Origin: Turritopsis dohrnii
Taxonomy: Eukaryota; Cnidaria; Hydrozoa; Anthoathecata; Oceaniidae
Direction: 5' to 3'
NCBI GenBank assembly: GCA_027922465.2
Contig: BQMF02000491.1
Location: 1-64,000, forward strand
DNA: 64,000 nt
Positions 1-64,000 of the stretch are shown in pieces (position 1 is the first letter of the stretch; each line of letters opens with the position of its first letter). A program made the position numbers and the translations under genes. Below the pieces are notes generated by a model. The model did no database searches and was not told the origin of the DNA. It was given only the letters and a program-made list of their open reading frames with translations.

Positions 1-2804
1 CAGTGAAGAAGATCCAGTAGATTTACCTATCTCTAACTTAACCTTAGCTTCTGAAGGCATCTAGGATACAAAAAATAATTTTTTTCGAGAAAAAATCACT
101 TCATGTGGCTAAAATGATGGTTGGCAGACGTGTGTAGCAAAAAATTATAAAAACATATGAAAATAACTATTTAATCACCAAAATGTGGCTATTTTATGGT
201 AAATTAAAATAGAATTTCAGTATAGTAGCCATTTTCTTTAGGCCCATATGACTTTGTTTTTGGAGGAAATGACAATATCAGGTTTTTCTTTTATCACACA
301 AGGATGGACGTTTGACGTTGCTGCGGAATGGTTGTCACTCACAATGATTATTGCAAGTAAAATGAATTTGAAAAGTTAGATTTCTTTGTTCGGTAAAGCA
401 ACATTTTTTATATAGTCGTACGATTTTGGGCTGCTGCATCTTCTGTGAGGGAAATTATTAACATGGCTGGATTCTCCACTTAGTGAGTTATTCAAAAATG
501 TACCTATATTGATATTTTCTCCGTTTAGTGCTTTGAGTTTTGCAAATACATGTTTCTTAAAGTAATTGCGTTACGTTACCGAATTTTTGAAATATTTTTG
601 CAATTCCGCCATAAAATTTAAGGAAGCCCTTCAGTCGTTCTTTGCTTTACTGCTTGAGCTTACCTAAAATCTAGTTTGACATTTGCTTCTTGGGAACAGT
701 TAATAAAAGCACTTTTAAAAGAGGTTGCAATACCGAACTATACAAAGTTACTTTACCGAACAAAAATAAAAGTATGTAAGTCCTGATTCACTATGTAACA
801 CAGTACGTTTTTATGTTCCTTTCCGACTGCATTCAAATGTTCTGTAACAAAAACTTAAAAGAAAAAAATGCAATTGTAATAACGGACAAATTATTAATTT
901 TGTTAAGGAAACAGGATTAAGGGGATGCAATCAAGACAAGACCTAACAAAGATTACAGCCATATATTTACAGGGACAAATCAAAATCGCATACTTTTTAC
1001 TGATTGTATAACAGGATATCTTTGAAATAAATGAAACTACAGAACACATCCTAAGAATTCGTCCATTTTAAAGTACTTTTTATAAAGACAAATTTTATAA
1101 GAAAAATGAAGCTGAAATTGATCGTGTTATTTTGATATTTACGGCTGCGGTTCTGAAGGGAATGATTCTCTCTATGCACTTAACAAAAGCGAAGGGTGTA
1201 ATGCTTCTGATGATGTCACGTAATTGGTCCTCATTTTTTCTCATTTATTAGGAGATTTTGCAATTCCCTATAGTGAACGTTTTGGTTGGTAAAACAACAA
1301 TATGTAGGATATTTAGAATGTTTTTTTTGGCATTATGATTTTGGAATTGAGACTAAAAACATGGTTGGATTTTACATTCAACCTGCCGTTCAAAAGGCAT
1401 AACTTAATAAGAGTTCGGAGTAAAAGAAGCCTGAGTGTGGTAAATATACCTTATAGTATAATATTTAAATGAGCGACAATACTGAATTTCTTAAATCACT
1501 CAATTTTGTCAATAAACTACATAAAATTGTTAGAAGTTTCCTTTCTTTCGATAACAAATCGTTTCTAAGTCATTGGTTGACAAATGGCATTTGGGAAATA
1601 GCTTGTGAGTCCTTTTAGAAATAGTGTTACAATACCGAACTATTCAAGGTTTCATAACTGAACAGAATGTCATATTCTTACAATTTTACTGGCACATTTA
1701 AGGCAAAAATACAAAAATAACTTAGAAATTTAGCGAGAAGAACTTTTTGCGGAAGAAATTTTCGCGAATCGACGAAAATTTAAACGTTTTGCGGAATAGT
1801 TTCTTCCCTTAAGGTATTCTTAGTATTAGTAATTGTATGACTATGATGGCAACTTCGAATAAATAGTCCGATGTTTATTTTGACGCTTCTCAAAATGCCC
1901 GATGTAGTGAACGTATTGAACAATTATTTTCTGATCTGTAATCAGTCATACGATTATATGAGAAATAGCCTCCGCGAAAAACTGGGGAAAATTTTGAGTT
2001 TTATGTGCTATAAATGATTGGTATTTCAAAAATCAATAAGAGACAGGTAGCACGAAACAGTAGCAAGCAAAACAGTTCATGATTATGGTACACAGAGCTA
2101 TAAATATGTTTGGGAAGTTGCTAAATTAATCAGTTCTTTTTACTCAGCTGATTTCCTCTATAAGTGAATGTGATGGTTTATCGATTATTGAAGAATCTGC
2201 TTAAATGTCATAATTGTTCAGACAAGACTGCTAAGACCTCATTTCTAAAAATATCTATCGTAACGCAGTATTGAACTTCATATGATAAGGGCCCGAAGGT
2301 ACTATAATGTGCAAGGGAATCCACTGCAATAATTTAACGATGAAGCATAGTTCTTCTGTTCAAAAAAGCCAGGTACAATATTTTCAGTCGGAACTTGATT
2401 GTAAATGACACTCCAAACTATGAAACGTTACATGAATAACGTTGTAACGTTAAAAAAACAAAGAAATAAAAACAAAAAAATAAAAATAAAAATTGTTAAA
2501 GTAACGTATTAACAAAAGAAAAACGTTATATATCTATACGATTAACGGTTTGTTAGCAAAATCCCCTGGAATGTTAAAATATCGAAAAAACTCGAGAGAA
2601 AAGTCCCCTACCTATCACAAAGAATAAAAAACAGGAGTAGGAGTAAAAAACAACAACAAAAACTACACTGATAGTAACATAAATGCTGGAAATTTTGGAT
2701 TCCCCTCTGCTTTGCTCTCATTTAAGAGAAAAATATAAGACCTTAACATAAAAGGAAAAACATACAACCAATAGGTTAAGTTGCAATGAAAATAATGAAA
2801 ATCA
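1..2804. other. non-coding, no gene recognised
   Basis: No convincing reading frame on either strand. The text is AT-rich with A-runs near 2450-2520. Two stretches look like an old direct duplication: about 230-760 and about 1130-1660 share, in the same order, a GGTAAA-CAACA segment, an ACATGG-TGGATT segment and a segment ending in CAATACCGAACTAT (near 731 and 1630). The same TACCGAAC words recur in the tandem repeat at 12.9 kb. The duplication is judged by eye. Confidence 0.4.
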
Positions 2805-3540
2805 TTACGTGCGATTAAGCCGGTACCGCTGCCTTTCGTATCGCACTTTAGCTACAATTTGGTTATCGGTAAATTGCGCCAATCGTTGACGAGCAGTGAA
2901 ATGGTTGTCCAGAACTTTTTTTACGCCACTGAGTGTGACAGACCCACTACCACGGACTTCTCGCTTGAACAGTTCTTTAATAAACACGCTTTGATCTGGA
3001 TGGAACGAAACTTTATTTGATGCAATGGAAGCCTGTTCAGCTTGGATCACCTGTTCTTCTTTCTTTTCCCCTTCAAATCTTCCTGCTCTTTTCAGCTGAT
3101 GAAGTTTGTTATATATTTTTTTTGATGAAATTCCTTTCAATAGTTGATTTGTGGAAGCAAGATTATAAAAAAAGTGATCAACAATTTTTAAATGAACGTT
3201 ATGAAAGAAACAACCACACCCTTTCAAGCCTCCGTAGAAATTTTGGCATATTAGTTTTTTGTTCATTGATTAATACAATTTGCCACATTTAAAACCAAAT
3301 TAAGCATCAAAACAAAGCAGACTAGATTAAACATACCTGACGTATTAAAGGCATATGCCACGTTTCTAAACAGTATCACCGAAAAGATCAATAAGTGCCT
3401 CCTCTTCTTCCATCAACCAAACATGCCTACGACTTTCAATGGCATCATCCACCACATAATCTTGGTCACTATCTTTTTCGAATTCATCATCCTCCTCATT
3501 CGATGCTGTTTTTTCAATATCTCCCATTCTTCGCTTTTTA
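2805..3540 (-). CDS. acidic segment and basic C-terminal exon of the recombinase gene
   Basis: After a one-base shift near 3550 the minus strand is open from about 3560 to 3380, with an acidic run and VWLMEEEEALIDLF. A candidate donor (G then GTGATA at 3379) and an acceptor (TTGAAAG at 3134) join it in phase to 3133-2805. That exon encodes a SVFIKELF...LSGVKKVL...VRYERQR helical, Myb-like tail ending at TAA 2805. Comparable C-terminal modules follow this type of recombinase in other animals (from memory of the family). The join is inferred. Confidence 0.42.
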
Positions 3541-6500
3541 TCCGGCCTCTCTTCGTTGCATCACTATGAATAAAACTTCATCTACTTTTTCAGAAGTTGC
3601 AGCACATTCTTTCCTCAAACGTGTCAAATGATAAAACCGGGATCCGGTTTGTGGGTTGTGCTTCATCAACTGTCCTAATTCTTCTTTCATGTCTGGCCGC
3701 TCATCATAAAAAAAGGTGAGCAGACTCTTTCGCACAAGTGTTGCACTGATGTTCTTACTTCTATCATCGTTAGGAAGGCACTTCAAAAAGAACGAATTTA
3801 ATTGTGTGCTGACCCCACCAGATTCAAGTTGACAACCAGACCATGTGATGAACATGAATGACGACTTTTTTCCAGGCACAGCGTTCCTTATGATGTTCAC
3901 GTAAACATCACATGCTTCCTTCACCTTTCTTAACACTATTTGACATGGCCCATATCTTCTGCTGTCTTGTGTCAACACAACGTATTGACCAGTCGGACTA
4001 TATTTACCATTTCTGTACTCTAACGTCATATTGGCTACAGCACCAGATCGAGATATGTTGATTATGATCAAGTTGAAAAACAAGCTATCCCGTACATTGG
4101 TAAACGAATCACGAGTAACCGTATAGCCATCGGCTCTATTCTCATATGTACTTTTCATGATCATTTTCATGACTTCCAAGTAAAATGGACTTTTCAAAAC
4201 AGCACAAAACTCTTCTTTAGAGATAAGATTATCCCCATCTTTCATCATAACATCATATTGCCTAAGCTCTTCTTCAGGCCTTAACGCTGAACGCCATTTT
4301 GCCACTTCATCGCGACAAACTCTAAGTTGGTCCACAGTCACCTGGTTAACTGGCAAGGTATTGAGTACGTTAGGGGTAACCATGGATCGAATGAGGAAAT
4401 CAAAGAAATGACCCAATGTCAAAAGGTATGATCTGATAGTTCCTGGTTCATATTTCTTCACTAAAGCATGCTTCTTAATCCACAGACTATCAACAGATTG
4501 AAGATCGCAAAAATTGGTATAATGCTGACACCCTGACGTACAGATAACAGTTGCCATTCTTCTCAACTGACTAGCCTCGTTACTTGCATTTTTAATGTCT
4601 TTTCTACCACCTGAATGACTCATAAGGTATTGCTTGAAAACCTCTAAATATCTGCTAAATTCTGGCTCTTGTACTTCTTCTACTGCACCTTCCGTGTCAT
4701 CAATTCTTGGTATATCCATTTCAGAAGTTATAGATGCTTCAGAATCAGAACTTTCATCCTCTTCATTTGACCTCCCATACTTTTGGCTTTTTATCGGTCT
4801 CTTCATTGGCCATTTTACTTGAATAATCTCTTCCTCGCAAGGAATTTTTGCTGCCAACGTAGAGCGGTATCTTTCTGGATCCTTGTTCAGAAAATGTGGA
4901 CTTCTAGCTAAATGATCATGTATCCTTTTGGTGACAACTGCACATATGGGACAAATGTAAGATCGATAGGACCTGGGTTTCTTGTTCTCAGCCTCATCAG
5001 CAACTCTATCGCTCCTTTCCTTCCGAATGTTAAAGATGCCTGTAATAGAAAATAATGTCACATTAGAAAAAAATGCCAAACCGTGGTTTCAAGTTATGTA
5101 GAAAGTAACCTTGATTTAGAAATTAATAATAATTAAGCCGAAGAATAAAGAATGAAAAAGACATATATTGAAACCACGGTGCAGCATTGATTTCTACTGT
5201 GACATTATTTTCTATTACAGGCATCTTTAACATACGGAAGGAAAAGAGCGATAGAGTTGCTGATGAGGCTGAGAACAAGAAACCCAGGTCCTAACGATCT
5301 TATCGAGCTTACGAAACTACGACGGCAACGTGGACGACGACGTGAGGCAAACAAAAGATTCACTTTACTCCGTAGATTTGCTTTAGAATGGAAGCCATTT
5401 CACACTATACTATTGGGAAATGTTTTTAATTTTACTAATATCATTATTAGATTTGCACGTTCTACACACAACGTGAAAAGTAATATTTTGAAGTCGTACC
5501 GAAAACGAAGACGTGAGAATAGCAGTACTTCCGATAAATTTTCCTCGGTTCCTTCATGGTTCTGCCTCTCAAAGTTCAGAAAACAAACTTCAAAGACATT
5601 ATAAATAAACTTCTTAACACAAGTGTATAGTTTCTGCTCGTTTGTGATTCATAGAAGATGAATATCTTTTACGTCGTCGTCCACGTTGCCGTCGTACTTT
5701 CGTAAGTTCCCTATTATTTTCTATTACATGCCTCGAGCTTTCTTGGCTCTGATAGGACTCCATTTATGGACGACACGAAGGTGCTGTGGAAGATCAATGA
5801 CTTCCTTTTTACATCCCTGTTCAATACAAGCTATTCGATTACGGCAAAATCTTTTAGCAATCTTTTCCGTTGTATGTTTTTTAACGTCACAGATTTTTCT
5901 TCAGAAACGGTTTGTTTCGCCAAATTTTCTTTCCATGCTGCAAATACCTGGGAGTAAAAAAGATCATATAATTTCACCATCTATCAAGCTAGTACCTTAG
6001 TATAGTAAAACTATCTATTTATCTTATGATAGTAAAACAATTTCGGAATAAACATTTGAAACTACAGCTTTCGGAGTTGGACTAAAGACATTATCAATAC
6101 CCACTATTTCAAAACCAGTATATTCTTTGTTGTGACTTTTATCCAATTAAGAAATACAAACGTTCCACGAAAAAACTTACGTATTCCGAGAAACTTCACA
6201 AGAAATCTGTGGTAAATCCTATGATAACGAAAAAGAAGAAAATTATTGATAATAATTTGCTTCGTATTAAAGGTATACCAAACGACAAAATTTCATAGTC
6301 TCCACAAAATTAAAAACTACGGCGAAGTATGTGCAACCATATAAGATAGAAATCGTGCATCATCGTTATACTGTGAAATATCTAAAAAGTAACAACAATA
6401 ATAATGACAACAATATCAAAACACAAATATACAAAAAAGAATAGACCCTTAGTCTCTCTTTGTATATGCCCATAACTTAATAAAACTTTTCTATTTCATA

Positions 6501-9500
6501 CCTATAAAAATATGGGCTATCGAATGATCTTGGTATGGGATAAAGAAGCATCGCTGTATTGTCACTGCTGCTAAGTCTTTTCTTATTGTTCTCCTATTCT
6601 GAAAAAGTCAATATATTTTGTGGCTCTTAGCAAAATATTTCTGTCGAAATATTTTTCTGTCGAAATATATTTCTGTCGAACTATTTTGGGCCCTACCACC
6701 ACGTCAAGGTGGCCACAATTCGGTAGAGTTCAATTAATTATTTAGTTGAATAGCTTACCTTAGTTAGTTTCCTGTGTTTTTCTTGAAACTGACTGCTTTT
6801 TTTTTCAATCCAGATGACATTTAGTTCGGTAAATTAGAGCACTGTGAGACTGAAGGTATAACTTTAGGGATACGAAGTTTAAATACAACAAAATATGCAG
6901 CGCATGCTTTTATAAATGGTTTGGTATACCTTCAACTATCAGTAAGATAAAAGCAACCATTATACCTCTACTTGTTGTTCCTTAACCTCTACTTCTGTTT
7001 CTTCAGTATCAATGTCATCCAATAATTGGTTACTGCTCTTAAGGATAATATGTTATGTTATATTCACAAAACATAGCATGCTAAAAATATCAGCCAATAA
7101 TTTGTATCGTGCATTAACATACCGAGTTATCTTCCTTTCGACAAACATGGTCGTCGTAGCAATCCACGCAGAAAATTTTACCAATTTTATTGTCAGCACA
7201 ATCGAAATATTCGCACAGCTTAATGAGATGACAATTCGTCTGGCAAATACCGCAAATAAACTGAAAAATGCAAAACATGTGTTACTTTATGGGCAGAAAA
7301 TTGCCGGTAGATATTCACAGAATTTATTTCATATATAAATGACAGATCTTTCAGCTGCCAACTACAAAAATTTCTTTCGCGAGAATCTCTACTCATGCAA
7401 CATTCTGTTCTTAAGGTAGGTAAGATATTTACAAAAATCTGAAGCTGCGTGTACAGAAAAGAGTTACCTCAATCATTTCCATGGTTTCATTCTGGTGTTC
7501 GCCATCATTTTCCATTTTATCATTTGGCTGGCTAGGCTCTTTTGCAGTCTGTTTCTGCTTGCTTTCAACACCATTGAAAGTTTCTGCATCATTGGCTGGA
7601 CGAGTATCATTTAATTCAAAATCTATTAACTAAAATGAAACACAAAACATCCAGTTTTAGTATTAAGAATAACTGTTTTATTTGTAAACATAAAGTACAT
7701 TATTTTTGAGTTGAAACATTAAGAACGTATTATAACAAGAAGTATACTATTGGTATAATATACTGTCAATACCTGGGCTTGAATAGCTGAATTTTGACTA
7801 TCAGTTCCGGATTCTTCAGAACTTGCTTTTTTTAACTGCTCAGCTGTAAAAGAAAACTCTGAAATTCTATTCATCAATAATAATGACTGGACACTATTTC
7901 ATTACTAAATTAAGAGTTGATCACTTACTCGTTTTGTTAGTAAACGGCCTTTTGTATTGGGACTGAAATATACATGCATTTCATTTTATTAACAAAAAAA
8001 TCTGAGATAACAGAAAACAAGTAACAGTCTTACCAGCTTCCTCCAACTCAGTCCAGATGTATCACCATAGTTATACCTAGAAAACAAATTCATTTAGGAA
8101 TGGTTTATGCATATTTTAAAAACAAGATATTAACACTTTATATATTTAGAAAACTTTACATACCTTAATTCCGCACCCTTCGGAATAGCTTTCGTGGCAT
8201 AAAGGCAAAGATTTTCAATCATATGTCTTTATTTTCATTTGACAATTAGCAAACTGTTTACTACTGTCATTCACATACTTCCCCAAGCGTGTCTCTAAAG
8301 TACCATCCAAACTAAATAAAATTAAAATTTGATTAGCAGAGCAAAAATTATTATGAAATTATATACCTTCATAATAATATAATTTATCGATGTACTATAT
8401 AGTACATTGATAAACAAAATCATGTTTAGTTAGAATTTCTTTCTTATTTTATAGTTTAGTGTGCTTTACTCACCACAAAGACTCTCCGTTGAATTCAAAG
8501 AAATAAAGAAAGCAGCCTGCCCCTTCATCTTTGTACATCCTCTCTTTCTCTATTCCATCATTCTCTGATAGAACCACTCCAGGATATTCAAGAAGAAATT
8601 CACTTTCTTCTATATTTCTTGCAGCAAACACACCAAAACCTCCACAAGAAAAGTGTTCATATATTTACCAGAATGATAACGGAGTTCAGCAGTTGATTAA
8701 AAAATCAATGAAACCTTACCAATAAAATCATCAATGTACTCTTTATAAAAATGATCAGAATCCATACCACTCATGCATTGTTGTTTGGCAGTGTCAATTT
8801 TCACATCCTTCTGATAATGTAACAAGCAATATATTTTGTTGATACAATTAAAAACACAATGCTAATAAATGAAATGTTTCTATTTTTAAAAAAACAAAAT
8901 CACTTACTTTCCTTGTTGAATATCGACTACCACTCATAAACTAAAAATAAATAAAAATACAATTACCATTAATGAAAATACTAGGTTAAGTCAAATACAA
9001 CACAATCACTGTTAAAATTACTTTTATTTCTTGCTTTCCCAACAATTCTTTACCTGAAACATTATGATTTACTTCAGTATTTACAAAACTTAAAGCGAAT
9101 TTAATGTCAGTAAAATTAAACATAATTACTCAAACCTTCATTATCTTTCTTCATTGACATAACCTTTTCCATGAATGTTTTGCCTATCAAGACACATTAA
9201 GGAATGATCATATTATGTCTTTTATTTCAGACATAAGGTTCAACTTTTTCCTTTTTTATTATGGAATGCTTTACAAAAGAAGCCCCAAGGCAAATGAAGG
9301 GTACATACGTCTTTCATCACTAACCACAGTTAACTCTCGCACTAATTTCTTGAATGAACAGTGTTTTACTACATAAGGAATTCATAAGAAATTCAATGAA
9401 AATAACAAAAATCTATAATAAATATACAAAGAATAGAAGAATAAACTAAAAAATAGAAGTATATTAATACCTTCACTAACTGTTTCAGTATCACAATTTT

Positions 9501-11424
9501 TTTCGCTGAAAGATATTTAAAGTTTCATTGGAGGTACAAGTTTCAACAAATTCAACACATAATAGCAGGAGACTTACATGTTTTCGATGTATGTTGATAA
9601 ATAGAATTCTGCCTGAAAAATTATTTAACATCATACATACTAATAACAATAACACTCTTTTCATTTCAAAGACAAAGTGGAAGCTGTAGTACAAAAGGAG
9701 GAAGAGGGTGAACCTTAGTGATATCAAATTTTATTAGACCTGTGTACTTATGAAAGCCTAAAACTAAATTTCTGTATGCATATTCTAAGATTTTTATGCT
9801 AAAAAAAACACAAACCTGCAAATTCCTAAAGCCATAGCAAATAAGGAAATGAGTGCCTCTGCAACCAAGACTCTCTCAATGTACTGCTTTTTCTGTTGGA
9901 AAATTTATCATGTTATAAACATCAAATATCAATATTTATATCAGAATATTTAGCTATCAGAAAACTAAATAATACCAGAGTTTTTGTCACAGGATTGTCC
10001 TTAAGTTCTTTTTCCAACATAAAATACTGATATTCCGGCACAAGGCTGAATAGTTCTACATCATTTAATTCTCCTACAGTTAGAACAAAAATTTATTCCT
10101 TTAGCCAATTGAAAGAGAAAAAGCTTAGCAAAATTTTTGGGAACACTCATCAATCCTTTACTTCTTTCCTGTACACTCCTATGAAACTGCTTATGACGCC
10201 AGCTAAAGTACTAAAAATATGAAAAAAGTGTAACAAAAATTCTCAATATCAATCTTCAAAATAGAACATTACTCAACAAATAAAATGTCTCACATTTTTG
10301 GACACTATTGTCTTGATTGAAGCAGAATCAGCCACAGTTTTAATAAGATCATCTGTGATTTTAGAAATACCTAAATGCATGTTTTCAGATATGACTTAAA
10401 ATAAGTGGTCTACAAAATATCAACAGCAAGTAGATAGTCATTGTTTATCTTAATTCCAGTTTAATCAAAAGTCAAGTTTCTCAAGAGAAGATATTTCCAA
10501 GAACAATTAATTTCCCAAATTGAAATGGCAATTTTTAAGAAATTGGGAAACATCAAACTTCCAACCAGTTAATATGAAAATGTTTTCTCTTGATATAATA
10601 ATGGTTTGTTCCGTAAAGTCAACAACCTGTAACCAAGGCTTGTCACTGTCGTTATACAAATTATTCAGCTAAAAAACAAAACAAAGAAATTTGATAAAGT
10701 GTATAGTAAATTTGAAAAATGTAATAAAAATAACGTAGCCATATTAATTCATTAATAATAAAAACATATTTATTTAAACAAGTAGAAAAAGCTTATTGAA
10801 CTAAAGGTTCATCATCAATAAAGAGGTTAAAAAAGAAAATTCATTTTCACCTTCTATGATAAGTTCCTCTCTTATGTCATCTTTTGAATGCTTGACTATG
10901 AGAGAAGGAGAGAACTACTACTTTACCAAGAACAAAACAATAACCAAAATAATTGCATTGTATGAAAATAATACTGGTATGGAGACCATAATGGAAAGGG
11001 GAGAAGATGATGAGGTAGTGGTAGCTGTAGGTACAAGCAATAAGTAGGACAAAAAGGTACACAGAACTAGGTACATACAACTATAACATAGAATCACTAT
11101 CTATAAAATACATTGTAACATTTAATCTTTTCAAAAATGTTACCAATATTTCAACTCTCAGTACAGAAAAAATGCTTACTTTTAGCCATAAGTTTATATA
11201 TATATAAATATATATATACAAATTTAATGAATTTGAAACAACACAACTAGCATTATAAATTTCAAAGTCTTACCAGCAAAGCCATCCACACAAACTTTAC
11301 AGACAATCAAACCATCACTATTTAATCCTGCATGACATTCCTGACAAATTATACTTTTACACCAAGCACATGATGAAACTGCTACTTCATCACAGCAAGA
11401 ATCTTTACAAACCATACAATCCAT
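2805..11424 (-). CDS. multi-exon Cys-rich / SET / tyrosine-recombinase gene (about 26 exons, three lesions)
   Basis: Inferred exons, each with AG before and GT after (one GC donor) and phases that agree: 11424-11274, 10895-10851, 10370-10294, 10210-10162, 10073-9976, 9892-9816, 9612-9578, 9505-9471, 9348-9309, 9183-9136, 9053-9022, 8940-8908, 8810-8720, 8639-8474, 8311-8164, 8076-8034, 7962-7929, 7843-7773, 7629-7468, 7260-7123, 7037-6966, 6593-6502, 6218-6181, 5947-5732, 5039-3380, 3133-2805. Predicted length is near 1,250 residues. Lesions: one extra base in the SET exon near 8215, an in-frame TGA at 5903-5901, and a one-base shift near 3550. A SET domain fused to a Crypton-like tyrosine recombinase suggests a transposon-borne or transposon-derived gene. 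Whether it is recently dead or carries sequencing errors cannot be told here. The weakest joins are the 9348 acceptor, the GC donor at 5731 and the last intron. Confidence 0.62.
3538..5039 (-). CDS. Crypton-like tyrosine recombinase domain exon
   Basis: The reading frame is open from 5079 to 3538, but the true exon should start at 5039, after the acceptor TTCTATTACAG; the first 13 residues from the ATG at 5079 are intronic. Counting from that ATG: a CPIC...H...H finger (43-62), an acidic spacer (105-140), a SAM-like helical core domain (140-310), then the catalytic part with the first Arg at 344 (SRSGAVAN), Arg 450 (TLVRKS), His 474 (MKHN) and Tyr 483 (RFYHL). The His before the second Arg (HxxR) is replaced. 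Known role: DNA cleavage and joining through a 3'-phosphotyrosine. A one-base shift near 3550 separates this frame from a downstream acidic segment. Confidence 0.72.
4955..5305. repeat. inverted partial copy of the recombinase exon start
   Basis: The plus strand at 5199-5300 repeats, with few differences, the minus-strand intron/exon junction at 5060-4960: TATTTTCTATTACAG then GCATCTTTAACAT and on through the GAGGCTGAGAACAAG part. The unique loop is about 5100-5165, and GAAACCACGG/CCGTGGTTTC mark the inner arms. A third copy of the ATTATTTTCTATTACA stretch lies at 5710-5726. It is a head-to-head duplication of the exon start. Its splice acceptor is intact but it leads nowhere. Confidence 0.75.
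5308..5706. mobile_element. 399-bp TIR element (MITE-like) inside the intron
   Basis: The 36-bp ends are inverted repeats with one mismatch: 5308-5343 begins CTTACGAAACTACGACGG and 5671-5706 ends CCGTCGTACTTTCGTAAG. No target-site duplication is obvious. It lies in the intron between exons 5947-5732 and 5039-3380, next to the inverted exon copy, so the two rearrangements may be linked. Confidence 0.6.
5732..6593 (-). CDS. exons with C2H2-like finger before the recombinase domain
   Basis: Exons 6593-6502, 6218-6181 and 5947-5732. The last encodes CIEQGC followed about 12 residues later by HLRVVH, a C-x4-C-H-x4-H finger typical of transposon-encoded proteins, then a Lys/Arg tail. The frame from 6218-6181 runs into it in phase but meets one TGA at 5903-5901 (possibly CGA decay). 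The best donor that keeps phase is GC rather than GT (CGAG then GCATGT at 5731), so this would be a GC-AG intron. Confidence 0.5.
7123..7260 (-). CDS. Cys/His-rich exon downstream of SET domain
   Basis: This 138-bp phase 0-0 exon encodes 46 residues with CGICQ, a C-H pair, CADN and CVDCYDDHVC. It looks like a second zinc-binding module of RING or treble-clef type. Flanking splice sites are strong (TTTTTCAG before, GTATGT after). Preceding exons (7843-7468) are acidic and low-complexity, and the following exon (7037-6966) is Glu-rich, suggesting flexible spacers. Confidence 0.6.
8034..8940 (-). CDS. SET-domain (lysine methyltransferase-like) exons
   Basis: Five exons (8940-8908, 8810-8720, 8639-8474, 8311-8164, 8076-8034) encode a SET domain in canonical order: a GFGVFAARNI start, LLEYPGVV, a central FYFEF-like strand, LGKYVND followed by NCQMK (the N-H-S region, here N-D-S), and KGAELRYNYGD at the C-terminal knot. 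The pattern is closest to the KMT5A/Set8-like group. Known role of the family: mono-methylation of lysine using S-adenosylmethionine. The 8311-8164 exon is one base too long: a T-containing stretch near 8215 shifts from the KTYD frame to the NLCLYAT frame, which would truncate the domain unless it is a sequencing error. Confidence 0.75.
9022..10895 (-). CDS. linker exons between N-terminal finger and SET domain
   Basis: Ten short exons (32-98 bp) with introns of about 80 to 480 bp. Most have good GTAAG/GTATG-type donors and YAG acceptors. The translated linker is mixed, partly helical and rich in Lys and Glu, with no domain I recognise. At the exon near 9348 a nearer consensus acceptor exists (tgtag at 9371), but it puts a TAA in frame with the upstream exons. 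The CATTCAAG acceptor keeps the frame open. This is the least certain part of the exon chain. Confidence 0.5.
11274..11424 (-). CDS. first coding exon: N-terminal Cys-rich (treble-clef-like) domain
   Basis: The ATG at 11424 opens a 50-residue segment with paired cysteines: CMVC, CC, CAWC, CQEC and CKVC. This spacing suggests a zinc-binding RING/PHD-like or B-box-like fold. It ends in a GTAAG donor in phase 1 and joins the small exon 10895-10851. The start is chosen because no acceptor or upstream in-frame extension is visible, and a Harbinger relic begins about 80 bp upstream. The exact family is not recognised. Confidence 0.6.
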
Positions 11425-11502
11425 GATGCTACAGTAATTAAACTATTTCAACAAACGAAAAAAAATCATCAAATGCATTATAAATATCTCAATATGATAT
11501 GA
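11425..11502. other. presumed 5' region of the SET/recombinase gene
   Basis: Only 78 bp separate the first ATG (minus, 11424) from the Harbinger relic. I see no TATA box I would trust. A 5' UTR intron or promoter could lie inside or beyond the relic. Confidence 0.3.
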
Positions 11503-12212
11503 GCCAGTGATACACGAGTCGATTAATAGCTTTCGACTCTTATCGAACTCGTAGTGTGTTTATTAAAAAGTTGCTATATGAAAGGTGATACACGTAAGCA
11601 GTTTTTCCTTTCAACACAATGTCTTCAGACAGCGAGGATGAGATGCAGCTGCTGCTACTTGAAATGTAGCCTCAATTAAAGAAATCAGAAACGAAAGCGC
11701 AAAACATGGACAAAAAATTGGCTAATAAAATGTGTATTTGGTGTTTACAATTCTTTTGAATTTCAACTTGAAAGCAAGGCTGACTATTATAACTTTTTGA
11801 GGATGAGCAAGGCTTTTGATTGCTTTTGCTTCTCATTACGTTTTTTATATATCTGTCTCTGATTTAACATTCCATAACCTCCTTTCTTTGTATCATTCGT
11901 TGATAAAATATTCAGTAAATTCAGTTTTATTTGCCATGTTTTATTTTTCTTCTACGTTTTAATACTATGTTTTATTCGTGACATTCTCATTTTCCTTCAA
12001 AATCTAATTTTGCGCATTTGCTGTACAAAAACAAAGCGTTTTGAATGGGTAGAAACAAGAAATAAATTGTTAAATTTCTAACATGTTGGAAATTTTTTTT
12101 GTCGAAAGCAACTTGAAAAAACAACTTTTTTCGGCAATTTTTCAGTGATACACTAAGCGATTTGTCCAAAGCAATTAGTCGAAAGCAATTAATCAACTCA
12201 CGTATCACCGGC
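11503..12212 (+). mobile_element. PIF/Harbinger relic with TIRs
   Basis: The left end (11503, GCCAGTGATACACGAG...) and right end (to 12212, reverse complement GCCGGTGATACGTGAG...) form TIRs of about 35 bp that include GATTAAT and GCTTTCGAC. Inside, from 11619 on the plus strand, ATGTCTTCAGACAGCGAGG starts an acidic N-terminus with a stop, and a shifted frame at 11695-11835 reads KRKTW...FEFQLESKADYYNFLRMS. This matches the N-terminus of Harbinger transposases (the family pattern is a basic patch followed by FLRMS). The rest of the transposase is missing. Confidence 0.7.
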
Positions 12213-12870
12213 TTTAGCCATCTATATATTATATTTAATTATGATTTGACAGGACCTTTTAGTATTTCCCAACTTTGAAAAAATATTGACTTATATACAT
12301 ATTTTTTCAAAGAAATAAAGGATATAACAAATAATTTAACTTCCATACTTGTCCTTAAGGAAGACTTGTAAGGTATATACCTTATAACATAACATAACAA
12401 GATTGAGTAAAACTAAAAGTCTAATCATGGGTTGTCATTATAAAAAAAAGCAAACATCTAAAAGGAGCCACTTCAATATTTCTGTCCATTTCCCTCAAAG
12501 AAAGAATAAGTAACTTATATGAGTAGTTTAAATTGAAAACATAGGAACGGGAGTCTTCATCAGATTATTTCGGATCATCATAGCCTTTTAGTTCTGCGTT
12601 TTGTGGGGCTGCGCAGAAGAAGAGAAGATACAGAGATCTTGAAACACTTTTTAATTTAAAGAAAAAAAGCTCGTTCACAAATAAAATAAAGTGTTTGCGT
12701 ATAATTACCAGTTTCCTCTTATCTATTTTTTAAAATTCACTATATTTTCTATAGAATGTAAATAAAAAACTATACACATTTACCTCTTAAAGTTGAACCA
12801 ACGTCCAGCGCACAACCTCCACTTAACATTAATGGCGGATGAATGTTTTGCAAAAACTACCGGCAACCGA
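12213..12870. other. non-coding
   Basis: Nothing coding recognised. AT-rich, with a slightly GC-richer patch near 12590-12620 (TGTGGGGCTGCGCAG). Confidence 0.35.
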
Positions 12871-13020
12871 TACCATCCAAGTTGCATTACCGAACAATCA
12901 TGTTACATTAACGAACATCGAGGTTGCAATACCGAACAGCGAAGTTGCAATACCGAATACTAAGTTGCATTACCGAACAATGGTTGCAAAACCGAACAAA
13001 ATTAAGTTGCATTACCGAAA
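12870..13020. repeat. short tandem repeat, core GTTGCATTACCGAAC
   Basis: Seven imperfect copies of a 15-22-bp unit built on GTTGCA(A/T)TACCGAAC run from about 12877 to 13019. The array ends where the first small gene of the polymerase element begins, so it may mark that element's terminus. Related single words occur near 731, 750 and 1630. Confidence 0.7.
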
Positions 13021-13413
13021 ATAAATATGCTCATCATCATCGTCATCATCATCATCATTATCATCATTATCATTGTCGTCTGTCAAAGGCAATGGTGAGT
13101 CACATGCGGCTTGTGTATCTAAATCAGAATCAGATGATTGATCATCATCATCATAATAGTTGGCACAACAGCAACTCGTATTCCAGTGAGTGTGCACGAT
13201 ACTATCCAATCGGCTATGATTAGTAAACTTTTCAGTTTTGTCGATTTTGTCCATCATATGTTTGATATTATCAACCCATTCGCCATCTTCAATTATTTTT
13301 TTACATTTTTCGCATTTATAACTGCTCTGCTTTAATTTTTCGTAACCATAAAAGACTAAATAGTTGAGGATCTCTCTTTTCCTCTGATGAACCGAATAAA
13401 ATGTATTACCCAT
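13012..13413 (-). CDS. small Cys-containing protein with Asp-rich tail, unknown function
   Basis: 133 residues. Residues about 33-38 hold CEKC, followed by C pairs further on. The last 30 residues are an Asp/Asn run encoded by the (TCA/TCG)n stretch at 13026-13080. It lies just inside the left repeat of the element, downstream of the polymerase C-terminus and in the same direction. The acidic tail could be a simple-sequence expansion. No family recognised. Confidence 0.4.
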   Translation of the reverse strand: MGNTFYSVHQRKREILNYLVFYGYEKLKQSSYKCEKCKKIIEDGEWVDNIKHMMDKIDKTEKFTNHSRLDSIVHTHWNTSCCCANYYDDDDQSSDSDLDTQAACDSPLPLTDDNDNDDNDDDDDDDDEHIYFR

Positions 13414-13567
13414 TTCTTAATGAGTTCTTTTAAATATTTCTCTAAAAAAATAACAAATATATATAAACAGTAAATTAAAAAAACGAAAAGAGAATATAAC
13501 AATAGATTAAAATAAGAGACTACCATATATTTCGTTACAAGTCATTTTTATTTTTTAAAAATTTACT

Positions 13568-14406
13568 TTACACGTTTGAATGCTTTAAAATGTCAATCGT
13601 ATATACCGAATTATGACCTGTAAGATTACAATACAAAAGTTGATTGATTAAATTTAGGCGTGGATCGTTCTTTATAATGTCATTTTCACATTTTAATATT
13701 TCGTCCTCGTATTGTTTAATGTATTGTTCAGCATCGTCAACTATACAAACATCATGTTTACGTTTTTGTTTGTTAAATTTAAGCGAAACATAAGTGTCAT
13801 ATCTAGAATCACTGCAAAATTCATAAAACGGATATAAAAGACGATGACCGTGTGGCAAAGTGGTGATACCGTTTTGTGAGAATAAGAAATTCTTATCGGC
13901 CATGTTGCAAAATATCTTCTTTCGAAAACTGATTTTCTTCATATCGTTCTTGATAAATTGAAGTCGGTTCGTTACAACAGTTGCGATATTACTAACAGAA
14001 TTGCAAGCACGAACGTCGTCAACAGTGTAGATTCGAGAAAGATAACTTTTCTGATCCAGTGTACGCACTTCGTTACCACCAATTGCTGAATCATCACGTT
14101 TCGTTTTATTACCTTTGTTTTTGAAAACAAAGGCATCGTCAGACATTGAGATGTGATATTCCTTCGGTTGCGTAGCAACAACCAATTTTGTGTATGTGTA
14201 TTGTTCTTTGCCATTATTCTTTTTGGATTTGTTAAATGCATATTGAAATGCATATAACCCAATCTTATTCCGCAATGATTCTGCTCTTATTCCAAATCTG
14301 TCAAAGAAAGCATCAGACGTATCTATGCAACCGGGACATTCTAAACATATTTGTAAGATCAGCCATTCGTGTAAATCTTTCTCGGATACACTAGGTTTTC
14401 CGTGAT
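13568..14406 (-). pseudogene. protein-primed DNA polymerase B, C-terminal part
   Basis: This continues the polymerase after the inserted transposon. Open from about 14400 to TAA at 13568. It contains SVSEKDLHEWL, a FDRFGIR segment, KIGLYAFQ (the position of the G-K-F/Y-E element after motif C in this family) and, near the end, ADKNFLF followed by GITTLPHGH. That last segment matches the conserved C-terminal DKRY...GI-T-HGH region of Polinton-type polymerases. This part alone has no internal stop. Confidence 0.65.
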
Positions 14407-14535
14407 TACATTAAGAACCAAAAATTTCGGCGGGACAAAATTTCAGCGAAAAGTGTCGCCGAAAATTTGTCCGCCGAAATAAGGGACTTCGCCGAAAATT
14501 TTTCCCGCCGAAATTTTTGGATTTTATCCTTTTTT

Positions 14536-15066
14536 TTAATCGATGCAAATGACGTGATCTTCGTCATCAATAACGAAATCTTCATCATCTGCATCTTCCA
14601 TTGTGTACTCCATGCTTCGAGGAATACCATCTTTTTCGATATCAAAGGGTTCTTCAAAAGTGTCTCCGTAATTTTTTTCTATAATTTCCCTTAATCTTTG
14701 CAGGAAACGACGATCTTTGTCGGGAATGGAAAATGTAACCTTTAACAAAATCTCCAAACCCCCTTTTGGAATCGGTGATGGTCTGTATTTTGATTCGTAC
14801 ACCTTTCCTTCAGCTTTTCCACCTAGCTCAAGAAAAAAACAGATTGCTCTTGAAATCTCCCGCGGAACAGGACCGACGGTTTCAGGGACAACTTTCCCCT
14901 TGATTGTTTTCTTCCATGCCACAGAATACGGGTCATGGCTCAATGCTTTTTTATCACACTCTTTTTTAGCGTGTAGATACTCCCCTACTTCAGGTTTCTT
15001 CCAGACAGTTTTTCCGTAATAGTGCCAACCTCTACTGGCAATCTTTGCACTGTACATCGATTCCAT
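14536..15066 (-). CDS. HIRAN-like domain protein, cargo of the transposon
   Basis: 176 residues, uninterrupted. It shows the HIRAN-type order: RGWHYYGKTVWKP near the start, HDPYSVAWKK, VGPVPREISRAICFFL (the V-G-VPR-S core), GGKAEGKV, RPSPIPKGGLEILL, then an acidic tail with DDED. HIRAN domains bind 3' DNA ends in host helicases such as HLTF (known). Stand-alone copies of this style are common in cnidarian transposons (from memory). No catalytic domain is attached. It lies between the TIRs and runs opposite to the transposase relic. Confidence 0.65.
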   Translation of the reverse strand: MESMYSAKIASRGWHYYGKTVWKKPEVGEYLHAKKECDKKALSHDPYSVAWKKTIKGKVVPETVGPVPREISRAICFFLELGGKAEGKVYESKYRPSPIPKGGLEILLKVTFSIPDKDRRFLQRLREIIEKNYGDTFEEPFDIEKDGIPRSMEYTMEDADDEDFVIDDEDHVICID

Positions 15067-15437
15067 TTCGTACGCCTGTCTTTCGCCTTAACTACAGATA
15101 AGAGTTCTGATCGTTTGATGTTACCATAGTCAAAAGATGTTACGTGCAACTTAGTGAGTGTTGTGATTGTTGCATCATAAGAACGTTGAAAGTTTTTGAA
15201 AATTCGAATTTCGAATTCGAATGCCATTTTTTCTTAAAGTTTGGGCTACACGACCCACTTAAAAATTGTCCCTAAATCCTTGAGACGAAATGACAGATTC
15301 AGTCAGTTTTTAAATAATAATTAAACTTCCAAGAAATTACAAATCAATGGTCCTCTTTAAATTGTTTCAAAATCATTAGCAATGAAAAGCCTGAGTGTGC
15401 CATTGATTACTCTCAGTGTAAATAGACCCCCTACCTT

Positions 15438-15542
15438 CGCAACAACGAAGAAATGGTCGTCAAATCGTTCGAAATGGCTGGTATCAAGGAAGCTTTGGAA
15501 ATCGAGTTGCCTTCCGAAAATCCGTTTGAAGATTTATTGTAA
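15438..15542 (+). pseudogene. transposase C-terminal relic (pogo/Tigger-like)
   Basis: The plus strand reads RNNEEMVVKSFEMAGI then a Glu-rich tail ending PFEDLL and TAA at 15540-15542. Pogo/Tigger DDE transposases characteristically end with a helix followed by SF--CGI and an acidic tail (family knowledge). The DDE core is not present, so the element depends on another source of transposase. Confidence 0.5.
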
Positions 15543-16010
15543 AGAAAAGAAAAGATAAATAATCGTGTTATTCAAAACTTATTTGTCTAACATCATATTT
15601 CTAACAAAAGCATGTTTTGATTTAATATAACACCGTAAAGCCTATAAACCGTAAACACTAAACTTCGAAAAATTTAATAAACGCCCCGAAGCATTACGGT
15701 ATTACACTTGAAACATTTTCTTTAACGCAAGTTTTTGCATTTCCCTGTCGTTAAAATGCTTAAAATGTGGATAGTCCGAAATTAAATTATAAATAAATCC
15801 TGCCGAAATTTTTTCTGCCGAAGTGACCAAAATCTCGCCGAAATTAATTCCGCCGAAGTATTTCCGCCGAAAAAAAAGTAGCCGAAATTTTTGGTTCTTA
15901 ATGTATGATCTACAAGTGTATGAAATTGGAAACTGCATGAATCGGTATCTGTAAGAATTAGATATGGAAAAATTGCAAGCACATTTAATGTTTGCATTTC
16001 TTTTTTCATT

Positions 16011-16092
16011 CTAAAAAAAAAGAAAAACAAAATAAATAAAACAAACTAAACAAAAAAATAAAACAAACTAAGTAAGTAAAATATTATCACAC
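16011..16092 (-). other. 82-bp GT-AG intron in polymerase gene, before motif C
   Basis: Donor GTGTGATAAT at 16092 and acceptor TTCTTTTTTTTTAG ending at 16011. The flanking phases agree (phase 2), linking KMCHKPSE to the MKKEMQTLNV...LTDTDS segment. The frame between is interrupted. Confidence 0.6.
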
Positions 16093-16522
16093 CTTTCAGA
16101 CGGTTTGTGACACATTTTCACGATTTTATGCATCATACTAGTAATAGAAATCTTTGCCACTGACAACACAACACCACCAACAAATCGTGTACCAGCATCG
16201 GGAAACTGCTTCTTCTCGGATACTATGCCTTGGATACTTCCCACCACATTTCCTGTGATCTATCTCGTTATAACCGTTAAATGAAGGTGACATAATCGCT
16301 TTAGAAAGAACTTCCGTGCAGTTTGGAAGTTTACTTGTTCGCTTTTTGTTTCTTTTTTGGTTTGCAATTCGTTGCTTCAAGATTCCAGCCTGTCTTTCAA
16401 ACTTCTCTTCTACCATTTCCATCATTCCCATTCGAGCTGTTTCCGATAGAGTAGGATCGTCCAGTAACATATGTTTTTCTGTGATATGTTGCTCTTCCAA
16501 TTTTCTTAACGCATCATCGAGA

Positions 16523-16594
16523 CTAAAAAACAAAAAAATATTAACCATTATATATTGTTGAAGACGAATTAAAAAAAAATAAAGTGGTTTTTAC
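16523..16594 (-). other. 72-bp GT-AG intron in polymerase gene
   Basis: On the minus strand AG is followed by GTAAAAACC and the segment ends in TTTTTTGTTTTTTAG. Both sides are in matching phase 2 (VNPFV joins to DDALRKLEE). The interior is AT-rich with stops. Confidence 0.6.
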
Positions 16595-17620
16595 CTAACA
16601 AAAGGATTAACCATAAAATTATTAAAATTGTTGCCAGTATTTAATTCGTCAAATTGAACGCTTTCTTTTTCTCGATCGATCAATGGCGTTAATTTCGGCT
16701 TGTCACAGCGGATCATCCATGCACCATAGCATTTATTGTTCATGTCTTTATACATTTGACTTTCTTTGTTCGTCTTTGAATTCTGACGTAAAACTTGATT
16801 ACCGATAACATAATCCCTTAAAAAAGCTGATTGATAATACGAAATTGTGTGATAGACATTAGTGACAGTATAGCCCATTACCTTTACCATGTACTGAACG
16901 GTTTGAATAAACATAGAAATTCTAAAAACGTCTCCACATTTCATGTGTGTTTTCTTACTCGAAGTTTTATCATTATTATGTAATTGTTGCAAAAGTGACA
17001 CTTTGTTACCACTTACCACACTTCTATCAAAACAGGGTACAAAAAATTGATTGTATATATCTCCGATATGACCTTTTGGTGGGGCTTTTAAAGATACTTC
17101 AGACAAATAACCGTATTTTGCTGTTTTCATATCTTAAGACTCTACTTATTCTAAATATTCGTTTAAGGTGAAATTCCTATCTTGGAAATTACCTACAGGT
17201 AATGGATAAGTCATAGCATTACCGTATTGATTATTTTCGTCCATCATTAAGATATTTGAATAAACACTACAATTTACACCGTTATAATCAAGTCGTAAAC
17301 AACCTCTATCTATATCGCTTTGTTTTAAAATACCGTATTGAAACAAATAATCTAAAATGTATCGTGTGTCAAAAGCCAATCTCAATGACGTTTGCGAAAA
17401 TCCACCAAACGTTGCATTTTCAAACATGTTTATTTTATGTGTATCTGGCAAGCGTTTCAAAAGAGCTTTCGAATTTAATAATGCAGCAGCTTTGGAAAAT
17501 GTAGTCATAGAGGTAAATAAATGTGGATTATATTTAAATAGTATTTGTAATTTTCGAAAATAATCAGAAGCTATGACCATCAATAAAATGACGTCACCAG
17601 CATTGTACACACGATCTGTA

Positions 17621-17776
17621 TATGCATCTACCGGTTTCAAACCAGCTAATCTTTACGGTCAAAACCTTGTTAAATTTGTTTGGGAGGGTGAAGGCCAAGT
17701 GATGTCTCGTTCTTCCAAACGCTTTTAACAGAGTTTTCACGGAGAAGTTTGATGGTTTGAAACCGGTAGATGCATA
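17621..17776. repeat. 24-bp perfect inverted repeat with 108-bp loop
   Basis: TATGCATCTACCGGTTTC... at 17621-17644 is exactly mirrored at 17753-17776. It interrupts the polymerase between the exonuclease and palm regions, and one arm is read as the MKPVDAY start of the next open segment. It could be a tiny TIR element or a local inverted duplication. No target duplication is evident. Confidence 0.7.
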
Positions 17777-18539
17777 CACTCCGATTGAGATCGTTCATAA
17801 TTTGCATGTTTAAGGTTTTCCAAAGATATTGAACTTGACACTATATTTCATCATCGACAAATTCGAATTTTAATTTGTTCGTAAACAATTATTTTGATGG
17901 TAAAAAGGGGTGATTTAATTCGTCACCGCTAATAAAGTAATCGTACGGAATGACACCTTTGTCAATTATAATAGATAGTAATTCTTTTTCTTGTTCTTCG
18001 GTTAACTTTGCATAACTTTTAGAAAATAATTCATCGTCAAAAAAATATCGTCAAACCATTCCATTATTTGTGCAACGTGATTAGCATCTTTATTTTTGGA
18101 AAAATTAGACAAAGATGTGGCAAAGAATTTTAAAGTATCTTTAAAGTGGAAATCACCTACAACTACATCTGTCACGTTATACATACTTCCACCTAAAAAT
18201 TTTATTTCAGTCATATTAAACATTTGCAAGTCTAAATATTTTGCAATAAATTTAATATCAAAACGGCTAGAATTATGTGCGTACACTGGTATACGGCAAT
18301 TGATAACGTCCTCCTTATAATTCGAAAAATCTTGTAACCTTTTATTGCAGATATCGTGTGCATAACCGTAAATAGTACGTGTAACGTGATCGTGATGAAT
18401 AACGACATTGTATTGTTTTGCATTATCCAAAATTTTAGTACTGTTTTTAAATAAGCCAATAACTGAACACGTATCTAACCAAAATATAGAATTAGAAACT
18501 TTCATAAGGAAATCAAATTGCCAATTCTCGTAGAATCTT

Positions 18540-18595
18540 GTCACACTCAATATGGAAATATGTATATATGTATATATATGTATATATAGCATTAC
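18540..18595. repeat. (TATATATG)n microsatellite
   Basis: An alternating TATATATGTA tract of about 40 bp near 18555-18590 separates the polymerase from the upstream small gene and probably replaced part of the polymerase N-terminus. Confidence 0.6.
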
Positions 18596-19299
18596 TAATA
18601 TCCTAAGACATCAAAAATATCGAAAAAATCCAAGCCAATATATTCTAGTAATGACGCAACATATTGAGAATCAGAATAGCCTCGACAATAATCGTTTCTT
18701 TTTATTTGATTTTCCACATACCTGATAAAATTGGAAAGACAACAATAACGCTTTGTTAAAAGGCAAACAATTGTATTCAGTGTAACATTGAAATTGGCAT
18801 TATTTACAGAATCTATTAATCTCGAAAAATCTTCTATTCTGCTGAATACCAACTGTTTCATTTTAAAACAAACTAAATCGAAATTGTGACAAAGATCTCC
18901 AGTCACATCACAATTTGTAATGCCAAAATCACATATGCAACATTTTGTTATTTGATGTTGTTCGTAGTAATCTTTCTTTTCTTTTATCGTTAATTGATTG
19001 TTACATATAGCTACTTCATGCTTAAAAAACCTTTTAATTGCAAAACCTGTCAAAGCTATTTGACTTATTATAACTGTTGACAATGACAACGATTTTCTTT
19101 CGTACGCATCTAAAGTACGTGCCATGTTCTTAAAAGATTTGTTTGTTATATAACGATAAATATAGTCTGGTAAGAAAGACATGTCTGCTAATTTCAATTT
19201 GTTATCAATACACGATTTGTACCAAATAAATGGTTTTAAATTCAAAGCCGGATGAAAAATAACACCAACACAAAAAGACATGACTTTCATTGCCAACAT
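18595..19299 (-). CDS. 234-residue protein, unknown function
   Basis: An uninterrupted frame just upstream of the polymerase, same direction. It has clustered Cys residues near residues 118-145 (CCICDFGITNC, then a C-H pair), hydrophobic helices and an acidic end (DFFDIFDVLGY). Position suggests either an N-terminal extension of the polymerase (terminal-protein-like) or a separate small gene. No family recognised. Confidence 0.45.
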   Translation of the reverse strand: MLAMKVMSFCVGVIFHPALNLKPFIWYKSCIDNKLKLADMSFLPDYIYRYITNKSFKNMARTLDAYERKSLSLSTVIISQIALTGFAIKRFFKHEVAICNNQLTIKEKKDYYEQHQITKCCICDFGITNCDVTGDLCHNFDLVCFKMKQLVFSRIEDFSRLIDSVNNANFNVTLNTIVCLLTKRYCCLSNFIRYVENQIKRNDYCRGYSDSQYVASLLEYIGLDFFDIFDVLGY

Positions 19300-19312
19300 G
19301 TTTTCGTAATGT

Positions 19313-19726
19313 TTAATTTTTATTTTTTTTTTTCATCATCTTCATCGTTATCATCGTTATCAACTTACTTAAATATTTGTCTTTTTCAAGTACTTTATAG
19401 AATTCATTTAAACTATCTATAACTGTAAAACTTGGAACTTTATTTACTATTTTCATAACAATATTTATCTTTCTAATTATTCTTTTATCTGAAGATATTG
19501 ATGTGAGAAAAGAATGCAAGTCTTTGCCATTTGTTGTCGTTGTTGAAATTTGGGAATCAATTTGTTGTGAAAATTGAAAATTGTTTTGTACTTTTTTAAT
19601 TTTTAATGATAATTTGTAAATATTGAAACTAAATCTTTGGGTATGTTCATCATTAAGTAAATAGTTCAAATCACTTATAACATGAATTAAATAAGACAAA
19701 GTCATAGATACATTTGGCTCACGCAA
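19313..19726 (-). CDS. 137-residue helical protein, unknown function
   Basis: A single frame ending in a low-complexity Met/Lys/Asn tail encoded by the ATC-rich repeat at 19320-19360. Predicted mostly helical, with no motif recognised. It lies 14 bp downstream of nothing else and immediately before the 234-residue gene in the same direction. Confidence 0.35.
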   Translation of the reverse strand: MREPNVSMTLSYLIHVISDLNYLLNDEHTQRFSFNIYKLSLKIKKVQNNFQFSQQIDSQISTTTTNGKDLHSFLTSISSDKRIIRKINIVMKIVNKVPSFTVIDSLNEFYKVLEKDKYLSKLITMITMKMMKKKNKN

Positions 19727-19896
19727 ATCATTTCTGACATTTATTAGGAAGATTGGCTAAGATTGAGTGAAAAAAATATGAAAAAAACAAGTCATTATTA
19801 TTATAAATTTATTTTTTTAAAATATATATACAATCATATCAGACACAATAGAAGAGTTCGTTGTATAAACAAATATATCTTTTACAACACAATTAT

Positions 19897-20250
19897 TTAA
19901 TAATAAACATCTTGCAAATAATCAGTAAAGCTATCAACGTTCGAATCACACATCTTCATTGCGTATTTAATTCTTTTCACTTCATCGTCACACGCAGAAA
20001 AGAATTCATCGCTAAACGGATAGTCCTCCAACTGGTCTCTTTGGAAGTAATGATCTGAAGCAATAATGTCTATAATTTCACGTCGCATTTGCTTGTAATA
20101 GCTTTTCACCTCATCTTTCCCCCACATATCTTCAATTGTTGAAATATTTCTCAATTGATAAGGAGTCGCCAACGTGTATCTACTTACATCTTTAACAAAC
20201 AACCAATACGGGTTAGGTACTTGTTTCTTTGTCTCATACACATCCATCAT
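19897..20250 (-). CDS. 117-residue acidic protein, unknown function
   Basis: An open frame from ATG 20250 to TAA 19897. It contains PYWLFVKDVSRY near the start, DMWGKDEVKSYY, then DDEVKRIKYAMKMC and a DYLQDVYY tail. The aromatic and acidic composition is protein-like and unlike the surrounding AT-rich noise. Family not recognised. Confidence 0.45.
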   Translation of the reverse strand: MMDVYETKKQVPNPYWLFVKDVSRYTLATPYQLRNISTIEDMWGKDEVKSYYKQMRREIIDIIASDHYFQRDQLEDYPFSDEFFSACDDEVKRIKYAMKMCDSNVDSFTDYLQDVYY

Positions 20251-20289
20251 TATTTAGATTCTAAATTAACAACAAGCTATATATATTAT

Positions 20290-20700
20290 TCACACACAAT
20301 CATCTATAAATAATGATCCGCAATTTTATCAACGCATGGTCTTTGCGAACATAACTTCCATTTCGATTTCTTTTTCGTCTTGGTGGAGCAAGTGGAGTTG
20401 GTGGCGATTGACAAACGTTGATAGGCGGAGTGATAGGATCCTCATCAATAATAGTATCGCAAGAAATCGTCTTTTTTATTTCTATAGAAGTTATCTAAAA
20501 AGTTACCATAATTTTGAAATACAATGTTGTTTGTATTTGTTCATTGTTTGTATCTTTTCCGTTTCATTTAGCGAATCCCATGTTGCTTTCGTAATTTTAA
20601 AATATTTACGAGCTTCCGTCATCAAGTTATTCATATCTACAATACCCATACTATCAGCATTGTCCATCATTGATGACATATTGTCTTGCATAGATCTCAC
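20290..20700 (-). CDS. 65-residue protein plus adjoining Pro/basic open frame
   Basis: ATG 20700 to stop 20503 encodes MRSMQDNMSSMMDNADSMG... with a helical Lys-rich tail. Immediately after, in a different frame, 20485-20290 is open without an ATG and reads a Pro-rich segment (DPITPPINV, SPPTPLAPP) followed by RRKRNRNG, a nuclear-localisation-like basic patch. Either these are two small genes or one gene split by a frameshift near 20500. Confidence 0.35.
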
Positions 20701-20864
20701 ACAGTTGGATTTTCAATAAAAATCTCATCTATTTATACTATTCTAAACAAAAGAACAATAAATAGGAAATCTATTGTATCAAATATTAATTTACAATAAA
20801 AATCGTACCTTTTTTAATTATTTTTAACATAACATACATACTTATTTTTCAGTCGCAATAGAAA

Positions 20865-20987
20865 ATGGCAAGAACTAAAAGAGTTTCTAGATCTGCAACA
20901 GATCTGCAACAGATCATGTTTCCAAGAGCTGTTGCAGGCGCAAAAGAAAGTATTACTTTTTTTAATTTAAAAAACTTTTATTTTTAA
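20865..20987 (+). CDS. 40-residue basic peptide starting MARTK (histone H3-tail-like)
   Basis: ATG at 20865. It begins MARTKRVSRSATDLQQ and contains a short internal duplication of ATCTGCAACAG. After Met removal the first four residues ARTK equal the histone H3 N-terminus, and Arg 8 also coincides. It lies on the strand opposite the polymerase, followed 40 bp later by another MARTK frame. It is very short, so its reality rests on the shared start with its neighbour. Confidence 0.35.
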   Translation: MARTKRVSRSATDLQQIMFPRAVAGAKESITFFNLKNFYF

Positions 20988-21026
20988 AATAAATTTCCTT
21001 TAATTAAAACCAATTCTTTAAAAGAA

Positions 21027-21200
21027 ATGGCAAGGACAAAAGAAACAGTACCACGTAAACATCCTCGTGTTGACACACCTGCAACATCAACAGTAAATCT
21101 TACGACACCAACATTTGTAAGAAATCCGGTTGTGCGGTTAGATGACAAATGTGGGAAAACACGATATAAGATGTGCAAAAGAAAAACAAAGCAAACTTAA
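21027..21200 (+). CDS. 57-residue basic protein starting MARTKET (histone H3-tail-like)
   Basis: ATG 21027 to TAA 21198-21200. It starts MARTKETVPRKHPRVDTP and ends with a Lys/Arg-rich tail (KTRYKMCKRKTKQT). ARTK-x-T matches residues 1-4 and 6 of histone H3. Size and charge resemble DNA-condensing core peptides of double-stranded DNA viruses (inference). No known family assigned. Confidence 0.45.
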   Translation: MARTKETVPRKHPRVDTPATSTVNLTTPTFVRNPVVRLDDKCGKTRYKMCKRKTKQT

Positions 21201-21228
21201 ATCACAAAGTAATATTAATGCGAAAATA

Positions 21229-21309
21229 TGGATGTAAATATATCGTTAGAAGATAAAGGTAAAGACGTTGAAAATACAGCAAAGGAAATTCAATTAGGTT
21301 ATTATTAAA
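21229..21309 (+). CDS. 26-residue acidic micro-frame
   Basis: ATG 21229 to TAA 21307-21309 (MDVNISLEDKGKDVENT...). It lies between the MARTK gene and the membrane-anchored gene, same strand. It may be a remnant or chance. Confidence 0.2.
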
Positions 21310-21324
21310 AGAAAGACAACCGCT

Positions 21325-21996
21325 GTGAAAGTTGTTTCCAAACACTCCCCGCAGAAGCAATCAACAGAAACAAATTACTTGCATCATATATTCGATAACA
21401 GAAATTATATCATGGCCAAATTGTCACTTTTAAATAATACCGATATAATTATTATCACCATTATCATAATATTTATTATTAAGATAATGCTTAAATTAAT
21501 GAAACAATATCGACTTGATCATGAACATGACAATGTCATCATCAGCACGACACAAGCTGAAGCATTTATAAATAAGTACATGGAAATATGGAATCACGAA
21601 TTCACAAATCCCATTTATCGTGGCGTGATGGGCAAGGAAGAACGAAGAAGACAATTTCGATACGAAGGCAGTATATATCAAGAAAAAAAAACTGACGAAA
21701 ACGGTAAAGAAACTACGCATGTATTGTGTCATGTATGCATGCAAGAATTAGAGGAAGAGAACATAAAAATGGTTCAATCATGTACTACTTGTTTCTGTGA
21801 ATATTGTAATCACAAATTAATTTATCACTATCGTGGGCGTGGTTATTGTCCATGCACAATTCATATCGAATGCAGACGCACGCATCATTGGACAGATCCG
21901 TATTGGAATTTGAAACAACTTTATAAAATAAGAAATTTATTGCATCAAGACTTGATATTTTCAGAATTATTCAAAAGAGACAACACTAGATTTTAA
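21325..21996 (+). CDS. membrane-anchored Cys/His-rich protein, unknown
   Basis: 223 residues from ATG 21325, with a second good start at 21412 (MAKLSLLNN). A transmembrane segment rich in Ile/Thr lies near residues 40-55 (DIIIITIIIIFIIKIML). A zinc-binding cluster follows at about 133-185: CHVCMQEL, CTTCFCEYC, CPCTIHIEC, then HHW. This looks like a RING or RING-variant arrangement, so an E3-ligase-like role is possible, but no family is assigned. It is the last gene before the right-hand side of the polymerase element. Confidence 0.55.
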   Translation: MKVVSKHSPQKQSTETNYLHHIFDNRNYIMAKLSLLNNTDIIIITIIIIFIIKIMLKLMKQYRLDHEHDNVIISTTQAEAFINKYMEIWNHEFTNPIYRGVMGKEERRRQFRYEGSIYQEKKTDENGKETTHVLCHVCMQELEEENIKMVQSCTTCFCEYCNHKLIYHYRGRGYCPCTIHIECRRTHHWTDPYWNLKQLYKIRNLLHQDLIFSELFKRDNTRF

Positions 21997-22159
21997 TTAA
22001 CGTGCCGCTTGCAACCCGTTAGTAGCCAGTCGAAATAAAGTCATTACTTCAAGCAACATGTTGTTTATTTATCAATTACTATTTTATTACAACTACTATT
22101 TACTTTCTCATTAAATATTTATCATTTACCAACTACTAACTAGTGACCGGATCTCTTTG

Positions 22160-22252
22160 AACATTTTTAACTAGGTACCAATCTCTTTTTAACAACTTTA
22201 TAACTAGTTACCAGTCTTTTTTAACTAGGTACCAATCTCTTTTAACTCAGCT
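22160..22252. repeat. short tandem repeat AACTAGGTACCAATCTC
   Basis: Three imperfect copies of a 25-30-bp unit (TAACTAG(G/T)TACCA(A/G)TCT...) lie at 22170, 22201 and 22224, just outside the last small gene of the polymerase element. It may be part of its right end. Confidence 0.5.
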
Positions 22253-22259
22253 CCAGACT

Positions 22260-23330
22260 ACTTTTTTGGTCATACTTTCAAACTACTATTTTCTTTGTTT
22301 TCACAAAACAATAGTGTCCATTGTTACAAAAAGTTTGGAATTTCTTATGTAAACAGCGGCACCCTTTCATCTTTCGATTACAAAAGAACGAAGTTATAAA
22401 GAAGTATTAGGACTGCCACCCCCCTCCCACCGCATATCATCATCAATCTCTAAAAGGACCTTTTTATGAATAAAACTTTATGGGGCATATGGTGTGTGTC
22501 TGCTGCAACACACCTCATAAACATAAACATTTACATTAGATTTTATCATCATCATTGGACTTTTATGTCTTGTTTTGTGTTGTGTGTGGAAATAAAAACA
22601 GTTAGGTGGATCAAAATACAACACGAAGTATTTGAATAAACATGGCTTAAAGATATTAGCTAGAGCATATAAATATGGAGAAGAAATAACAGCTTTATCT
22701 TTTATTCATCACAGATACACGGCTTGTAAGAATCCATAGATGCACTTTCAGAAGCTTTCATTTAAATTTTCAAAAGTATCAACAAGCAATATTCTCATTA
22801 GCTTACAATATTATCGTAAAGGATAAGAGGTATTCCTGGTTTCCCAGAGCATTCGGAGATTTCTCGGGGGAAAATGTCTACTTAACTCAAAAAGCAACCA
22901 CGTTGTTTTGACCGCCACCGTACAGATCGACAATTTTGCCTAAGCGCTATACCCTGAACACTTGTGAGCTTGATCATCCAAATTATTACCTACCTCAAAA
23001 TTTCCGAAAATCAAAGGTAAGTGAGCCAAATCGCACTTTTTGTATGCCCCTGTAGGAGGTTGCATCCAGTTACGGCAGCCGAAATGCATCTCCCTGTTAG
23101 TGTTTGATGACAATATTTGATCTTGCCAAATGAGCTCCGTTCCGCTAAAAGCTACACTCCGCAAAAATACAATATTGCAGAATGCTTGAAAGTTGTTAAT
23201 ACTTCTGACTCTTTTAGGTAATTCCTTGAATATAATACTTTGTTGTTGAAACGACTGGAAACAAACTCTTTTTAACTTAACTCTTAACTTTTTAACTTGT
23301 TATGTCGCAGCGATCTTCGATTTCGATTGG
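22260..23330. other. non-coding
   Basis: No gene recognised. The mixed-composition stretch 22820-23160 has an open frame on the minus strand without recognisable motifs. Confidence 0.3.
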
Positions 23331-23339
23331 TAGGTATGT

Positions 23340-23851
23340 TGGCCATATTTTCTCATGAAGAGCTCGATGTGTTATCTTCACTATGGAGTATTCGATGGTT
23401 TCAGCAATCAGTTCAATTGAGTAATATTGTAAACTTTACTGTATTTCCCCAATACATATCCTGCAGGGATATTTTGCACCGAATACAGTGCTGCAGTAGT
23501 TTAATTCCAACAGCATTAGATAATAGGTTTTCTTTCTTTGACCATTCAGCAAGTATTTTGTAGATCGTTTTGTAGTTCAGTTGATCTAGCAGCAATACTA
23601 CGAGCTTTACAATGATTGTAAATGCTTGTATCGTTGGCGTATTGAACAGAATTTGATTTTATATCAAACGACAAATCCGATACATATAAGTTAAACAACA
23701 CAGGCCCAAGGATACTTCCTTGAGAACCACCGTAATTCATCAGATTCATTTCCGATATTTTATCGTCAATTTGGACAAATTGGTAAAGATCGGTTAAATA
23801 ACTTTGAAGAATTTCAAGACTATGCTTTGACACATTGATTATTATTATCAC
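23340..23851 (-). pseudogene. LINE reverse transcriptase fragment
   Basis: The frame contains GGSQGSILGPVLFNLYVSDL (the canonical QG(S/T)-LGP-LF motif) and VQYANDTSIY, where the catalytic YADD is changed to YAND. A short shift then leads to an RILAEWSKKENLLSN-like thumb segment. Both ends are missing. Likely a CR1/L2-type fragment, inactive because the second Asp motif is altered. Confidence 0.7.
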
Positions 23852-24590
23852 TAGCCACCCAGGCAGTGTCGCTCACCACCCATGTTCAGTATGCGTTGTG
23901 TTGCAGAATTCTTTAACCCGGGTAAACAATTTTTAAGGGTTTTAATCAAATGTGAGCTGAATCACAGAAAAGCTTAATAAAAAAACTTTCCCCTGGAAAG
24001 AACCAAAGATCAAAATAATTAAAAAATGAAAACATCAAAATACTTAACATTTGCTCCTGGCATAATTTTTAACCCCTGGAGACATTAAACACAACCAAAA
24101 ATCAAAATTATAAAGGATTTGAATCATCGAAACGCTTAAAATAACCTATTTACCGAAATCATGTTTTTTACATGCAGAAGATTTAACACAGAAACAAAAA
24201 GCAAGAACAGAATATATATATTTATACACAAAAGAGAAGTGTAAAATAATAGCAATATTTAACACAGATCTGTTTACCTGGCATACAAAAGCAAACATTG
24301 AATTAAATTACAAAACATTAAATAAAAACAAATTGATACTTTCCAACTGTTTCGCTTGTGCTTGTTACTGGTCTGCAATCATTAATGAATTTTTGAAATG
24401 ATAAGTCTGTTCTTCCCAAAACAAACAACTTCACGATTAAAAACATAATCTTACCTAAAAAATATTTCAATTGTATAAAAATACAGAGAAAGATAATCAT
24501 GCTATAACATTGATTATGAAGATAAACACTGTTCTTGTGCGGATGAAAGGCTTCTAACATTAATCACTGGTGTTCAACAGTCTATCAGGC
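23852..24590. other. non-coding
   Basis: AT-rich, nothing recognised. It lies between two LINE fragments and may include 5' UTR of the following element. Confidence 0.3.
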
Positions 24591-24593
24591 ATA

Positions 24594-26815
24594 ATGGCGG
24601 CTAAGCGGGTGGACGTGTTTTTTCCTGCTAGTCTATTATTGTTTTTCATATTGTGTAGTTTTTATGTTACAAAACCCCGCTATTTACAAGAAGATGGTAT
24701 GAGTATTACATTGAATGAACGTGCTTTCTATGAGAATCAGAAAGAAACCTTCATAACCAGTTCTTTGTATGTTTTCAAGCCAAAAATCACTGCTTGTTGT
24801 CGTGTTGATCATAAAAATTGGTTTGTTATTTTGTTGCTGATTTGTGGAGATATTGAGGTGACACCTGGACCTTTCATCAACCCCGAGCTTTTTAAATTAC
24901 TCAAACAGGAAGGTACCCACATTTTTCATCAGAATGTACGTGGTTTATTTTCGCAAAAAGCTCACATAGAGGAATTTTTACACAGATCTTCAAACATAGA
25001 CATATTAACATTAAGCAAGACACACATAAACAAATCTGATGTTGAAGCTGCATTTGATATTCCGGGGTACACCTTTTTCAGTAAACCTAGAAACACCGGC
25101 AAAGGTGGTGGCGTTGCCGCCTATGTATCAAATAACATTGACTGAGAGAGAAGGGAAGATTTAGAGGACAAAAATGTGGTATTTGGTTGGAAATATCACC
25201 CCCAAGAGCAAAAAGTTATTTGATTTGTATCATGTATCGACCCCCTAACACTTCGTCATATCTCCCATTGAATTTTAATGATTTGTTAAACAAAATGCTG
25301 TCGTTAGCAAATCAAGACGCAAAAGAAATTATTCTCATAGGAGACGTCAATGCAAATTATCTAAATTCGAATGACAACAAAGATTTTAAAAGCGTATTAT
25401 CATTATTCGGTTTAAAGCAACTTGTTACTAAACCTACTCGATATAACGACAATGGCGCAACTTTGATAGACATAATTGCTTCTAACTGTTCAATGAATAT
25501 AACAAAAACAGAAACTATTTCATTAAGCATTAGTGATCATGAAATGATTGGCTGCTGCAGAAAAATTAACACGAAATTCTCTCCACGAAAAATATTCTGC
25601 CGGGATTACAAAACTTACGATCCTGAAAAGTTGAGAGACGATTTGAATAACGTAAACTGGAATTCTTTCTATAACCTACGTAACGTAAATGATGCATGGA
25701 ATTATTTGAAGTCCGTTTTATCCGAAACTTTCGACAAACATGCTCCACGCATATCTAAAATGATTAGAGGAAAACCATCACCCTGGTTGACCCCTGAAAT
25801 AAAACAACAAATGAATCAAAGGGATCAACTACATAGAAAATATCAGAAGTCGAAGTCCACTGCTGATAAAAACGCATATAAACAAAAACAAAATGTAGTA
25901 AACATCATGTTAAGATCGGCCAGGAATAATTACAACAAAGAACTTCTCCGAGATAACGCAAATAATCCAAATAAGTTCTGGAGATGTCTTAAACGAGTTT
26001 TTCCTTGTGGTACCAAATGCAATGCTTCTAGCAAAGTCTCCTTCGTTATCAATGGAAACAAAACTTCGGAACCCATGGACATTGCTAATGGCTTTTGTTC
26101 CTTCTTTACAACAATTGTTCACACCCTGAAAGACCAAACGTTTAAATTACGTGACTTTGTATGGAGACAACCGAAAGCCAGTCGACTCAAAACTTTCAGT
26201 AAATTTAAATTCGAATATGTGTCGAAAGTGGAAATAGAGCATCAATTGAAGAAAATTAAACGTAAGAAAGCTACTGGAAATGACGGACTACCTCCTGGTA
26301 TGATCAAGGACGTAGCCTCTGTTATATCATCACAGCTATGTCATATAGTAAATCTTTCTCTAAAAACAGGTCTTTTCCCATCTGAATGGAAGGAAGCAAA
26401 GGTTATGCCACTGCATAAATCTGGTCCTCGAAACAAATTCGATAACTACAGACCAATCTCTGTTTTATCTGTTATGTCAAAAGTCTTAGAGAAATCTGTA
26501 CATAAGCAATTGTTACGCTACCTTGACACTGAAAAAAAATATAACGAAACGACAGTTGTGTGGGTTTGTACGAAAAAGTATGGACAATGTCCTCAGTGAG
26601 CACTTCGAAAATTATTTTGCAATCTTGAAACACAAATTCAATACGAGAAATAATCAAGCGTCTTTGAAACTACCGAAGGTGAAAACCGAAGATGGCAAAC
26701 GATCTGTTTACTTTACTGGTGCAAAGATATATAATAGCCTTCCACTGGAAATAAGGAAAATTGAAAATTTTACGGAATTTAAAAATAGTGTCAAGCTCTT
26801 TTTCACTTGATCTTC
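24594..26815 (+). pseudogene. non-LTR retrotransposon (CR1/L2-like) with internal RT deletion
   Basis: ATG 24594 begins a hydrophobic leader, then the family-typical GDIEVTPGPF. Endonuclease motifs follow: LTLSKTHIN (the catalytic Glu of ETH is Lys), GKGGGVAAYV, IMYRPPN, GDVNANYL, TLIDIIASN and SDHEMIG. There is a TGA at 25143 and a frameshift near 25170. RT fingers follow (KRKKATGNDGLPPGMIKD, PLHKSGPRNKFDNYRPISVL). Near 26540-26600 the text jumps to the terminal domain (KHKFNTRNNQ, GAKIYNSLPLEIR), so the palm with the FADD motif is deleted. Not autonomous. Confidence 0.85.
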
Positions 26816-27185
26816 TTCTTAAGTGCCTAATGGCCATTTCTAGTGCCCTATGGTTTTCTCTTTTCGTGACTTCAGCCTTTATATGTCTTATGTATGGTGT
26901 GAACCAGTTCCCTCTCATCTTTTCTTTTGAGTCTGGTGTGCCTTTTTAGTCATTTTAGTCATTTCTTAGTGATTCTGCGGCTCTTCTCATATTGATTTTT
27001 TTCCTTTTTCGAAGATTATATTTTATATTTTATGTATATATATATATACACTTACTTTTACACTTGATAAAGACTTGTAAAATGTCGAAATATCGTGATA
27101 AGAAATAATGTGTTTTTCTTGTTTACTTGTAATACTCAACACATACGTGAACTGACTGCTACGTTTTATATGTATATATATATAA
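26816..27185. other. LINE 3' tail and AT microsatellites
   Basis: Non-coding sequence following the LINE terminal domain. (TA)n tracts at 27033-27050 and 27170-27182 flank it. Confidence 0.4.
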
Positions 27186-28520
27186 TCCTAGTAGGGACTT
27201 AGGTCGACCACCAAATTTTGCATACTTAAGTCGACCAGTCATAACTCATGAAATATATCATTTTTGCCAATATGAGTGAGGTTTTTGGCAATGATAATGG
27301 TAAATAATACGTTTTGGTTGCATAACATTGCTAAATGGGACATTCAAATTTTTTGGTCGACCTATGCATTTTTTTTTACTAATTACATCTTAGGTCGACC
27401 ATAACAAGATTTAACATTGGGCAATATGAATGTCAATTCCTTTTGCTGTAGAAGTAAACAGAATCATTAATCTTGATAAAAATGTGATTGAACTAACTTT
27501 GCTGGTGTTCATTAACCAAATTAGCGCATGCGCAGTCATTGTGATGTCGATATCGCTAGCTGGCTTTGGAGTGCCTGTTTTCGTTTCTGGAGATTGTTCG
27601 TTTGATCCCTGACCGAGTTATACCAGCAATAAGAGTGTGAATCGATCTGCTCAGTTTACCACTCATTTTGAAAGCAGAATTGATTGTTAGGGCCACGTGT
27701 TTGACTCTTGATTTATTTGTGGTCTCTGTAAAGCGAAGTTAAATTTTTACTCACTCCCAGTTAACACACGAAGTCAACACAACGTTGTTTTATGGTTGTT
27801 CTAACGTCGTGACCAAAAACGACTATTAACCGACGTCAAGAAAACGTCACGGCTGGTCGCAAATAGTTGTGACCTGAAAAAAGACATTTCAAAATCCTAC
27901 AATGATTGAAAGCTTATGTCGTAACTAGAGTGGTATAATACCGTAATTTTATCCTATTAAAATCATTTATTTACTTACAGTCAATTCTGACGTTCTTTTG
28001 ATGTCAAAAGAACGTTGCGTTTGTATTCCTACATTCTGTATGCAATTAAGTTCTTAAGGTAATCATCTTGAAAATCATGGAAAAAGTGTCTTCCTTTATC
28101 TATTCATTTGGATAAGAAGGATAGAAGAATGCCTGAATGAATTAATATAATCCAAGATTAAGAAAGAAACGTAAAACTTCTCGTTCTTTTCCATCTTAAC
28201 CTACTCAAAATTAAGTTGGTGATTTTGATGTTAGTCAAATACATGTTCCCATGTTAAGGCGCCGTAGTGTAGCGGTTATCACTCTTAGAATTCATGCGAC
28301 AGGTCAGGGTTCGATTCCCATTGGTGACTTTTCATTTGTGGTCATTACCCTTCCTTGTTAATTTGGCTATGCTACAACGGCAATGCAACGTTGTTTTTTA
28401 ATCGTCGTTTTGACGTCAAAATCCGACGCTGTTTTGCTGTTTCCATTTCGACCTTTACACGACCGTCAAGTGACGATGGAATACGACGTCAAAGCAACGT
28501 CGAAACAACGTCTTTGTGCT
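27186..28520 (+). repeat. composite repeat with GGTCGACC palindromes, copy 1
   Basis: GTCGACC words at 27202, 27230, 27354 and 27392 are followed at 27767 by CCCAGTTAACACACGAAG and a GACGTCAAGAAAACGTC stretch, then a segment (27950-27995) with CATTTATTTACTTACA, then a tRNA-like head at 28258. A second copy runs in opposite orientation from 49020 down to about 47640 with the same order of parts. The right end reads AACGTC... TTACTGGG at 28515, an inverted counterpart of the CCCAGTTAA at 27767, so 27767-28517 may be a TIR element of its own. Confidence 0.55.
28258..28328 (+). repeat. tRNA-derived SINE head
   Basis: GGCGCCGTAGTGTAGCGGTT followed by a B box GGTTCGATTCC. The A and B boxes of RNA polymerase III are both good. 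The 5' and 3' ends do not pair as an acceptor stem, so it is not a functional tRNA. It shares the GGCGCCGTRGT start with the SINE at 47681. Confidence 0.55.
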
Positions 28521-29500
28521 TACTGGGCTTGTTCTAAACTTATTTTAACATTTGCAATATTTCTGCCGGTTCACAGATAAGGCGGAAATGCAGTTTCTTT
28601 CACAGTTCTGGACGGTATCTAGTTTGCAGTATATGTTAGCGAATGTGCCTAGCATGCGTATAAAAAGGAGGGACGATGTAGTATCGTTTTTGGTTTTGTC
28701 ATATCGTATGCGGGAAGTGTTCTGTAAATTTAGCTCATTATTTTATTCTTTTTATTTTATGTCACATCGAATTGGTCTATCGGACATCAATCGGAGAGAA
28801 AGAAAATCGATGTTATGGTGGAGTAAGTTTAAGCCGGTCTTCATTCAATCAAAGTTATACATAGGATCACGGTTATTCCCTGTGACTTTTCTTTGGCAAT
28901 ATCAGAGTCCACAGTTTTATAGCCCGGATTCTATTAGTTACCTTTGTTCGATGTAGTCTCGACAAGGAAGGTTATTGCTTTGTACACATTAATGTGGTCT
29001 TCCATGTACGGTTCTGCCGCGCGATATGCTGTTATAATATATACCAAAATGCACTGAAATTTTGTTGTTATTCTTGTGTATAGGATTTGGGTTAATGAGG
29101 TAAGAATCGGAAAGAAAACATTTTAATATCTAGCAAAATGTCACTACTACTTTCCTTTCTCCCATGACATTAATTCTTTTTAACTAGAAAAAAGATAAAC
29201 CTTTGGGAAATAAGTACCCTCTTACGCAAGGTGAATATGTTTTCGGGCTTCTTCACTTTACAAGATCTTTTCCGAACTTGTTTTATTTTCAGGTTGATTT
29301 TTCATCTTTAGTGGATGTTATTATACTTTAAAATCTTTTAAACAAACCCTCAAATCATATGTATGTAGTGAACTTATTTTGAATTTATTTTGAAAAAACA
29401 CGGAATACAAAATAGAATGCAAAATCTGAATTTGTATTAAAAATGCCAACACTTTTCAAAAAGTGATCAGCTTACCTGCTCATAAAACTTCATAAGAACA
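28521..29500. other. non-coding
   Basis: No supported gene. Open stretches at 28550-28956 have no motif or coding-like features. Confidence 0.3.
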
Positions 29501-30125
29501 GCTTTAAACAGCCGCATAATCGCCGGGTCGAATTAAACTCTTTATTAAATGCGACAAGAGTTCGACCTTATAAAGTGAAAAATTAGTTAAGTGAGAAATA
29601 ATGAATTAAGTTCAGCAGAATTTGTCGAATTAAAAGGCACTCTTCGACATAAATTCGGCATCACTTTATACGGCCGCGTAATCGTCGAGTTTAATGACAG
29701 CTTAATTGAACTTCGTGAAAAAAGTGTACGAAAGTAGTGGCAACGTGTAAGAAACAGAGTAACAGTAGTAGTAACAGTAAATCATGTATTTGTCTTGAAG
29801 ATGGCCCCTATAAAAAGTTACAGTAAAACATAATAATAATAATATCAACAATCTAAGATCTACGATCGATTTTTGATAGCAACATGAGATGATAAAAAGT
29901 AGAACTTCGCAAGGTATTTGAGACGACCTAATGCCAGTGCTGATAGATCGTCGATTGCAAGATAATTTTGTAACAAAATTGGATGATAAATCCGTTCGAC
30001 ATTTATGCAACTGTCTAAAGCCATGTCGAATTTGATATGAGGCAACCTGTATAAATTTTGTCAAATTTTCCCCGAACAAAAGTAATTTAATTCGACACGG
30101 CGATTATGCGGCTGTATAAGCTGTC
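29500..30125. mobile_element. TIR element with ends ACAGCCGCATAATCGCCG
   Basis: The left end near 29501 (AGCTTTAAACAGCCGCATAA...) and right end near 30123 are inverted copies of about 38 bp including CGCATAATCGCCG and GTCGAATTAAA. A third, related stretch (CGGCCGCGTAATCGTCGAG) lies internally at 29672-29690. No transposase, so a non-autonomous element of unknown superfamily. Confidence 0.6.
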
Positions 30126-31319
30126 GTTAAAGTCAAAAGAACCAAAGCAAACCCAAACAAACAAACAAAGTTTGATGCTTACAAATGTTATGTTGGTTTT
30201 AAATGTTTCAAAAACAGTAAGGAACAGTGAAGAAAACTACAAAAATAGAAATTTTAACGAATGGCAAGCAAATAGCAAAAAGATGACCTGTCTACAAAGT
30301 TCAAGTAGCTTAAACAGTTTATACTTAATGTTTATGTTTTATTGTTTAACTCTTACTTAGTATATCGAAAAACAAAAAATAGAAATCTAAATATTTTAAT
30401 TGAGTTCAAAGTGGTTGTGAAAGGATCTCAAGTGCTGTGTATATCTTTTCATTTTCCCAACAACAAAAACCAAATCATCCATGAAACATCTTTCTACTTC
30501 TAAAAATGTTCAAACTGTTCATCAACTCAAGGAATTAGACTATGCAAGTTGCAAATGTTTTACCAAAGTTTTCTTAATCTGCACAATGATCTGCAGAGAA
30601 CATGTTGGAAAAAGTATTCAATTTTTGTGTTTCTAATTAACGAATTAGATGGTAACGCATTTTACTTTTTCCATCAAGAACTTTTAAGGACGCTACAGTG
30701 ACTGACCTGGTGTTTTTCGACTGAAAGAAACATTATTACTTGATTTCCAGGCAAACAGTGCTTATTAAATAAGGTTGAATCGACTTTCATAACGAGCGTG
30801 CAAAAGTGACATTGAAATTATTGCATACTTATACGCTCAGAAATCATTGATTGCAGCCATTGTGACGAAGTTGATGTAGTTCGGGGTGACTCAATAACCT
30901 AGTTTTGTTAGCTCTGACTGAAAAGTAACTCAACTAAGAAATGTACCTGAGTCATTTTGACTAACCTCAGGTAGTCAATTGTCATTGACTACCCACATGT
31001 TGTCAGAAAGTATTCACTTTGACTACTTCAACGTAGTCATCATAATCATCTGCTCGAAGACTCACTTAAAGGTGGTTATTTTGACTACCTTAGATAGTCA
31101 ATCTAGCAGACTGTAAAATGACCACTCAATCCCTGAAAGAGTCATGCTAGCGACTATAACAGCGTGAATCACTCATCCTTGCTTAGTACTCAGCAAGAGA
31201 ATAGAAATGATGTCTAGGGTTGTTGTCTATTAGAGCGATTTCTATGATTAAAACTTCCGTAGCCCAAATGGTGTCTTTAAATGCTCTAAGACCTCCTTCG
31301 CAGGCTAACAGTACCTTAA
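30126..31319. other. non-coding, with GTAGTCA-rich stretch
   Basis: 30876-31160 is unusually rich in GACTAC/GTAGTCA and TGACTCA-like words in both directions (for example near 30890, 30950, 30970, 31020, 31035, 31082 and 31096). The rest is featureless. Confidence 0.35.
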
Positions 31320-31850
31320 TAAACTGAAGAGGCTATCCTGGTCAAAAATTCATAATTAAATAATGCTTTCAAGGATTGATGTGCGTTCAGGGATTGATGT
31401 ACGGATCCGTGAACGAACATCCAAGAAACATTTTGACCTAAGGATTTGGAAAATTTCATTGTAATATACACATTCCAAGAAGAAACGGAATTTAAATCAG
31501 AGTCAAAATAAGAGAAAAAGAGATATAGGATACCAACAAATGAACGAGTCTACAGAAGTAAGCTATTGACATACATCAATCCCTGAACGCACTTCAATCC
31601 TTGAACGCACGTCAATCTCTGAACGCACATCAATCCTTGAACGCACATTTGGTTGACTTAAGTATGAATTTTTTACCAATGTGGCCCACGACTTTTGCGA
31701 TCGTGACAAATCAATTTTTTATTCTTTGTGCAATTTTCGTACAGTGTTTTTGATGGAGTGACTATAGAGTTAAGAAACTGAAGAGGCTATCCTGGGCAAA
31801 CATTCATAAATAAATAATGCTTTCAAGGATTGATGTGCGTTCAGAGATTG
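31320..31850. repeat. duplicated segment with GATTGATGTGCGTTC minisatellite, copy without insertion
   Basis: AACTGAAGAGGCTATCCTGG plus following sequence occurs twice as a direct repeat (31323 and 31773). Between them is a segment (about 31403-31770) that recurs at 34741-35094 and 37206-37228. Minisatellite units of about 17 bp are present forwards (31373-31400, 31820-31913) and as their complement CAATC-CTGAACGCAC (31579-31648). Confidence 0.7.
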
Positions 31851-33400
31851 ATGTACGTGCAGGAATTGATGTGTACTCGAGAATTAATGCACGCTTAGAC
31901 ATTGATGTGCGTTCTTTTCGGCTGGGAAACCAACAGGGTTTTTTTATTATCATTATTACTAATTTTATTTTCCTGGCATCACAGTTGACTGGGCTATGAA
32001 AACAATACATTAACTAGACATAAAAGACGAAATGATTAAGCATTTTGGACAACAAGCACACTAGAGGTTCCGGGTTCTAGTCCGTCTCTGGTGGAACACT
32101 ACAAGCAGCCAATAGGGGAAATTGACGTTTTTAGGGTTCTGCGATACAGGTACTGGGACGACACAAAATTCAAAACTACATACTGTCGTCATACGAAAAC
32201 AAAGGAAATTGACCCATTTAAGGTGGTCTATATGACTCGAGAAAGGTCGTCATTTTATTTGTTTGAATATCTACTGTCGTCAAATTTACGGGGTTTTCAA
32301 AGTCATTTCGACTCGCGAAAGGTAGCCAAAAAGACTCGTAGCAATGTCTCACGAAAGGATGTCCTGAGAGGCACTGTAAAATTACTACCTTTTAATCGTC
32401 AATTCGGCTCAGTTACATTTCTCAGTGTCTGTTTCTGTCTCCTTATGTACAAGTTTTTGGGCCGCATTCCTTTTGCGATCGTTAAGCCACTCAATAAAGA
32501 ATCATTTTTGTGTTCGCCTTTGAGGCTTTTCATTTCGTTATGAAGCCACAAGCATTCGAATGGATCAGTAATCAAGTCTAGTTCGTTGATGGAACTCCAA
32601 AAGCTACGTACAATCACAAACCAACTGTATTTTTTTTCTTGAATTTCCCGATCACTTTTCTGCCAATTTAATAACACTGCTATCGTGGCTAAAACGTTTA
32701 AACAGTCGACTTACAACATTATACGTATCATTACTACAATCTCATTGGGCAATAGGTTTAAATAATTTTGCTTGATGCTTGATAATGTGCTTCGAGATGA
32801 AATTCTTTGTAGCATTCTGGAAAAGCTTTCTACTATGACGATATATTTCTTCTTTGGAGTGACACCTATTTAATTGATTCGAGCGCATAAACCCATTTTT
32901 GGAGATTAATTCTATGTTATAAGGGCCGATACATTAACATGTAATTTTCCTCATTTCTTGTACTGCTGCTAACGATGTTATAAAAAATTTTGCTGCTAAC
33001 GACTTTGTCAAAAGTACCGTTGATCCAACGGGTATTATTAATGATAGTATCCTGGGTCGTTTTTATACTTTTGCTGCAATAGTCATCATCAATAATATAG
33101 TTTGGTCGACATAAGCATCTAACAGATATATCAGTCAGGTCGTATTTTATGTCGATCGGCAATATAGGGTGATAAGATAGATAATAAAAAGAATGGTGAA
33201 AATTCGGTTGAATAATGAGTATTGACTCCTTTTGTGAAGAAGACCTTTTGATCACCCTCCATTCTTTTGGGTTCTCTTCTCAACCTTTGATTGCTCAGTT
33301 TCTTCTCTTGTATAAACCGTTTGATTGTGGGTGTTTAGCTCTAGAACTCGTTGTTCTGTTTCACTCCTAAGTATTTTACTTACATCCCCCAAATCTTCGC
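31851..33400. other. non-coding
   Basis: Open frames such as 32091-32543 (plus) and 33255-32917 (minus) lack recognisable motifs, and I do not support them as genes. A B-box-like GGTTCTAGTCC occurs near 32072 without a matching A box. Confidence 0.3.
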
Positions 33401-33409
33401 TTTCAATAG

Positions 33410-33658
33410 GAACTTTTGAAGCTCTGATTTTTTTTAGATATTTTTCTGAGACCTTGGCAGTTCTGACATGTCTTAATGTAGTTCTTAACATGTCCTGATA
33501 TTTTCTGATGTTGATTCACATCTACGATGTTCAGCAAGTACAAGTGCTTTAACGTTGTGGGAGATCCCCTGGTGAACATGGTGGATGATTTGCTGTATTT
33601 TTTCCTTGGTCTTCTTTTTTTTCTTGTATGCTAATTGGCCATTAATAATGGTAAACTT
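33410..33658 (-). pseudogene. integrase HHCC zinc-finger relic (retrotransposon or Ginger-like)
   Basis: The minus strand reads a KKKKKTKEKIQQIIHHVHQG segment with AEHRRCEST, then after a one-base shift near 33490 a VKNYIKTCQNCQGL segment. This is the H-x-H...C-x2-C fold that precedes retroviral-type integrase cores. The catalytic core is not found downstream, so only the finger remains. Confidence 0.55.
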
Positions 33659-33699
33659 TTTAAAAGCCTCCGGGAAGTGTTTCTTTTCCTTTGTCTTTC

Positions 33700-34740
33700 G
33701 GATTCACTGGATATTTTTCATTACCAACCTTATCGTCTATCAAATGTAGACAAACTCTTTCTTATCTTTCCAATTTCTTACTGCCATATGTATCTCTAAG
33801 TCAGCAATCATGAAAAACCAAAGCAAAACATTCGAAAATGACCAAAGCACTCGAAATTGGCAATACAATTACAACCAGGAGTACTCTGTTGCCCAGTAAA
33901 ACTCACTCCCCACGTGAAATTCGTCAACATTTAAGAAGAGTACATTTTCCTAGAGGCTTAACTTATTTCCTGGGGAAAATTACTCCGGAAATGCCGTTTT
34001 CAGGGAGCACTTTTGACGGTTACAAGTGCTTGGGTGTAGTAATCATGAATTCATAATTTCAGTTTACAATGTCAGTTTGTTTGAAACTATTTTTTTTCTA
34101 TGGGAAAAACAAAAATGCAGTGAGTCCAATGTGCACCCAGTCCAAACTACCTAAGAAAATTAGTACGAAACGTTATACAAATTAGCTTGGCATGAAATTA
34201 CTTCGAAGTCAGAAAAGATAAAAACATGCGTCATTTTGCAGATCACTAGAGTGTAGTAAAGATTCACGTCTGCTAAAACGGCCTTGCTGGCGTATTCATT
34301 AAAAAAAGGTGTGCCGTGAAATAAAGAATTTACATTATAAAGACAATGATAATGAAACGCACTTACACGTACCACGTACCAAATATTAAAACAAGCATTA
34401 AATGTTGCGATGGTCGATTAATTTTTTTTCTTCTGACAACTTGGGTCAATCATGTTAATTTTCTGCTTGAACATCTTTTACATATGAATGTTTTAAGCTA
34501 AATTCAATTTCTATACTGAGGTGACTGAATTGTATGTTATTTTTGTAGATAGTTCATGAAATAAGCAGAATCGATGAAATCATGTTTTGTTTATACAGGA
34601 CTATTTAGCTATGCAGTTGCATTTACCAACCCAGGTGCATGATGGACCTCCTACAAAAGTTTCTATTTCAGTGTGATAAGTATTTTCTTTTGATACAAGG
34701 TAAGATTTTCTATATTAAAGAGGGATTTAATTTCATGCAT
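33700..34740. other. non-coding
   Basis: No gene recognised. It lies between the integrase relic and the second copy of the duplicated segment. Confidence 0.3.
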
Positions 34741-35094
34741 GGATCCGTGAACGAACATCCAAGAAACATTTTGACCTAAGTATTTAGAAAATTTCATTGT
34801 AATATACACATTCCAAGAGGAAACGGAATTTAAATCAGAGTCAAAATAAAAGAAAAAGAGATATAGGATACCAACAAATGAACGAGTCTACAGAAGTATT
34901 GCTAAGCTATTGACATACATCAATCCCTGAACGCACTTCAATCCTTGAACGCACGTCAATCTCTGAACGCACATCAATCCTTGAACGCACAACTGGTCGA
35001 CTTAAGTATGAAATTTTTACCAAGGTGGCCCACGACTTTTGCGATCGTGACAAATCAATTTTTTATTCTTTGTGCAATTTTCGTATAGTGTTTT
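34741..35094. repeat. duplicated segment, copy interrupted by transposon
   Basis: Nearly identical to 31403-31755, including the complement minisatellite (34920-34990) and the GTGGCCCACGACTTTTGCG stretch at 35026. Continuity with GAGTGACTATAGAGTTAA resumes at 37211 after the 35095-37201 element. Confidence 0.8.
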
Positions 35095-35143
35095 CTATGG
35101 AACGCCGTTCCTGCCTTATGTTATCCACTTTCATGACTGTTGG

Positions 35144-35350
35144 TCGTTTTGCCATTACATGCGGTCGTTTCACCATTATATGCGGTAGTTTTATCATTAT
35201 ATGCGGCCGTTTCACCATTATATGCGGTCGTTTCACCATTATATGCAGTCCTTTTATCATTATATGCGGTCATTCCACCATTATATGCGGTCATTCCACC
35301 ATTATATGCGGTCGTATCACCATTATATGCGGTCGTTTCACCATTATACG
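35144..35350. repeat. 21-bp tandem repeat inside left TIR
   Basis: Ten copies of GGTCGTTTCACCATTATATG plus C, with a few substitutions per copy. The inverted set of about nine is at 36975-37155. The repeat gives long open frames in several phases that are not genes. Confidence 0.9.
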
Positions 35351-35455
35351 ATTTAACTTTATATGAGGGAGGAGTGCAAAAAGAACACTACGAGAAAGTG
35401 TTAAGAAGTAGGTAGTCTCATGTTAAAGATCACGAAATCGCAACCACGTGAAAAC

Positions 35456-35626
35456 ATGGCGGCAAAAAAGATTGAGGAAGTTTTGCACAAGGCGAATTTA
35501 AGCCATCTTTTGGAGAGATTTGAGCGGGAAAAAGTAGATTTAATGACACTGCGAGGGGCTACAGATGGCAACTTAATTAGACTTGGTGTTTGTACAATCC
35601 GGTGCAGAAAAGATCGGTCTTCCTAA
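35456..35626 (+). CDS. SAM-domain fragment carried by the transposon
   Basis: ATG 35456 starts [20 protein letters not shown], then [11 protein letters not shown] and LIRLGV. This is the order of a sterile-alpha-motif domain (EVL, F--E-ID--TL, L--LG). The C-terminal helix is cut: the frame runs into the 3' end of the oppositely directed transposase and stops at 35624. Known role of SAM: protein-protein assembly. The transposase itself also starts with a SAM-like segment, so this may be a second, truncated copy of it. Confidence 0.5.
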
Positions 35627-36825
35627 TTCAATGTTCTCATCAGTGTTCTGGTCAGCTTGACCATCAACACCATACCATTGCAGTTGTTCTGGCGTAAATT
35701 CAATTCCAACTTGGTGATTCATTTGTCTGGACACCCACATTTTTAAAGGGGAGGTTTTTGTTGTGCGCAATCGATGTGTAATCCATGCGTTGTTCCAGAA
35801 CTTCAGCTTTTCGTTAATTTTGGGGAGGTATACATAATGAAGACATCCTATATGAATCTCATTTAAAGGATCGAGCAGACCTTCTTCTTCCATGAAATAG
35901 AATACATCGTAAAAATAACTTAAAACACCAGTGTAAACGTCCCTCCACAGACGCTCAATCCGTTGGTTGTGTGTGCTCTTGCCTGTAATCATACTTCCTC
36001 TATTCTCTCCGCGTTTCTCAATCATGTAATCGGCCACTAGAATATTCTCCATGCCCATATCCGAGCGCACACGCATAGGTAAACCATACTCCTCCACTCC
36101 TTTTAGAAAGCAGTTTAATACAACAGCCGCTTTATTGCTACCAGTGCATTCCAATACCACGGGCAGCCTACTATAGCCATCTACAGCACCGATAATAATA
36201 AAATACCAACGAACAAGTTTGTGGTTTGTATCCAAGTGCCATAGGTGATTAGATCTGTCTTTCTTTCTCTTCTTTACACCGTCATAGTCAACTCTTAACA
36301 GGCTCTCTCGCACTCGGGATCTTTGAATTGTCAATCCTTCGTGCTTCAACATTTGACTCAGCATATTTTCTCCACAGTGATTGGGTATTCTGACGACAAT
36401 CTGAGTAAACACTCGTCAAGTTGGTCATCTGTTATAGCATCGAAATTCCGCACTTCAATACCAAACTCGTGCATACGACGATAAATAGTGCGTTCAGACA
36501 CTCCCAATAAGGATGAAATGTCTTTTACTTTGAATCCTTCACTCAGTAAGTCTACAAGGATGTATTTTGAAATCTGAAACTTTGATGCACCACCTTTTTT
36601 ACTATCGCTTCTCACTGGCGAAAAGGCCCCGAACATGCTGCATTTGCTTCGGAGATCCATTATACTTTTGCGCTCTGTTATGCCTAATTGCCCAAATTCA
36701 AGTTATGACAGTTTCGGCACAATATCTGGTGTAATCGTTTCTGCAGAAAATATTTCTATCTTGTCTGAAAAGCCCAGGCTTATCAACACTTCTTTCATCG
36801 CTTTGTTTTCAGAATTACACGCCAT
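35573..36825 (-). pseudogene. integrase-core DDE transposase with SAM-like and HTH N-terminus
   Basis: From ATG 36825: a SAM-like start (KEVLISLGFSD, TPDIVPKLS), then TAA at 36705-36703 and continuation LEFGQLGITERKSIMDLRS. Next comes an HTH with IASLL-type spacing (DISSLLGVSERTIYRRM), then a one-base shift near 36380 and the core. In the core frame (from 36412) WHLDTN gives Asp 61, [11 protein letters not shown]sp 118 and QRIERLWRD Glu 153, a D-56-D-34-E triad with all three acidic residues present. It ends at 35573. One stop and one frameshift make this copy inactive as written. Confidence 0.8.
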
Positions 36826-36974
36826 GTTTTATTTTCACTCTCATACGAATCGTGACATTTGTTACTCGAAAACAAATTTTACAGCCTCGTTTTCAAACAT
36901 TTTGCACTCCCCCTCCATATAACAACATAAAGTCGTATAATGAAATTTCATATGAAGATAAAAACTCGAATAAT

Positions 36975-37155
36975 GATAAAACGACCGCATATAATGATAA
37001 AATGACCGCATATAATGGTGAAACGACCGCATATAATGGTGATACGACCGCAAATAATGGTGGAATGACCGCATATAATGATAAAAGGACTGCATATAAT
37101 GGTGAAACGACCGCATACAATGGTGAAACGACCGCATATAATGATAAAACGACCA
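36975..37155. repeat. 21-bp tandem repeat inside right TIR
   Basis: Complement of the left array (AACGACCGCATATAATGGTG units), about nine copies. Unit order differs slightly from the left arm, so the arms have changed independently since duplication. Confidence 0.9.
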
Positions 37156-37229
37156 ACAGTCATGAAAGTGGATAACATAAGGCAGGAACGGCGTTCCATA
37201 GTTTTCGATTGAGTGACTATAGAGTTAAC

Positions 37230-38888
37230 GTGCTTGATAATGCCCTCTGGTGAGGCCAAAATATCGCAAAAAACATGATTTTGTGGCTGGTATCGCGTCG
37301 TTTTTTCTTCTCAGGAATCTCATCTAGATTGTCAGCTTATAATATAAATTCAAAAACTGGACGTTCTAAACAACATGGATGCATTAGTATCGGGAGTTTC
37401 ACAGTGATTTGAGTGTAACATATCAGTTATCGTATTTCACTTTGGAAATCGCTCCAAAAACCCTAAGCGAAAGGACCATCCTTGTGATGAACGTGACGAT
37501 TTTCGACAGCTAGTCAGAAGTATTCTTTGCCTGATTCCAACTATTTACGATTGAGAATTGGGAGGTTACGTTCATGCAACGCACATAAAGAAAATGGCAT
37601 ATAAAAAACTTTGTAGATGTGCCATTCACGATATCAAAGCCGAAATTGACGCTAGTCGAACAGCGAAAATTTAGAAGTTGAAGGAGTAGACGCAATGTAA
37701 TAAACTTAAGAACATAATAGTGAATCATGTGTTTCAATTTTATCTATTTCTGATCCGATACGTGAAGGATAATTGCATTATCGGGCATTGAGTCTCTATT
37801 AGTCAATTATAGCGCCTTACCTAACGGGTGTGTATGGACTTACTATTTCAAAGTAGCATACTATTAGGATCTAGAAAGATAGATGAGTACCATAATTGTA
37901 GATCATAAGTTATTATTTTGTTGATTTCCGCTCCGATTATGATAATTGCATTATCGGGATGCATATGTCTCCATTGATTAAATACAGTGCCTTATATAAT
38001 GAATATTGACTTATAATTTCGATGTAGTTTACAAGGAATGTAAATAATGAGGATGGGAAATCCTGAATTATGCAGAACCAATTACGATGTGAAAACCGGT
38101 TAGTAAAGCGGTAATGTAAAAAAAAACCCCTTAAAATAACAAAATTTAGAATTCCAAATTTGTTTGAAAGAACTGTCATAGAGAAAGGGGACCAGACAGT
38201 TTCATATGTAATGTAATATTGGATGGAATGTTTCAATTTTACCGATTTCGCCTTGATATGTGAAATATAATTGCGTTATCATGCAAGACGTTGTGTAGCG
38301 ATGGTGTAGTGGTTAGTACCTTTGACGGCGACCGCTAAAACCTGTGTTCAATCCAGTCATGTGGTATTTTGAAACTTCACTCTGATGCCCTTTAAAAGCC
38401 CATTAGGAGCCATCAACTGACTGCGCACTGGCCTTCGGGCATGCTAGCGCAATGATTTCTGTATCTCTGGCGGTAAGTCAAGTGCTAATTGCAAGTCATC
38501 GGACGTAATAGCTAACCAATGCAGATAGAAGCCCAAGGAACAAACTTTCTTATAAGTCTCGATTAGCCAACAACAGTACCTTTAATAATAGCGATAACGA
38601 TGGAAACGGCAAATTGCCGACATACAGTTACATGATACGAATAACATGTCAAACATTTTATGAAATAAGCGATATGTCATGTAAAAGACAGCAAACATTC
38701 ACGATCTTGAAAAATTTTAGGGGTTTGGAATTAAAAATGTATAAATCAGAATTTACGGCCCTATTGACGAAAATTCAACAGTTGAATAGTAAAGCTGTAG
38801 TAACAAAGTTTAGAATTCCAAAGATGTCTTAATGAACTGTTTCAGGGTAGAGAAAGTGGATCACGAAGTTGCATCACTTATTTTACTA
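37230..38888. repeat. degenerate tandem array, left half (GATAATTGCATTATC units)
   Basis: The palindromic word ATAATTG(C)ATTAT recurs at 37768, 37938 and 38264, and in the right half at 40672, 40843 and 41180. Spacing is about 170 or 326-340 bp. Accompanying words TCTCTATTA-TCAATTA and AAACCGGAATT-type segments keep the same order. Old and diverged. The array is split by the element at 38889-40633. Confidence 0.55.
38295..38360 (+). repeat. tRNA-derived SINE head
   Basis: A box TGGTGTAGTGGTTAGTACC (38302) and B box TGTTCAATCC (38346). The ends do not pair as a tRNA acceptor stem. It probably starts a SINE whose body runs towards 38480. Confidence 0.5.
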
Positions 38889-40633
38889 TAGTGGAACCTC
38901 CTTAAAGCGGACACTTTTGTCCGCTTTAGAGAGGTGTCCGTCTTGGAGAGGTTTTGATAATTTTGGCCAGGAACTCGGGAGAAATTCTACTCCTAAGTCG
39001 AGAACCCATAAGGCATGCCTATATTACCCTTTGCTATTGCCCAGATAGGCAAAAAACATTCATAAAAGGAAATTTGACCTGAAAATATACATTTGTGTGG
39101 CCATGGAGGTATAAAACAGAAGGAGAACGAACTCTTATTTTTCTATTATTCAGATAATGACTATTCTATTCATTGCAGTATCACTTTGATGTCATCCGTG
39201 ATGCGGTTTCGGCTGGTTGTCGGTGAAACGAATACTTTTTTAAAGATTAACGACAATTTAAAAACGAAATATCATCCATTGTAACAACGGATCAACTTGC
39301 TGCATAGTGACAAGCAGATTATTAAACCTAAAGCTTCCTTGAGAAACAAATGAAAATCTATGTTTTTATACAGAGTTGAAGATATCGCGTAATTCATGTT
39401 TAAGTTCCAATCTACATATCTTCTGACTTAAATGCGCCTCGATAGTGCCGCGGTACGTGCAAAAACTTAGGATTATTCTCTCTTCAAAAACTGAAGCTCG
39501 GCGAAACTGCTTGAGGGGATCACGAGATATATAGACCTAAAGTTGCAATGTTTTCGTTGCATATTTGTGACGTTTTTGCATAATTCTCCCAATTCCTACA
39601 GATTATGCATGCTAAGAACTTTACCCTAACGATCTTTAATCACATTGGAGAATTGATATGAACGAAATTTTCACGCAAGAACGCCAAAATTATAAAAATT
39701 ATGCAAGATGATAGCAATTATATGTTATTACACACTGAAGACTTAAACAATGCAGCGCATCACGGATAGTACAATAGCAGATTTTGAGTTCGTTCTCCTT
39801 CTGTTTTATACCTCCATGGTGTGGCATATTAAAAAACAGTTAGGACTGAAAATGATTGCAAAGTTGTACAGTTCTGGGAAACTCAAAAAGCACATGTTTT
39901 ATAGCTACATGACAATTCATTGCTTTGAAAAAATGTTGTTATAGCTAGTTGTCTGGCACCTTTTGGAAATTTTTATTTCTTCGAGACCGTTTATTATTTT
40001 TGCCAGTGAATATGCCGTTACTGTATTAAATGATGGTAGTATTGTGGGCCAAAATTACCAGAAGTGACTGGAAAGCACGTTAATGTTTGTCAGAGGCGTA
40101 GCCAGAGGTTAGTCAAAATTTGTGGAGGAGAGTTTAGTCATTTAAAGTAGAAAAGGAAAGTGTGCAGGTAACCTAATCGATACCTAAGACTCAAAAGAAA
40201 TATTGTAATGTTGGACTCCTCCACTTTTTGCGACTGACCTTGAATACGCCTCTGTTTGTTAGTGTTTAGAGCAACCATGTATATTCCACGTTAGTGATCA
40301 AGAAAAGATGGGACTTGGCTAACAAATGAAATAAACCTTATACTATAAAAACAAGAAAATATTGTAAACAGAAAAAAAGAATACTGAATAAAATACTGAA
40401 TTTTGATATTGTTGTCGAAATTTTGTCCGCTTTATAGAGGTAAATTTTAGAAGGAATTGTCGTGCGGGACCTGGAAAAATTTTCCGTTTTAATTAAGGTG
40501 TCCGCATTAGACTGTCCGCATTGGGGAGGTTTCTTTATAAGAGTTTATTAAGGATTCGTCCGGGGCAAAAAATTTTGTCAGTCTAAAGGAGATGTCTGCT
40601 TCAGAGAATGTCCACTTTAAGGAGGTTCCACTG
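38889..40633. mobile_element. Tigger/pogo-like non-autonomous element
   Basis: TA at 38887-38888 and 40634-40635. The left end TAGTGGAACCTCCTTAAAG and the right end's complement CAGTGGAACCTCCTTAAAG form the TIR. GTCCGCTTTA-type subterminal repeats lie inside both ends (38915-38950 and 40425-40610). The GTGGAACCTC start is typical of Tigger elements. No transposase frame survives. Confidence 0.8.
39101..39819. mobile_element. 719-bp TIR element nested in the Tigger-like element
   Basis: Ends are CCATGGAGGTATAAAACAG and its complement, with TIRs of about 34 bp continuing through GGAGAACGAACTC, and an inner inverted pair ATCCGTGATGCG/CGCATCACGGAT. TGTGG at 39096-39100 and 39820-39824 is a 5-bp target duplication. 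No coding sequence. Superfamily not assigned. Confidence 0.8.
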
Positions 40634-40635
40634 TA

Positions 40636-41400
40636 TTATTGGTTTCCGCGCCGAGGTTTAGCTACGTGATAATTGTATTATAGGGAGTAAGTCTGGATTG
40701 GATAATAAAAACGCGTTACCTAGTGTGTATATGGACTTATAATTTGAAAAAAGCATGCTAGAAGAATAGCAAAAAGTTTTAAAAGTATAACAATAGGAAA
40801 CTCGTCTTATGCAACTTTAGTTGCTTTCCGTTCCGATGCATACATGATAATTGCATCTCGATTAATCAATTGCAGTGCTCTTCCTAATTGGTTAATAGCT
40901 TTAGAAATGCGAGGATCCATTGTGTATATTCTAAGTAAAAAAAGTTTACAGAATTGCCGTTTACGATGCGGAAACCGGAATTAGCGTCAACCGAACAACA
41001 AAAATTCAGCAATTGGAAAGCATAGCCATAATGTGAAAAGGTTTAAAAAGTAACAAGCTTGAGCATTCCAAATATTTTTGAAAGAACTCTACTAGGTTAG
41101 AGGAAGGGTACCGGAAAGTTTTATGTTCAACATAACAGTAAATCACGTGTTCAATTGTATCAATTTCGCGCCGACATGTGGAGGATAATTCCATTATTGA
41201 TCGTTAAGTCTCTATTATTCAATTACAGCGAGTAAATTAAAGATAGAGACGAAAGTAGCCTTTATGCAATGCACATTAATGTAATAACTCATCATAAATT
41301 TTATAGAATGCCAGTTACGATGTAGAAACCGGAATTCACACCAGCCGAAAAACGAAAAGATAATTGTAACAATTTTAAAAAAACATTTGAAACTCCAGAC
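40636..41400. repeat. degenerate tandem array, right half
   Basis: Continuation of the array at 37230-38888 with the same palindromic word (40672, 40843, 41180) and CGGAATT segments (40977, 41330). Confidence 0.5.
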
Positions 41401-41700
41401 CCCTCAATACTTAAAACATTTTGCTGTGTTGACATAGCTTAATGAACATAGACTTTGAGTGTGCCGTGTTTGACATAAAAAATTGTTTTGGTCGTATTTT
41501 GTTGCATATAATCTATCTCTAAGAGCGATTTTGCATAAAAACTTCACAAAAACCTTTGAATAGTTACTACTGTGCAAACAAGAACTGTTCAATAAGAAAT
41601 AACTCCTACCTTCCCTAAAAGTTAATAAAACTAGATTATCAAGAAAAATATTCGTTTCATTGTAATTTATTAAGTTAAGAGTATGTACTCAATTCAGCGC
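41401..41700. other. non-coding
   Basis: AT-rich, nothing recognised. Confidence 0.3.
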
Positions 41701-41709
41701 CAAAATCTC

Positions 41710-42640
41710 ATTTTCCAAGTCGTTTTATATGAACACTCGTTTTTCAAATGAAGACGTTTTAGAAGTTTGTTCGTTTCAGATGACGACACGTTGCTCAAAT
41801 ATGTCGGTCTTTCAATTTTTTTTCTGAATGACATTATTCCTGAGACCCTTACTTCAAATCTGGCAAGATATTAATGTAGGTACACTTTTTCATAATATAC
41901 AGATCAGGGATGTTTCAGAATTTTAACAAACAATCAAATCGAAGAAAATCCTTCATAGTTTGGTTATTTCTTCATTCAAAACATGGACGTATAAAATAAG
42001 AAAGATTTGCAACTTCTATAAATCTATTAAAACAAACCTCGCCTCAAGTGCTGTTGAAAATACATGTTTCCAATGGCTTGCATGATCGTAACAACTAACC
42101 AGAAATGAATGAAAAAATTTTATGATTATTTTGAAGGCAGTTTTTAAACTCTGATTCCTCATGAGTTCTTAGAAACTCAAACATGAAATTTTCAGAATTG
42201 AATGAAAAAACGTCTTCTTTATGTCATTCTCAGGCGTCACCCAGGTGTCTTTAAAAGCACTGATTCTTCGGATATAAGTAAATACACAAATTACTTCCTA
42301 ACTCCGAAAAATTCATCTCAATTCCAATCTAAGATTATAAAAAAAGATTGAGTAAAGAGTAAAGAGTAAAGATGTTCATAATCATGCTACATGCAACTAC
42401 TATGAAACATGACAGTCAGCATGACTTAATAATGACACAAACTTCTGACTCATAGAAACTAGTACATGTAATGTGGTTACAACACATTATTTTTTCCGAA
42501 CCGACTACACATGAAAACGGATCATCTTGCGAAGCACCTTAATTACACAGCATCTAGTGACCCCAACATCTAAAACGCCTTTAATTGAAAAATGAGTGCC
42601 CATCTATAACGACTCGACAACTTCAATGTTGATTTATTGT
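41710..42640. mobile_element. TIR element, diverged
   Basis: The segment at 41720-41775 (GTCGTTTTATATGAACACTC... ACGTTTTAG) is an inverted, roughly 80 percent similar counterpart of 42578-42632 (CTAAAACGCCTTTAATTGAA... AACGACTCG). The interior has no gene. Ends are not defined to the base. Confidence 0.45.
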
Positions 42641-44675
42641 GGACCGTGTTAACTTCTAAAACGATAAATGACATCACGAATCAACATTCAAAACGACTTC
42701 ATATAAGATTTCCTCAAAAGCACAAATATAAGCCTAGAGATTAACAGGATTAACAGATCTTAGCCACGAATGTGTTGGTTCGAATCTCTGGGGACTGTTT
42801 CTATTAAGTATTATATGTATGTTTGAATCCAATTATTGTACAGTTTCAAAGATTTCTTTAAAATAAATTCCGGAAATAAAAAGCATTAGTGATATCTGAG
42901 ATTTTTGTTGGCTACAAACGTTTTATACTTTTTTAATGATTTAATAAATCACCCGAACAACAAGTCACTAATTCAGAAAGAACCTAAAGTAGAAGGATGA
43001 CCAACTTCATCCAAACACAAGTCAAATCACTTTATCTTGAGTATCTTTGCTTTTGTCGGACTTTTGGATTTCTGCGAAAACCCATTGCAACAAATTGACG
43101 GAGTTATAAAATTCGTAAAGCGGCCGAGTGGTTATTAGAACCTTAGAAATTTTCCTCAGCACAGCTCCAGTAATTATTTGCTCTGATACGTAGTATCTGG
43201 AAATCAGCATTCGCTACGGTTTTAATAGCTCGGGAGGGAGAGGATAGAGGCTTGGTCTAAATTTTCTCGAATAATCAATTAATTAATACTAGAATAATGG
43301 TATAAAAGCAAAAGCCATTACTAGATTTGATGGTCCTCAAAAATAACAAATATAGACCTTACAAATAGACTTTGCAATTCAGAATGAAACCAAACTACCA
43401 GGTTCGAACATTTGGTTTCTTCTTGTTCTTAGTCGCATATTTATTTGATGAATTATACATGCAAAATGCAAGGGAAGTACACTGAATAATCCGAAAAACT
43501 TAATGTCATTTATTTATAACAAACACAAATTATAATTTGAGGAAGCAATGGGAAAAGCTGGTGACAACAGATAGCTTAAACCATTAAGATTATCAAATGA
43601 GTTTTCGAAAATATGAAAATAATGTTCCAACTTTTCATGGAAGCAATTTGATGGAAACGCATGCGTATTTTTATAGCTGAAAATTTCAATTTTCGTGAGG
43701 AACATTTGATCCAATACAACTTGTACGATAGAATAGGTTTAAGGTGTTAAAATAAACATAGTAATAAATAGTTAGTAAAAAATTTATAGTAAAAGGCGAC
43801 AAAAGAAATAATTATTGTGATATGAGTCATAATTACGCTAATTTAATTATGATTAAAAATTTACAAACAGAACAAGAACGAGAAGAGCAGTCCTGATTGA
43901 ATTTTTGTAATTCATCTTTTTCCAGAAAAATCCAAAAGCTAATGTTTTTCACAGAAATCATTATTTATTCCCAAATTGCTAATCTGACATTTCAGATTAT
44001 GCAACTAAACATCTTTATTGAGTTTATAAAGCAGACTTCTAAAGTAACATTTTATTACATCTGATGATCGCCTTTGCGTGAAACTGTCTGTTTATGCTTT
44101 TAAATTTTAAGTGAAGAAATATATATTTACACTAACTTTACCAAATAGTATTAAGTTCACCGCCAGTAACATTCACTCAAGACATAATCTGACATTTCCC
44201 CGTCTTATTTCATGACTAGTTGACTAGTTTCCAAGACAACTTTGGCAATTTTTGTTTCACGCTGAAAACAAATGTTATAAATGAAGACGGAAATTTCAAA
44301 AAAAGTAAATAGAATAATTTCTTGTCAGAAATCATTTCAATGAAACGAGCAGTGATAAAAACATCAAACAAAATTTTCTGAGGGTAACATAACGGCTTAT
44401 CGGGAGAGCTGACGTTGTTTCAGAAATTCCCATAAACATTCACGGTTTTATTTACAGAGATTCCACCTAGCAGGATGACAAATTCACTTTAGGTGTCACT
44501 GTAAGCTGGGCTGTCTTGGCATATTCCTCACATAGATAAAAATGCGAAAAGCTGCCATTTTAAACTTTCTTCCGAAAGAAACGGAACCGAAAAATGAAAG
44601 AAAGTGGTTTGTTCTTTCAATAAGTTTTCCTCTGTTCTTTTCAATTCCTGTATTTCAATAAGTTAATTGAAATAA
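42641..44675. other. non-coding
   Basis: No gene recognised. A GGTTCGAATC B-box-like word occurs at 42778 without a convincing A box. Confidence 0.3.
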
Positions 44676-44880
44676 TTGCCCCCGCAGCGAGCGTGAGCAG
44701 GCGAGGAGGCATAGTATTTTTACGAGATAATCTTCTTTTGATATTGCTTGCGTATCCATGGTTACAGTTCACACATAATGCATATTTCTTTTGTTCGTAT
44801 ACTCTCAGTTTTATTAGAAGCCTTGTTTACACTTTTAAAACGGTATATTAACGTCAGTGTAATTCAGGTCTAAGAGATAA
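44676..44880 (+). mobile_element. fragment of the GCCCCCGCAGCGAGCG repeat family
   Basis: Starts TGCCCCCGCAGCGAGCG at 44681 and continues GAGGAGGCATAGTA. Then it skips to sequence matching 53360-53480 (CCATGGTT-CAGTTCACAC and GCCTTGTTTACACTTTT). It is an internally deleted copy of the element at 52598-53564. Confidence 0.6.
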
Positions 44881-44929
44881 TTAAACGTAATAAAAGTTTT
44901 GTGCAAATTTTCAAATGTACAGTGTGTTT

Positions 44930-45545
44930 CGTAATGTTGGAAATGGAAATTTTAAAGTTGTTTTTTTAAATGAATATACCGAATTTCAAAACAATTTTTA
45001 CACCGTTGTAAAACCATTTTGAAGTTCTTTCGGATAGTATGTTTTTGTGAAAAATGAAAAAGTGGTTTTTGCAAAAACAAGGAAAATGTAATCGAAAAAT
45101 GTAATTAAATTTTTAATGATCGATGAAGATGTGAATGAAAAGAAAAGATTTTTTGAAACAATGACAGCAATTTGGAAAACAATAAACAAATTTAAGCTGT
45201 GTGTTCACGAAAAACGTTAAACTTTTATGTTTTAAAATATCAATTTTGGGGTCTCAGCGCAAACATAAAATTAATAAAAAATTTGAATGGATTCAGTGTT
45301 TTCAAACAATAAGCACGATGTAATTAAACTACGTGTTAATCGACCATTAAAAATTCAATTAAATTTTTCCATGACATTTTCCTTATTTTTCAAAACCCAC
45401 TTTTTCATTTTTCACAAAAATATACTAGCTTAAAGAGCTTGAAAATGGCTTTTCATTGATGTAAAAATTATTTTGAGATTTGGTATTTCACATTGCAATT
45501 TAGTTTTGAAATACCTCCACCATTTTATGACACATGATCACACAA
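44930..45545. mobile_element. foldback element with about 190-bp TIRs
   Basis: 44938-45127 and 45342-45530 are inverted copies. The best-conserved part is TTTTTGTGAAAAATGAAAAA... AAGGAAAATG, with the outer part near AATTTTTACA. The unique centre is about 45130-45340. No coding sequence. The outer ends (TGTGTTTCGTAATG / CATTTTATGACACA) suggest a mariner-like MITE, unproved. Confidence 0.75.
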
Positions 45546-46410
45546 CTCATTAAACTATTCTTCACAATGTAAAACTTGTCCAACCACGGGTCTGCTTATT
45601 CTCAGTCTATTGTGGGACATTTATAATAGTCAGAACTACTTACTAGTTAGCATATTTAATTCTGTAAATAATTACATATGTGTATGAATGATATGAATGT
45701 TTGGCCTTCCTGTATTTGAAATCTATATGGTAAACCTAGATAGCAAAAACATATGCGTTGAAAATGCATAAATTAAAACCCAGAGCCGATGAAATGTCTT
45801 CTTTGCTGCTATCTGGCAACGGGATTGGACTACCACTAGCAATTTCTGATATACTGACTTATGATTACATCAATGGATAACTTTCAGTATAATCTATGAA
45901 AGTCTCTTTCATTTTATGACCAGCGATTGCCAAGAAAACGCGATAAATGTGCCGTTTGACGCTTTTCGCTAATATTATTCTAAGAACTAGTTAGGTCAAG
46001 CCATGAAAGTGGTTTTGGCATTTATTTACTTGCGGGCGATGTATTTATTTATTTTATTTTTCAATGAGGTTCTCGCACAGTAGGTCTTAGAGCATTTAAA
46101 GCACTGATTTGGATTAAGGAGGCTGTGATGAGACGGGACGCTCAAATAAAAAATCACTGTAGACATCACACCTACTCTTGTGCTGAGAACCATTCAGTTA
46201 GAGAAGTATTAAACAGTGTCATAGATTCTGGCATGACTTGGTCCGCGATTTCACTAACGACTTCCTACACAGGAATCGAGCACACTAATACTAGGCTCTC
46301 AGTCCCTATGCAAAGTGCTCAAAGTGTCAGTGTACAAAGGTTTATGCGTCCGACGTGGAAGTGAATTTAGCCAACTATCATCAGTTAACGGCAGATACTG
46401 TGAGCCCTAT
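45546..46410. other. non-coding
   Basis: No gene recognised. The open frame at 46125-46364 has no motif. Confidence 0.3.
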
Positions 46411-47360
46411 GAACCTATGAAAGTTAATCAGACATTAATTTAATTTTGGTCGACCTAAGTAGGAAAAATTTGACTTGGTCGACCTAAGAGTGATTTGTAC
46501 TAAGTATGAATTAAAATCACAGCATTTCATTACAAAATCGCAGGACTTAAGATCTTCGCAAGTTTAATTTGTTGATTGTATGTAGTATGGTTTTAACAAG
46601 AGGCTGATTAGTCTATGAAAGTCATTTATACATTAATTTACTTTTGGTCGACCTAAGTAGGGAAAATTTGACTTGGTCGACCTAAGAGTGATTTGTGCTA
46701 AATATGAATTAAAATAACAGCATTTCATTACAAAATCGCAGGACTTAAGATCTTCGCTAGTTTAATTTGTTGATTGTATGTAGTTTGGTTTTAACAAGAG
46801 GCTGATTAGTCTATGAAAGTCATTTATACATTAATTTACTTTTGGTCGACCTAAGTAGGGAAAATTTGACTTGGTCGACCTAAGAGTGATTTGTGCTAAA
46901 TATGAATTAAAGTAAAATATTTCATTACAAAATTGTAGGACTTAAGATCTTCACTAGTTTAATTTGTTGATTGTATGTAGTATGGTTTTAACAAGAGGCT
47001 GATTAGTCTATGAAAGTCATTTATACATTAATTTACTTTTGGTCGACCTAAGTAGGGAAAATTTGACTTGGTCGACCTAAGAGTGATTTGTGCTAAATAA
47101 GAATTAAAATCACAGCATTTCGTTAAGAAATTGTAGGACTTAAGATCTTCGCAAGTTTAGTTTGTTGATTTTATGTAATATGGTTTTAACAAGCGGTTGA
47201 TTAGCCTATGAAAGTGATTCATACATTAATTTATTTTGGGCTACATAAGTATAGAAACTTTGACTTCGTCGACCTACTAGTGATTTAATTTAAATATGAA
47301 TACACACCATCTTATTACAAAATCGCAGGACACGGAATCTTAGCTAGTTTCATTTATTGA
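46411..47360. repeat. 198-bp tandem repeat with paired GGTCGACC sites
   Basis: GGTCGACCTAAGTAGG occurs at 46448, 46646, 46844 and 47041, with a decayed fifth unit at 47237: spacings 198, 198, 197 and 196. Each unit has a second GGTCGACCTAAGAG about 31 bp later. The rest of the unit (TTAAGATCTTCGC, GTTTTAACAAGAGGCTGATT) is nearly identical between copies. Confidence 0.9.
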
Positions 47361-47371
47361 TTGATTGATTT

Positions 47372-47681
47372 TTTGGTATTGTTTTACGTGACTAGTCTTG
47401 CTCAGTTGCTATTGCATCTGCTTTCCAGGATGAGCCACAGCTTAGGTTGGAGGTTCCGAAGTATTTGACACTCTCTTGAGTGACACAAACCCAATCAAGA
47501 GTCTGTGCTCTTCTGGATGAGCTTCCTGCAACACCCGATGTATCTACCCAATTTCCCTCGCATGGCATGGGTCGACCCGGCGCTATACATTCACTCGCAC
47601 ATGGTGAATCGCTGCCATGGGAAATTGAACCCAGATCTCTCGCATGAAATACGGGAGTGGTAACCACTATACCACGGCGCC
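47372..47681 (-). mobile_element. tRNA-derived SINE
   Basis: Read on the minus strand: GGCGCCGTGGTATAGTGGTT at 47681 with A box, B box GGGTTCAATTTCC (47632-47620), then a roughly 230-bp body ending near TTTTACGTAAAAC-like AT-rich sequence at 47372. The 3' half recurs at 62875-63002. Frames inside it are not genes. Confidence 0.75.
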
Positions 47682-47689
47682 AACAAAAT

Positions 47690-49020
47690 AACCACTCATA
47701 ACCACTAAAATATGAAGCCTTGACATGTTCAAATATATTTGACTAGATCCAAAAGAACGAAATGACAAAATGAAAGAACAAATACAATATTAGTTCTACT
47801 TGCTTTTTAAAACATCATTTTAAATTTTGTTTGCAGTGTACAGTTCACGAACCATCGTTTTTCATTTGTTTCTCAATCTTTCTTAATCGTGAACGTCAGA
47901 ATTGGTTGTAAGTAAATAAATGATTTTAAATAGTTGTGTTTTCAGGTCCAAACTAATTGCGACCAACCCCGACGTTTTCTTGACGTCGATTAACGTCGTT
48001 TATTAACTGGGATGTGTAGTACAAAATTTCAGAAGGTACACACACAAATGAATTTTCCTTTTTGTGATTATAGCGGTTGTCAAGCTATTTTAATTGCTTA
48101 TCAAGTCAAATCCATGTGTCATTAGTAAGCTACAGCTTGAAAGAACATTTTTCAAAACAAATTTAAAGATGTTTGTGTTGGAGCCGGCATTCCTTTTTTT
48201 GACCAATCTAACTAGGGAATTTTTTTACTTCTTTCAAACATTTAGAACGTTAGATTTTGAATCATTGCTGACTGGTCCAATTATTTTACTGATAATGAAT
48301 CCACTCAATCACATTGTGTTTCGTAAATTTGAATCAAAAGGGTTTAGTTTGCTAATAACTCCATCGTATCTTTCAGATCCGTTCCAAAATTTGAGTGATC
48401 CTGTTATATTCCTGAGAAATCAAGTATACTGGACCTCTATAATAGGGAAATGACTCAATCTTTAAGTTGGCAACTTGAAATAACTGAAAAAATTGAAAGT
48501 GTTTCGAATTCCAGTGTTGATACTACATCAAACGCAACCGCGGTCGACCTATGCTCGGCCTCTTAAGTCGACCAGATAAACGTGAAAAATGTAGCATGAA
48601 AATTAACAAGTTCCCGTAAAAATGGAAAACCTTTATTTCTGTTCCAAAACCTTTTTCTTCATTAACAATGCTCAAATAAAGATTCTAAAATATGTAAAAC
48701 TAACTTCAAATGTACCTTTGTAAATGAAATAATGGCCGGTTGACCTATGCTTAATAATTCACCACATCAATTCAATGTAATTGCTAAATTTCCCTAAAGA
48801 AATTAAATTTTTGGAAATATTTTGACGTAAATATCCGAATAATAAACAAACAACATAATTTGACCAAAAAGTCTCGTGAAAATATGCAATACGAAATAGA
48901 AATATTGAAAAAATCTTAGGTCGACCAATTTTGGTCGACTTAAACATGCGGTCGACTTAAGTAATGAAATTTAGCATAATTGGTCGACTTAAACAGCTAA
49001 TAGGTATATATATATATATC
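47690..49020 (-). repeat. composite repeat with GGTCGACC palindromes, copy 2
   Basis: Minus-strand counterpart of 27186-28330. GTCGACC words lie at 48982, 48948, 48931, 48920, 48575 and 48541. The GACGTCAAGAAAACGTC stretch with TTAACTGGG is at 47975-48012, and the TAAGTAAATAAATGATT segment at 47910-47928. Together with the tandem array at 46.4-47.4 kb, GGTCGACC flanks both sides of this unit. Confidence 0.6.
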
Positions 49021-50060
49021 TATTAGCAACTTTTGGTTTACAATTCATATCAAAATATGCGTTATTAGGTAAACATGAAACTTACGTCGACATTTTCGTG
49101 TCGACCAAAGTTTTGTCGTAATCTCTAATCTCACTTTCATGTAAAATTTTTTCAATCGACACAATGCACCTTTGTTTAATTAGCTTACATAATCAAAAGC
49201 TGAGAAATCTACCAATTGGCTCTTTTTAATCGTGAGTTATTACAAAAACTTCTCAAAAGCATGTATTTTTTAATGTTCATTTAAATGGTAACTTAGGTAT
49301 ACACAACATAAATAGCAATCGTATGAAGACGGAAGCCATATATGTTTGACATCTTTTGCTGAAAATAAGGTATCTAATCTGTTATCTTTCAAATGCCAAG
49401 ACCTGCAGAACAGTTAACGCAATGGTTTATCTCTGAAATTGAATTTTAATGTTTATATAGTTTTTAAACACAATGAAATAATCATGCCGTCAGTATTTGC
49501 GAAATTTCATGTGCATTCGATTGGTGGGAACTATTTTAATATCGAATGCATTAATGTTAAGGTTCTGTTTGGTTAAATATACGGTGTCATACCTTTTTGG
49601 TCTGAGTGTGGCTTCTTCATGACGTCAAGAATAACTTATATATACTATGCAGAGTAAACAAAACCGAAAGTGATAATGAGTTAACGTTAAAATCACCGAA
49701 CTAGACTTGAGAAAACGACAAATGTATATGGTTCCTGGATCATTATTCACAAATAAGGATTATAAGGAATTACGGCGTGTAGCAAATATATTACTTTGGT
49801 AAACATGTTCAAATATGGGACAAACAGTGTACATTCTTTGTTTACCTATTGTTTCAAATTTTTGTATTATTAAATTATATGAGGCCAAGAAATATGTGGT
49901 AAGCATATCTTTTGGTGGAGTAATTAAATAGAAGATATGTAGAATTTGCAACACCCTTAATTTAATGTATTGCTCGAGTAGTGAAACAGAAAATATCAGA
50001 TTTTCTGCAATTTCTTCAAACCGAACAAATGAAAAAAGAACATTCAGAATTACGCCGTCT
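49021..50060. other. non-coding
   Basis: No gene recognised. A (TA)n tract lies at 49005-49020. Confidence 0.3.
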
Positions 50061-52330
50061 CATATTTACAAAAATGACATATCAATTGTATAATAAATGT
50101 ATGACATAAGTAGACATGTTGCAACAGGAGTCAAATGATACACATTATTGTCTACCAATTACCTCATTTTCAATAATGACTGTACAGATATGATTCACGT
50201 TATGATTTCCAAAAGTCAATAGAACTTATATATCAGAAAGTGGCAGTTTTTCTCAAAATTTGTAATTTGAAACAAATTGAATACGATGAAACGTCTGCCA
50301 TTTTGTGTTGATGCAAGGGCGAAGCATGAAAGCTTTATCCAAACTGCGTTCCGTTGGAAGTACATGTGGTTGAAGGACTGAAAGAGTTAGTTGCTTATAT
50401 GTAAGGAAACAGCTTCAGTATACCACTTGTTGTTATCAAAAAATGTAGCATTGCATACATCTCAAATGATATATCAACTGTATAATAAATGCATGACATA
50501 GGTGGACATGTTGCAACAGGAGTCAAATGATACACATTATTGTCTACCAATTACCTCATTTTCAATAATGACTGTACAGATATGATTCACGTTACGTTTT
50601 CCAAAAGTCAATAGAACTTATATATCAGAAAATGGCAGTTTTTCTCAAAATTTGTAATTTGAAACAAATTGAATACGATGAAACGTCTGCCATTTTGTGT
50701 TGATGCAAGGACGAAGCATTAAAGCTTTATCCAAACTGCGTTCCGTTGGAAGTACATGTGGTTGAAGGATTGAAAGAGTAAGTTACGTATATGTAAGGAA
50801 ACAGCTTCAGTATACCACTTGTTGTTATCAAAAAATGTAGCATTGCATACATCTCAAATGATATGTCAACTGTATAATAAATGTATGACATAGGTAGACA
50901 TATTGCAACAGGAGTCAAATGATACACATTTTTGTCTACCAATTACCTCATTTTCAATAATGACTGTACAGATATGATTCACGTTATGTTTTCCAAAAGT
51001 CAATAGAACTTATATATCAGAAAGTGACAGTTTTTCTCAAAATTTGTAATTTGAAACAAATTGAATACGATGAAATGTCTGCCATTTTGTGTTGATGCAA
51101 GGGTGAAGCATGAAGGCTTTATCCAAACTGTGTTCCGTTGGAAGTACATGTGGTTGAAGGACTGAAAGAGTTAGTTGCTTATATGTAAGGAAACAGCTTC
51201 AGTATACCACTTGTTGTTATCAAAAGATGTACCATTGCATACATCTCAAATGATATATCAACTGTATAATAAATGTATGACATAAGTAGACATGTTGCAA
51301 CAGGAGTCAAATGATACACATTATTTTCTACCAGTTACCTCATTTTCAATAATGACTGTACAGATATGATTCACGTTATGTTTTCCAAAAGTCAATAGAA
51401 CTTATATATCAGAAAGTGGCAGTTTTTCTCAAAATTTGTAATTTGAAACAAATTGAATACGATGAAACGTCTGCCATTTTGTGTTGATGCAAGGGCGAAG
51501 CATGAAAGCTTTATCTAAACTGCGTTCCGTTGGAAGTACATGTGGTTGAAGGACTGAAAGAGTAAGTTACTTATATGTAAGGAAACAGCTTCAGTATACC
51601 ACTTGTTGTTATCAAAAAATGTAGCATTGTATACATCTCAAATGATATGTCAACTGTATAATAAATGTATAACATAGGTAGACATGTTGCAACAGGAGTC
51701 AAATGATACACATTATTTTCTACCAGTTACCTCATTTTCAATAATGACTGTACAGATATGATTCACGTTATGTTTTCCAAAAGTCAATAGAACTTATATA
51801 TCAGAAAGTGGCAGTTTTTCTCAAAATTTGTAATTTGAAACAAATTGAATACGATGAAACGTCTGCCATTTTGTGTTGATGCAAGGGCGAAGCATGAAAG
51901 CTTTATCCAAACTGCGTTCCGTTGGAAGTACATGTGGTTGAAGGATTGAAAGAGTTAGTTACTTATATGTACGGAAACAGCTTCAGTATACCACTTGTTG
52001 TTATCAAAAAATGTAGCATTGTATACATCTCAAATGATATGTCAACTGTATAATAAATGTATAACATAGGTAGACATGTTGCAACAGGAGTTAAATGATA
52101 CACATTATTGTCTACCAATTACCTCATTTTCAATAATGACTGTACAGATATGATTCACGTTATGTTTTCCAAAAGTCAATAGAACTTATATATCAGAAAG
52201 TGGCAGTTTTTCTCAAAATTTGTAATTTGAAACAAATTGAAAACGAAAAAACGTCTGCCATTTTGTGTTGATGCAGAGTAGAAACATGTTTGTAACCCTT
52301 TTCCAAACTGTGTTCCTTTGGAAGTATACA
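50060..52330. repeat. 392-bp satellite, almost six units
   Basis: The marker GTATAATAAATG occurs at 50088, 50480, 50872, 51264, 51656 and 52048: five successive intervals of exactly 392 bp, so no indels have accumulated between units. Units differ by scattered substitutions only. The last unit decays after 52250. No frame is conserved across all units. Confidence 0.97.
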
Positions 52331-52597
52331 GGAAAGAATTGGTTACTTATATGCAAGAGAACAGCTTCAGTTTGCCACTTCTTGTTGTAAAAACATGCCT
52401 TGTTGCATACTTATCAAATAATCGGGTCCACGAATGTGTGAATTGGTAGAATTGCATAATCGTTTCAAATTGATAAATTACTTCATGGTGAAAAAGAAGT
52501 TGTGTTCTCTTAAATATACTTTATTGTCTTGTAAATCTTTCAATTCGGTTTTTTAGTGTTTAACTTTTTTCAAATGCATAAACACAAACGTTTTTGA

Positions 52598-53564
52598 TTG
52601 CCCCCGCAGCGAGCGTAAGCGAGCGAGGAGGCATAGTAGTTTCACGAGATAGGCGAATGTCAGTTTCCGATTTTGTTCTTCATCATCATCATCATCATCA
52701 TCATCATCTTCCAACTTTCGTGTTGACGTTACACGGTGGAATACAATTATTAGCTGACTTTGCTTTTTTCCCGTTTCAAAGCATGGTACTGTAAGTGGGA
52801 GACAGAATGTTTTTTCGTATCTCTTTCCTAATTTATTATTATATTGTATTATGTTATTTAAAAAGTTCGTATGCTAAAATTAATTAAACATTTTTTAAAT
52901 TACTTTTGCGTTGTTTTAGTAAAGTGAACAACAAGGATTTTGAAGCACAACTTGAAATCTGAAATTTTGCCAACCATACATTTTATGTTTGTATATGTTT
53001 TAGCTCTAAATCTTCCATTCAATAAATTGTATTCAATCAGGGATATGTTATATCCCTGATTCAATGCACTGATTTTTGGTGGATCTTGCTATTTCAATTG
53101 GATTTTTGTGTATGCAAGAAACCCATATTACAAAATGGTCATTCTTTGTGTTTTTCTTCTTTAACTGTTCAACAAACCTAGTGTGATCATTATCAATAAA
53201 ACTTTTTTTTATTTCTTTTTATGTGAACTTTGGCTATTTTTTGTTTTTAAACTCAGATTTCTTGTGGATTTTTTCACTTTAATTTTTTTTCTGAAAAAGT
53301 TTTGTTTTTTTTCTTTTGGCTCTTACAGAGTTTCTTAAACAAATCTTATTTTCACTATAAAATATGTGTCCATGGTTTCAGTTCACACTTTTCTTTTGTT
53401 TGTAGCAAATACTTTTTGATATTACTTGTTTAGCCTTATTTACACTTTTGGAAAGATATATTAGCATCAGTTCTTTTTGTTTCCGTTGTTAATGTATAGC
53501 TTGCTGTGTGTACAAATTGCAATGCTTGACCGCGGGGGCACTTTTAGCTAAAGCTACATGCTAG
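52598..53564 (+). mobile_element. Helitron-like or short-TIR element
   Basis: Begins TGCCCCCGCAGCGAGCG near 52600 and ends CGCGGGGGCA, then TAGCTAAAGCTA and CATGCTAG at 53557-53564. The hairpin TAGCT-AA-AGCTA followed by CTAG before T is what a Helitron 3' end looks like. Alternatively TGCCCCCGC/GCGGGGGCA are 9-bp TIRs. A (TCA)n tract is at 52680-52708. An internally deleted copy lies at 44676-44880. Confidence 0.5.
52679..52709. repeat. (TCA)n microsatellite
   Basis: About ten TCA units. It creates a His-rich frame that is not a gene. Confidence 0.9.
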
Positions 53565-54010
53565 TTTTAAAGTACAAAGGTGAAGAAGACACAGCAGTAT
53601 GAATTTCATGTTCCGGAGTCCACAATAAGTAGGAGACTTTTTTCATACTTGTTATCAACCTCGTGTTATGTAAAGATATATAGTGATTCTGCCCGATTTT
53701 GTCCGATGGTATTTGTTATTAAGATGACATGAGAAATCGACTTGGTAATAGGCTGAAATATGTGCAAAAAATAGTGGAAAAAATCGTGCACTTGCCAATA
53801 TGAAGTCATATGTTCTTTCACAGGAAACCAATTTAATTTTATCATCGCAATTGGTCCGGTGTAATATTTGTTTACGAAACTAACAATGTTTGAAACTAAG
53901 AACGTTCAAATTTTTGTTGGAGAGTTGCAAACTTGCATTTTACAGTCAAGCATTTTAGTACATTTCAATATAATTAATTATGTATCACTTATCCGGTTTT
54001 TAAAAAGTTT
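53565..54010. other. non-coding
   Basis: Nothing recognised. Confidence 0.3.
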
Positions 54011-54011
54011 T

Positions 54012-54672
54012 CTGTAAAGCCGAACTTGCATAATTTTTGCCTTGGAACGGATCGGATCGGACTGGAATTTAAATTTTTATTAAAATTTTGGCGGAAAATA
54101 ATTAAGTGTGCAGTGAACAAACATGGCTCTTTTAAGTTTAAGAATGAAAATCTGACTTCTTTTACGGAAAAACAAGAGGAAAACAAGAAGGAAAATGTAG
54201 GTTCCCAAGATATTTAACGAAAGAGTGGAAACAGGAGAGTTGATCATGATCATGTGATGTTTTTCCAATATTTTCGCATGTGTCCTACTCAGTATGAACG
54301 TTTTCTGTCTCAAGTTGCTCCAAAATTAATAAAATCGTCACAGAAAAGGGAAAGATTTTGTGTTGCTTAAAGGTATATTTTCACATGTGGACCTGCATTC
54401 GTTATTTTTGTTGCATTTTTCCTTGGATCATGTTGATTCATCCATGTAAAAATTGTCACAAAATTCTAACGCATGTTAGAAATGTGATTGGCTATTTTGT
54501 CAAAATCCGACCATTTTCCATAGGAAAGTCTGAAAAAAGTTAAAATCATATTAACTTTCATTTGGAACGGAACAGAGCTACGCGGCTAAAATAATGTCTT
54601 CACGCAAACGCTAGAATATTTTTTCCGTTCTGATCCGTTCCGAGGCAAAAATCATGCAAGTGGAAATTCAGC
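54012..54672. mobile_element. TIR element, ends ACTTGCATAATTTTTGCC
   Basis: 54024-54055 (ACTTGCATAATTTTTGCC then TTGGAACGGATC) and the complement at 54625-54662 form TIRs of at least 32 bp with few mismatches. The interior has no supported gene. Target duplication not clear. Confidence 0.65.
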
Positions 54673-56095
54673 TTAAGAGTTTGACCAGTATTTATGCTGT
54701 TCAAAGGAAATGTATCCACTAATCAGGTGTACGCCATTCTTTAAGTAGACCTTTTAACGTGTCTACACCCAGATGGAAAGAAGTTCGTGTATACGCCTGT
54801 ACTTACATTTTGTTCAATATGTTTTTATAGAACATTTTGAGGTTATTTTCAAAATTAATGTAATTGTAATCTGTTCCTTCTAGTATAGTAGTGTGCTTTA
54901 AACTTCACTTCAGAAATCTTCTTTAGCAGATACTATTTATTCACACGGAAAGAACATCACTAGCATATCCAAGTTTATTAGTTTTGATAACAAAGTTAAG
55001 ACCTTTACTTAAGGGTGATTATGGCAAGACAGACAAAGAAAGTAACTTTGTCTGGGTCATGACACTGAGCAGAAATGCTAAAAGATTTTCATTACTACAG
55101 AAGATTACGTCCATGTTTTTAGACTTAATTTCCATTGTATCAAATAGCTTTTTGGTGCTCCAGTGCTTTCTGAAAACACTAATCAGACGGGTACAGAACC
55201 AATTTTGATATCGATCCGATTCTATCGACTTGCTATTTTAAAATCAGGGAATACCTTATTTCGTATTTCCTTATGTACGAAAGCCGAGAACTTTTATAAA
55301 AAGAATCTTTAAAATTTCAAATCCTCAAATATTTTTTATATCCCAAATAAGTTTTTTCCAATATACATTTACAATCCAGAAATATAGTTTGAAGCTAGAT
55401 TTCAAATCCGAATTTCAAATCCGAGAAAAGAACGGCCAGGATCTTTTTACCAGTGCTTTTATTTAATGATGTTATATATATTCACTTCATTTTAATATCA
55501 ATCAAGTAACACCAGCACCAAAACAATTAAAACATGCTTACCAACCAATCGGGATTTAAAAGTAAATATCCCTAAACATGTAAAGACGGAAGAAGATACG
55601 AAAAATTAATATCCAGTAGCGTATGGTCTTTCAATATTACATCATCAACATCACTCTGAAATTTCGTTGGACTGTTTTCCATTTCTTTCTGCTTTACAGA
55701 TCTTGCAGATACTCTTTATGCCATCTACTCCAAAATTCATTTGCAATGTGTTGTACCCATCACCATCTTTACTTTAAATACAAATCGTGACTGGGAAATT
55801 CACTAGGAGGTGAGCCATACATGACGATTGCCATTTTGACCAACTTTGAAAAATGAACAAAGTTTATTTTACTATTCGTCTTTGTAATCATCGTTGCATA
55901 GTTGTCTTTACATTTTGTTATAAAAGGAGGAGGATTCGAAATGTGACTTATTGTAGTTTGTTTAAGATGCTTTGTCGAGGCTTTAACAGTTTCATTTGTT
56001 CATTATTTTTATTTACTTATTTTAGTTCATTTTTAAGAAAAATTAAGCAGCTAATTGGATTAAATCTAATCTTGATAAAGTCTTTAATATTTAAC
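54673..56095. other. non-coding
   Basis: No gene recognised. Confidence 0.3.
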
Positions 56096-56275
56096 GTCTC
56101 ATATTAAAAATGACATATCAATTGTATAATAAATGTATGACATAAGTAGACATGTTGTAACAGGAGTTAAATGATACACATTATTGTCTACCAATTACCT
56201 CATTTTCAATAATGACTGTATAGATATTATTGACGTTATTATTCCCAAAAATCGTATATATCAGAAAGTGGCAGT
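56096..56275. repeat. detached partial copy of the 392-bp satellite
   Basis: CGTCTCATATTAAAAATGAC through AGTGGCAGTTT matches the start of the array at 50058-50250, including the GTATAATAAATG marker (56124). It is 3.8 kb outside the array, more diverged, and cut after about 180 bp. Confidence 0.85.
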
Positions 56276-57195
56276 TTGTAAAATAATTTGTAAAATAAGA
56301 AATATTCATGGAAAGCGATAGCGATTCAGGATGTATAAAAAGAGAAGGACTTACAACTTTTATAAATCTATTCAAATATTTCTTTATTTAATTTTGACAT
56401 AAGTAGAAACTCCATCAATTTCCGATAAGAATACTTTAAAAGAAGAAATTATTGCACTGATGTGAATACAGAAGCACATATCAAATGATGTTTATTTTGC
56501 CGACCTAGTCTGTTTTTTTCCGAATTTTCTCCTCGTTAATATGTTGTTGGGAAACCAAAAGAATTTAAGATAATGATACTTTGTTTTAAGCCCTTTGTTC
56601 ATAATAAATAGCTTTTCGTTTTCAGACCATTTCCCAATTGTTCTATATCTGCAGACATGAGCATAGTCTTGTAGACAGAGAATCGTAGACAAAAATGCCA
56701 TTTCGCGCCGGAGGAATATTGCTGTGGTCCAAGGGTGGTTTAATACGGCAATCGCTTTCGCTTCTCTCGTAATAAGATATTTCTTAGTCTTGTTTTATTT
56801 GAAACGGCTAAGTTTGACTTAGAATAGGGAAAATGAGTAAAACTTTGCTAAAAGAATTTTAAATAAGTTAAACATGAAAAGACAAAATGTAATAAGTTAA
56901 ACATGAAAAGACAAAATGTAATAAGTTAAACATGAAAAGACAAAATAACCCACAGGTCGGGTCCAGGTCGACCACTAAGAAAGATAATAGGGAATTACTT
57001 TCAAACGCAAAAACTTGGCAGGCATCTCATGATTATGTAACGATTTCATAACTCTTTTTAAGAGTTATTTAGATAACTATTTGAGTCATGGCTGCACATT
57101 CTTAATGTCTATGGATAACCTATCTTTGGTCAGTAGCTACCATTAACTAACCTATAAAGCGATCTAAACAAATTATTGCGTTGGACAGATACCTT
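56276..57195. other. non-coding
   Basis: No gene. It contains a 29-bp tandem repeat (listed separately) and a single GGTCGACC at 56966. Confidence 0.3.
56862..56947. repeat. 29-bp tandem repeat, three copies
   Basis: AATAAGTTAAACATGAAAAG plus ACAAAATGT repeats at 56862, 56891 and 56920 with no differences visible. Confidence 0.95.
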
Positions 57196-57199
57196 CTTA

Positions 57200-57968
57200 T
57201 TGAAATTCCATCCGGAAAAATGTGAATGACCTAGGCATAAATTTCGATGAGCATCTTTCATTTGAAAAACACAACTGTGAAAAAAGCTAATGCTCTTGTT
57301 CGTATGTTACGGCGAACATTTGTCTACCTAGATAAGGATTGTTTCAAGCTACTGTTCACAAGTATTGTACGCCCCCACCTCGAATATGGTGCTCCCGTGT
57401 GGAACCCTCACCTGCAACGACAGATCTTCCTTCTCGAAGATGTACAACGTCGCGCAACAAAATTGATACCTGGAATGAAAAACCTTAGCTACAAGGAAAG
57501 ACTGGAGATCATGAACCTTCCATCTCTGCAGTATCGTCGATATAGGGGCGACATGATCGAGATGTATAAGATCACCCATGACCTTTATGACAAAGAAACT
57601 ATTGGAAATTTTCTTCGCTTTCGATCTCAGGATAGTCAAAAACACGATCTACGTCGTCACGAATTCACGATTATCCGACAAAAGTGTCTTAAAGACGTTA
57701 AAAAATATTCATTTCAAAATCGAGTTGCGGAACAATGGAATAACCTGCCACCGGACGTTGTGCAAGCACCATCACTCAATACGTTCAAAAGTCGACTCGA
57801 CAAATTATGGGAAAGTGCTGGTATCATGTTCGACATCAATCTGAATCTTGTCGAAACAACAGCCTCCCGACAAACTCGATTTCGACAAGTCGTCAAAGAT
57901 TGAACCTGGTGTTAAAGGCACCATGTGCCTACTTCCAGAAATTTGTATAATAATATAATAATAATTAA
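57200..57968 (+). pseudogene. 5'-truncated LINE (CR1-like), RT C-terminal domain
   Basis: A partial GINFDEHLSFEKH segment before a frameshift near 57270 is followed by an open frame to 57903 with SIVRPHLEYGAPVWNP, LLEDVQRRATKLIPG, YKERLEIMNLPSLQYRRYRGDM and FQNRVAEQWNNLP. These are the standard thumb and connection motifs of this LINE group. It ends with (ATA)n near 57945-57965, a microsatellite 3' end typical of CR1/L2-type insertions. Confidence 0.85.
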
Positions 57969-58171
57969 AAAAAATGTCACTGACTTACTACTGTAACCGC
58001 TGCATATTTATTTTAATTTGTTCACTATTACAAAACTTACTTTGTATGATTGCATCAAGTACTCTTCCAAACCATGGGAAATAGACCGAAGTATTAAAAA
58101 AAATTTTCCCAGTTGTTTACGCACCGTTTTTGCACAACTCAGCCTATATTGTTTTAATATCCAGGGTATTC

Positions 58172-58395
58172 GGTAATAGACCTTTCCCGAGTTTATTTTT
58201 TATCACACTCCGCCTCGTTTTCAATTGCGTTACTATGACAATCGAATCTCTTGTGCTCAATCATTAACACTATCACAATTATTACACTTATTGCACATTA
58301 CTGAAATGAGTCCCGTGACATTTCGTTACCATATTAACCATTGCGAAAACGAGGCGGAGCTTGATAAAAAATAAACTCGGGAAATGTCTATTGCG
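58172..58395. mobile_element. 224-bp MITE with about 50-bp TIRs
   Basis: AATAGACCTTTCCCGAGTTT... at 58175 and its near-complement ending at 58393 (CTCGGGAAATGTCTATT). The arms include TTTTTTATCA and CTCCGCCTCGTTTTC. The centre of about 115 bp has no gene. Confidence 0.85.
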
Positions 58396-60000
58396 CAGTT
58401 CTTGCAAAATTTAATTTGTTGTACTATGGATTTAAACATAATATGAAATGCAAGGTTGTTTGAAAAAGTTTGTCGGTCCCGAATATCAAAAATAATGTTT
58501 TGAAATTTCATTTTCGTTACAGGGAAATCTAATTAAAATTAACACTAAATTAGTGGTCAATGTAAATATATAAGAAGAATTTGGCGGCATATCAATTAAG
58601 GACCGTGCTAAGGAATTGTGTCCTCAATAAGTATGCAAATCGAGGACTTGTGTTTGATAAAATCTGGCAAATAGAGGGGTAGGTCCTCACTTTGTCAGGT
58701 GGTAATTTAACGAAAAAATGCCATATCATGCTGAGATAAACTATCAGTGAGAAAATGAAAAATACATAGGATGTCCTCACTTTTAATATTTTTTGCGAAC
58801 AAGTGTGTTAAACTCGTTTTGTCAAATTTTTTCTCTGCTAATAGGTAGATGGAAGGCTTCCATAAAAAAGGCAACCCTCTCTTTGATTTTGAAAAGGGAA
58901 TGTTTTTATCACCACACACTGCTTATTGCTCGCTGTAACTAAGCAATGTGAGACAGTCCTCACTTTGTTGAGAAAACGCAAAACATTAAACACGTGCTAA
59001 AGTCCTCATGATGGTGCTTCTGACAAGCGGCAAAAAAAGACATTCATTAGATAGGTTTACACCCGTTTTTCAAGAAAGTAGCCTTTTATAGAAAGTTGTG
59101 CAAGAAAATCTACAAAAGATGCGCATGAAAAACTTCTACCACAGCAATGAGTGGCTCTTTTAAATATTTTATGGTACGCCACAAATGAAAGAAAGATGAA
59201 ATTATTTCAAAATACCTCCCTGACGCGAAGTGTGTTTGATAAGTGTACTGATAGGAAATGGATTTGAAGAATCACATTGATCACAGAGGGGAAAATATTT
59301 GTTGGAGTTTTATGTTTCTGCTGTTGGTTGGGCCATTTCTGCATAAAAACTCATCATCATAGCGATAATTAAGTATTTTTTTTTAACTTTGCGCAGGTCG
59401 CAAACCGTTCGATAAGTTTTTTAAGCGAGAAGAAACAGGATAAAAAAGCTATAGCGCCTAACTTTTGACTTGACACGCGCTTCATAGATAACAAAGTGAG
59501 ACAGTCCTCACACATTTTAGAGTATGTAAAGATGATTTCAGAAAAGTGATCCAGTTGTGCTTCTTCAAAAAATGAATATTTTAGAAAGAGTTTGGGGATC
59601 AAGTATACAGTTGCCTTTATCCTCTCAGTAGTGTGTGCGCGCGCGCGAAAACAACTTGTTTGTATATACGCTTCAGAGGAGCAGACATAACAAAAATAGC
59701 TCCTTGAACAACAGGCGCATGCCTGATTTTATACAAAATGCAGATTTGCAACAGCAGAATCATTGATATTATAATGATTAAATAATTTTCATTAATCACT
59801 TTCAAACTATTAAATTAAGATTTTGTATCCTAAAATGTGGAAGAAATTCAAATAAAGAGCAGCTATATAAAAAAGACTTTGGGTTGTTGCAGTTGGGTTG
59901 TAATATAGGGTTTTCGGAATTTTTGGTTTTTCGCTCGAAGTCCTCACTTTATTGCCATTGTTCAAGCGGTGTGTGAAATTTAAAACTGTAACAACTTTAC
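58396..60000. other. non-coding region enriched in GTCCTCA
   Basis: GTCCTCA occurs seven times in one orientation, at 58620, 58683, 58773, 58956, 59002, 59504 and 59940, several extended to GTCCTCACTTTGT, within 1.33 kb. No gene recognised. A CGCGCGCG tract lies at 59637-59646. Confidence 0.6.
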
Positions 60001-62870
60001 CTTGGAAGAAACATCTGTCGACGTACACAAAAAATTTCTTTCTATATGGACAAGTAACAAATAACTTTAAATGGTCTCGACAATACATGAAAGTCATTAG
60101 AAAATTCAATGCAGGTAAAAAGAGTTATTTGAGATATATAGATTTTAACATTGGGATATTTGTAGGCAAAGAAAGTTTAGCATGAAAACTTAAAACACGG
60201 AATTAAAAAACAACAACAAAGACAAGACATGGCTTTTCTGAGTAAAAAAAAAAGAACAAAAAAAGGTGTAAGTAATATTTCTAAAAACGGATGTTGCTCT
60301 TTCCTAGCCCCATTAATTTCCTGATCAGATGAAAAGGAAAGCTAAAGAAAGGTTGGCCAATCATGATTCACATGATCGAGCGCATAGAAAGATGTTCTCA
60401 AAGATCATAAATTCAAGTTTATCCAATTACAGCATTCGTTAAGCCCTTATCTTAAGAAATTCACTGAATTTTCCAGAACAGTATATTATTTCCCCTGAAA
60501 AGTCCTGAAGTGATATATTTTCCCCAGACTCTCTCTTAAAATGTGTTTGTTCTGGCCTACCTTGGGGTTAACAACTTAAACACCGTCAACATAAAGAAAA
60601 TTCAAGCTCAGAACAATGCAAGCATTCGCTGACTTTTCCTGACTTAATTGAAAAAGAACTTTTTCATTTTGACTTTCCCTGACTTATGCCACTGATGGAA
60701 ATTAGTTCATAGGGGCCTATGTTTTATCAATAGAATGTAAGAATCTAGAAGTCTTTTTCTTATATATTTACACTGATTGAAGCTGATAAGATTGATTATA
60801 AATTATGCTTGTTAATTACTTTCATAAATGCTTCGATTTAAAAGCTATTATTATTTATTTATTGGTCAGCGCGGCAGCAGCTGATCTTTCATTCGCATTT
60901 GTGTTCGTCCGTCCGTCTGCAAGTCCATAAATTTTTGTCCCCAGTTGTAGGCTGATACCACTAAACACACAAGCCTTAATTTTAAGGCTGGAATAGAGGC
61001 TATTTGTTGATTGTGGCTTAATTAAGAATTGTTTATTGATTGATAATTACAACTACTTTATCAGGGTGAGTGCGGCCTCCATAAAAATAAAGAGGAGTTT
61101 ACGTTTCTGGAAACACAGATTTATATGCTTATCAGGGAAGCAATGCAATTCTCAATATTGATCGTTATAAGTGATACTGTGATTATATACTGCTGAGTTT
61201 CCTTGCTAGCTACTTAGTGCTGATTTTGTGTTATTAAATTGGTCAGGAGATACGAGAGCTCTGCTACCTCCAAGCCAAGCAAGGGCCTCTATATGCTATG
61301 ATGCATTATGCATTCCATACATAATGTTGATGTTATTTTTTGTAATCTGTTATATAGTTACATCCGTCAACTTAGAAGAGTTTCCCATGTGTGCGTGTGT
61401 GTGTGTGTGTGTAGAAATCTATAGTTACCCAAACAGACAACATCTCCAAAGTGTATACAAGACATTTTATAGTTACCTCGTCTTGTGAAGGTGCATTTGT
61501 GTGCTACTTAAAATTGAATTATTCAACAATATTCTGTGTTAGTTGTAATGTAATGCACTTATTATCAAGCAATGGACGCATAATTTTTACAAACCCTAAT
61601 TATCACTTGAACTCCGAAATGTCTATTTATTCAGTATATTTTAATGAACAAATTATGAAAGTCTATTTTTTATTTCTTTCATAGTCTTGTCTTGTCACTC
61701 ATGTTTCATATAATCTTTTATGTTTTCATGTATGTAAAAAATCATTATTCACCATAGATAAATTTCATTTTTTCATTTTTTTAAATCGAAAGCTTTTGCG
61801 AATTTGTTGTTGTTTTTTATGTTTTATTCTGTTTCTCTGCTTGGCCAGCAATGTCTTATTTTATTAATCTCAAATAATAAGCAGTTGTTTTGCTTATTTT
61901 TTATTTTCAATGAAGTACAACAAAAATGTGTGAAATACACATTGTCACGCATACGAGCACAGTTTTTTTATATTGTCATAAATTTTTAATGATCTTTAGG
62001 CATTCCTTTTCGGAATCATCTGCATAGGGAGAGGTTTACTTTTGAACTCTTTGTGATCATATAACACAAGGTCTGCATAAAATCTTTTGAAGTATATATA
62101 CTCAAAAACAGCTTATTTGAAGACTTAGTAACTTATTTTGACTTTAATACAAACTTTTTTTAATCAAAATCAGCTTTGTATTCACTTCAATTGAGAAAAA
62201 ATCATATTTTGTTTGGAAAAGATCTCCTATAACTTACTTTAGAGAAAACCCCTACATGAAAGCCTTTTTTATATAAACTTAATTTTACATATTCAGGTAT
62301 ATACAAATAAGACATTATAATATTTGAGTGAATGCTTCGTATCTTTAATTTCTTTGATAAAGATTTTATTGAATTAAGTTTTGTTGTAATGATGCTGGTA
62401 TATGCAATCAATTTTGAGAGGGTGTCAAAATTGTCAAATGTGTCAAAACCTGCCTGCTTTTTCAACTGGAATGTGTTATTCTCTGAATCGCTGCACTATT
62501 TTGACCTTCCTGCCGCAAAAAGTGTTTTTCAATTTTGCTTCACAGTCCAACATTTTTCAACTTTGCTGAAATCACTAACTGTCCTGTTGTTTCTGTTAGT
62601 TTTATGTGTAGACATTAATGGTGCATACATAAGTATTTGAGTGAATGTGTTGTATATTTAATATCTATGATTGTTTTGAATTAAATTTTACTACAATGAT
62701 ATATATTGCTTTATGAACTCAACATATGTTTCTTATTCACTATCACACTAGTTGCATCTCAAAAATTCCTATTTCGAGCTTCCTGGTGAGCAAAAGGGTT
62801 TTCGATTTTGCTTTACAGACCATCACTCTTCAACTTTCCTGAAAGCGCTGACCTTCAGGCCTCAGGGCCT
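60001..62870. other. non-coding
   Basis: No supported gene. A (TG)n microsatellite lies at 61391-61414. Confidence 0.3.
61391..61414. repeat. (TG)n microsatellite
   Basis: GTGTGCGTGTGTGTGTGTGT tract. Confidence 0.9.
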
Positions 62871-62874
62871 CTTG

Positions 62875-63002
62875 TTTGGTATTGTTTTACGTGGCTAGCC
62901 TCACTCAGTTGCCATTGCATCTGCTTTCCAGGAGGGGCCACGGCTTAGGTTGGAGGCTCCGAAGTATTTGACACTCATGAGTGACACAAACCCAATCAAG
63001 GG
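62875..63002 (-). mobile_element. SINE 3' fragment
   Basis: About 128 bp matching 47375-47502 (TTGGTATTGTTTTACGTG, GCTTTCCAGGA, TTAGGTTGGAGG, AAGTATTTGACACTC), same orientation. The tRNA-like head is absent, so it is 5'-truncated. Confidence 0.8.
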
Positions 63003-64000
63003 CCTTTAAATTAAAGAAATCATCCCAAAGAGTATACCTGAATGCAAATTCTTCACAACTGACATTTTTCCAAATTCAATACATATTTTCATGTTATCAT
63101 GATGAAATACCACGAGTAACTAACTTTCCTTCATTATTATTCTAATCTAAAACAAAAAATATAAACAATCAGTAAGAGAAAGTAAGTGAAGTGACTTGAG
63201 ACACTACCAATAAAAAGAAATCAGTGGTGAAAGATAACACCAGTCAGGATAGAGAGTAACAAAAAAGACAAAATCTCTTGATATATCAACGTATATCACT
63301 AGCTCATTTCTGATACTACATATTTTACATGCTTTAGTTTCAAATAAATAAATTACAATATCATGGCAAATTAGAAACACTGGAATAATTCTAAAGGCAT
63401 TGATTGATTAGCTCTATTGAGAGAAGCTTGTCAACATTAGTCAAAAGACTCTCTATCAAAGTTAATTTGAAATCATTTTTATCAAAACAAACAATGGAAA
63501 AATCTTCTAGTAATGGAGAGTGATTACAAACTAAAAGTGTTTCTTAAGGGGTCATTGTGTTGTACATACTAGCGTTGGTGATCTTACCAGTAAGATGAGA
63601 AATTACAAGGTGTTCACAGGCTGCAACTTTTAAAATGGTGGTTTGATTTTACCATAATCTGGGTATATTGCAGTAAAATTGTAAATGACACCTGATCTCA
63701 AAACCTTGGGGATTTTATCCTCGAAAAAAAAGTATTGATACAATAAGATAATTTAAAACATTGTGAAATATGCAAAAAATAAGAACAGATGTTTACAATG
63801 TGTCACCAAAAAAGAACATTTTTAATGTTATTTTTGTCGTTATTCTGAATCTCCAATGCCAATTAAACAAATTCTTGGTATGCTACTATTATTCAATAGT
63901 GACTCAAAAAACCACCACCAGAGAGAAGGGATAAATGGAAGGCAAAAAGATGCTTGAGGTATTGAAAGAGCAAATGAGCAAAACAAGAAGGAAGAAATGA
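63003..64000. other. non-coding
   Basis: No gene recognised up to the window edge. Confidence 0.3.

Follow-up and report, generated by a model that had tools for sequence, protein, structure and literature searches.

A KMT5A-derived SET domain and a tyrosine recombinase share one spliced gene in a multi-copy element of Turritopsis dohrnii

The window analysed here is the whole 64,000-nucleotide stretch that opens contig C491 of Turritopsis dohrnii. Positions 1-13,030 are a damaged copy of an element that occurs in multiple copies; in it, a KMT5A-derived SET domain and a tyrosine recombinase (YR) are encoded by the same spliced gene, and its ends abut (GAT)n tracts (Table 1). Window base 1 is also base 1 of the contig, so the contig start cuts the copy, the full size of the element being about 12.4-14.1 kb. 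Window positions 5225-490 are 97% identical to a C170 stretch, and positions 1107-1 are 90% identical to a C170 stretch. The limits first proposed for this feature, 2805-11424, were too narrow, as the element reaches 13,030 and runs past window base 1. From its N-terminal end, the encoded protein runs through a Cys-rich module, a KMT5A-like SET domain and a second Cys-rich module to two C2H2-like fingers, the YR and a SANT-like tail. The Cys-rich modules, the fingers and the recombinase exon of the window were recognised by eye and by conservation, which upholds the Cys-rich modules and C2H2-like finger of the sequence-only reading and brings the fingers to two.

Table 1. Features of the element copy in the window (positions are those of the window)
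Feature	Position	Strand	Remark
SET-YR transposable element copy, clade A	1..13030	-	5' end at 13030; 3' end lost past contig start
Imperfect (GAT)n tract adjoining the 5' end, insertion site	13031..13073	.	pure run 13043-13057
Subterminal array: 7 copies of TTCGGTAWTGCAAC	12881..13019	-	at most 2 mismatches; spacing about 21 nt
Exon 1: start codon and N-terminal Cys-rich module	11274..11424	-	
Exon 2	10294..10370	-	
Exon 3, "SWRH" module	10162..10210	-	donor set by comparison with L013
Exon 4	9976..10073	-	
Exon 5, frame-breaking in window copy	9816..9892	-	77 nt; 84 nt in L013
Exon 6	9578..9612	-	frame set by comparison with L013
Exon 7	9471..9505	-	frame set by comparison with L013
Exon 8	9309..9368	-	acceptor set by comparison with L013
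Exon 9	9136..9183	-	
Exon 10	9022..9053	-	
Exon 11	8908..8940	-	
Exon 12 (pre-SET)	8720..8810	-	
Exon 13: SET domain, first half	8474..8639	-	
Exon 14: SET second half, LGKYVNDS	8164..8311	-	frame broken here but open in both L009 and L013
Exon 15: SET domain end, RYNYGD	8034..8076	-	
Exon 16	7929..7962	-	
Exon 17	7773..7843	-	
Exon 18: variable linker	7468..7629	-	
Exon 19: second Cys-rich module	7123..7260	-	
Finger exon, first C2H2-like finger	5732..5947	-	frame broken here, open in L009
GC-AG intron, a foldback insertion	5040..5731	-	flanked by GGCA copies
Recombinase exon: second finger, YR domain (without HKT motif here), SANT-like segment	3337..5039	-	frame broken near 3.55 kb
Last exon, C-terminal tail	2805..3161	-	approximate 5' border; matching ORF in C170B

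Besides the frame breaks inside exons listed in Table 1, the window gene is also broken at its C-terminal end, and its exon 14 measures 148 nt versus 153 nt in L013, a clade-B copy on contig C18. The GC-AG foldback intron is missing from clade B, where finger and recombinase form one exon. The sequence-only reading had joined about 26 exons in phase and held such agreement to be improbable by chance. Under a codon model whose training set was the window's YR exon and a LINE frame from the window, short exons lie at background (for example 9612-9578 at p=0.41 and 6206-6181 at p=0.68), and exon chaining alone was given up as proof. Draft exons 21-24 (6788-6181), which are not conserved in L013, were dropped.

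L013 provides an open version of the gene. It has 20 exons, 19 GT-AG introns and a single frame of 1,181 codons without a stop, in a model whose last few codons may be intron and outside which a further last exon lies. Thus the in-phase joining fails in the window, with its several frame breaks, and holds in this sibling. The L013 product matches the Pfam SET family at 1.3e-16 and no other family at E up to 0.1, so that a profile search on the spliced product recovers the SET domain and none of the other modules; its fingers, Cys-rich, YR and SANT-like parts were assigned by eye or by alignment. In the own genome, 10 of 20 stretches show a common order of SET, YR and further modules, not every module being found in each. 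Together with the L013 frame, this substantiates the linkage of SET and recombinase in one gene.

The residues R344, R450, H474 and Y483 of the recombinase, visible from the start, match columns R210, R316, H340 and Y349 of alignment A1 with a constant offset of 134, and these columns are invariant in six out of six sequences. The residue three positions before the second arginine is T or N, not H, so that the first histidine of Cryptons, if it is that of HxxR, is lacking here. Phage_integrase (PF00589) is found in three of six YRs, at best at 3.9e-5 and below the curated cut-off, and Phage_int_SAM_1 reaches its cut-off in one. No Pfam integrase family matches the YRs of the window, clade B, L028 or C233, whose assignment rests on alignment to relatives that do have such a match. 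A PDB search with the window YR exon gave no match worth the name, and one with a profile of the six YRs nothing credible; a single-sequence AlphaFold2 model (pLDDT 33.7) was unusable, and a scan of viral contig and genome contig collections found no relatives of the window YR. Of the stop-to-stop frames in the C170B element, 12 reach at least 80 aa: no reverse transcriptase was found at E up to 1 in the eight that were scanned, the other four being read by eye only. The reverse transcriptase/RNase H that lies beside the YR in DIRS and Ngaro elements was thus not seen in C170B among these 8 of 12 frames.

The KMT5A-like SET domain stands as first described: joined with XX at the frame break, the window pieces match PF00856 at E=1.6e-14, and their best PDB match is KMT5A (SETD8, Pr-SET7) at E=7.5e-20. 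Element SETs differ from KMT5A in having VND for INH, and in lying upstream of a recombinase in one product. VNDS is present in 9 of the 10 clade A/B loci scanned, L022 being the one without a match, as well as in L035-L038. The genome holds 89 places with the pattern LG(K/R)(F/Y)VN-D and none with its H version, a comparison that is partly built in because canonical motifs (GRLINHS) fail the (F/Y)V part. The best canonical KMT5A candidate of the genome, on C115, retains NHS and is far outnumbered by element SETs. Decay was ruled out as the origin of the NDS motif, which is kept across families.

The His of the NHS motif matters for AdoMet binding. Every element SET read has Asp in its place, and the canonical H4K20 writing implied by the earlier idea of a chromatin-writing domain is therefore doubtful; the element SET may not be a methyltransferase of the usual kind. 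A working enzyme that still transfers methyl groups, and marks element copies or target nucleosomes, is unlikely though not far-fetched: the similarity to KMT5A is domain-wide, the Y residues of RYxY are kept and selection is purifying, but Asp stands for the NHS His both in the element SETs read and by pattern. Judged from substitutions between clades A and B, the SET domain is under purifying selection, with a dN/dS of 0.12 versus 0.55 in the adjoining linker (exons 16-18); exons 3-4 together give 0.08.

The pairing of SET and YR recurs across the 436-Mb genome. The YR list holds 138 places, 137 after merging, from 88 + 115 rows, and the SET list 129 + 52 places, 172 after merging; second pieces and repeat places are left out of both, and matches from the SET search with a KMT5A query were kept out of the latter. 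The searches score best candidates only, and the linkage counts are lower bounds. Among the matches listed, a SET lies upstream of the YR on the same strand within 16 kb at 41 of 137 YR places (two YR places on C25 being assigned to one SET), downstream at two places, one of them a tandem neighbour, and on the opposite strand at none, where chance predicts 0.43 pairs per class. The link is also found in the C233 family, and in YR families about 26% identical to that of the window (C285, C6). No SET was found within 16 kb of the other 96 listed YR places, nor was one seen by eye in the single-frame products of L024-L027. Both observations would suit a SET picked up by a single lineage and carried along without selection. 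This is improbable, given the contrast in dN/dS between SET and linker and the same altered motif kept in deeply diverged families. Conversely, for 59 of the 89 VND places no YR is listed in the 16 kb downstream, the YR lists being lower bounds; at L037, the one of these that was read, about 6 kb of the plus strand showed no YR-like frame.

The element has sharp ends. Its 5' terminal 87-mer (13030-12944) is common to 12 other places at an identity of at least 89%, and all five 5' ends read adjoin a (GAT)n tract and are alike after differing flanks. Nine of ten 3' ends run directly into (TGA)n, seven of the ten in the same host repeat, and (GAT)5+ runs make up 42 of the 64,000 window bases. The (GAT)n on both sides of the element fits a direct repeat as well as a target. 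For two insertions, on C33 and C18, the flanks, when joined through (GAT)n, align with a window repeat that runs on uninterrupted, an empty site that is a paralogous repeat copy rather than the same locus in another individual. A head-to-tail pair, [B](GAT)n[A], is a tandem insertion. All 12 TTCGGTAWTGCAAC matches in the window are inside the element, and the subterminal array is a candidate for recombinase or finger binding sites. Several copies with common ends, different sites and unoccupied (paralogous) sites are the marks of a transposable element, and the multiple copies with one domain order and defined ends that the sequence-only reading proposed to look for exist in the own genome.

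Of the two origins that reading left open, a mobile element or a domesticated gene, the first is borne out. A host gene family in which a SET-recombinase fusion was kept and duplicated as a chromatin regulator could account for the purifying selection on the SET domain and the exons 3-4 module, and up to 65 KMT5A-like genes of Hydractinia, some embryo-activated, are read as regulators in the available part of PMC10368294. Such a family is nevertheless very improbable: the copies are dispersed and several are broken, they share sharp ends in microsatellites, there are an empty-site paralogue and a tandem insertion, a related family includes a pair about 99% identical at unrelated sites, and an active transposon lineage would also show purifying selection. 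We give equally little credence to two neighbouring genes joined by the exon chain only, a KMT5A-like gene with its end near 6317 followed by an independent YR element: draft exon 6381-6317 does end in a stop in phase with the preceding draft exon, with the same stop in L009, and that part occurs in five clade-A stretches (L009, L011, L012, L015, L022) at whole-copy DNA identity, but it is not conserved in clade B, the second Cys-rich exon of L013 splices in phase to the finger/recombinase exon, and SET and YR are paired in the 41 listed places, never on opposite strands, within common ends.

A SET-YR mobile element inserted into (GAT)n is, taken as a whole, a highly probable explanation, the role of the SET domain being graded apart. 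In the model proposed, the recombinase, helped by the fingers, would bind the subterminal TTCGGTAWTGCAAC array at one end and an inverted motif at the opposite one, and would likely excise or copy the element as a circle. The circle would then be joined into a (GAT)n tract, the repeats probably serving as the crossover region. This would account for (GAT)n on both sides, for the empty-site paralogue and for the head-to-tail pair. The model covers only the A/B family of the window, because the C233 family has other ends, without (GAT)n at the 5' end and without the subterminal motif. As to the SET domain, we tentatively put forward, at slightly less than an even chance, a module that docks on the nucleosome or H4 tail or competes there, its chemistry lost or altered, and that might bring the recombinase to chromatin or blunt silencing of the element.

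Among known systems, Cryptons are the closest comparison (CryptonA and CryptonI; Kojima and Jurka 2011, PMC3212892, available in part). Like them, the element is mobile, has a YR as its sole recognised recombinase, no reverse transcriptase having been found, and is distantly related to phage integrases through relatives. According to the part of that paper available, the catalytic residues of the Crypton YR are R, H, R and Y, a circular double-stranded intermediate is proposed, short direct repeats bound the elements in fungal and oomycete groups and none in animal groups, and in animal Cryptons no C-terminal domain and no terminal repeats were found; that part makes no mention of a SET domain or methyltransferase. 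In contrast, the element described here is about 13 kb long, with a microsatellite target and repeated subterminal motifs. A Crypton is a simple element with a single ORF for the YR (PMC9406493, in the part available), whereas this gene has at least 20 exons (about 21) and SET, Cys-rich, finger and SANT-like modules, and the element is therefore filed as Crypton-like rather than as a Crypton.

KMT5A/SETD8-like "novel" genes number as many as 65 in Hydractinia, 24 in Hydra and 61 in sea urchin, and are treated as host regulators in the available part of PMC10368294, whose main text, to that extent, mentions no recombinase or integrase. They resemble the genes described here in that the SET is mostly N-terminal, with further domains in longer proteins, and in that they are dispersed and highly divergent, with C-terminal ends alike between Hydractinia and sea urchin (PMC10368294, same part). 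Somewhat more likely than not, there is a widespread class of animal YR transposons carrying a rewired (VND) KMT5A-type SET as a selected, non-canonical chromatin module; the hydrozoan and sea urchin "expansions" of KMT5A/H4K20 methyltransferases, some transcribed at zygotic genome activation, would then be genes of these elements and not host epigenetic regulators. If true, this gives a simple reading of the puzzling cnidarian and sea urchin KMT5A expansions, and genes annotated as "SETD8-like" in animal genomes may belong to transposons. Because one protein combines a recombinase with a selected histone-methyltransferase fold, it can be asked directly whether a transposon uses enzymes or pseudo-enzymes of its own to act on the chromatin of its host. 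The sharp microsatellite target, in a YR element of a eukaryote, also opens integration to reporter assays.

SETMAR (Metnase) also combines a SET domain with a transposon-derived recombinase in one protein; in that case a primate gene has been domesticated and the recombinase is a mariner DDE transposase, whereas the SET described here belongs to a YR element present in multiple copies. The Crypton-derived host genes ZMYM2/3/4, QRICH1, WOC and KCTD1 have a Crypton-like YR fused to other domains and have lost the catalytic residues (PMC3212892, in the part available), unlike the present element, of which copies with R, R, H and Y and copies with an open frame exist. The copies on C18 and C479 are 98% alike, upstream flank included, which means that haplotype or segmental duplicates may be among the "copies". 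In the C233 family, the C233 and C44 copies share about 99% identity along some 8.8 kb while their 5' flanks differ, and this family has probably moved recently.

At the level of predicted gene structure, sibling copies elsewhere in the genome prove the fusion of a KMT5A-like SET domain with a tyrosine recombinase (YR). The window lies at the start of contig C491 in its own assembly (G000; 435.9 Mb, 891 contigs), where at least 88 recombinase matches are found. In 10 of 20 fetched 9.9-kb stretches (L009-L015, L018, L022, L023), the SET, YR and further modules follow the window's order, some modules being undetected in individual copies. No SET shows inside the other 10 stretches, which are L016, L017, L019, L020, L021 and the distant YR-family members L024-L028; two of the first five, on C66 and C235, have a SET 14.7 and 15.9 kb upstream, outside the fetched stretch. 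Five siblings (L010, L013, L014, L018, L023) form clade B and are 96-99% alike across most of their aligned length, and in three of them, whose YR frames are long and open, the YR is 70% identical to that of the window. In one of them, L013 on C18, 20 exons and 19 introns (all donors GT, all acceptors AG) give a single stop-free frame of 1,181 codons, in a model whose final few codons may be intron and beyond which a further last exon would lie. The only Pfam domain detected in its product with an E of 0.1 or lower is SET, at residues 267-377 (1.3e-16). By eye and alignment, the product also carries two Cys-rich modules, two C2H2-like fingers, a YR with R, HKT, R, H and Y, and a SANT-like end. 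Most exon borders match between the window and L013 across exons 2-19, at a DNA identity of about 67%. The borders of exons 21-24 in the draft window model have no counterpart there, and these exons are rejected.

The sequence-only reading had joined about 26 minus-strand exons at 2805-11424 in phase into one gene uniting the KMT5A-like SET with a Crypton-like recombinase. The fusion holds, as the single frame of L013 demonstrates, but phase agreement over all the window's exons does not: at 8311-8164 (SET) and at 5947-5732 (finger) the frame shifts inside the exon, and it is also broken at the C-terminal end. Codon-usage scoring supports most of the longer window exons and leaves several short ones unsupported, including the draft exons at 9612, 9505, 6788 and 6206. 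Read as pieces with XX at the frame break, the window SET matches Pfam SET (1.6e-14), and its nearest solved structures are KMT5A/SETD8 chains (best 7.5e-20). The recombinase exon, from 5039 to about 3538, has some 500 open codons, and itself gives neither an integrase match in Pfam nor a credible one in the PDB. Taken alone, the window does not prove a single gene.

Two genome searches for SET were cross-matched with two for YR, the resulting counts being lower bounds and the copy numbers possibly inflated by haplotype duplicates. At 41 of 137 YR places, a SET on the same strand lies no more than 16 kb upstream, against 0.43 expected per class. Downstream on the same strand there are two within that distance, one of which is a tandem neighbor, and on the opposite strand none (0.43 expected). 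At 96 of the 137 places no SET is detected within 16 kb. Pairs also occur in families, those on C285 and C6 for example, in which the YR shares only about 26% identity with that of the window. In L024-L027, from distant YR families, the single-frame products bear fingers (with a zf-DBF domain added in L026) and no SET by eye. The YR of L024 (G000:C589:1000-10900) sits within an open frame given as 2,908 aa, largely tandem repeats of about 45 aa.

Alignment of six YRs shows no variation in the columns of the catalytic residues proposed earlier for the recombinase (R344, R450, H474 and Y483). Five of the six keep the HKT motif, which is gone from the window copy. Pfam Phage_integrase matches three of them (best 3.9e-5, under the curated cut-off), and does not match the window, clade-B or L028 YRs. 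No reverse transcriptase is found in the clade-B element on C170 (8 frames scanned among 12 of at least 80 aa). The element is Crypton-like, although in size, in gene structure and in its additional modules it exceeds the animal Cryptons in the parts consulted of PMC3212892.

The SET-YR unit is a transposable element, and its ends are sharp. The 5' terminus opens with GCATATTTATTTTCGGTAATGCAAC (slightly altered in L010) and directly follows a (GAT)n tract in all five copies read; the sequence preceding the tract is distinct in the window, in a tandem copy and in the remaining three, where a host repeat is shared. An 87-mer from this end matches at 19 genome places; of these, 13, the window among them, are almost complete and at least 89% identical. 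The 3' terminus is CTAAGTTGCGTTACCGAACAGGTTTCTACATGG, which holds the 5' motif in inverted form. Its 80-mer occurs at 10 places, all read, and nine pass directly into (TGA)n. Beyond these ends, seven show the same dispersed host repeat, C697 another sequence, C170 the next element and C592 degenerate sequence. Once joined, the flanks of C33, and likewise those of C18, align across (GAT)n with an unbroken copy of the repeat near 52.5 kb of the window, an empty-site paralogue; C18 and C479 are 98% alike, upstream flank included, and may be mutual duplicates. As runs of (GAT)5 or longer take up only 42 of the window's 64,000 bases, (GAT)n appears to be a preferred target. Six copies have their two ends on a single contig (C33, C18, C479, C16 and two on C170), and they measure 12.4-14.1 kb. 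At G000:C170:556868-584410, two elements of different clades stand head-to-tail, separated by (GAT)n alone. The window copy begins at 13,030, beside a (GAT)n tract within a D-rich reading frame, and its other end is beyond the contig start. The window has 12 occurrences of the motif TTCGGTAWTGCAAC (2 mismatches at most), every one within the element: seven in an array of about 21-nt spacing at the 5' end, and the remainder at 389-1626. The C18 flank suggests that the dispersed repeat is itself a foldback repeat.

Features of the window outside the gene's exons
Feature	Position	Strand	Details
GC-AG foldback insertion	5040-5731	-	inverted ends TGTAATAG..; GGCA either side; not in clade B
Broken frames	13571-20253	-	one frame (18005-18610) with weak DNA_pol_B_2 match, E=8.7e-4, below cut-off; viral/organellar-type DNA polymerase B
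Non-LTR retrotransposon-like frame	24564-26596	+	Exo_endo_phos_2, 5.2e-9; frame change near 25142
Integrase core	35576-36702	-	PF24764 rva_4, 4e-72; HTH frame adjoins
Dispersed repeat with internal (GAT)n	52440-53000	-	copies hold 7 of 10 element 3' ends

A separate SET-YR family, named after C233, has 13 pairs at 4.0-4.8 kb spacing (C470, C226, C477, C542, C261, C233, C44, C67, C429, C94, C14, C29, C318), with a 688-aa stop-free YR frame in 12. Two of its members, C233 and C44, were compared: two blocks spanning about 8.8 kb show 98.95% and 99.47% identity, and the 5' flanks are quite unlike, which argues for recent movement. The 5' end of this family shows neither a (GAT)n tract nor the subterminal motif TTCGGTAWTGCAAC.

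In clade B, the finger and recombinase share a single exon, whereas in clade A (the window-like copies) they are separated by an insertion of about 186 nt in L009 and 692 nt in the window. The insertion is a foldback with inverted ends TGTAATAGAAAATAAT and GGCA copies on both sides, and splicing it out as a GC-AG intron would keep the frame. It looks like an intron gained from a small transposon within another transposon's gene. The C16 and window copies have the longer form (about 690 nt).

Selection was measured between clades A and B from L009, itself broken elsewhere, and L013. dN/dS comes to 0.12 in SET, 0.08 in exons 3-4 and 0.21 in the finger. The N-terminal Cys module has 0.33, the second one 0.05 (dS saturated), and the linker 0.55; between the clades, YR has a pN of 0.16 with pS saturated. 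In KMT5A the motif is GRLINHS; in the element SETs examined it is G(K/R)(Y/F)VNDS, a form present at nine of the ten A/B loci scanned (no match in L022) and on C285, C6, C233 and C685. The DNA pattern for LG(K/R)(F/Y)VND has 89 genome places (reversed control, 1). With H in place of D the same scan finds none; since canonical motifs fail its (F/Y)V part, this zero concerns element-type motifs and not NHS-type SETs, and the best KMT5A candidate in the genome, on C115, reads GRLLNHS. The NHS-region motif borders the AdoMet pocket, and SET8-type enzymes lose their activity when its R or H is altered. Together with the conserved Asp under purifying selection, this suggests that the element's SET module may serve a purpose other than ordinary H4K20 methylation. 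A second VND-type SET lies on the window's contig at G000:C491:76324 (+), 12 kb past the window end.

Among the matches listed in a full-text search (coverage excluding Repbase Reports and most subscription journals), none reports, in its title or the opening of its abstract, a Crypton or YR element that carries a SET domain, and no paper joins Crypton with KMT5A; in the passages checked where SET domain, Crypton and transposon co-occur, the terms are unrelated. PMC10368294 counts up to 65 KMT5A-like genes for Hydractinia, with 24 for Hydra, 61 for sea urchin and a single one for Nematostella, and takes these expansions as regulators. SET is N-terminal in most of the Hydractinia genes and in most embryo-expressed non-canonical sea urchin genes, and the longer proteins of both have C-terminal ends in common (PMC10368294). 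By description rather than by sequence, this architecture fits that of the SET-YR element gene. The title of reference 83 in PMC9945428 names "setdm", a male-specific SET-domain gene on extra microchromosomes of gibel carp.
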